This document shows, piece by piece, positions 1-33,025 of a stretch of 33,025 nucleotides of DNA. The translations under genes and the position numbers were made by a program. Position 1 is the first letter of the stretch; every line of letters begins with the position of its first letter. The stretch spans positions 1 to 33,025 of the IMG/VR virus record IMGVR_UViG_3300046321_000306; one strand, 5' to 3'. Origin of the DNA: a virus. The notes below the pieces were generated by a model. It saw only the letters and a program-made list of their open reading frames with translations, ran no database searches and had not been told where the DNA came from.

Positions 1-2
1 CA

Positions 3-2159
3 TTGTTCGTGATGCGCGAGCTGAATCGCCGCATTGTCACCGCGACAGAAACAATACAGGGTAAGGTCAAACTGGCCTCCAGTTCTGACATTCAAACCAA
101 CGCTACCGGAGCCAAGGTGATCACCCCTGCCCGCCTCAAGGCTGCTCTTCTGGAGCGCTCTGCGATTGTATCTGCGACGGAAACTGTGATCGGTCTCTTG
201 CAATTCGCCACAGACGCACAAGTTGCAGCAGGGATTAACAATTCGGTCGCTATCACGCCTGCCCAGGCTGACGCTGCGATCACAAGTGGGTTGTCAGGGT
301 CTACGGTTTATACCCCAATTTCTGAGTCAGACCCCATTGCTTATTTCCTGGTGCCTTATGTTCTCACGTTTGGAGCGGCACCCATTGGAGCAGCTACTTC
401 CATTGTCTCGTTTTCCCTGAGTGTCAAGAACGACTCATCTGGGGCAACAACGACCGTGACGCTGCCGGCCAGTGGGAACACGGCAAGCTACACCCTAGCA
501 TATGGCCCTCGGAACTTCTCTCTTTCGACGTACACGCTCACCCTCACGGCGGTGGATAACCTCGGGAATGTTTCCGCACCACTCGTGAAGACAATTCCGA
601 CAGATACGGTGACTACGGCAACGCCTATCGTACAGTCGCCTACCAACAATCAGTCGAACGTTGGTCTGACCCCCATTCTCAGTGTCTCCGGGTTTGATGC
701 ACGCAATCGCGCCAACGCGTCGATGAGTGACAAAAAACACATTCAGACACAATGGATCATCGAAGAAACTGTCAATGGTGCTGTTGTTGAAGTTGTGAAT
801 AGTGGATTTGATGTTGCTAACCTGACTTCGTATGCTGTTCCATTGGGCGCACTTAAGTACGGCCATACTTACACGCTTAAGGTCAGATTCTTTGACGAGA
901 AATATGGTTGGGGCGCTATATCGTCCCCTGTTGTTTTTGTTACGGCAGCGTATGGTAGCATTCGATTCATTCAAAAGCTCTGGAATGAAAGAACAGTAGG
1001 TCAGAGGCATCCTGCAGGCGCATTGTCCGCTGATGGGAAAAGAATCGCAGTCGGGACGTTTTCGGCCAGCGGCCTGCCCTCTTACGGGTTTGTGGATATC
1101 TACGATTATGAAAATGGATCGTTTGTTCTGAAATATACCATTCAAAACACCGACCCAGTCATTGCAGGCTACACTGGTGTTGGTAGTGGCGCAGGCTATG
1201 GCACTGGAGTGGCGTTAAGTGCGAATGGCCTCAGGTTGTTCGTGGCGTGCTCGGTCAAATACAATTCTACCACCGATAAGAGTAAAATTTTCATCTACGA
1301 TTTCGACGGTACGAATTGGGTTTTACGCAACAGCATCCGGTGCTCGACCGTTGGAGATACTTACGGCAGGCGGATCAAGTGTTCTGCTGATGGTTTGGCT
1401 TTCGCAGTGTTGCGGTACGACAACGTTACGGTGAGTGTCTATACCGATATTTACACCTACAATGAAACAACGTTAACTTGGGGTATCAAAACAACAAGTA
1501 CCGTAGTCACTGGTGGGAACAATTCAACAGCCCTGGAAATGAGTGCCGATGGCTTGACTTGTGTTGTTGGTAATTTTCAAACTGATAACGGAGCAACTCT
1601 ATCGACAGGGGCTGTCTACATTTATACGCGTCCAAGCGGAAGTTATACATGGACGCTGACGACAACCTTAAAGCCAACAAACGCAACGTCTGGGAGTTAC
1701 GGTTTTGGGTTCGGACTTAGTCGTGATGGTGCCACCTTAGTAGTGGGCGGGTCGAGCGGAGCCCTGACTCTTTACAAGAAAATCAATAATGTTTGGGCAT
1801 TAAAGTACCATAAACAATTCACATTAACAGATATTCCTACAGGAGTGGCTCTTATGGGGTGGTCTGTTGCTTTAGATGAGACGGGTTTTAGAGGACTGAT
1901 GTCATCTATTGGGGCGAGCACTGGTTCTGGCCCATACTTCGGATCTGTTGTTGGGTTCGTTATTGAAAATGACAAAATTGTAATAACCGATAGTGCATTA
2001 GCGAATGATTTCCAAGAACCAGACATCAGCGTGTCTTGGGCTTGTTTCCACAGCTTAACAATGTCGGCCAACGGCAGTGTCGTGATTTCTCAGAACTCTA
2101 CGGGTCGAGTGAACGACTATGTCTCAAAGATGCCGAGTTTCTTCGTGTTTGGTGCTTAA
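3..2159 (+). CDS. Tail fibre protein with fibre repeats and FG-GAP/propeller C-terminus (5' end outside window)
   Basis: The frame is open from the left edge, so the N-terminus is probably missing; about 718 residues are visible. Two phage tail-fibre type repeats lie at the start, each reading ATET-x2-G followed by an ITPA motif (about residues 13-50 and 57-93). Residues about 105-315 look like Ig/FN3-type beta modules rich in Thr, Ser and Val. From about residue 320 there are at least five repeats of the form SADG-x-x-hydrophobic-AVG, often followed by an aromatic strand such as VYIYTR, which matches FG-GAP_2 style beta-propeller blades. This domain order suggests a distal fibre with a receptor-binding propeller. 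The next gene starts 10 bases after the stop, so it is probably co-transcribed and might be a fibre partner or chaperone. The role is inferred from repeats; the receptor is unknown. Confidence 0.8.
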   Translation: MFVMRELNRRIVTATETIQGKVKLASSSDIQTNATGAKVITPARLKAALLERSAIVSATETVIGLLQFATDAQVAAGINNSVAITPAQADAAITSGLSGSTVYTPISESDPIAYFLVPYVLTFGAAPIGAATSIVSFSLSVKNDSSGATTTVTLPASGNTASYTLAYGPRNFSLSTYTLTLTAVDNLGNVSAPLVKTIPTDTVTTATPIVQSPTNNQSNVGLTPILSVSGFDARNRANASMSDKKHIQTQWIIEETVNGAVVEVVNSGFDVANLTSYAVPLGALKYGHTYTLKVRFFDEKYGWGAISSPVVFVTAAYGSIRFIQKLWNERTVGQRHPAGALSADGKRIAVGTFSASGLPSYGFVDIYDYENGSFVLKYTIQNTDPVIAGYTGVGSGAGYGTGVALSANGLRLFVACSVKYNSTTDKSKIFIYDFDGTNWVLRNSIRCSTVGDTYGRRIKCSADGLAFAVLRYDNVTVSVYTDIYTYNETTLTWGIKTTSTVVTGGNNSTALEMSADGLTCVVGNFQTDNGATLSTGAVYIYTRPSGSYTWTLTTTLKPTNATSGSYGFGFGLSRDGATLVVGGSSGALTLYKKINNVWALKYHKQFTLTDIPTGVALMGWSVALDETGFRGLMSSIGASTGSGPYFGSVVGFVIENDKIVITDSALANDFQEPDISVSWACFHSLTMSANGSVVISQNSTGRVNDYVSKMPSFFVFGA

Positions 2160-2169
2160 AGGTGTTCAA

Positions 2170-2733
2170 ATGAAAGTCTACGCAAGGTGCCTCGGTACCG
2201 AAATCATCGAGTTCCCCATCACTGAGACAATGGTCAGTGTTCGAGGACTTAATAAAAACAACTTGCTTTGCGGGGAAGTGGCTGATAAACCACCTGTTGA
2301 GCTTGGTTCTCAAGCTCGAATGGAAGCACGCATCTCCAATGGAGGGCTTCTTGTCGAGTGGAAACTCTACGAAAGGAACCTGACAGACATCATTGATGCG
2401 TGCTGCTTCATTGATCCGCAAACCGATGAGCGAGTTGGGTTCAGCAAGAAGGACCAACTCATCATCGGAGCACTCTGCCGAAAGAACCTCCGTCGAATTC
2501 TTGATGTGTACTCCGAAAAGAAAGGGTACAAGAACTATCGGCGAGTGGAAGCTTTCGTGCATTCGGAAGTCCCGGAATACCGCGGCTTCGCTGCTGAACT
2601 TCAAAAGGTCTACTGGGAAAGCGTTGAGTTGTTCAACCTACTCTTGGAGCAACTCATCGAAGAAAAGATCAGCTTGGAAGCATTCTACAAAGGAATCGAA
2701 GAACGCCTGAAATTCATCAACTCTCTTGAATGA
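2170..2733 (+). CDS. Unknown protein downstream of tail fibre, possible fibre-associated factor
   Basis: A 187-residue protein beginning MKVYARCLGT. I prefer the ATG at 2170 to the in-frame start 51 bases upstream, because AAAGG lies just before it and the upstream start would overlap the end of the fibre gene. The N-terminal half is beta-rich in character. The C-terminal half (about residues 90-187) is charged and predicted helical, ending in heptad-like leucines. No signal peptide or membrane segment is visible and I recognise no family. Its place 10 bases after a tail-fibre stop makes a fibre assembly or attachment role plausible, but this rests on context alone. Its stop overlaps an alternative ATG of the next gene (ATGA). 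Confidence 0.7.
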   Translation: MKVYARCLGTEIIEFPITETMVSVRGLNKNNLLCGEVADKPPVELGSQARMEARISNGGLLVEWKLYERNLTDIIDACCFIDPQTDERVGFSKKDQLIIGALCRKNLRRILDVYSEKKGYKNYRRVEAFVHSEVPEYRGFAAELQKVYWESVELFNLLLEQLIEEKISLEAFYKGIEERLKFINSLE

Positions 2734-2741
2734 GGATCAAC

Positions 2742-3188
2742 ATGACAACCGAAGATCTCCCTACAACGTGGCGGTATAAACTCCAGCAAGAGTACCGCTG
2801 CTACAGCAAAGCGTTCGAGCACGTCTCGTTCACTCGGGAATGGTTCGCGATTCAAAATGGTCTCTTGATCATCCCGAAGGGGTATTCTTGGGATGGGTGT
2901 TCCCCGTCGTACAAGCTACCATCGTCCATTTTCAAAAATGGATACTGGTTCGGCACCCCAGAAGGCCCGCTCGGTATTGATGGGCACCCTGTGTCGTACG
3001 TCGCGTCATTGGTGCATGATGCTCTCTGTCAGTACCGCCCATCGCTGACTGGCGTGACAAAGAAGATGTCGGTGGATATCTTCAAAGAAAAACTAATCGA
3101 ACATGAGGCGCCCGACTATGTGATCAATCTTTACCCGAGGATTGTGAGCATGTTTGGTCCTCAGGGTTGGTTGGGTGACAAGAAGTAA
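2742..3188 (+). CDS. DUF1353-like phage protein
   Basis: A 148-residue protein. The ATG at 2742 is chosen because GAGG at 2732-2735 sits at good distance; an in-frame ATG at 2730 overlapping the previous stop would add four residues. Residues 45-55 read PKGYSWDGCSP and residues 91-96 read HDALCQ. This pairing of a PxGxxxDGxS segment with a later HDxL(Y/C)Q segment is typical of the DUF1353 family, found in many tailed phages near tail or lysis genes and of unproven function. The conserved His and Asp suggest a metal or catalytic site, but no activity should be assumed. It is the last plus-strand gene of this unit and is followed by a strong hairpin at 3203. Confidence 0.75.
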   Translation: MTTEDLPTTWRYKLQQEYRCYSKAFEHVSFTREWFAIQNGLLIIPKGYSWDGCSPSYKLPSSIFKNGYWFGTPEGPLGIDGHPVSYVASLVHDALCQYRPSLTGVTKKMSVDIFKEKLIEHEAPDYVINLYPRIVSMFGPQGWLGDKK

Positions 3189-3202
3189 AATTGGGAGTGA
3201 CA

Positions 3203-3235
3203 GCATAAATGGGAGGCCGGGCCTCCCATTTATGC
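3203..3235. terminator. Bidirectional terminator hairpin, CATAA-boundary family
   Basis: A perfect 16-bp stem with a one-base centre (probably opening to a small loop), GC-rich inside and ending in GCATAAAT/ATTTATGC. It sits between two convergent genes ending at 3188 and 3252, so it can serve both strands. The right flank is only moderately T-rich. The core is repeated at 26382 with one central base changed. Confidence 0.75.
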
Positions 3236-3251
3236 CTTGTGTTTCAATCGT

Positions 3252-4820
3252 TCAATTGAAACGCCCAGTCAGCGCCTTGATTTTTCCGGCGTGAGGGTTT
3301 GCAAATAAAGTCGACGTGTTGTTCTTGATCAGTACCAGGTGTTCGAACATCACATTCAGATTGCGCCGAAGCATTGCGATCTCTGTACCCGAGAAATAGA
3401 ACGACAACTTCATCTCAGTTCCTGGAGGAATCTTGAAACTCACCAACTTACGTTGGGCAGTCCCATAACCACGCGCGTTGAAATCACTGCGGAAATCAGC
3501 CAGGTGATCTGCAATTCGCCTTGTTGCCAGATCCGTCAGAGAACCGTATGTCGAATCCACCCCTTGAATCTGGTACGTGATTGTTCGAGCAACGTTGTCT
3601 GCAGCCACCCCGCTTTGCTGCTTGTTCAGTGTGTGACAGAAAACCGAGGACAGCTCACCAGCGGCACTGAACAGTTTCAGAGGGTACAGGTCAATCTGCA
3701 TTTGATCAACGTAGATCCCCGACAATGCCGCATCACGGTAGTCGTGTGCTTTGAAAATCAGATCTAAACAAGCAAGCCCAGTCGTGACTTGTTTGCTAAG
3801 AATCAGCTTTGCACTCAAGCAGATGTTGCCGGCAGGGGCCGCATCGAGCTGAGCAATGGTGAGACCTTGAATGATGTTCCCTTGCGCACCGATTGCGTAG
3901 GTGTCGCTGTCAACGACACCTACAGCTTCAGCCACTGGGAAGAACAGAGGAACTTCAGCATTGAACGGAATCGGCGATATGAACGATGTGTTCCCCGCCG
4001 CTAAGAACTGGCTTGGAGAGCTGATCAGCAGCGCCCTGGCAGTCGCTTCAGCAGTCTTCGCGCCCTGCGTGAGTTCTTCCGCCAGCCGAGAAACTCGACC
4101 GACCTCCGATTCGATCTTTGCAACTTCATCGTTGAGCTTGATGATGAAGTTCATTGCCAGGGCGGCTGAAGTCGCTGCGGTTTTCGCTTGAGCCAGCGCA
4201 CCTGACGTTGTGTTGAGTTGCCGATCATCCAGCAACTGTGTGAGTGCTTGGATGTGTGAATCGATGTACTTCAGCAGCTGATCATGTCCGATCTGATCAC
4301 CCAGCAAAAGCGTGCTGCGAACACGTTCAATCGCCTCGACCAGGTACTCAAACCCGATACCATCACCCAGTGGTTCCAAGTGAAGAACCGGATCAAAAAC
4401 TTCTGGGCGGTTGACGATGTTCGGCCATTCGATCGGCCGATCATCTTTCATCAGGTTATCCAGCAGGAGCCTGATTCCGTCGTAGGCTTTCTCATAGCCA
4501 CCACCGACTGCTTGGTAGCTGACTTGAATATTGTTGCTGATTGCTGGATTGATGATCAAAATGGTGGTGAAAACTTCCTTGCCACTCTGAGCAGACGGGA
4601 GCGACACCAGGTCAACACACCGATAATCCGCACCGCGCATCAGACGCTTATTGCCGATCGTGTCAACCACGATCAAAGAGCCTGCGTAGTACGGGCCATA
4701 CTTCGTCACGACACTGCGATACTTGCGCGTCGCAAGTACGTGTGATTCACCAGAAACCAGGTTGTCGGTGCTGCTACCGGTCAGATCCAGCGGATAACGA
4801 GAGGGGAGTAAGTTGGACAT
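3252..4820 (-). CDS. Virion/fibre protein, paralogue of the upstream gene
   Basis: 522 residues. Its first 175 or so residues resemble those of the neighbour at 4836-6875: both have a YQA(V/L)GG motif, then a W-x-x-(I/V)-N-(R/H)-P segment, a D-x-hydrophobic-H stretch, and G-x-(E)-(F/Y)-(L/V) followed by a charged helix with R-V. Residues about 185-265 are Ala- and charge-rich and look coiled-coil, which would suit a trimeric stalk. The C-terminal 250 residues are beta-rich and unlike the neighbour. A GGAG lies about 11 bases before the ATG. It is last in a four-gene minus-strand unit. The likely role is a tail fibre, spike or baseplate appendage, inferred from the shared attachment-like N-terminus and divergent tip. 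Confidence 0.7.
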   Translation of the reverse strand: MSNLLPSRYPLDLTGSSTDNLVSGESHVLATRKYRSVVTKYGPYYAGSLIVVDTIGNKRLMRGADYRCVDLVSLPSAQSGKEVFTTILIINPAISNNIQVSYQAVGGGYEKAYDGIRLLLDNLMKDDRPIEWPNIVNRPEVFDPVLHLEPLGDGIGFEYLVEAIERVRSTLLLGDQIGHDQLLKYIDSHIQALTQLLDDRQLNTTSGALAQAKTAATSAALAMNFIIKLNDEVAKIESEVGRVSRLAEELTQGAKTAEATARALLISSPSQFLAAGNTSFISPIPFNAEVPLFFPVAEAVGVVDSDTYAIGAQGNIIQGLTIAQLDAAPAGNICLSAKLILSKQVTTGLACLDLIFKAHDYRDAALSGIYVDQMQIDLYPLKLFSAAGELSSVFCHTLNKQQSGVAADNVARTITYQIQGVDSTYGSLTDLATRRIADHLADFRSDFNARGYGTAQRKLVSFKIPPGTEMKLSFYFSGTEIAMLRRNLNVMFEHLVLIKNNTSTLFANPHAGKIKALTGRFN

Positions 4821-4835
4821 GTTTGTAATGCTCCA

Positions 4836-6875
4836 TTAATTCGCAAGCGCACGAAAATCGCGCACCAATGTTACTAGGTTCAAGCCAAAATACCTAGGAT
4901 TACCAGGCTGGCGAGAGTCAACCAATTCAAGCAGGCAGGCATCTGCTGGCGCTGAGAAGACAAACTGGATGTTGTTTTTGTAGCATCCAGTGGCTGGAAG
5001 TGAAACAGAAGTCGATTGCGTGACCCCATTGATTTTGAGTTTCAAATCCGGCATGTTCTTGTTGTCATAAATCAGGTCGCAGGTTAACACGTACGTCACA
5101 CCAGCATCCAAATCGCACATCTGTTTCCAGAACCCAAGCCCGCCATCAGAGCAGACTTGCAGAATTCTGTTGTATTCAGGCATCGCAGAATAAACCGCGT
5201 CAAAGCCTTCAAAATCCAAAAGAGCAGAGGGGCCAGTGCTGAGGTACTTCAGGCCCTCCTTGACGCTAAGAAGGGCCTTGCCGGGGGTGTTTGTGTATGG
5301 GTAGAAGACACAGTCGCTCTCGAAGTCACAAAGACCAGAGGTGAAGTCCCCATTTGCCACCAAAGTGAACCCAGCGCCGTAATTTAACTGGAGGTATTTG
5401 CTGATGGCGTCGATTTCATAATTGGATAACCTTCGATTCACCACGATGATTTCAGCAACGCTCGCGTCCTGAGTGATCTTGTTGGAGCCGATGTATTTCA
5501 CCGTGTTCGGTGTCTGGGAGAAAACGGGCTCAGCTATGAAGCCACCTGCACCCTTGTAGCTAGAATTCGGTGAGTTTGAGACAATTCGCGACACCGGAGT
5601 ATTGTCGAGTATAGCACACGCAACGTGTACATTTCGTCCATCACCGTACTCACTGCGCGCAATTGCGCCCGTCAGTCCTTGGATGTTCTTAGAATACTCC
5701 AGCAGGGTTTTCTCAGCCAAATTCGCACGGAGGTAGAATGTCTCGTTTGAAAACAAATCAACCACAGATTGTTTCTCGGCTGTACGGGCCAAAACGTAGA
5801 TGACGGTGCTGCCGGCACCAATCTTCAAATCGACGCCGTGTGTTTGCGTCAATCTTGAAAACCCAGAGAACACCCCCGTATTCTTATTCAGATGAGGATT
5901 CTTGCGAATCGTGACATCTAAGCCAGAAAAAATCCGACCCTTTGCTTTATCACGCACCACCAAACCAGCATTCGAATTGGTGATTGTCGAGGCGTCTGTA
6001 AAATCCACCCAGAAGTCTACCCCAGGCAGTTTCAGCGGAAGTGGGAACTTTGTCTGATTGAAAGCGTACTGTTTTTCACAGAGATCTGCCAAGATCATAG
6101 AGGGCAGGGCATTCGCTGCGCGCCTCTCGAAATCCAACCATCCCGTCAATGCACGACCAGTGAGGTCAGTGAGTCTTGCTAAATCGTTTTTCGTATCGAT
6201 CAGAACTTCATGTGTCGCCAGCAGTTTGGTGTCGCTGTCGTCGATCAGAAGAGAAATGGCATCCAGCTTATCGTTGATACCATCTGCTTGCCGGGTGAAG
6301 AATGCGCCCTCAGCTTCTGCAAGGTTGACTTGCAGCAGTCTTTGCTCAGAAACAGTGTCACGATTTCCGATGACATCCTTCACACGAATCAAACTGTCGC
6401 GAACGAATTCCAACCCGTAGATATCCCTCGCATCATGCAAGTGATCTGCAGGTTTGAACTCTTTCGGATGGTTCACAGTCGCCCAATTGACAGACAACAA
6501 GCTGTCCACGTCTTGCATGATTTGTGCAAGTTTTTTGACGTTGATGTGTTTATCCCCACCCAGCGCTTGATAATCCAGACGCACCTCGCCTGTTACAGCG
6601 GCATCGGTGATCAACACGCCACAGTGAATAGGCTTGCCCAATTTGGCGGATGTTTTTACAAGCATCTCGATAGCGGAGTATTGTTGCTTGGTCAGCAAAA
6701 CTTCTGCACCAGAGACGACTTGATACACTTTCAAAGTGTCACTGAAAAAGCAACCCCACTCGGGGAAGATGATCCGGACTTTTTCTCCTGACAACCCGTG
6801 CAGTTCGCTCGTAATTTTGTTTGCAGCTAACACCCCACGCGGGTCGTGCGCCAGTGTAAATTCAGGAATATTCAT
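4836..6875 (-). CDS. Virion/fibre protein with lectin-like C-terminal region
   Basis: 679 residues. The N-terminal 175 residues match the next gene in the unit (YQALGG and H-P-K-E-F motifs). The middle (about 185-275) is helical and charged. From about residue 280 there is a beta-rich region starting VDFWVDFTDAST, resembling LamG/concanavalin-type lectin folds often found in phage adhesins, with an end pattern N-R-R-L-S-x-x-E-I-x-x-I-x-x-Y-L. The last 170 residues begin NGDFTSG and look like a second carbohydrate-binding beta-sandwich of the galactose-binding type. Together this suggests a glycan-recognising tail fibre. Fold assignments come from sequence pattern only. The stop lies 15 bases before the next gene's ATG. 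The ribosome site is weak (GGATC). Confidence 0.7.
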   Translation of the reverse strand: MNIPEFTLAHDPRGVLAANKITSELHGLSGEKVRIIFPEWGCFFSDTLKVYQVVSGAEVLLTKQQYSAIEMLVKTSAKLGKPIHCGVLITDAAVTGEVRLDYQALGGDKHINVKKLAQIMQDVDSLLSVNWATVNHPKEFKPADHLHDARDIYGLEFVRDSLIRVKDVIGNRDTVSEQRLLQVNLAEAEGAFFTRQADGINDKLDAISLLIDDSDTKLLATHEVLIDTKNDLARLTDLTGRALTGWLDFERRAANALPSMILADLCEKQYAFNQTKFPLPLKLPGVDFWVDFTDASTITNSNAGLVVRDKAKGRIFSGLDVTIRKNPHLNKNTGVFSGFSRLTQTHGVDLKIGAGSTVIYVLARTAEKQSVVDLFSNETFYLRANLAEKTLLEYSKNIQGLTGAIARSEYGDGRNVHVACAILDNTPVSRIVSNSPNSSYKGAGGFIAEPVFSQTPNTVKYIGSNKITQDASVAEIIVVNRRLSNYEIDAISKYLQLNYGAGFTLVANGDFTSGLCDFESDCVFYPYTNTPGKALLSVKEGLKYLSTGPSALLDFEGFDAVYSAMPEYNRILQVCSDGGLGFWKQMCDLDAGVTYVLTCDLIYDNKNMPDLKLKINGVTQSTSVSLPATGCYKNNIQFVFSAPADACLLELVDSRQPGNPRYFGLNLVTLVRDFRALAN

Positions 6876-6919
6876 GATGAAGATGATCCAAAAAGTCGAT
6901 GATTCAAAGAATGATCAGG

Positions 6920-6955
6920 CATAATGCGCTGGGAAATCTACCCCAGCGCATTATG
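6920..6955 (-). terminator. Hairpin between two minus-strand virion genes, CATAA-boundary family
   Basis: A perfect 14-bp stem (6920-6933 with 6942-6955) with an 8-base loop, beginning CATAATG and ending CATTATG. It lies in the 88-base gap between co-directional minus genes. In the direction of those genes the sequence after the stem is not T-rich, so it may attenuate, protect a 3' end, or act with a factor rather than be a simple intrinsic terminator. Confidence 0.55.
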
Positions 6956-6963
6956 TTTTATGA

Positions 6964-7581
6964 TCAAGTGATCAGTTTTGTTTTGATGTAGTTTTCCAGT
7001 ATCTCAAGTCGTGCTTTGAGATCGTGGTTCTCTTTCTCCAGCTTCCCGACTCTCAGGATCGGATTGTCGTTGCGATCAATCGTGTCTCTCCGATGGGTCG
7101 TGATCGCGTGATGCATTTCGTGAGAGAGCATCACACTGGGACCATAAACCACTTCCTTGACATCGCTGCCAACGCCGAAACGGGCCGTCACCAAGTCACT
7201 GATCTCTTGCTTGATCAACTCCAGCTCAGTGGACTCAGGAATCGCCTGCAGTGCGCAGCAAAGCATCATCATCGTGTACGCCACACCGTTCGAGTCAGGG
7301 ATCTTCTCAATGAACGAGTTGGGGATCTGGATGATGTCACCATCGCTGGATTGCAGCGTGATGACTTTCACGTCATTTTCTAAGTCTCGGCGGAACTGCA
7401 GTGATGAGATTCCGTACGGAGCATAAACAGTGTCGTACGGCAACTCCCCTTGACTCTCCATACCCGCTAAGCTTTTGACTGCTAAGCAGGTGTAGCGAAT
7501 ATTGTCCGGAACGTGCGCGTTGTAGGGCGCCAGCGTAACGAACGTCCCAATCAAACCCACTTCGGGATAGATTCCAATCAT
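6964..7581 (-). CDS. Unknown protein of the virion operon, C-terminal coiled coil
   Basis: 205 residues. Residues 1-130 are mixed alpha/beta without a motif I recognise. Residues about 150-165 read LSHEMHHAITTHRRD, a His-rich helix which resembles an HExxH-like zinc motif but has S-H-E-M-H-H order (H-E-M-H-H fits HExxH literally). Residues about 175-200 are a charged heptad coiled coil. A GAGG lies 8 bases before the ATG at 7581, and the upstream gene's stop is only 13 bases away, so the two are translated together. The literal HEMHH could be a metal-binding site, but I see none of the other features of a metallopeptidase, so no enzyme name is given. A small structural or assembly role is the contextual guess. 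Confidence 0.65.
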   Translation of the reverse strand: MIGIYPEVGLIGTFVTLAPYNAHVPDNIRYTCLAVKSLAGMESQGELPYDTVYAPYGISSLQFRRDLENDVKVITLQSSDGDIIQIPNSFIEKIPDSNGVAYTMMMLCCALQAIPESTELELIKQEISDLVTARFGVGSDVKEVVYGPSVMLSHEMHHAITTHRRDTIDRNDNPILRVGKLEKENHDLKARLEILENYIKTKLIT

Positions 7582-7594
7582 GTCATCACCTCAA

Positions 7595-8911
7595 TCAGTT
7601 CGTCGGAGCGGTGGCCTTGGTTGCTACCAAGAACCGGATGTTGGCATACGTGACGCTGATGTAGGTGACGTTCGACCGAACAGCGCGGCGATAGCTGGTC
7701 GGCAAATCACTGTAAGCTGTCAGGGTCTCGGCAAAGTAGATCATCTCAGCCAGCTTCTCCAAGAAACCCTTGGTGAGGGGCTCCATGCGGTTGAAGTCAG
7801 CACTTGTTGAAGACACCGAGATCATGTCCGGGAAGAAGTCTGTGATCTTGTACTTGTTCTCACGGTTATCCGCCCCACCGATGCTCAAGAGTTGAATGCT
7901 CTTGTAAGGGTGCGCCACGATTTGCAAATTCGTGTCGATGAAACCAGCCGTCAGTTCTTGATGCACTTGCTTGGCGTAGGCCAGCTCAGCCAGTGGGCTG
8001 GTTGCCGGGGAGTAAATCCCGCTCACCAATGAGGCTTCATTGATGGCATAATTGTGCCACTTGGGAACAAACAAAAACTCAGTGGACTTGAAGATATCTG
8101 GGAAGATCTTCTTCCAGTCAGCCAGCGGCTTCTTTGACAAGCTCGTGATGTAGTCGATCAGTGCTTGTTTGATTGCATCGGGATTATTCCCCTGAGGACC
8201 ATAAATAAGGAAGGACCAATTCGTTTTGGTCATCACACTCGGATTGAGTGGATTGACGTAGTTGAAGGTCTCTGCCGTGAGGAGTGTCTCAGGGTAGCCA
8301 TCCTTGGCCGCTTGGATGGCATTCAGTGTCTCTGGGTAGGTTACCGTACCCAGGGTCGTCACCACGTCGGTGTAGGTCTGGAAAAACCCATCGATGTCTT
8401 TGAGTGGTGGCACCACGACGATCTGGTATTGATCATAGAGCTTGCGAAAGATTTCATCACTGAAATAGATTGTGGTATAATTGTCCTCAGCAAGTCCAGT
8501 CGTTTTCCACGAAATGAATGTCGGGTACGGCTTGTTCTGGCCCGACAAAACGATTGCACCGCAGTCGAAGTTCAAGGCTGTCGCTTGGAACTCACCTTGG
8601 ACAGCCAGCAAAAAGTCAGCTTTGTTTTCTTGGGTGGTGACGGCTTCTTGACGGGTGTAGATCCACTCCACCACCCGTTTGATTGCGGTCAAAATCGCAG
8701 CAGGTGGTGTGACACTTGTAGCGTCATTTCCTGACGAATTTGCAGACGAGAAGAACTCGTAAATTTGAACGTTGGGCTTTGCAGTCGTGTGAATTTTCAC
8801 ATCACGTGCAAAAGAAGCTGAGTAAGCACTCAGCTCACCAATGATACTGGTCACCCCAGAATCATTACTCACCAAGGGGGTAATCCCTGCAAATCCTTTG
8901 AATTGGTACAT
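7595..8911 (-). CDS. Probable virion structural protein, unknown family
   Basis: 438 residues with no signal peptide or membrane segment. The composition is that of a soluble beta/alpha structural protein, with many aromatic residues and short proline-containing turns. The N-terminus (MYQFKGFAGITPLVSND) is followed by alternating hydrophobic strands. GAGGA lies about 8 bases before the ATG. It is the first gene of the minus-strand unit that ends with the fibre-like pair, and it faces the 9050 gene across a 138-base divergent gap. Baseplate or tail association is suggested by this setting only. I do not recognise the family. Confidence 0.65.
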   Translation of the reverse strand: MYQFKGFAGITPLVSNDSGVTSIIGELSAYSASFARDVKIHTTAKPNVQIYEFFSSANSSGNDATSVTPPAAILTAIKRVVEWIYTRQEAVTTQENKADFLLAVQGEFQATALNFDCGAIVLSGQNKPYPTFISWKTTGLAEDNYTTIYFSDEIFRKLYDQYQIVVVPPLKDIDGFFQTYTDVVTTLGTVTYPETLNAIQAAKDGYPETLLTAETFNYVNPLNPSVMTKTNWSFLIYGPQGNNPDAIKQALIDYITSLSKKPLADWKKIFPDIFKSTEFLFVPKWHNYAINEASLVSGIYSPATSPLAELAYAKQVHQELTAGFIDTNLQIVAHPYKSIQLLSIGGADNRENKYKITDFFPDMISVSSTSADFNRMEPLTKGFLEKLAEMIYFAETLTAYSDLPTSYRRAVRSNVTYISVTYANIRFLVATKATAPTN

Positions 8912-9049
8912 TTGTGTATCCTCTGCGCGTGCTTAAAAAACGTGTATCTTTTCTAGAGAGGCATTTATGCTGTATGCGCTCCCTAGTCCTTCGGTTTAAT
9001 CATACCATTTTCAGCCCTATGGTTGAATGCTTTTGGAGGTCTAAGCGCA
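8912..9049. promoter_or_regulatory. Divergent intergenic region with probable promoters
   Basis: This 138-base gap lies between outward-facing genes, so it should carry promoters for both. It holds two copies of GTGTATC at 8914 and 8942 (28 bases apart), and GGAGGT at 9035-9040 serving the gene at 9050. I cannot identify convincing -35/-10 pairs. Confidence 0.4.
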
Positions 9050-9475
9050 ATGTTCCCCCCGTTTGTCAAAGCCTTTGGGTTGATTTACCCATTCGTTGTA
9101 GAAGTCTTTTTTGGTAAAAAGTACAACAGAAAGAAGAAACCACCACCAGTGACACTTTTAAAGAAAGTGATGCTGGCGGTTGGGGTGGGTTCGTTTCTTT
9201 TATGTTTCTTCCTCGGTAAGCAGCTGTGGGCGGTTTCTGTGGAGAACACCAAGCTCAGAAGAAAAGCTGAGTCCCCTCCAAGACAAATTGAAGTTCCTGT
9301 TGCGGCTTCAGCGCCTCCCCCGCCCGCAGCAGCCGAACCCAATCCGACGCCCTCACCCGTGATTGCGAGGGAACAACCTCCAGTCAAGAAACCCAAAAAG
9401 ACATATCATCAACCTGTACAGAACGAGGATGCGTATGACCGTCATCTTCAAGCATTACAAGGAACAGACCAATGA
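9050..9475 (+). CDS. Small membrane protein with Pro-rich tail; candidate inner-membrane spanin-like protein
   Basis: 141 residues from the ATG at 9050, chosen because GGAGGT lies 9 bases before it; an upstream in-frame TTG is not supported. There is a hydrophobic N-terminus (about residues 4-20), a very basic stretch KKYNRKKK, a second membrane segment (about 37-55, containing MLAVGVGSFLLCFFLG), then a hydrophilic Pro/Ala-rich region with PPPP. Its stop overlaps the start of a lipoprotein gene (ATGA). A membrane protein overlapping an outer-membrane lipoprotein is the classic layout of phage spanin pairs, which disrupt the outer membrane at lysis. The periplasmic part here is Pro-rich rather than a clear coiled coil and there may be two membrane segments, so the assignment is tentative. 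Confidence 0.65.
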   Translation: MFPPFVKAFGLIYPFVVEVFFGKKYNRKKKPPPVTLLKKVMLAVGVGSFLLCFFLGKQLWAVSVENTKLRRKAESPPRQIEVPVAASAPPPPAAAEPNPTPSPVIAREQPPVKKPKKTYHQPVQNEDAYDRHLQALQGTDQ

Positions 9476-9807
9476 AAACGAAACTGCTGAGTTTGCTGCT
9501 GTGCTTGCTTCTGCCAGCTTGCTCGTTTGTTATCCTCCAGAAGGATAATCAAGCCATCATTCCTGCACCCATTGGTACACCTGCTACATTTGTAGGGCCT
9601 GCTCAGCCTGAGTGTACGGTGAACAGGCCCTCACCCGAACCTGCACCACTGGCGCCATTGGCCGAATTCAAAGCAATACCGCGAAATGAAAAAGATCGGC
9701 AGATCGATCTGTTGCTGCGACACATTGCACAAGTGAAAGCGGCGTACAACGCACAACAACAAACGTTTTTTGACTATCTGGGGCAAGTGGACCGGTGTAG
9801 AAAATAG
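9472..9807 (+). CDS. Lipoprotein; candidate outer-membrane spanin-like subunit
   Basis: 111 residues with a clear lipoprotein signal: MKTK, then a Leu-rich core and the lipobox LPAC with Cys17 as the lipid-modified residue. Position +2 is Ser, which permits export to the outer membrane. The mature part has a Pro-rich stretch (about residues 30-65) and then a charged helical region (about 68-108). The ATG overlaps the previous gene's stop by four bases, indicating translational coupling. The order membrane protein then Pro-rich lipoprotein fits Rz/Rz1-type spanins in plan, though no sequence similarity to a known spanin is claimed. An alternative is an envelope or exclusion lipoprotein. Confidence 0.7.
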   Translation: MKTKLLSLLLCLLLPACSFVILQKDNQAIIPAPIGTPATFVGPAQPECTVNRPSPEPAPLAPLAEFKAIPRNEKDRQIDLLLRHIAQVKAAYNAQQQTFFDYLGQVDRCRK

Positions 9808-9866
9808 CCTTAAAATACCGCCCTGCCAGATACCATGAGTCCTACATTTTAATAAACACACGCCCC

Positions 9867-11411
9867 ATGACAGACAAAACCACCCCAGTAGTATCGATCA
9901 CCGCTTACACCGACGGTGGCTGCCGACCAAACCCTGGTGACGGCGGTTACGGTGTCCACGCATACACCTATTCGAATGAAGCCCCTAAGAAGGGATCAGG
10001 TAACCCGAACTACTTGGTCACAAACATAGGGTACGTTCACAAAGCCAGAGCAGCAGAGTACGAGCCTCATGAGCTTGTCAAAGTGACTGGTTACATCGAC
10101 GCGTTCGGCTCCATTCCAGGTGTCATTACCAACAACATGGCTGAAATCACTGCTGCCAACTGGGTACTTGAATACGCCAAAAAGAACGAAATAAAGAACG
10201 TCACGATTGTGGCAGATAGCCAAGGTGTTGTCGGTGCTGGCAATGGCTGGCTGGATAAGTGGAGTAGCAACCACTGGATCAAGTCAGACGGCACGCCTGT
10301 CAAAAACCAGGAGTATTGGCGAGCACTGTACACCAATATCAACGCCATCAAAGAAACTGGCGGAGAGGTGACGTTCAAGTGGATCAAAGCGCACAATGGC
10401 CACACGGGCAACGTGGAAGCTGATGAGCTGGCCACCATCGGTGTGCTCACCAAGAAACGCGGCGAAGACAACTATCACAGTGTTAGTCATGAGCCGCCTG
10501 ATGGTTACTGGAACAAAGCTGTCGACAAGCATCCTCTGATCAACCATCGTTGCTTGTACATGTCCACCAACCCGGATCAGTTGGTTCCAGGTGAATATTA
10601 CCTGGGCAACCACGGCAAGGACGATGAATTGACAGGTACCCGAATGGCAGACGGTTACCACGCGTTTGTGAAGCTGTTTGAGCCCGACCCTGCGATCGAA
10701 ACCACACGGCTATTCCAAACAATCGTGACCAATGGGGACCACGAAATCGCCATGGTTCGGCTGGATAAGCTGCTGGAGCGACGTGTCCACTCCATGATCA
10801 CGAAGTATGGGAATCGATGCCTTCAGCGTGGAAAGGGACGTAACCCCGATGTGTTGTTCATCGATGGGTTTGTGGAGACTTCGAGTCGAAAAGACTCCAA
10901 GAAGCCGGCTGCTGAGAAAATCACCCCGTTGAGTAAGATCCTCAACCCGCCACTCTTGGCGCACAGAACACTAGAGCGTGTGAATTTGCTCTACGCGGTT
11001 CTGTCGGGGTACATGTGTAATGACCTGCGGTATTACCCAACTGACATCACCAATCAAATCTACGACGTGGGTGTCAAGAAGAACAAAGCGAAAGAAGATG
11101 AAAAGACCCCCACGCTCAAGAGCGACTTCTCCGCTGGATTTGTTGGGTTTGATGTTGACGTTGTCTTTTCACCGGAAGGACACAAGTGCAAAGTCAATCT
11201 GACCTTAGGGGTGGACACGCCGCCGCGTAACTCCCTCAAGAAGATCGAGCACCTCAACCCGAAAATCGTCGTCATCTCGTGGCTCGAATCTGATCAACTC
11301 TTACGCTACGCAACCGCTGTCTTCACAGACACCGGGTACGGGATTTTCTCAGGAGTGTTCGCTAATCTCCGAGTGATCGCCGCACCAACCACAGGCCCCA
11401 CAGTTGCCTGA
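9867..11411 (+). CDS. Ribonuclease HI domain protein with large unknown C-terminal extension
   Basis: 514 residues. Residues about 10-195 form a type 1 RNase H domain: YTDGGCRPNPG with Asp16, NNMAEI with Glu93, VADSQG with Asp117, and KAHNGHTGNVEADELA with His179 and Asp186. This is the full D-E-D-D set plus the histidine, so it should be active in cutting RNA in RNA-DNA hybrids, for example removing primers during phage replication. There are insertions between the first strand and the Glu compared with the usual 155-residue enzyme. The remaining 320 residues are soluble, with no motif I recognise. There is no obvious ribosome-binding site before the ATG (the leader ends ACACGCCCC), so translation may be weak or depend on another signal. 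Confidence 0.88.
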   Translation: MTDKTTPVVSITAYTDGGCRPNPGDGGYGVHAYTYSNEAPKKGSGNPNYLVTNIGYVHKARAAEYEPHELVKVTGYIDAFGSIPGVITNNMAEITAANWVLEYAKKNEIKNVTIVADSQGVVGAGNGWLDKWSSNHWIKSDGTPVKNQEYWRALYTNINAIKETGGEVTFKWIKAHNGHTGNVEADELATIGVLTKKRGEDNYHSVSHEPPDGYWNKAVDKHPLINHRCLYMSTNPDQLVPGEYYLGNHGKDDELTGTRMADGYHAFVKLFEPDPAIETTRLFQTIVTNGDHEIAMVRLDKLLERRVHSMITKYGNRCLQRGKGRNPDVLFIDGFVETSSRKDSKKPAAEKITPLSKILNPPLLAHRTLERVNLLYAVLSGYMCNDLRYYPTDITNQIYDVGVKKNKAKEDEKTPTLKSDFSAGFVGFDVDVVFSPEGHKCKVNLTLGVDTPPRNSLKKIEHLNPKIVVISWLESDQLLRYATAVFTDTGYGIFSGVFANLRVIAAPTTGPTVA

Positions 11412-11416
11412 AGTGT

Positions 11417-11501
11417 ACACCACACAAAAAATACTGTGATTGTAGTACGCATGCATCACTGAGCACTTCAGGCCGGCGCCCTGAATTTGCTCATGTGGTG
11501 T
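11417..11501 (+). ncRNA. Candidate structured RNA element (nested or three-way stem)
   Basis: An outer 8-bp stem pairs ACACCACA (11417-11424) with TGTGGTGT (11494-11501). Directly inside its 3' arm lies a second stem, TGAGCA (11460-11465) with TGCTCA (11488-11493), extended by TTCAGG (11467-11472) with CCTGAA (11480-11485). The 35 bases left over can form a short TACT/AGTA hairpin. The result resembles a three-way junction between the RNase H gene and the next gene. It may be a terminator, a leader regulator or a small RNA. No U-run follows. Confidence 0.4.
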
Positions 11502-11538
11502 TGCGATTTATGACACCCCTCATCGAATCGACAGCATC

Positions 11539-11955
11539 ATGGACACCACCATCGCCATCAAAGTAAATCCTCTTGTGAGAGCATTTATTTGGGTACTGCC
11601 CGACGCTGCTAAACGAGCCTTACTGATTGGGTCGTTAGCAGCAGTAGCCACCAAACGAACAAAGCACGATCAAATGTTTGTTCAATCCGTCAATCGCTTA
11701 CTGCATTTGACCACAAACGAGCAAGCACTCAATGCACCCGTACAGATGTCGAGCTACATCTGGTCCAACTCCGAGAAGATCGATTTAGAGGTAGATGCGA
11801 TTGAGCATCAGATGCTTAAAGAAGCTGAGCTGCGAGAATGCGCCCGTCGCGTAGCAGCCTCGATTCCAGAATGGTTCCTTTATGATGACCGCGAGACGGT
11901 TGCTGGTGAGATCCTGGAGTTGTTCCAACATCGTAACGAGCTGGTGTTCACCTGA
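11539..11955 (+). CDS. Unknown small protein
   Basis: 138 residues, unrecognised. The N-terminal part (about residues 9-37) is hydrophobic and includes IWVLPDAAKRALLIGSLAAV, which could be a membrane-associated helix. The rest is helical and charged. The ribosome site is weak (GACAGCATC before the ATG). It stands alone between a structured intergenic region and a strong terminator at 11962, so it may be its own short transcription unit. No function is proposed. Confidence 0.6.
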   Translation: MDTTIAIKVNPLVRAFIWVLPDAAKRALLIGSLAAVATKRTKHDQMFVQSVNRLLHLTTNEQALNAPVQMSSYIWSNSEKIDLEVDAIEHQMLKEAELRECARRVAASIPEWFLYDDRETVAGEILELFQHRNELVFT

Positions 11956-11961
11956 TCGAAA

Positions 11962-12012
11962 CATAAACCCCCTGTAAGCCATCCGCACTTGGAGGCTTAC
12001 AGGGGGTTTATG
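11962..12012 (+). terminator. Strong terminator hairpin, CATAA-boundary family
   Basis: A perfect 19-bp stem (11962-11980 with 11994-12012) and a 13-base loop, starting six bases after the stop of the preceding gene. It is followed within about ten bases by a T-rich run (TTTCTTTTTTCTC), as expected for intrinsic termination. Confidence 0.85.
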
Positions 12013-12030
12013 CCGTACGTTTCTTTTTTC

Positions 12031-12061
12031 TCAATTCCAAATATTTACAGTCATATATAAC
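12031..12061 (+). promoter_or_regulatory. Candidate promoter, AT-rich
   Basis: This AT-rich patch lies just after a terminator and before an operon of small genes. It contains TATATAA at 12054 as a possible -10 but no good -35. The string TACAGTCA (12046) resembles TACAGACA at 19206 before another operon start. This is weak evidence for a shared promoter element. Confidence 0.3.
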
Positions 12062-12136
12062 TACCGTGACCTAATGACACAAATCTCGTTGTTAGGCACC
12101 CAACGCTCATCACGAGCTAACCCCGAAGGAATTGAG

Positions 12137-12601
12137 ATGGATAAGAACGCATGCTGGAACCTCAAGGAGGCGATCGAGAACGCCGCGAATGAAGTTCGTC
12201 AACCGACGCCGCTGGCTATTTGGCTGGGCGGTAACCCGCTGGCCAAAACAATCGTGAGCTTGGTCAGTAGTCTGTCCACCTTCGGGTGGACTTGTGTGGA
12301 TAATCACACTGACAGTGAGATCAAGTACGGTGCTTTTGTCATCGCTGAAGTTGGTGGCGAACTCTACCTTTGCCCCGCGTCGGCTGATGGGTTCAGCATC
12401 AACCCGATCATGCATCGGGCTGGGGTGCGCCCGTTCCTCTCGCAGGGAACGGTTGGCGGGTTCATTCCGAAGACCCGCCACGCGTTCATTGATGACAGAT
12501 TCGCCAAGTTCAACCGGGAATCTGACCCGGTCTGTGATGGTCGGATTCTGATCTATATGTTCGAGAACCAGGACTTGTCCTGGACAGTTCGTGTGATCTA
12601 A
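12137..12601 (+). CDS. Small unknown protein, member 1 of tandem paralogue family
   Basis: 154 residues from the ATG at 12137, chosen because GAAGGA sits 6 bases before it; a longer in-frame start at 12074 lacks a ribosome site. The core reads YGAFVIAEV then ELYLCPASADG, matching AWVIVKDV then EIHFCPITESG in the next gene. Both end with a G-(R/K)-I-L strand near the C-terminus. It is soluble with no membrane segment. I do not recognise the family. The following gene starts 11 bases after its stop. Tandem small paralogues in phage accessory regions are often host-takeover or defence-related, but nothing here shows that directly. Confidence 0.7.
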   Translation: MDKNACWNLKEAIENAANEVRQPTPLAIWLGGNPLAKTIVSLVSSLSTFGWTCVDNHTDSEIKYGAFVIAEVGGELYLCPASADGFSINPIMHRAGVRPFLSQGTVGGFIPKTRHAFIDDRFAKFNRESDPVCDGRILIYMFENQDLSWTVRVI

Positions 12602-12612
12602 AGGGGAAAGAC

Positions 12613-13011
12613 ATGATATCACAAATCTGCACCGGGCCGATCGCGGCGGAATGCCCATTCGAACAACTGTTCACGAACATTGGGCGACTCGCAAAGTCGC
12701 CCAAATTCTACGATCAGAGAGGAACACTGGTCCATGCGACCGCGTGGGTCATTGTCAAGGACGTTGACGGGGAAATCCACTTCTGCCCAATAACAGAATC
12801 CGGCAAGACCCTCCTGACCCCATGCGAGTGGGACGATGGTGCTTGGTGGGAGTACATGGGTCCTGACCTTGGGTCAGTCAGTCTTTTCAACACTGAGACC
12901 CCCTCGGAAATCGTGTTCGATCTCCAGTGGACTCAGGCGTACCGCAGCCCATCGCAGGGTAAAATTCTCTCGGTCTGGAAAGACGGGATCATCTACGATC
13001 TCAAGGATTGA
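12613..13011 (+). CDS. Small unknown protein, member 2 of tandem paralogue family
   Basis: 132 residues with a good AAGGGGAAAG ribosome site. Residues about 44-64 read AWVIVKDVDGEIHFCPITESG, the conserved family core. A Trp- and acid-rich stretch follows (CEWDDGAWWEYMG), then a C-terminal G-K-I-L strand. It is shorter than member 1 at the N-terminus. Its stop is followed one base later by the ATG of a 31-residue gene. The function is unknown. Confidence 0.7.
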   Translation: MISQICTGPIAAECPFEQLFTNIGRLAKSPKFYDQRGTLVHATAWVIVKDVDGEIHFCPITESGKTLLTPCEWDDGAWWEYMGPDLGSVSLFNTETPSEIVFDLQWTQAYRSPSQGKILSVWKDGIIYDLKD

Positions 13012-13012
13012 C

Positions 13013-13108
13013 ATGGAAATTCAACTCAAGCATAAATCAGGGAGGACCATGTGGGTCCCCCTTAGTCTGTTGAAAGTTCACCTGGCTGTTGGCTGGGTTG
13101 TGATCTAA
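13013..13108 (+). CDS. 31-residue microprotein
   Basis: A short frame, MEIQLKHKSGRT then MWVPLSLLKVHLAVGWVVI, starting two bases after the previous stop, with AAGGA five bases upstream of the ATG. The layout (charged N-terminus, K-S-G-R turn, then a helix and a final G-W) resembles small phage proteins with a GR-x-x-x-VP and terminal GW pattern. An intrinsic terminator follows 13 bases after the stop, which makes this the last gene of the unit. It could be chance, but spacing and ribosome site favour a real gene. Confidence 0.5.
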   Translation: MEIQLKHKSGRTMWVPLSLLKVHLAVGWVVI

Positions 13109-13121
13109 GCAGGCGCGGTAA

Positions 13122-13152
13122 GCCCCCACCGTACACGGGGGCGTTCTTTTTT
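13122..13152 (+). terminator. Intrinsic terminator
   Basis: GCCCCC (13122-13127) pairs with GGGGGC (13137-13142) around a nine-base loop and is followed by G and TTCTTTTTT. This is a conventional stem plus U-tract. It ends the unit 12137-13108. Confidence 0.75.
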
Positions 13153-13163
13153 AGTGAATCGTT

Positions 13164-13409
13164 ATGGCAATCACGGCTTTTTCAAGTGATCAGGAAATTG
13201 ATTTCAAGTTGTTGTTTCTTAATCATCGCGCTGCCGAAGCAACCGCCCTGGCACTCAAACAACACACCAGAAAAAGGACGGGGGTTTATTTTGATCAAAA
13301 CACATACACAGCCACGATCGTTGTCTATGACGACTGCCTAAACAAATGGCAGTTTAGCAAAGAAGACAGGTCATTTGTTGTAGATGAAAAATACGTGATC
13401 GAAGTATGA
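13164..13409 (+). CDS. Small unknown protein in accessory cluster
   Basis: 81 residues. An N-terminal helix (about 10-38, Ala- and Leu-rich) is followed by a beta segment, GVYFDQNTYTATIVVYDD, and a charged C-terminus. It lies between two terminators (13122 and 13414), so it seems to be a one-gene unit, with no visible independent promoter. The ribosome site is weak. It lacks the FCP core of its neighbours, and I cannot assign it to their family. The function is unknown. Confidence 0.6.
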   Translation: MAITAFSSDQEIDFKLLFLNHRAAEATALALKQHTRKRTGVYFDQNTYTATIVVYDDCLNKWQFSKEDRSFVVDEKYVIEV

Positions 13410-13413
13410 ACTG

Positions 13414-13458
13414 AGTGCGGGTCTTTTTAGGCCCGCACTACTACCACCCCTTTTTTTT
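13414..13458 (+). terminator. Intrinsic terminator
   Basis: AGTGCGGG (13414-13421) pairs with CCCGCACT (13432-13439), with a T-rich loop, and eight T residues follow at 13451-13458 after a short spacer. It starts four bases after the stop at 13409. Confidence 0.65.
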
Positions 13459-13467
13459 GGTAAAGCC

Positions 13468-13962
13468 ATGCAATCTATCTACTCGGCAAATCCAGCATCC
13501 CCCAAGAAAGCCGCATTTGATGGCTTGCCTTTATTCTACGACGAGTATAAAAAGAAAATCGAAAGATACGTCGCTCATCGAAACTTCTGTCTTGATGAAA
13601 CAGGTGAACGACACACTGTTTTAGCTTGGATATTGCTCCTCAGCTTTCCAAGCAAATCATCAATCACATTGAATTTCTGCCCCGTAACAAACGTAGGTCA
13701 CTGCACCTTACATGAAGCTACCCTCAACATGCAGACGTTCGACATTACGATTGATCGAAGTTCAAAAGTAATGGGGGTTGTATCCTTTACCAGCCCATCC
13801 GTATCGCATTTGATCGAAGAGTTTCTTAACGAGACGCGTTGCTTTGCCGATGATCGTCCCTGGATGATAGAAGCTTATGTGCCGTATAAATCGGGGTATG
13901 TTCACGCTAAACCAGACCGCAATCTTTTTGAAATGTTCCCCGGCGCACTGATCCCAGTTTAA
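13468..13962 (+). CDS. Small unknown protein, member 3 of tandem paralogue family
   Basis: 164 residues with GGTAAAG before the ATG. It is most similar to the next gene: both have a helical N-terminus, then T-G-(E/D) followed by (L/F)AW(I/V) and a hydrophobic strand ending in P, then a CP strand (FCPVTNVG here), later an LI-x-x-F helix, and WMIE-x-Y(V/I)P plus a G-x-V strand near the C-terminus. No membrane segment or catalytic motif is visible. The AT content is higher than in the structural genes nearby. The function is unknown. Confidence 0.7.
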   Translation: MQSIYSANPASPKKAAFDGLPLFYDEYKKKIERYVAHRNFCLDETGERHTVLAWILLLSFPSKSSITLNFCPVTNVGHCTLHEATLNMQTFDITIDRSSKVMGVVSFTSPSVSHLIEEFLNETRCFADDRPWMIEAYVPYKSGYVHAKPDRNLFEMFPGALIPV

Positions 13963-13976
13963 TTTAGAGGCTAAAA

Positions 13977-14408
13977 ATGTCAGTAAAACCAATCCGAACG
14001 AAAGAAGATTTTTTTAAGCTGAGTAACTTCTTCTTTGCGGAACACTTGAAGATGTTACAACACATTGTCTCAAAAACAAAAGTCAAGACAGAAGCAGGTG
14101 ATGAGTTACCTGTTTTTGCGTGGGTTGTACTAATGTTAACTCTGCCTGAAATTGGAGTATGCATGTGTCCAATTTTGAGGTCAGGCGATAACGACTTATA
14201 CGAAACCAAGGTTAAAGCAGACGGTTCGATTATTTTGGATACGCCAATCAGTTACTTGACTCTGAATTTTGAAGACACCAATACAGATGGGCTGATCAAA
14301 CGTTTCCATGAACTACACACCCCAAAACCAAAACAAGGCACAACAGCTTGGATGATTGAGATGTACATCCCAGTCAACGGTAGTCATGTCAAAATAACAC
14401 CAAGATGA
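13977..14408 (+). CDS. Small unknown protein, member 4 of tandem paralogue family
   Basis: 143 residues, AGAGG eight bases or so before the ATG. It carries the family core FAWVVLMLTLP then CMCPILRSG, and shares WMIEMYIP with WMIEAYVP of member 3, so the two are a recent or well-kept duplicate. The start lies 14 bases after the previous stop. The gene ends the plus-strand cluster at a bidirectional hairpin. The two cysteines around CMCP are not arranged as a zinc knuckle. The function is unknown. Confidence 0.7.
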   Translation: MSVKPIRTKEDFFKLSNFFFAEHLKMLQHIVSKTKVKTEAGDELPVFAWVVLMLTLPEIGVCMCPILRSGDNDLYETKVKADGSIILDTPISYLTLNFEDTNTDGLIKRFHELHTPKPKQGTTAWMIEMYIPVNGSHVKITPR

Positions 14409-14422
14409 TCACTGGTTTAACA

Positions 14423-14478
14423 GCATAATGCCCGTATAGAGCTTGCGTTTTATTGCAAGCTCTATACGGAACATATGC
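14423..14478. terminator. Bidirectional terminator hairpin, CATAA-boundary family
   Basis: A perfect 15-bp inner stem (14432-14446 with 14455-14469), loop GTTTTATT, flanked by GCATA on the left and TATGC on the right, which can pair imperfectly. It lies between convergent genes ending at 14408 and 14482. Confidence 0.75.
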
Positions 14479-14481
14479 CGC

Positions 14482-15354
14482 TTATTCCAGCGATTCAGAA
14501 ATCCGGTTCATCGTGACTTCGATACCCCCACGGATCTGAAGCAAGCGGAAGTGCGTCGTCGCGTAGAACTCCAGGTCACGACCAATGTCGTATGCCAGAT
14601 TGGAGAGCCGATTGGCGGCTTCTTGAGAGACCTTGCGGTCTTTGTTCTTGCTGAATTCTTGGATGATGATTTCCAGGTAGTCGTTGCACTGCTTGATCTG
14701 TGCTTGAATCTTCTTGCGGTCCACACCTTCCAACGACGAGATGATAGGGTTGATTTCCTTGAAAACCTTCTCCCAGTCACCATTGCGCTCCACCACATCA
14801 CGCACACGTGTCAGTGCCTTCACAGAGTTCTTCTTGTGGAGCTTCCCAAACGAGTCGTAGTGATGATGCCGGATCTTTTCTTGCCCCTCCAGCAGCTTCT
14901 TGTCGTCGTATGTCGATGTTGAGAAACGCTGATCAGAAACGAACTGACCCAAGAAGATCAGGTACTTGCTCACCTTCTCGGGCACACCCACCGCGTACTG
15001 GGTGGCTTGCTTCAGGGTCGCAAGATATTCCAAGTACGTGCAGCTCGATCCCTCGACCGTCTGAGCTTGAATTTCACCCAGACTGGTGTAAGGGATTGCC
15101 TTGATGAGGGCCAGAAATTTTCGTTGATCTTTTGGCAGCTCATCAATGACAGGCATGTCGGTGAAACCGACCATGGCTTTCAAGGTTGAGGTGACCTGGG
15201 TCGCCAGGGCTTTGAACACGCCGCTGACCGAAGCAAAGTTGATGGACTCCATGCCCACCACGAGATCGGTGTTGACAACCGTTTCGAAACTCTTTTGCGC
15301 CATGGCTTGGGCGTTCAGCGCCATGACGGCATCAGCTTGTGTAGGGTAGGTCAT
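14482..15354 (-). CDS. Unknown, mainly helical protein
   Basis: 290 residues, almost wholly helical by composition, with long charged segments from about residue 150 to the end (for example KKLLEGQEKIRHHHYDSFG, and a C-terminal region ending MNRISESLE). No signal peptide or catalytic motif is seen. The ribosome site is weak (AAGAAAG further upstream). It is a single minus-strand gene transcribed away from the recombinase gene across a 128-base divergent gap. A soluble virion-internal or scaffold-like role is possible for a helical protein of this size, but I do not recognise it. Confidence 0.65.
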   Translation of the reverse strand: MTYPTQADAVMALNAQAMAQKSFETVVNTDLVVGMESINFASVSGVFKALATQVTSTLKAMVGFTDMPVIDELPKDQRKFLALIKAIPYTSLGEIQAQTVEGSSCTYLEYLATLKQATQYAVGVPEKVSKYLIFLGQFVSDQRFSTSTYDDKKLLEGQEKIRHHHYDSFGKLHKKNSVKALTRVRDVVERNGDWEKVFKEINPIISSLEGVDRKKIQAQIKQCNDYLEIIIQEFSKNKDRKVSQEAANRLSNLAYDIGRDLEFYATTHFRLLQIRGGIEVTMNRISESLE

Positions 15355-15482
15355 CTCAATGACTTTCTTAAATTGGAGGTGCTGTGTGAAAAACTAAGTG
15401 CAAAGGGGATAATGTGAAACACTGCCCACCAGCATGATGCTGTGCGGGTACTCACCCCCTCACTTATAGGAACGATCAAATA
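15355..15482. promoter_or_regulatory. Divergent intergenic region with candidate promoter
   Basis: Outward-facing genes flank this gap. For the plus strand a possible -10, GATAAT, lies at 15408-15413 with a poor -35 (TGTGAA) 17 bases upstream. A short CAGCAT/ATGCTG hairpin lies near 15431, inside a CCC/GGG pair. AGGAA before the ATG at 15483 is the ribosome site. Confidence 0.35.
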
Positions 15483-16928
15483 ATGAGCTTCGATATCCTG
15501 CCTCAATTTGAAGAAACCGACGATGTCAAACCATCGGTGAACGTCGGTGCGCTGATGGATATCCCCACAGGAACGTACCAGTTTGGACGTTACCGGGAAT
15601 CGATCTTGAATGGCGGTGTCGGCATTCTGACAGGGATTGTGGGTCAGGGCAACAACTTCAAATCCACCATCCAGGATTACCTCACGTTGACGGCTTCTTC
15701 TCGGTTTGAGTTCACTCGAATCGACACCTACGACACTGAAGTCAACGTCAACAAACAACGCAAGACCAAACTCGCACAAGCCATCGAGCGGTACAAAGAC
15801 CGCAACCTTTTGGCCGAGGGGATTTGGAAGATTTCCGATCGCACCGTCTACTTCGCAAACAAGTGGTACGAGAAGTTCAAAGAGTTTGCACAAGAAAAGA
15901 TCAAGCAAAAAGTCAAGTTCACACGAGAGACTCCGTTCCTTGAGTTGGACGGAACGACCCTGATGAAGTGGCTCATCCCCACGTTCACGCAGATCGATTC
16001 GTTCAGTGAATTCGAAACGGAAGACATCGTCAACATCCAAGACGAAAATGAACTTGGCGACAGTGGTGGCAATACCATCCACATGCGGCAAGGTTTGGCC
16101 AAGATTCGTTTCTTGAGCGATGTGCTGCGCTACATCTCACGCGCTGCCAATCCGATGTTCTTGACGGCCCACGTCGGCAAAGACATCCCGATGGATGCCC
16201 GTGCAGGCCCCGTCAAAAAGCTCACCTTCTTGAAAGGCGGCGACAAGATCAAGGGAGTGACGGACAAGTTCATGTTCTTGACCTCTCTGTGCTTGCACAG
16301 TCAGAATGGAACCGTTTTCTTCAACGACACCACCAAGGGCCCGGAATACCCGCGTGACTCGGATGACAAGGTCAAGGGCGATACCGACCTTTTCACTGTG
16401 ACCGTGATCATTTTGCGAAACAAGAACGGCCCCACAGGTCTGGTGATGACACTGCTCGTTTCTCAACGAGAAGGCGTTCTTGGCCCTCTGACGGAATTCC
16501 ACTACGTCAAGACCAACAATCGCTACGGCATCGGCGGTAACCTGCAGCACTACTTCATGGATCTGCTGCCGGACGTTTCGCTTTCACGCACGTCGGTGCG
16601 GTCAAAGCTGGTAGAAAATGCACAACTTCGCCGTGCAGTGAACATCACTTCCGAGATGTGTCAGATGTTCCACCTCTGGGACCGCGAGGATGACCTGTAC
16701 TGCTCGCCCAAACAACTCCGAGAAGACTTGGAATCGATGGGGTATGACTGGAACATCTTGCTCAACACGCGTGGTTGGTGGACGCTGGACAACGACAAGC
16801 AAGAAGTCCCGTTCCTGAGCACGCTGGACCTTTTGCGCATGCGAAAGGGCCTGTACCATCCGTATTGGCTGGCGGAAGACAAACGCACGATCCTGACGTA
16901 CGCTGAGATCAAGAAGAAGTTCCACTGA
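15483..16928 (+). CDS. UvsX/RecA-like recombinase ATPase
   Basis: 481 residues. An N-terminal linker leads to IPTGTYQFG and then a P-loop, GQGNNFKST at residues 54-62 with Lys60. The Phe before the Lys in place of the usual Gly is the form seen in T4 UvsX (NFKS). A region around residue 79-85 (IDTYDTE) may be the acidic strand that follows. FLTAHVGKD around His230, followed by a Gly-rich loop with FLKGGDKIKG, corresponds to the strand-4 and L2 DNA-binding region of RecA-family recombinases. The C-terminal 160 residues are a helical domain with Trp-rich segments. It would coat single-stranded DNA and drive strand exchange in phage recombination-dependent replication. A DnaB-type helicase is less likely given the P-loop. 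It heads a plus-strand run of genes. Confidence 0.75.
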   Translation: MSFDILPQFEETDDVKPSVNVGALMDIPTGTYQFGRYRESILNGGVGILTGIVGQGNNFKSTIQDYLTLTASSRFEFTRIDTYDTEVNVNKQRKTKLAQAIERYKDRNLLAEGIWKISDRTVYFANKWYEKFKEFAQEKIKQKVKFTRETPFLELDGTTLMKWLIPTFTQIDSFSEFETEDIVNIQDENELGDSGGNTIHMRQGLAKIRFLSDVLRYISRAANPMFLTAHVGKDIPMDARAGPVKKLTFLKGGDKIKGVTDKFMFLTSLCLHSQNGTVFFNDTTKGPEYPRDSDDKVKGDTDLFTVTVIILRNKNGPTGLVMTLLVSQREGVLGPLTEFHYVKTNNRYGIGGNLQHYFMDLLPDVSLSRTSVRSKLVENAQLRRAVNITSEMCQMFHLWDREDDLYCSPKQLREDLESMGYDWNILLNTRGWWTLDNDKQEVPFLSTLDLLRMRKGLYHPYWLAEDKRTILTYAEIKKKFH

Positions 16929-16950
16929 ACACACGCCGAGAGTATTCAAC

Positions 16951-17238
16951 ATGAGAAAGCCTATTCCATGCCTAGTGGCAGAGCTTGATAAGCTCTTTCA
17001 AAAGAACGGACGCATTCCTCGAATCTGGCAAGAATGCCAGCAGATTCAACAAGCACGGTACAACCGTGACATTCAGAGGCAGGTGATCAACGAGTTCTGG
17101 CGCTACAACTTGGGGCGACTGCCCCAGGATACCATGCAGGCTCGTTTTTTTCTTACCGGTGACGGTAGCGATCATGAGTGGGTGGGTTTCTTCAAGACCT
17201 ATGTCCTGCCTGTGATCGTCGTGGGTTTTCAGGAGTGA
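16951..17238 (+). CDS. Unknown small protein downstream of recombinase
   Basis: 95 residues, beginning MRKPIPCLVAELDKLF, basic in its first two-thirds with a helix rich in Gln and Arg (about 28-55), which might bind nucleic acid. The C-terminus has a hydrophobic strand, YVLPVIVVGF. It starts 22 bases after the recombinase stop with GAGAG nearby, so it is likely in the same transcript. I recognise no family. Confidence 0.6.
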   Translation: MRKPIPCLVAELDKLFQKNGRIPRIWQECQQIQQARYNRDIQRQVINEFWRYNLGRLPQDTMQARFFLTGDGSDHEWVGFFKTYVLPVIVVGFQE

Positions 17239-17246
17239 TCGCGGTA

Positions 17247-17271
17247 ATCACGGGTGTTCATCGCCCGTGAT
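17247..17271 (+). terminator. Hairpin without U-tract, possible terminator or processing site
   Basis: ATCACGGG (17247-17254) pairs with CCCGTGAT (17264-17271) across a nine-base loop. No T-run follows, and the ribosome site AGGAG of the next gene lies about 20 bases beyond, so it may be an RNA-stability or attenuation element. Confidence 0.4.
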
Positions 17272-17300
17272 GCTATGATCAACCTATCTAGGAGAACCCC

Positions 17301-17972
17301 ATGGGAAATCGAAAAGCAGCCGAAGCACTGTGCCTTGAAATCATCAACGACATCATCCCGGACGGGAATAACAAACGGGCGTATGAGAAATTGTTCGCTT
17401 CGATGTCAGACGAGGATTTTGACAAGTTCATCAGCGACTTGGAATCCGAAAAGAAAAAGCTTGCGGTCATCGCCCCCAATTTCGGGAAAGTGCGTTTAGA
17501 ATTCAAGCGAAATCTTCAAATTGGCAAGAAGCTCGGCCATCGGTTTTACAAACGCATCTGGATTCCTGCGGAAGACGGCGCACGTGGCTACCTCACCCCA
17601 ATCCCGCACTTGGTCATCGATGCCCCAATTCGCCGCCAAGCCCAGCTTCTGAGCAAAAAACTCTCAGTGGCAAAAGACAGTCACACGGTTGATGAGTTGA
17701 CAGGACAGGCGGCTGGTGACAGCCAGGCTGCAAAGATCTCGGCCCCTGAGGTCAGTGTGTTGGCGGGTATGGGTTTGGACAACTCGCTCTTGGAGCTGGT
17801 CAAAGTACGCGGTGGTGACGAAGGTGCGTTCAATGCGTACACAACACTGCTGGATCACACGGGCGAGGCATCCCTTGCGCAGATCGATCGGCACTCGACC
17901 GGTGTGCAGTCAACCCAAGCCCTGGATGTGTACCTCAAGGCAGCGCACATCAATTCCACGCTGCTCAAATAG
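17301..17972 (+). CDS. Stand-alone protein resembling the C-terminus of RNA polymerase beta subunit (RpoB)
   Basis: 223 residues, AGGAG before the ATG. From about residue 98 it follows the order of the last 110 residues of bacterial RpoB: PHLVIDAPIRR (102-112) against NHLVDDKMHAR; VDELTGQAAGDSQ (130-142) against SLVTQQPLGGKAQ; PEVSVLAGMGLDNSLLELV (149-167) against MEVWALEAYGAAYTLQEML; RGGDE against KSDD; and a final GVQST...VYLKAAHIN against GMPES...VLLKEIRSLGIN. An extra 15 or so residues sit between the first two blocks. The N-terminal 95 residues are helical and unlike RpoB. Known jumbo-phage polymerases split beta and beta' over several genes, so this may be one subunit piece, or a mimic that acts on host polymerase. 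The alignment was made from memory of RpoB by eye, so similarity is inferred, not scored. Confidence 0.65.
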   Translation: MGNRKAAEALCLEIINDIIPDGNNKRAYEKLFASMSDEDFDKFISDLESEKKKLAVIAPNFGKVRLEFKRNLQIGKKLGHRFYKRIWIPAEDGARGYLTPIPHLVIDAPIRRQAQLLSKKLSVAKDSHTVDELTGQAAGDSQAAKISAPEVSVLAGMGLDNSLLELVKVRGGDEGAFNAYTTLLDHTGEASLAQIDRHSTGVQSTQALDVYLKAAHINSTLLK

Positions 17973-17983
17973 AAAGACCAGTG

Positions 17984-18400
17984 ATGATTGTCCCAGCCAC
18001 CGACTTGAACAAATACAAGGTGCGGGTTATCTTTGCAGGTAGTCGAAACTATCACGGCTACGCCATGATTGCTGTTCATGCCCGACAGATGGTGGTTCAG
18101 CATGGTCACGACATTGTTTTCATATCGGGCGATGCTAGGACAGGGGCGGATGCCCTGATTAAGCAATGGTGCATTCGTAATCGTCAGCCGATTATTCTGG
18201 TACCAGCACAATGGAACAAGTTCTCCAAGAATGCAGGTTTTATTCGAAACACCCTGATGTCTCGAATGGGTAGCCATTTGGTTGCGTTCTGGGACGGGCA
18301 ATCCCGAGGTACAAAGCACATGATCGAACAAGCCAGGTTCCTGAACCTGGCTGTGAAAGTCATTGAAATTCAAATCGAGAAAGAAAAGCCATGGCAATGA
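17984..18400 (+). CDS. DUF2493/YspA-like SLOG-fold protein
   Basis: 138 residues from the ATG at 17984 (a GTG lies directly before it). Residues 15-23 read VIFAGSRNY, 48-56 SGDARTGAD, 88-92 RNTLM, and 101-110 AFWDGQSRGT. This series (GSR, SGxxxGAD, RN-x-x-M, WDG-x-S-x-GT) is that of the DUF2493/YspA group of the SLOG superfamily, a Rossmann-like fold related to DprA and LOG proteins, thought to bind nucleotides or nucleotide-derived ligands. Many phages carry one and its role is unproven; proposals include nucleotide signalling or NAD-related chemistry. The start lies 11 bases after the RpoB-like gene, and its end overlaps the next gene by 10 bases, indicating co-translation. Confidence 0.85.
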   Translation: MIVPATDLNKYKVRVIFAGSRNYHGYAMIAVHARQMVVQHGHDIVFISGDARTGADALIKQWCIRNRQPIILVPAQWNKFSKNAGFIRNTLMSRMGSHLVAFWDGQSRGTKHMIEQARFLNLAVKVIEIQIEKEKPWQ

Positions 18401-19131
18401 AAAAGAAAGTCTATCTAGAGATGGATTGTTTGTTGGATACTCGCTTAGGTACTGCGATTCACATGTCGAATGAACTCGGCTATGCTGTCTCAAAGAACCC
18501 GATGTATTACCTCCGCGAGAACGACGATCTGCAGCGCCTTCACCCGAAACTCAAGGGCTGGAAAGACCACCAGAAAAAGAACCTGGATGCCGTGCTGCGT
18601 TGCTCAGCCGTGACACGTTTGCCGTCATTCCTGGCGGAGATGATTCACAGTTTCCTTGAGAAGAACAAAGGCACTCCCCACGACATTGATGAGGTGTCGT
18701 TGGTTGTGAATGTGTATCCTTACGTCATGGACGATGAGGAAAAGCAAGAACTGAGCATTGTTCTCAACGAAGTCTTCAGGTCTTCGATAGAAATTGAGAT
18801 TGTTCGATTCAATCACACGGAACTCACCCCAGAAATCATAGCGGCTGAGTATTCTGCATTGATCATGTATGACCCAACCCCGTGGATCAACTACCACGAA
18901 AAGGCACTACAGACGCGGTGCTTGGTGGCGATTCGTCTGAGCTGTCCAAAACTGGGGCATTTGAGAAAGTTGTCTACAAAGGAAGAAGCGACTTTCAAAG
19001 AAAACGGGATGTCCGTCTATGAGGTGTTCACATTTCTGTTTGAACCGGTCCTGGCAGTTGAGTTTTTCCCAGCTGCCGTGGTGTGTGCAGATACACCGAT
19101 GAATCCCCTCAGTGAAGATCTTCCTGCCTGA
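18391..19131 (+). CDS. Unknown protein, start overlaps SLOG-family gene
   Basis: 246 residues beginning MAMKKKVYLEMDCLLDTRLGT. The N-terminal strand with MDCLLDTR has an Asp-x-x-x-x-Asp look, but no haloacid-dehalogenase motif is completed. Central helices are charged (for example KLKGWKDHQKKNLD). The C-terminus has hydrophobic strands (VFTFLFEPVLAVEFF). The ATG lies 10 bases inside the previous gene, with AGAAAAG near by, so the two are probably produced together. A strong hairpin follows seven bases after the stop, ending the unit. I do not recognise a function. Confidence 0.65.
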   Translation: MAMKKKVYLEMDCLLDTRLGTAIHMSNELGYAVSKNPMYYLRENDDLQRLHPKLKGWKDHQKKNLDAVLRCSAVTRLPSFLAEMIHSFLEKNKGTPHDIDEVSLVVNVYPYVMDDEEKQELSIVLNEVFRSSIEIEIVRFNHTELTPEIIAAEYSALIMYDPTPWINYHEKALQTRCLVAIRLSCPKLGHLRKLSTKEEATFKENGMSVYEVFTFLFEPVLAVEFFPAAVVCADTPMNPLSEDLPA

Positions 19132-19137
19132 ACAAGT

Positions 19138-19187
19138 GAAACAGCATAAACCGCGTGGACTACATGCCACGCGGTTTATGCTGTTTC
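19138..19187 (+). terminator. Long terminator hairpin, CATAA-boundary family
   Basis: A perfect 21-bp stem (19138-19158 with 19167-19187) with an eight-base loop, the longest in the window. It includes CAGCATAAA on the left and TTTATGCTG on the right, and starts seven bases after the stop at 19131. The flanking sequence is AAAC and GTTTC rather than a long T-run. Confidence 0.8.
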
Positions 19188-19200
19188 AATCGCAATGCAA

Positions 19201-19235
19201 AAAACTACAGACACTAATTATAGATATAGTTAATC
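19201..19235 (+). promoter_or_regulatory. Candidate promoter, AT-rich
   Basis: An AT-rich patch between a terminator and the start of the duplicated gene pair. TATAGT at 19225-19230 is one mismatch from a consensus -10, with no good -35. TACAGACA at 19206 is similar to TACAGTCA at 12046. Confidence 0.3.
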
Positions 19236-19257
19236 CCCACTAACAAGGCAGGTTTTC

Positions 19258-19776
19258 ATGCTCAAAACGTTACTGCGTCAGCTGCTGGTGATTTTTGCAC
19301 CCAGCGTAGTTGATGAATTCGTTCGCGAGGGACAAGTGCTCCAGAAGAAAAAGGAGCTGCGAGAACGCGATGAGTTCCTGTGTCAGACGTACGACACACT
19401 GAGGTCGACTGCCGTGATCTCAGTCGACGGACTGTACGGGAACATCGTCGTGGGGTTTGTGACAGGCACCACCCGAATCGGGCTCACCAACGTACCCCTG
19501 CCGATTGTTCAGGATTACGTGACCCTGACCACCGCGATCTGTTACGGGCCCATCATGGCCTTCACCCAGGAACGGCTCGAAGCCCTCTGCAAGCTCACCC
19601 CCCGAGAGCGTTGGATACTGGTGAACCACACCACGCATCCCGCGCTCGAAGAAGTCGAAGTCGCTTACAGCGACCGAGACAAAGTGCAAGAACCCCTCAC
19701 CGGGGCACAACTCAAGAGTCGTCTGATGGACAACTCGTTTTTCGACCACCTCAAGCAACAGCCCCAACGGAGCTAA
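19258..19776 (+). CDS. Unknown protein, duplicated with the next gene
   Basis: 172 residues. A hydrophobic and charged N-terminal helix (about 1-45, with KKKELRERDE) leads to a mixed domain. It shares with the following gene an order of motifs: VIS(V) then a (V/I)G strand, T-x-R, PLPIV, and AFTQERLEALCKLTPRERW against AFNYERLEAIMRLTPYQRM, then a C-terminal (K/R)-x-(R/M)-L-x-(D)-x-x-F segment. An AGG-containing ribosome site precedes the ATG. No catalytic signature is seen. The pair starts its own unit after a terminator. Confidence 0.7.
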   Translation: MLKTLLRQLLVIFAPSVVDEFVREGQVLQKKKELRERDEFLCQTYDTLRSTAVISVDGLYGNIVVGFVTGTTRIGLTNVPLPIVQDYVTLTTAICYGPIMAFTQERLEALCKLTPRERWILVNHTTHPALEEVEVAYSDRDKVQEPLTGAQLKSRLMDNSFFDHLKQQPQRS

Positions 19777-19782
19777 AAAATC

Positions 19783-20364
19783 ATGTTTCCTTCCTCACTT
19801 CGCGGTCTCCTGAGCCTGAAGAACCGCCAGTTCCGCGCTGGCTACGACGCGGCCCAGAGCGACCTGGCAACCACCTACCTGCAAACGCAGATCAAAGACG
19901 CTTGTCACCTTTTGCAAGCGATGACGAACCAACGCGTTATCGCCGTGTCCAATGTCTGGGAAGATCCCTATATCGGCATCCTGCGGGGCTACACGCAGCG
20001 TACCGCATTCAATCTTCCCATTCCGATTGTGGGGTGCTTGCTACGCGGCGGCGACAAACTGGTGCATCCGTGCGCCCGCGTATTCGCGTTCAACTATGAG
20101 CGATTGGAAGCCATCATGCGTCTCACGCCGTATCAGCGCATGAGCATCATGAATGCCGACTGCGCTGTCGACGCAGACTCGGACCAGTTGATCGACGCAA
20201 GCCCGGTTGGGAGCACCCTGCTCACTGAGAAAGAAGTTCGTCAGATGCTGCTCGATCGCGGCTTTCATGACTCGAACTTCTGTGAAGAAGTCGGCAAGCC
20301 GATGATGATTCTGACTGGTCAGGATGCCGAGAAGATGATGAAGGAATGGGCCCCCAAGCCGTGA
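19783..20364 (+). CDS. Unknown protein, paralogue of the preceding gene
   Basis: 193 residues, six bases after the previous stop, so strongly coupled. It is homologous to its neighbour along most of its length (RVIAVSNVWEDPYIGILRGYTQR, PIPIV, FNYERLEAIMRLTPYQR). It lacks the neighbour's charged N-terminal helix and has a basic one instead (SLKNRQFRAG), and adds a C-terminal extension ending EKMMKEWAPKP. The GC content seems higher than in the small gene cluster upstream. It ends only six bases from a convergent gene, with no hairpin between. The function is unknown. Confidence 0.7.
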   Translation: MFPSSLRGLLSLKNRQFRAGYDAAQSDLATTYLQTQIKDACHLLQAMTNQRVIAVSNVWEDPYIGILRGYTQRTAFNLPIPIVGCLLRGGDKLVHPCARVFAFNYERLEAIMRLTPYQRMSIMNADCAVDADSDQLIDASPVGSTLLTEKEVRQMLLDRGFHDSNFCEEVGKPMMILTGQDAEKMMKEWAPKP

Positions 20365-20370
20365 CCCGTA

Positions 20371-20811
20371 TCAACGCTTAGATTCACGAGAAGCTGCCGC
20401 TTCTTGGCGGATTCGAGCGTTGAAGGATTCGAAATCCTCCTGCTTCGTCAGTGGATCAGTCTCGCCTGCCGATGGGATGTACGTGATGACACCATCTTCC
20501 AGAACAGGCTGCAGTGTGCGAGCCCCAGCTTGACCAAGCGTCTTGATGCCTGGGGAGTCGAACAAAGTGCTGATGATGGCTTGGGCGGCAGCGGCAGCAT
20601 CGCCCATCTTCTCGTCCGTCTTCAAGCGCTTGCGACCCAAGCTCGACCGATCCATGTCTGACAAAACGCCAGTGAGCATACTGAGAGTTTCCAAGCTGTC
20701 TGGAATCCCTTTTTCTGTGAGTGAGTTGACGATCCTGCGCCGCATGCCCTGCGTGTAGTCAAGGTCAACATCGTTCGGATCTTGCAGTGAGGAGTTATCA
20801 GGAGTGGTCAT
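20371..20811 (-). CDS. Unknown small, soluble helical protein
   Basis: 146 residues from the ATG at 20811 (MTTPDNSSL). A start at 20865 would be in frame, but it would place a palindrome in the coding region and has no ribosome site, so I prefer 20811. The N-terminus is acidic, then LDYTQGMRRRIVNSLTEKG, a helix with MLTGVLSDMDRSSLGRKRLK, an Ala run, and a charged tail. The size and basic helix could fit a small terminase-like or DNA-binding protein, but I see no recognisable helix-turn-helix, and large terminase is not in the window. Function left open. Confidence 0.6.
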   Translation of the reverse strand: MTTPDNSSLQDPNDVDLDYTQGMRRRIVNSLTEKGIPDSLETLSMLTGVLSDMDRSSLGRKRLKTDEKMGDAAAAAQAIISTLFDSPGIKTLGQAGARTLQPVLEDGVITYIPSAGETDPLTKQEDFESFNARIRQEAAASRESKR

Positions 20812-20834
20812 GGTGTTCTCGGAAAAATTAATTC

Positions 20835-20853
20835 GATCATTTATTAAATGATC
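20835..20853. promoter_or_regulatory. Palindromic operator-like site
   Basis: GATCATTTA (20835-20843) and TAAATGATC (20845-20853) form a perfect inverted repeat around one base, in the leader between divergent genes. A TGATCA also occurs at 20912. It could be a repressor site or a short hairpin in the minus-strand leader. Confidence 0.4.
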
Positions 20854-20934
20854 ACGAAGCCTCACCTGATGGTTTTGCTTAGAGCTTTCAGGTTTTCTTA
20901 CGGGGGTATTGTGATCATCACCTAGGAATGAAAA

Positions 20935-21432
20935 ATGGCAGGTTCACATGAGATGACGAGAGTCGGTGACCAGCTGATTGCCGGCCAGCAAGAGTACAGA
21001 GGTGTGTCCGGTATGCTGGGTCGACTGTGGGTGAAAATCCTAGTCGAAGCCAACATGCTGGATCAAAGCGCTCAACCAGGTATTTCCGGACGCCTGGACG
21101 CGTACATCGACGACTACGTGTTCGACCACAACGATGAAGAAGCGCCCATCTCTATCCAGAAGAGACTTGTCGATCGCACGAACCTTCGAAAGCAGTTGTT
21201 CGCGCCATCGATGACGTGGAAGGTGCTCTACAAGGGCATCTGTATTCTGAAAACGGTCCGACTGGATGTGTCGCTTCGGTTGCACATGACAGATGGACGT
21301 AAGGTCACGGTGGAACACGTATTCTACACTGGAGCGCGGTCGGTGAAAAAGAACCCTGAGTTTGAAGCGATCAAGGACTTGGAGCCCGACGATGATGACG
21401 AAGAAAAAGGAAGCAAAGGGGCTGCCCCCTGA
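20935..21432 (+). CDS. Unknown protein, possible morphogenesis gene
   Basis: 165 residues with AGGA seven bases before the ATG. It contains the stretch GMLGRLWVKIL, a helix, then ISIQKRLVDRTNLRKQLFAPSMTWKVLYKGICIL, and a beta segment with strong alternation (VRLDVSLRLHM). The C-terminus is acidic (EPDDDDEEKGSKG). Proteins of this pattern (RGNL-x-K-x-L-x-x-P-x-MTWKV-like) are, as I recall, conserved among large myoviruses, but I cannot give a named function. The next gene begins inside it, overlapping by 41 bases, which indicates co-expression. Confidence 0.65.
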   Translation: MAGSHEMTRVGDQLIAGQQEYRGVSGMLGRLWVKILVEANMLDQSAQPGISGRLDAYIDDYVFDHNDEEAPISIQKRLVDRTNLRKQLFAPSMTWKVLYKGICILKTVRLDVSLRLHMTDGRKVTVEHVFYTGARSVKKNPEFEAIKDLEPDDDDEEKGSKGAAP

Positions 21433-22012
21433 GCGAATGGCCGCACTCAGCGACATGTTCGTTGAGATGGCCCGGAAGTACATGGCATTTCACACAGGAG
21501 AAGAAGCCCATGCGTTAAACGGTGTACTCATCAACATCTGCAACCGCAACCCGGTTGCGTTCCTGCGAGGTGAAGCCCTGAAGTCGGTGACCAAAATCAC
21601 CGAGGCTCATCCACCCACCACCCGGTGGATTTCTCGAATGCTGGTGGATTTCTTCAGCCAGCTCGACGAAGACACCTACGAGCGACTGGTGTACAACACC
21701 GTTCAAGCGCTCAGCGTACTCGACGAATATCCTCCCCTTTCGGCGATCCCGAAAGAGATACGAGAATTGTGCTACCAAAGCAATCTCTCCGAGGTACTCA
21801 ACTGGCATGAGAAAAGCATCCGCTGGCCTCTCGGTATTCTGAGATTCTTCAGCGCGCCCCCAACCCCTGCTCAAATGTGTCGGCTGGTTGTGAAAGCCAA
21901 TCGCCACGTGATTCTGTTCATTCTTCTGGTGCAAAACAAGCACCGCCTTTTCGAAGTCGACGCCACCGTCGCTCAACCAATCAAACCTGAAACCGAGTCC
22001 GAAAATGCCTGA
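21392..22012 (+). CDS. Unknown helical protein overlapping its neighbours
   Basis: 206 residues from the ATG at 21392, chosen because GGAG lies seven bases upstream; an ATG at 21395 is an equally placed alternative. The protein is mainly helical. Residues near 140-165 read NWHEKSIRWPLGILRFFSAPP, and a hydrophobic helix, RHVILFILLVQNKHRLFEV, follows near 180-195. It overlaps the preceding gene by 41 bases and the next by 8. No motif of known function is visible. The three genes 20935-22964 form a tight unit, so a joint role, perhaps in virion assembly, is likely. Confidence 0.6.
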   Translation: MMTKKKEAKGLPPERMAALSDMFVEMARKYMAFHTGEEAHALNGVLINICNRNPVAFLRGEALKSVTKITEAHPPTTRWISRMLVDFFSQLDEDTYERLVYNTVQALSVLDEYPPLSAIPKEIRELCYQSNLSEVLNWHEKSIRWPLGILRFFSAPPTPAQMCRLVVKANRHVILFILLVQNKHRLFEVDATVAQPIKPETESENA

Positions 22013-22964
22013 CATCATCGAAACCCAATTCGCCGCAGTCGAAACCATCGAAGCCCCCATGGTTCTTTTACTCGACGGCGTTGAAGAGCCCGCAGTCGAA
22101 CAAGATGCGCTGACACTGCCCGTTCAAATGGGCTACCAACCAGCGACCGAAGGAGAGCTGACGATCACGTTTGGCATGGAGCTGGATCATCCGTCCGAAG
22201 AACTGGTGCGCCCCCCGAAGCCCAAGAAGCACAAGAAGGGTCGTCGGGAGCGCCAATCCGACGAAGAACTCGAAAGCGTTGATCCGGCCAAGCTGCGGTA
22301 CATGGCTGAGACCATCAACCACCGTCACCACCGTGACGAGAAGCCGGCACCGCGCGCATCGTCACGCCTGGCCAGTCTTCTGCAAGCAAGCAATCGGGAC
22401 GACGTGTACCGCGACACGCTGGGCATCACCGACGACTGGGTGCCTCCGACCGATGGCCAGAACGTCATCAACATCGGTGTGGAATGCATCACCGAACTGG
22501 GCAAGATGCTCGACATGACGGCGCGCGTGACCTTCACGCACACCAAGCTGGGTCCGTTCACCAGCGTCATGGGTTTCTGGAACTACCTGTTCGATGGTGA
22601 CGATTACCACCGTACCGATTTCGGTGGACGCAGTCGCGAAACGCATCGCAAGATGCGTGGCAACATCCATGACCAGAAATGGTTGGTGGCTGATGCTACC
22701 TGGATGAAGGTGGTCCAGAACAACCGGTTGTGCGAGTTCATGGCACAGTCGGAATTGCCGTTCGACATGTACTTCATGCAAGACGGTATCCAGCGGTTCA
22801 GTTCAGACCGCGGCTGGTACGTGCGTGTGATCGAAGAGATCCGCGTTGCACTCAAGGCCGAGCAGAAGCTCCCGCAAGACGCTTCGATCGAAGACCTGCA
22901 AGCGCTGATCCCCAGTTTCGACTGGCTGCGCTCAGACCACCAGCGCGACGATCGTCGCAAGTAA
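22005..22964 (+). CDS. Unknown two-part protein with GFWNYL motif domain
   Basis: 319 residues. The N-terminal 125 are acidic and disordered-looking and contain a very basic patch, KPKKHKKGRRERQ (about 72-84). The C-terminal domain (about 145-270) has NVINIGVECITELGKMLD, THTKLGPFTSVMGFWNYLF and a basic GGRSRETHRKMRG. A small phage family with a TELG-x-x-L...GxFxSVxGFWxxL order seems related, as I recall, but has no established function to my knowledge. The ATG overlaps the preceding gene by eight bases. Base composition is more GC-rich than in neighbours. A structured terminator-like element follows at 23001. Confidence 0.65.
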   Translation: MPDIIETQFAAVETIEAPMVLLLDGVEEPAVEQDALTLPVQMGYQPATEGELTITFGMELDHPSEELVRPPKPKKHKKGRRERQSDEELESVDPAKLRYMAETINHRHHRDEKPAPRASSRLASLLQASNRDDVYRDTLGITDDWVPPTDGQNVINIGVECITELGKMLDMTARVTFTHTKLGPFTSVMGFWNYLFDGDDYHRTDFGGRSRETHRKMRGNIHDQKWLVADATWMKVVQNNRLCEFMAQSELPFDMYFMQDGIQRFSSDRGWYVRVIEEIRVALKAEQKLPQDASIEDLQALIPSFDWLRSDHQRDDRRK

Positions 22965-23000
22965 ATCGAGATCTCGGCTCCTGAGCTGAAATATCTTGAG

Positions 23001-23085
23001 GCAGCTACTGTGATCGCATCAAGCGAGCACCCTTCAAAAAAGGGTTGCTTACTTGGTGCACGCAGTAGCTGCTACTTCTTTTTTT
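23001..23085 (+). ncRNA. Long structured RNA ending in a U-tract (complex terminator or small RNA)
   Basis: GCAGCTACTG (23001-23010) pairs with CAGTAGCTGC (23063-23072). Inside, GCATC (23016-23020) pairs with GGTGC (23055-23059), and GCACCCTT (23027-23034) pairs with AAGGGTTGC (23040-23048, one bulge). The stem is followed by TACTTC and seven T residues ending at 23085. It lies alone between the stop at 22964 and the ATG at 23106. The long bulged stem is more elaborate than a normal terminator, so a small RNA with its own terminator is possible. Confidence 0.5.
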
Positions 23086-23105
23086 GCCGCATAGGAGAGA
23101 ACCAC

Positions 23106-24236
23106 ATGCCCAGCTTAGCAGCCACCTCATTCAGCGCAGGTGTGGACGAAAAATTAGCCATTATTGATGTGTATGCTCAAGAAGGCTTAGGCGTACTCAA
23201 CAATCTCATCGACTCGTTCACGGGAGGATTGAGCGATTCACTGGCAGCATTGGTTCCGCCATCTGTTTCAGCAGCGGTCAACAACGCGCAAAGCACTTTG
23301 TTGATGGTCAACAAACTTGGAGAAGTGGCTCTCAACCCAGACGCTATTCTCAAAAGCGTGATTGCTACATCACCGGAATTGGTATCAGCAATCAAGACAC
23401 TCCCTGAAATGGTGCAGTCCGGTGTAACTGCGGTTTCTGGTGTGATTTCAAACATTCAAACCACCATTGGTGGGGTTACCAGCTTCATCAAGAATGCTGA
23501 CATCACCACCGCTGCAGGTCTGGGTAATCTTGTTGTCGGGTTGACGGGACAGCAACTGCCTTTCAAATTTGAAGACATTGCAGCCACGACGACATTGGCT
23601 ACAAACCTGATCAAGCAGACTGCAGAGATTGGAATGAGTGGTGTGTTCACCACGCTGGCGAATGCTACAAAACTAGCACCCATCATGGAGAACGTTACCA
23701 AGAACCTCATCCCAATGTTACAACAAAAACCAAACTTTGGCTTGCTTTCAGAAATAGCCAGCACCAAAATAGGCGCGAGCGTGCTCGGGGCGAATGCTGG
23801 TAATTTGATCTCGGCTTCTTTGGCAAATTACAAGACCGTTTTGGGGGCGGTTCAAAGTGCTGCTGCTACAGTCTCTACGGTCAAGTCCCAGATCGCTCAG
23901 ACAAAGCAAGACTTCAAAAGCATGAAAACTGCTTTCACTGCAGTGAAGGCGGATTGGAAAACCACGGTAGTGGGCGTCAAGAAAGTCCTCTCCGCAAAGG
24001 CATTGAAAGCAGCCAGCAAAGACGCCATCAAAATGGTTAAAGCGGGAGTGGCTGAGCAGGCTAAGGAAGTTGCATTCGGGATTGGCATCACGGCGGTTGC
24101 GAGTGCCGCGAACTTCATCAGTAAGAAACCCGTTGTATCTGATGAAGCTTTCATGCTGGCTGCGGCCACTGCATCCCCGCAACCCTCCGTCGCTGTCGCT
24201 GTTGCCGGGGAAATCCCGTACTACGCCCAAGCGTAA
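23106..24236 (+). CDS. Ala/Val/Ser-rich probable virion protein
   Basis: 376 residues from the ATG at 23106, which has GGAGAG about eight bases upstream; an in-frame start 96 bases earlier would lie inside the structured RNA and is rejected. The composition is low in aromatics and rich in Ala, Ser, Thr, Val and Ile, with amphipathic helices throughout and repeated hydrophobic runs such as LGNLVVGLTGQ and FGIGITAVASAANF. A Lys-rich segment (about 275-330) might bind nucleic acid or partner proteins. It precedes a large virion-like protein by 25 bases. A tail-interior or tape-measure-associated role is possible. I recognise no family. Confidence 0.6.
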   Translation: MPSLAATSFSAGVDEKLAIIDVYAQEGLGVLNNLIDSFTGGLSDSLAALVPPSVSAAVNNAQSTLLMVNKLGEVALNPDAILKSVIATSPELVSAIKTLPEMVQSGVTAVSGVISNIQTTIGGVTSFIKNADITTAAGLGNLVVGLTGQQLPFKFEDIAATTTLATNLIKQTAEIGMSGVFTTLANATKLAPIMENVTKNLIPMLQQKPNFGLLSEIASTKIGASVLGANAGNLISASLANYKTVLGAVQSAAATVSTVKSQIAQTKQDFKSMKTAFTAVKADWKTTVVGVKKVLSAKALKAASKDAIKMVKAGVAEQAKEVAFGIGITAVASAANFISKKPVVSDEAFMLAAATASPQPSVAVAVAGEIPYYAQA

Positions 24237-24260
24237 CCGATTCATTTCAGAGAAATACCC

Positions 24261-26360
24261 ATGTCGTCGAATAACCCAGGACAAATGGATGCCTTAGGCA
24301 CGCTCGCACCCAACCTCACGGGAGAGATTGACTTACCTGGCTTCAAAAAGAACTCGCAGTGGATTAGGCAATCATTCATTGCACCACTGACGGGCGGGCA
24401 GAAGGTCGCTCTGGCGATGGACCCGACCGACATCACCAATCGGTTCTTCTCCAGTGCTGCATTCAAGTACACAGACACCGCACCTGGTGGGAACTTTTGT
24501 ATCAACCCACCACCACAATTCACACCGTACGCCGACATTCCTGTACCCGGCGCTTTGCCGGAAGCTCGGTTTCACACCATCCCCTACTCCAGGGCCCCTT
24601 CTGGGATGGGTCGCTACTACAGTGAAGCAATTGACGACAATAACCAAAACGTCTACCTTCGCTTTGGTGTACCAAGTTACAACTCGCTCATTCAGTTCTT
24701 CACGGGTTTCTACAGCTCCAGCTCAGCCGTCTTGGCCCGCACAGGGCGCTTGGACGACAGCTTCGTCACCAAGTTCTTGAAGTTCGGTGCTTTTGTGATC
24801 GGCATGGCCATCATGCCGCTGACCATCATCCCCATCCTGTTCAATATGGCAGGCATGGCGATCAAATTCCTGTTGAAGATCCCTTCCTCAAAGTTCTACT
24901 ATTTGAAGCCGACTATGCCGGCGTATTGGCATGCTGTCACCAGCATGTTCAATCAAATCTCAGTGAACAAAGGGCTGGTGAAGTACACAGCGCCTGAGAT
25001 ATTCCAGTCGTTCGTTGGTGAGCAAATGAAAGTCACCAATATGGATAAGGATGTCTTTCACCAGATCTTTCCAGAATTCAGCACGAATGGCACCTTGGAT
25101 GTGTATGCCGTAGCCAATCGAGCAAAACGACTTGAACGCAGGCATAACGCAGAAATGTTGCGCCGAATGAAAGACCCCGGTGATGACGGCTGGTATGGTC
25201 GTGTTCGAAAAGTGTACCAAGAAGGTGGGGTTACACAATCAATTCAACAGGCACAGCCTGGTGAGACCAGTCCATTCAGACTGACATCGTTCTGGGATAA
25301 GTGGTTGGCTGCTAAAGACTTGGCGGCAGCTGAGAAAGATTCCATGATTGAGAAAGACATCCGAAAAGGAGCGGATGTTTCCACAGCAGGAACTGTGGAG
25401 GAGGCAATGTCCAAGCTCAAACAGAAGTGGACTTCTTCTGTATCTGCTTCTGCGCTCGAATACTTCTTAGCAAACGCATCTGACGGCAGTGAGTTCGCAT
25501 GCTTCCGAGTTGATGCAACCGGCAGCGTGTCTGAATCGTTCAGTAACCAGACAGCGCCTAACTCAATGGCGCAGAAGCTGAACTCTGCATCTCAAGGTGC
25601 ACGCGATATGAAAATCAACATGGCTGGTGGTAACATCGACCCATGGGGAATCTCCAAAGCAGTGCTGGACGGGGTCGGAACAATTCTCTCCACAGGAGCA
25701 GGACTTCTTCAACTCTCGGGTCTTGCTGCATTCGCCGGGAATGCCTTCGTTGACATCCCCGACAACTGGGAGTCGCATTCCGCCAGCATGCCCGAGACAT
25801 CGTACACAATGACACTTATTTCCCCCTACGGAAATCCAGTGTCTCAGATGTTCAACATCTACTTGCCATTGTGCATGCTTTTGGCTGGTGCGCTTCCGCT
25901 GGCCACGGGTAAGCAGAGCTACCAGTCTCCATTCCTCTGCGAGTTGTTTGATCGCGGGCACAAAATCACGCGACTGGGCGTGATTTCCTCGCTGTCGATC
26001 ACACGTGGAACATCGAACCTAGCATTCAATCGTGACGGCCAAGCCATGGCGATTGACATCACCTTCACGGTGAAAGATCTCTCCAGCATCGTGGCAATGC
26101 CTATTCAACAAGGCTCGTCCGTCATGCCCCTAGAAGGTATCTTTGACGGGGAGACCAACTACACAGACTATCTCCTCACGCTTGGGGGCAACAGCCTGCG
26201 AGAAATTCATGACCGTCTGCCGACTCTGATGCGTCAACTTGACACCAAGATGGCCAACATCAACAGCTACTTCAGCATGTCGCGATTGATGATGGACATG
26301 GGGCAATCTCCTGTCGGTGTGCTGGCAAGTATTTTCATGAAGGGTGCCAGTAAAGACTAA
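24261..26360 (+). CDS. Large probable tail/baseplate virion protein with central membrane-like segment
   Basis: 699 residues. A soluble N-terminal domain (1-165) leads to a strongly hydrophobic stretch at about 171-208, beginning KFGAFVIGMAIMPLTIIPIL. The middle is charged and helical (about 280-400). The last 200 residues include ISPYGNPVSQMFNIYLPL and FTVKDLSSIVAMP: an IDITFTV-x-DL strand pattern seen in tail-tube-like beta domains. This suggests a baseplate hub, tail-tube or injection-related protein, as inference from pattern only. It follows the Ala-rich gene and faces the tape-measure gene across a bidirectional terminator. The membrane-like segment is unusual for a plain baseplate component and hints at a role in DNA passage. 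Confidence 0.65.
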   Translation: MSSNNPGQMDALGTLAPNLTGEIDLPGFKKNSQWIRQSFIAPLTGGQKVALAMDPTDITNRFFSSAAFKYTDTAPGGNFCINPPPQFTPYADIPVPGALPEARFHTIPYSRAPSGMGRYYSEAIDDNNQNVYLRFGVPSYNSLIQFFTGFYSSSSAVLARTGRLDDSFVTKFLKFGAFVIGMAIMPLTIIPILFNMAGMAIKFLLKIPSSKFYYLKPTMPAYWHAVTSMFNQISVNKGLVKYTAPEIFQSFVGEQMKVTNMDKDVFHQIFPEFSTNGTLDVYAVANRAKRLERRHNAEMLRRMKDPGDDGWYGRVRKVYQEGGVTQSIQQAQPGETSPFRLTSFWDKWLAAKDLAAAEKDSMIEKDIRKGADVSTAGTVEEAMSKLKQKWTSSVSASALEYFLANASDGSEFACFRVDATGSVSESFSNQTAPNSMAQKLNSASQGARDMKINMAGGNIDPWGISKAVLDGVGTILSTGAGLLQLSGLAAFAGNAFVDIPDNWESHSASMPETSYTMTLISPYGNPVSQMFNIYLPLCMLLAGALPLATGKQSYQSPFLCELFDRGHKITRLGVISSLSITRGTSNLAFNRDGQAMAIDITFTVKDLSSIVAMPIQQGSSVMPLEGIFDGETNYTDYLLTLGGNSLREIHDRLPTLMRQLDTKMANINSYFSMSRLMMDMGQSPVGVLASIFMKGASKD

Positions 26361-26381
26361 GAACACTGGCAAGCTAGACAG

Positions 26382-26412
26382 CATAAATGGGAGGCCCGGC
26401 CTCCCATTTATG
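26382..26412. terminator. Bidirectional terminator hairpin, CATAA-boundary family
   Basis: A perfect 15-bp stem around a single central base, identical to the core at 3204-3234 except for that base. It lies between convergent genes ending at 26360 and 26424. It is preceded by GACAG, as at 3203. Confidence 0.75.
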
Positions 26413-26423
26413 ACGCATATGCG

Positions 26424-29400
26424 TTAGATGCGGCGACGCATCTCTATCGGAGACTTTGTCAAGCCAAAGCTACTTGACGGAAGATTCCGATCTTCAGCCG
26501 ACCCCGCAGCGATCGCAGCAGCCTGTCGGGCTTGAATGCTGTCGACTCGTTGTGGTTCGGTGGCTGGTTGACTTTCTTTCTTGGCCTGGGTTGTTCGGTC
26601 TGATGCCGTCTTCACCATGTGGTCGTAAATTGCAGTCAACGTCTTCAGCATGCTGCCTTGCGTGATGACCGATTTAGCCAAGAGGTCTTCTGTCGTTTTC
26701 AGCGGGTTGGTAAGACCCGCGTTGAGTTGGGAAGTCTTCTCAGCGTCACGCGTCATGTCTGCATAGTTGAAACCTTCAATCGATGCGTTTGCTGGTTTCG
26801 GCGCAGGGGTTTGTTGCGGTTCAGTTGTTGGAGGAGTCCAGCTCGCATTCATCATGCCAGGAGGTTTCTCCTGAGTTGCCGGTGCATCTTGCATTGGTTC
26901 ACCATAAGCATTCATTCGCTTAGGTGCGATGCTCGGAGCCGCAGCTCCAGACGCACGGGCATTGAGTTCACTGGCTTGCTGCAGCTGAGGTGCGCCAGCG
27001 GCTTGTCGATTTGATGCAGCTGAAGTATCCTGCGCAGGCGCTGACGGGATCTTCGCCTGAGGGTCCATCTTCAGTTTAATACCAAAGCTTTCTGCCTTGG
27101 TTTTCACCTTTTGCTCAAGAACAGCACGAATCTCACCCACAGTTCTCGGGCGACCAGCGCCGTTGTTCTCGTAGAAGATCGACTTGTTCGAACCTGCCGC
27201 ACTCGGTAAGAGGTTATGAGCGTAGGTTTGTGGGTTCGTCTTCAGGGCTGCGTTGAACTTTGCAGCACCGTACGGTCCCAGGAAGTGCGCGGAGTAGATG
27301 TCGGTTGGATCGACTTCAGAATCTCCAGTGGCCTTCTTCAGGATCTTTTCGTTTTCCTTGATGTACTCTGCACCCATCAAGGCGTTTGCCTTTGGATCAA
27401 ACGGTGATGCCCCTGGAACAATACCGTACTTCTCGCCATGGGTTCTGACCATTGCGTTCCAGGTCCTGTTGATGAACTGGTTGAGTCCCTTCGCACTAGA
27501 ACTCTTCGCAGCAGCATTCGGATTGAATCCTGATTCAATCGCCACCGTCGAGACAGCGAGATCAGGTTTGACACCCACCACCTTTGCTGCGGCTTCTACC
27601 GTGTTCTTCACACTGGCAAGCGTGCCGTCCGGATCTGGTATCTTTGCACCGAGCCCTGTCGGCATGTTGGTGGAATCGTTGTTTGCTTTTTCGATTATCT
27701 TTGCCCCAGCAGTAGGCGGTGCTACAGCTCCAGCCTGTTTTGCAGGCGCTGCACCGGCTTGCACCACAGGGGTCGGCTTCGGTTCAGCATCAGGACTCAC
27801 AACAGCTGCAGGTGTTCCAGCACCCTTACCAACCGGTGCCGTTGACTTCGCCGTAGGCGCATCCTTCGGGCCTGCAGCTGGCGTGATTGGTGAGCTGCCT
27901 GCACCCATTGCGACAGATGCCTTTGGTGGCTCTTGCCCAGGCAGTATCGGAGTGGGCAATGTGACTTGCTCTCCTGATTTCGTACCACTGATCTTGACAT
28001 TCGGAGCCACGTTTGCGCTCATGATGGTCTTGATCATGGTGTCGTCTCGATCGCCCAGCGGGGTTCCCTTGATAGAACCCATACCGCCACCACCGCGACC
28101 CATGCCGCTCTTGATGGCATCGATAGCCAATCCCGGATTTCTCTGGAATTCTTCTCGACCGATTTGTGTCCCAATGGGTTCCAGATGCCACGGCTCACCA
28201 CCCAACGGGCGAACAAAGCCGTATTTTCTCATCAGACCAAGAGAGTCTGCTTTATCCAAGTCAGGGGAGTTGACATCCATCGCCAGTCCAAACCCGTGAA
28301 GGCTCTTTCCAGGAGTCGCAGCTCTGGCCCCATACTTCTCTTTCATTCTCACCTGGTCTTCGTAAGAGCGGTAACCATCGGTCACCATCATCTTCTTACC
28401 CGTGATTTGTTGATACTCCTCAGCCATCCCAAAGAACTGCTTGAGCAGCATTGGGTTAACCCCATCAAGCTTCACACCCTTTGCGAATGACAACAATGAT
28501 GCACCAGGGCGACCCTCAAGGACTGGGCCATCTGCCAGCTTCAACGTCCCTGGCGTGGTTCCACCAGAGGTGATACCACCCGCTTGCGACGCCACGGCAG
28601 TTGGCTTCGGTTCAGCATCGGGGCCAGCAGTGATTTCCTGCTTAGGCTGTGTGCTAGACGACTTCTGCTGAGTCGGTGACTTTGCAGCCAAGCCAGCCGC
28701 TTGCTTTTCTTTGTCCGATAATCCAGCACCCTTCGAGGCGTCGGATTCTTGGGTTTTCTTTTCTTCAATGGCCTTTTCTTTTTTGACTGTGTCTTCCAAG
28801 AAAGCCAGATTTGCTTTTGCCACATTCCCGTCGGTTGAGACCTTGTAGCCAGGCCACGGAGAGTAGCTTTGCTTCCATACGTCCAAGCCGACCATTTGCT
28901 TGGCCACGTCGAATTGCTGAGACACCTTGAGCATCCCAACATTGTCGTCGTAGTGATCCTTGCCACTGTACGCACAAGTCAGACCCACGTACTTCAAGAA
29001 GCTGGGCAGGAAGCGCTTAACCAGCCACTCCTTCCAAGCATCGGCGTCCGGACCTTCCATCGAAGCAATCCCGAACTCACCACGCATGGTTTCGAGCAAC
29101 TTCGTCGGAGAGCCTTCCCAGCTGGCCTGACCTTTCTTGTAGACCAAATCCTTGAGCACTGCCTTTTCAACAGAGTTCAAGCTCTTGATCTTGGATTGCT
29201 CCAAATCAACCAAGCCGTACGTTTTGTACTTAACCGCTTCGAGTGCGCTGTACTTGCCTTCTTGCTTGAGGTTACTGAGGTCGATCAATGCTTGAAGCGT
29301 TGACTCATCCCCGTATTCTTCATTGCCAGAGTCATCCGTGATGCCGATTGGCGTGAGCGTTGTGGTAACTGCCACACCAGCTGCAGTCTTTTTGATCTCG

Positions 29401-32400
29401 GCTTGGAGAGAAACTGCTGCAGCCTGAGGTTCAGGAGCTGCTTGCCCGTTCATCTCCGCAACCATTTCCTTCTCAGTTGTGATTGCAGCGATTGCACCAG
29501 CAGTCACGACCTTGCCACCTGCTGTCAGTTTCCCAGGGGCGACCTTGTCAAGACCCATGCGTTTCTTGATTTCAGCAATGATCGCCTTGACATCTGCCGC
29601 ACCAGTGACTTTGTAGCCTTCTTCATCGATTGGAAGGGTGAAGATGCTATAAGGTCCGTTTTCAAATTTGGCTTCATTGAGATAAGTAGCTGCATCTTGC
29701 TTGTCAAAGCTAGACACTTCCCCCATTTCAATCTTGCTCTTCTTTGCAATGATCGCAACGACCGATCCGTTGGTCAAGTACACGGGCTTGAACCGTTCCT
29801 GATACCACCGGAAGAATCTCTCCATGCCGGCTTGATCATCTTTCTCGATGTCAAACGTATCCAGCATTTCTTTCATGTCCATGTTCTTTTCGTCAATGGT
29901 TGTCTTTCCACCATTGAGGCCCACCGTAGCGAACGGTTTGCAGAACTCTTCTAACTTCCGAACTCGCTCAAAGTTCTTTTGGTCATCCGCTTGGAAGCCG
30001 TACTGCACCAGTCGCAGCTTATCCAAGTCGGACATTTTCTTCAGGTGTTTATACAACTTGTAGCCACCATAAGCGACTGCGGCTGTTGCTGCCACACCAA
30101 GCACCACAGGACTCGCCAGGAAGGTCATCAGGCCCGTACCAGCCGCAGCCAGCGTAGACCCTGCAGCAGCGATGACACCAGGTGCTGCAGCAGCCCCTGC
30201 GCTCAGTGCTGTACCCGCGCCAGCTGCCGCACCACCGATTGCTGTGGTTGCAGCGGAAGCTGCTCCGGTGATCCCACCAAGAGTAGGCAATGCCAGCAAC
30301 GCCCGAGCACCTAAGCCCTTCGCACCACCAAGCAACGTGCCTGCCTTACCAAGCAGACCCGTAGCACCCTTACCGAGTGAGAACAAATCCTTCACACCTC
30401 CTACCAGATCACCGACCTTACCCATGATGCCGCCCAAGCCCTTGAGCATGTCAAACATCGTGGTGCCTGCTTTGCTGGCCGTGTCCTTGGCTTTGTTGAA
30501 TTTGTTCTTTGCTTTCTCTTTGAGTTCAGCGATTCGTTCCTTGGACTTCTGCTTCAGGTCTTGCCAAGATCCATCCTTGTCACCATCACCATCAACATCA
30601 CCGAAGGCCGCCTTCTTTGGATTTTGACCTGCTTTCAAAATGTCTCGAATTTCTTCAAGCACCTTGACACTCTTGGCACCGTTGACCTCAACCGAGAACC
30701 CGTTGAGAAGACCACCAGCCAACCCCTTGACGCCCTTCAGCATGGCGCCACCGATTTTCTTGGTGAGCCCCCACGCAGCTTTTTGAGCACCCCAGACTGT
30801 TTTAGCAGCAGATCCTAAAACACCTGTGATCTTCTCCATTGCCGACTTGATTGGTTTGCCACCCTTATCGACCACACCCTTGCGGATGTCATCCATGGTG
30901 ATCAGCGTGTTGCCTTCGATGTCAATCACAGGTCCATCGATGTCGCTGGCTTTCTTGATGGGTTTACCCGAGAGCTTCGAGATGTACCCACCCGCCTTCA
31001 TCACCTTTGCATACAGGACCGGCTCAGGCGTGCCGACCACATACACATCCTTGGCTCCGCCGAGCGCACCCCAGACCTTCTTCACAGCAGTCACAGGTGC
31101 CATCACGATGGATTTTGCAATCTTCGCTTGAGCCCCCATCATGCCTGGTAAGGCATTTGCGTACGCCCCACCAATTTTCTTCAGCAGCCCACCCACTGCC
31201 TTCGCAGGTGTGGTGATCAATCGAACAGCGCGAGCACCCATGCCCTTAGTGTAGAGCTTTGAGATTTCATCACCTGTGATGATTTCGTTCCCTTTTTCAT
31301 CCAGGATAGGTTCGTCAATGTCTTTGTGGTTCTTCACTGGTTTCAGAGAGAACTTCTTCAGGTACTTGCCCGCCGTCATTCCTGCAGCAAACAGACGCGG
31401 CGTCTTCTCACCTTCGAAGTACACGTCTTGAGGTTTGGTAGGTCCAAACAAAGCGTCTTTGACTTTACCACCACCCCAAGAAATCGCACGTCCTGCGGTC
31501 TTGACAGACCAGATGTTCAGGTCAACAGCGCCCCGTGCAGCACGAGAAGCCAAACCACCCACACCCTTTGCAGTTTTGGTTACTGCGTTACCAAGCGCAC
31601 CTGAGACACCTTCACCGTGGTTGATCTTGTCTTTCTTAGCTTTCCTCTTCCCGAAGATAGAGAAACTCTTATCGACATTAATCCCATCGTGCAGCTGGAT
31701 ACTGATGTTCTCCAGATGGGTATTAGAGGTGAGGATGGCTTGCCTGATTTTGTCGAGTTGCTCGTCAGAGCCTGGGAGTTCTGAGCTTGGTTTGAAGAAC
31801 TGATCTGCCGCCGCTTGCGTGCCCGGCGTAGGCGTCGCTTCTGGCTTGCTTGAATCGCTCGCTTTGACAAACCCGTTCAAATCCTCAGCAGCGCTGACAG
31901 CGATGTTCTTCGCCGACTCTGCCACGTTCATGATGAACGCCATCGCAGTGTTGGGCTTGATGTCTGTTTCTTCAGAGACTTCTTCAACGTCAGCCGTGAT
32001 TTCTTCAGCACGCTGAGGTGTGAGTCCAAGCTTGGCTGCCATCTCAGGGATGGATTGCTGAGCTTTTTGTTTGGCTGAAGAGATCGCTCCGCTGAGTCGA
32101 CCCATCAACGTTTTCTTTTCCTCCACAGGCGCAGGTGCTTGTTCAGGAGCCAGTACGGCAGCGTCTGCAACAGTCTGTGTAACTGGTGCAATTTCAACCG
32201 GAGCGACTTGAGGCTGTAGAATTGCAGTAGGCTGCTGTGTAGGAGCAGCTAACGGCACTGGTGCACTCACAGGAGCAACAGCAGGACTTGGTGTTGCTAC
32301 CATCGCAGCTTGATTTGTCTCAAGCGCATCCAGCTCTTCGAGCATCTCCAATGTGATCAGCGGCTCTGCACGGCCTGCTTGTTCGGACAGCACGCTTGGT

Positions 32401-33025
32401 TTTGCAGATTGGTAAGCACGCTTCTTCTTGGCTCTTACCGATTGTCCGCCTTGCTGAATCGATGCCTTCTTTTTCTCTTTGGCCGTTTTCTTCTGCGCTG
32501 GCTGAGCAGGTGCTGCCGGAAGAATTTCCACTGGTTCTTGACGAACAACCGGTGCTTGCTCTGCAACGACGGCTTGCTCGACCGGTTCGGCAGGAGGAGT
32601 TTCAGCAGGCACAACGCCCTGACTCTTCGAGACGACCTCGATAACTTTCTTTGCCAAGTCCGACGTGGTCGATTTTGCCTTTGCGGTGAGGTCTTTGTAA
32701 ATCTCAACCGCTTGGGGTTGGGTGATCGTTTTGTCTTTACCCAGTTTACCCAGCGCACTGATGAGCTGAGTCATGCTGAGTTCAGTCGTGTCACGACCCA
32801 ACACGCGTGATGCTTTTTCGTCTATTTTGGCCCTGGCTGCTTGGGCTTTTTCATCCAAACCCTTCTGTGCTGTTTGGAAAGACTCGCTGGATTTGACTCG
32901 CTCACTGACTTGATCCACCGCTGCGGAAGACATCCCTGCGATGGTTTTCAGTGGGGAGCGGTCCTCTTCTGGCAATTCTTGTTGAGCTTGTGAAAAACGA
33001 TCTTTAACATCGTCTTGCAGGCTCT
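26424..33025 (-). CDS. Tape-measure-like giant virion protein with M15 peptidase and lytic transglycosylase domains (N-terminus outside window)
   Basis: The frame is open to the right edge, with no convincing start inside, so at least 2,183 residues are seen and the true N-terminus is missing; residue numbers count from 32975. About 1-430: helical and Pro/Ala/Gln-rich linkers. About 512-575 and 634-700: two copies of a module with DVY, then E-x-x-x-P-(R/V)-L, G-(K/Y)-(Y/I), DID-x-P, and (I/L)IT-x-(D)-(E/D)-I. About 792-805: DVDGDGDKDG, a calcium-loop pattern. About 892-972: Ala/Gly hydrophobic segments. About 1500-1605: M15 peptidase (TDGYRSYEDQ, HGFGLAMDV, PWHLEP with the zinc-binding His/Asp/His). 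About 1790-1950: SLT transglycosylase with the IESGFNPNA catalytic Glu. It would degrade peptidoglycan during injection. Confidence 0.85.
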   Translation of the reverse strand, partial: SLQDDVKDRFSQAQQELPEEDRSPLKTIAGMSSAAVDQVSERVKSSESFQTAQKGLDEKAQAARAKIDEKASRVLGRDTTELSMTQLISALGKLGKDKTITQPQAVEIYKDLTAKAKSTTSDLAKKVIEVVSKSQGVVPAETPPAEPVEQAVVAEQAPVVRQEPVEILPAAPAQPAQKKTAKEKKKASIQQGGQSVRAKKKRAYQSAKPSVLSEQAGRAEPLITLEMLEELDALETNQAAMVATPSPAVAPVSAPVPLAAPTQQPTAILQPQVAPVEIAPVTQTVADAAVLAPEQAPAPVEEKKTLMGRLSGAISSAKQKAQQSIPEMAAKLGLTPQRAEEITADVEEVSEETDIKPNTAMAFIMNVAESAKNIAVSAAEDLNGFVKASDSSKPEATPTPGTQAAADQFFKPSSELPGSDEQLDKIRQAILTSNTHLENISIQLHDGINVDKSFSIFGKRKAKKDKINHGEGVSGALGNAVTKTAKGVGGLASRAARGAVDLNIWSVKTAGRAISWGGGKVKDALFGPTKPQDVYFEGEKTPRLFAAGMTAGKYLKKFSLKPVKNHKDIDEPILDEKGNEIITGDEISKLYTKGMGARAVRLITTPAKAVGGLLKKIGGAYANALPGMMGAQAKIAKSIVMAPVTAVKKVWGALGGAKDVYVVGTPEPVLYAKVMKAGGYISKLSGKPIKKASDIDGPVIDIEGNTLITMDDIRKGVVDKGGKPIKSAMEKITGVLGSAAKTVWGAQKAAWGLTKKIGGAMLKGVKGLAGGLLNGFSVEVNGAKSVKVLEEIRDILKAGQNPKKAAFGDVDGDGDKDGSWQDLKQKSKERIAELKEKAKNKFNKAKDTASKAGTTMFDMLKGLGGIMGKVGDLVGGVKDLFSLGKGATGLLGKAGTLLGGAKGLGARALLALPTLGGITGAASAATTAIGGAAAGAGTALSAGAAAAPGVIAAAGSTLAAAGTGLMTFLASPVVLGVAATAAVAYGGYKLYKHLKKMSDLDKLRLVQYGFQADDQKNFERVRKLEEFCKPFATVGLNGGKTTIDEKNMDMKEMLDTFDIEKDDQAGMERFFRWYQERFKPVYLTNGSVVAIIAKKSKIEMGEVSSFDKQDAATYLNEAKFENGPYSIFTLPIDEEGYKVTGAADVKAIIAEIKKRMGLDKVAPGKLTAGGKVVTAGAIAAITTEKEMVAEMNGQAAPEPQAAAVSLQAEIKKTAAGVAVTTTLTPIGITDDSGNEEYGDESTLQALIDLSNLKQEGKYSALEAVKYKTYGLVDLEQSKIKSLNSVEKAVLKDLVYKKGQASWEGSPTKLLETMRGEFGIASMEGPDADAWKEWLVKRFLPSFLKYVGLTCAYSGKDHYDDNVGMLKVSQQFDVAKQMVGLDVWKQSYSPWPGYKVSTDGNVAKANLAFLEDTVKKEKAIEEKKTQESDASKGAGLSDKEKQAAGLAAKSPTQQKSSSTQPKQEITAGPDAEPKPTAVASQAGGITSGGTTPGTLKLADGPVLEGRPGASLLSFAKGVKLDGVNPMLLKQFFGMAEEYQQITGKKMMVTDGYRSYEDQVRMKEKYGARAATPGKSLHGFGLAMDVNSPDLDKADSLGLMRKYGFVRPLGGEPWHLEPIGTQIGREEFQRNPGLAIDAIKSGMGRGGGGMGSIKGTPLGDRDDTMIKTIMSANVAPNVKISGTKSGEQVTLPTPILPGQEPPKASVAMGAGSSPITPAAGPKDAPTAKSTAPVGKGAGTPAAVVSPDAEPKPTPVVQAGAAPAKQAGAVAPPTAGAKIIEKANNDSTNMPTGLGAKIPDPDGTLASVKNTVEAAAKVVGVKPDLAVSTVAIESGFNPNAAAKSSSAKGLNQFINRTWNAMVRTHGEKYGIVPGASPFDPKANALMGAEYIKENEKILKKATGDSEVDPTDIYSAHFLGPYGAAKFNAALKTNPQTYAHNLLPSAAGSNKSIFYENNGAGRPRTVGEIRAVLEQKVKTKAESFGIKLKMDPQAKIPSAPAQDTSAASNRQAAGAPQLQQASELNARASGAAAPSIAPKRMNAYGEPMQDAPATQEKPPGMMNASWTPPTTEPQQTPAPKPANASIEGFNYADMTRDAEKTSQLNAGLTNPLKTTEDLLAKSVITQGSMLKTLTAIYDHMVKTASDRTTQAKKESQPATEPQRVDSIQARQAAAIAAGSAEDRNLPSSSFGLTKSPIEMRRRI

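Follow-up and report, generated by a model that had tools for sequence, protein, structure and literature searches.

The window, i.e., the whole stretch of DNA analysed here, is a virus record of 33,025 bases from IMG/VR, which we took as a stand-alone fragment. Judging by its predicted proteins, this 33-kb piece comes from a jumbo phage of the phiKZ-like group (Chimalliviridae type). The UvsX-like gene (15483-16928) matched 259 phage records; among the matches listed all were phiKZ-like jumbo phages, and the best of those listed was Burkholderia phage FLC9 (52% identity). The matches of a 699-aa protein (24261-26360) gave the same picture. The UvsX-like gene is accompanied by neighbouring core genes, in an order (RNase H at 9867-11411, p0, a 290-aa gene, UvsX) that is conserved in most loci.

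Other genes of the window have recognisable domains. A SLOG-family protein related to YspA/cpYpsA (Pfam YAcAr, E 4e-10) is encoded near the UvsX gene (17981-18400, + strand). In a very long, virion-type protein of 2183 aa (26424-32975, - strand), an SLT transglycosylase domain (E 3e-8) occurs together with a match to a VanY-type carboxypeptidase that is below threshold (E 1.5e-4); according to these predicted domains, the protein would combine two cell-wall activities. Two adjacent genes on the - strand (3252-4820 and 4836-6875) encode proteins whose N-terminal regions are related (23% identity, E 7e-17); these proteins are probably tail or fibre paralogues.

Between p0 and the 290-aa gene lie five ORFs, p1 to p5 (Table 1). 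A first-pass annotation had placed four ORFs of this region, starting at 12137, 12613, 13468 and 13977, in a single family; all four are present, and correspond to p1, p2, p4 and p5. Clear ribosome-binding sites precede p1, p2 and p5, and p3 and p4 are without a clear one. The short ORF that follows p2 is no more than a possible gene.

Table 1. Features of the insert and of its flanks (window coordinates).
Feature	Position	Strand	Description
p0	11539-11955	+	Conserved core gene, 138 aa; left flank, outside the family; most fetched loci have a homologue in this position
T1	11962-12012	.	Perfect 19-bp hairpin after p0; CATAA...TTATG ends as in relatives
Early-promoter-like sequence	12040-12070	+	phiKZ-family type; top-scoring site of the window for three published consensus sequences
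p1	12137-12601	+	154 aa; possible distant member (GAFVIAEVGGELYLCPASADG); ribosome site GAAGGAA
p2	12613-13011	+	132 aa; member by sequence comparison (AWVIVKDVDGEIHFCPITESG); ribosome site AAGGGG
Short ORF	13013-13108	+	31 codons, directly after p2 (MEIQLKHKSGRTMWVPLSLLKVHLAVGWVVI); AAGGA upstream
T2	13122-13142	+	G+C-rich hairpin followed by GTTCTTTTTT; predicted intrinsic terminator
p3	13164-13409	+	81 aa; non-member
T3	13414-13439	+	11-bp hairpin; T run slightly further on
p4	13468-13962	+	164 aa; member by sequence comparison (AWILLLSFPSKSSITLNFCPVTNVG; WMIEAYVP)
p5	13977-14408	+	143 aa; member by sequence comparison, closest to p4 (AWVVLMLTLPEIGVCMCPILRSG; WMIEMYIP)
T4	14423-14478	.	Hairpin with 24-nt arms, 83% paired, without a clear T run; separates p5 from the convergent core gene
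Right-flank core gene	14482-15354	-	Conserved, 290 aa, convergent; UvsX-like gene next

The proposal that terminators cut the cluster into small units was right in substance, given the hairpins T1 to T4. The units succeed each other as p1-p2-short ORF, T2, p3, T3, p4-p5 and T4. We detected T1, T3 and T4 as inverted repeats and T2 by folding; an automated terminator scan missed all four. The composition of the insert is heterogeneous: the G+C content is 0.55 in p1 and 0.54 in p2, whereas it is 0.40-0.44 in p3-p5, a stretch with lower G+C than every stretch of the same length elsewhere in the window. This difference suggests that the insert may have been gained in more than one step, or from two sources.

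A cargo slot between two core genes

From viral contigs we retrieved 80 UvsX loci, in which we mapped RNase H, p0, the 290-aa gene and UvsX by profile. Nearly all loci having these genes showed the same order. In the window, p0 and the 290-aa gene are 2526 nt apart, against a median of 64 nt in 62 other loci, a set that includes near-identical loci and therefore represents fewer independent lineages. The gap was at most 80 nt in 57 of these 62 loci and 251-633 nt in the other five. In the closest locus by UvsX (60% identity), L006, it spans 46 nt. The short gaps that we examined contain a hairpin, often with CATA...TATG-like ends. In the window, hairpins of this kind bound the insert on both sides (T1 on the left, T4 on the right), which is what an insertion of cargo next to a terminator would leave.

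Other phages also use this slot. FLC6 (gp54, L005 26685-27143) and the loci L071 and L074 have a single small gene for an SLT-type transglycosylase in it, showing that the slot accepts cargo. As in the window, this cargo is flanked by p0 and the 290-aa gene and has a hairpin on each side, but it consists of one enzyme gene, unrelated in sequence to p1-p5. Hence, the p1-p5 cluster is a lineage-specific insert in an occasional cargo site, which upholds the earlier description of the region as accessory and narrows it to an insert between two core genes. A further insert near this slot, of around 3.7 kb, was observed in L044 between the 290-aa gene and UvsX (6301-9986).

The less conserved accessory genes of the phiKZ family have been proposed to permit specialisation to different hosts (PMC10299810). 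Like those non-core genes, p1-p5 are small, uncharacterised genes, restricted to few members and located between conserved core genes. They differ in including a short tandem family of paralogues with no relative in the records searched, and in being inserted within the conserved gene order from RNase H to UvsX. The arrangement is of an ordinary kind for a jumbo phage, i.e., accessory ORFans; what is new is its location in an insert and its likely early promoter.

Kinship among the encoded proteins

We aligned p1 to p5 all against all and compared the scores with those of shuffled sequences, using BLOSUM62 and BLOSUM45. The proteins p4 and p5 are clearly related by this measure: their alignment, with a score of 103 where shuffles average 28 (z 16, around 26% identity), runs nearly from end to end and includes the WMIE-x-Y-(V/I)P motif, reported earlier as common to the last two genes and indeed found in both. 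The pairs p2-p4 and p2-p5 had z-scores of 4.5 and 2.5 with BLOSUM62, and of 4.1 and 4.0 with BLOSUM45. The alignment of p1 with p2 reached a z-score of 3.8, but over 18 residues only, and those of p1 with p4 and p5 were at chance level relative to shuffles. A profile of p4 and p5 ranked p2 first among the remaining ORFs of the window (405 in all), and none of 1000 shuffles of p2 scored as well. The same profile failed for p1 (281 of 1000 shuffles as good), and a profile of p2, p4 and p5 matched it marginally (64 of 1000 shuffles as good). p3 was rejected as a family member, since it gave no convincing pairwise alignment and failed the test with the p4+p5 profile.

The motif [AG][WF][VI]-x(6-24)-CP[IVA]-x(3-4)-G occurs in five of the 16,001 ORFs in 1.38 Mb of related phage DNA, and four of these five are p1, p2, p4 and p5; since it was drawn from these proteins after the fact, its rarity counts as support rather than proof. 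At the motif, the DNA of p2 and p4 is identical at 13 of 15 bases.

These comparisons bear on a narrower reading, in which only p4 and p5 are true paralogues, p1 and p2 are unrelated orphans, and the AWV...CP core arose by chance or is a convergent beta hairpin. It would fit the results for p1, the low z-score of p2-p5 with BLOSUM62, and the G+C content of p1 and p2, unlike that of p3-p5. Yet, the rank of p2 with the p4+p5 profile and its advantage over all 1000 shuffles, the near confinement of the motif to p1, p2, p4 and p5, and the match between p2 and p4 in DNA make this reading rather unlikely overall, even if it is quite possible that p1 by itself is an unrelated orphan gene. We therefore describe the cluster, from the sequence comparisons, as three members (p2, p4 and p5, with p2 a distant relative of the other two), one possible member (p1) and a bystander (p3). 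The view of p1, p2, p4 and p5 as one repeated, fast-diverging family, whose alignments should exceed shuffles, is thereby retained for p2, p4 and p5, which exceed shuffles in pairwise or profile comparison, and not for p1, which aligns with p2 over a few residues and fails against p4 and p5.

We found no homologue of p1, p2, p4 or p5 in phage records (few hits, all with E of at least 1), nor in the viral contigs of IMG/VR, which were also searched with two profiles. No member of the family turned up in 50 related records searched whole, a set without a positive control, or in bacterial genomes, and PDB gave no homologue by sequence. Pfam has no family for any of p1-p5; NCBIfam gave none above the cut-off, and its single hit, between p2 and an unrelated model, was sub-threshold; PADLOC and PHROGs had no profile match at E up to 1, and Rfam had no match. 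For p3, the searches covered the family libraries and the fetched loci.

The absence of homologues is also compatible with genes of minor function that arose recently or are in decay. The insert could then be neutral or decaying, a mix of fortuitous ORFs and remnants that serve no selected function, a reading to which the low G+C of p3-p5 also lends itself. We consider it quite improbable, given that five complete ORFs follow one another on the same strand and fill the insert, with terminators separating the units, and that p4 and p5 retain full-length frames and conserved residues at their level of divergence, which points to long-term purifying selection.

A candidate early promoter upstream of p1

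Predicted promoters have been published for OBP, N1M2, 201phi2-1 and phiKZ, and that of OBP was deemed early (PMC7058600). The predicted early consensus is BTATATTACDWHDGTG in 201phi2-1 and KATATTATYWWADTG in OBP (PMC7058600). When the window was scored with matrices for OBP, N1M2 and 201phi2-1, the top site was the same for all three. This single site lies inside the insert, 66-97 nt before p1. When the insert was shuffled 500 times, 2-4 of the shuffles scored as high; for the window, this was so in 2-16 of 200. At 12040-12068, 23 of the 29 letters of the OBP consensus fit and six do not; the sequence reads TATATAAC instead of the published TATATTAC/TATATTAT. The bare phiKZ octamer was not enriched in the window overall, and a scan for sigma-70-type promoters gave fewer hits than shuffles.

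In the related loci, sites of the same motif (score of at least 16) are biased toward the direction of UvsX (32 vs 5), and 23 of the 37 fall outside long ORFs, in a fraction of around 14% of the bases. These two biases indicate that the motif behaves as a promoter there. Sequences of the OBP/201phi2-1 early type are frequent in related phages near and downstream of UvsX, with a bias to the + strand (e.g., L081 at 11162, L077 at 11611, L080 at 11844 and L035 at 15183, all + strand). Early transcription of the insert from the candidate promoter is likely on these grounds.

The type of promoter also bears on the idea that p1-p5 encode virion-associated or ejected proteins. Tail and structural genes, including virion-type and cell-wall genes, are indeed present within the same 33 kb. 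Yet, the nearest named neighbours of the insert are RNase H and UvsX, the promoter looks early, and conservation among relatives is common for the virion proteins of such phages, whereas these proteins were found in none of the 50 related records searched. We thus regard a virion role as very unlikely.

Possible roles of the encoded proteins

The AlphaFold models are poor (pLDDT 52 for p5, and 39 for p2 modelled alone); both have a helix followed by two strands at the motif. The p5 model has the order helix, five strands, helix, strand. Fold searches with this low-confidence model found nothing at E 0.001, and Z was at most 4.2, so we assign no fold. Weak structural matches were found to EsaG (Z 3.4, rmsd 5.2, 82 residues, TM 0.35) and to the DUF600 protein BH3703. 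With a possible helix-sheet-helix order in common, one could see in p5 and its relatives immunity proteins or antitoxins of the EsaG/YezG (DUF600) type, in which an alpha-beta sheet protein blocks a nuclease toxin, and the copies would neutralise different toxins of the host or of rivals. Given the quality of the model, Z-scores all below 5, equal scores for unrelated folds, no sequence similarity (no match in Pfam or PADLOC and none above the NCBIfam cut-off) and no cognate toxin recognised in the window, this assignment seems highly improbable.

Our preferred reading, to which we give a probability of roughly 0.42, is that the insert is early-expressed accessory cargo, placed between two convergent core genes, that acts on the host in takeover or counter-defence. 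The promoter-like sequence at the head of the insert, the absence of the family from every related phage examined, and the lack of virion or replication features make host interaction somewhat more likely, and this reading matches the role proposed for the non-core genes of the phage family (PMC10299810). Under it, the virion RNA polymerase would transcribe p1, p2 and the short ORF early, from the insert's own early promoter, and p3 and p4-p5 would likely be expressed in further short units. A tandem duplication likely gave rise to p4 and p5, and an older one to p2. The products may be small soluble alpha+beta proteins that bind proteins of the host or of rival phages, each copy tuned to a different partner. 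As there is no catalytic residue set in common, we would see the common hairpin, AW[VI]...CP[IV]xxxG, as the fold's core and not as an active site. The last step, the action on host or rivals, is an inference.

In its furthest-reaching form, which we hold to be doubtful, the proposal would be that early phage effectors of a new protein family have multiplied in situ in one phiKZ-like lineage, and that each copy binds a different host or defence protein via a common AW[VI]/CP hairpin scaffold. The family makes a small, testable set of candidate host-interaction proteins. In the slot after RNase H and the 138-aa gene and before UvsX, relatives carry nothing or unrelated genes. The comparison of this slot across isolates provides a simple route to the lineage-specific accessory genes of phiKZ-like phages.
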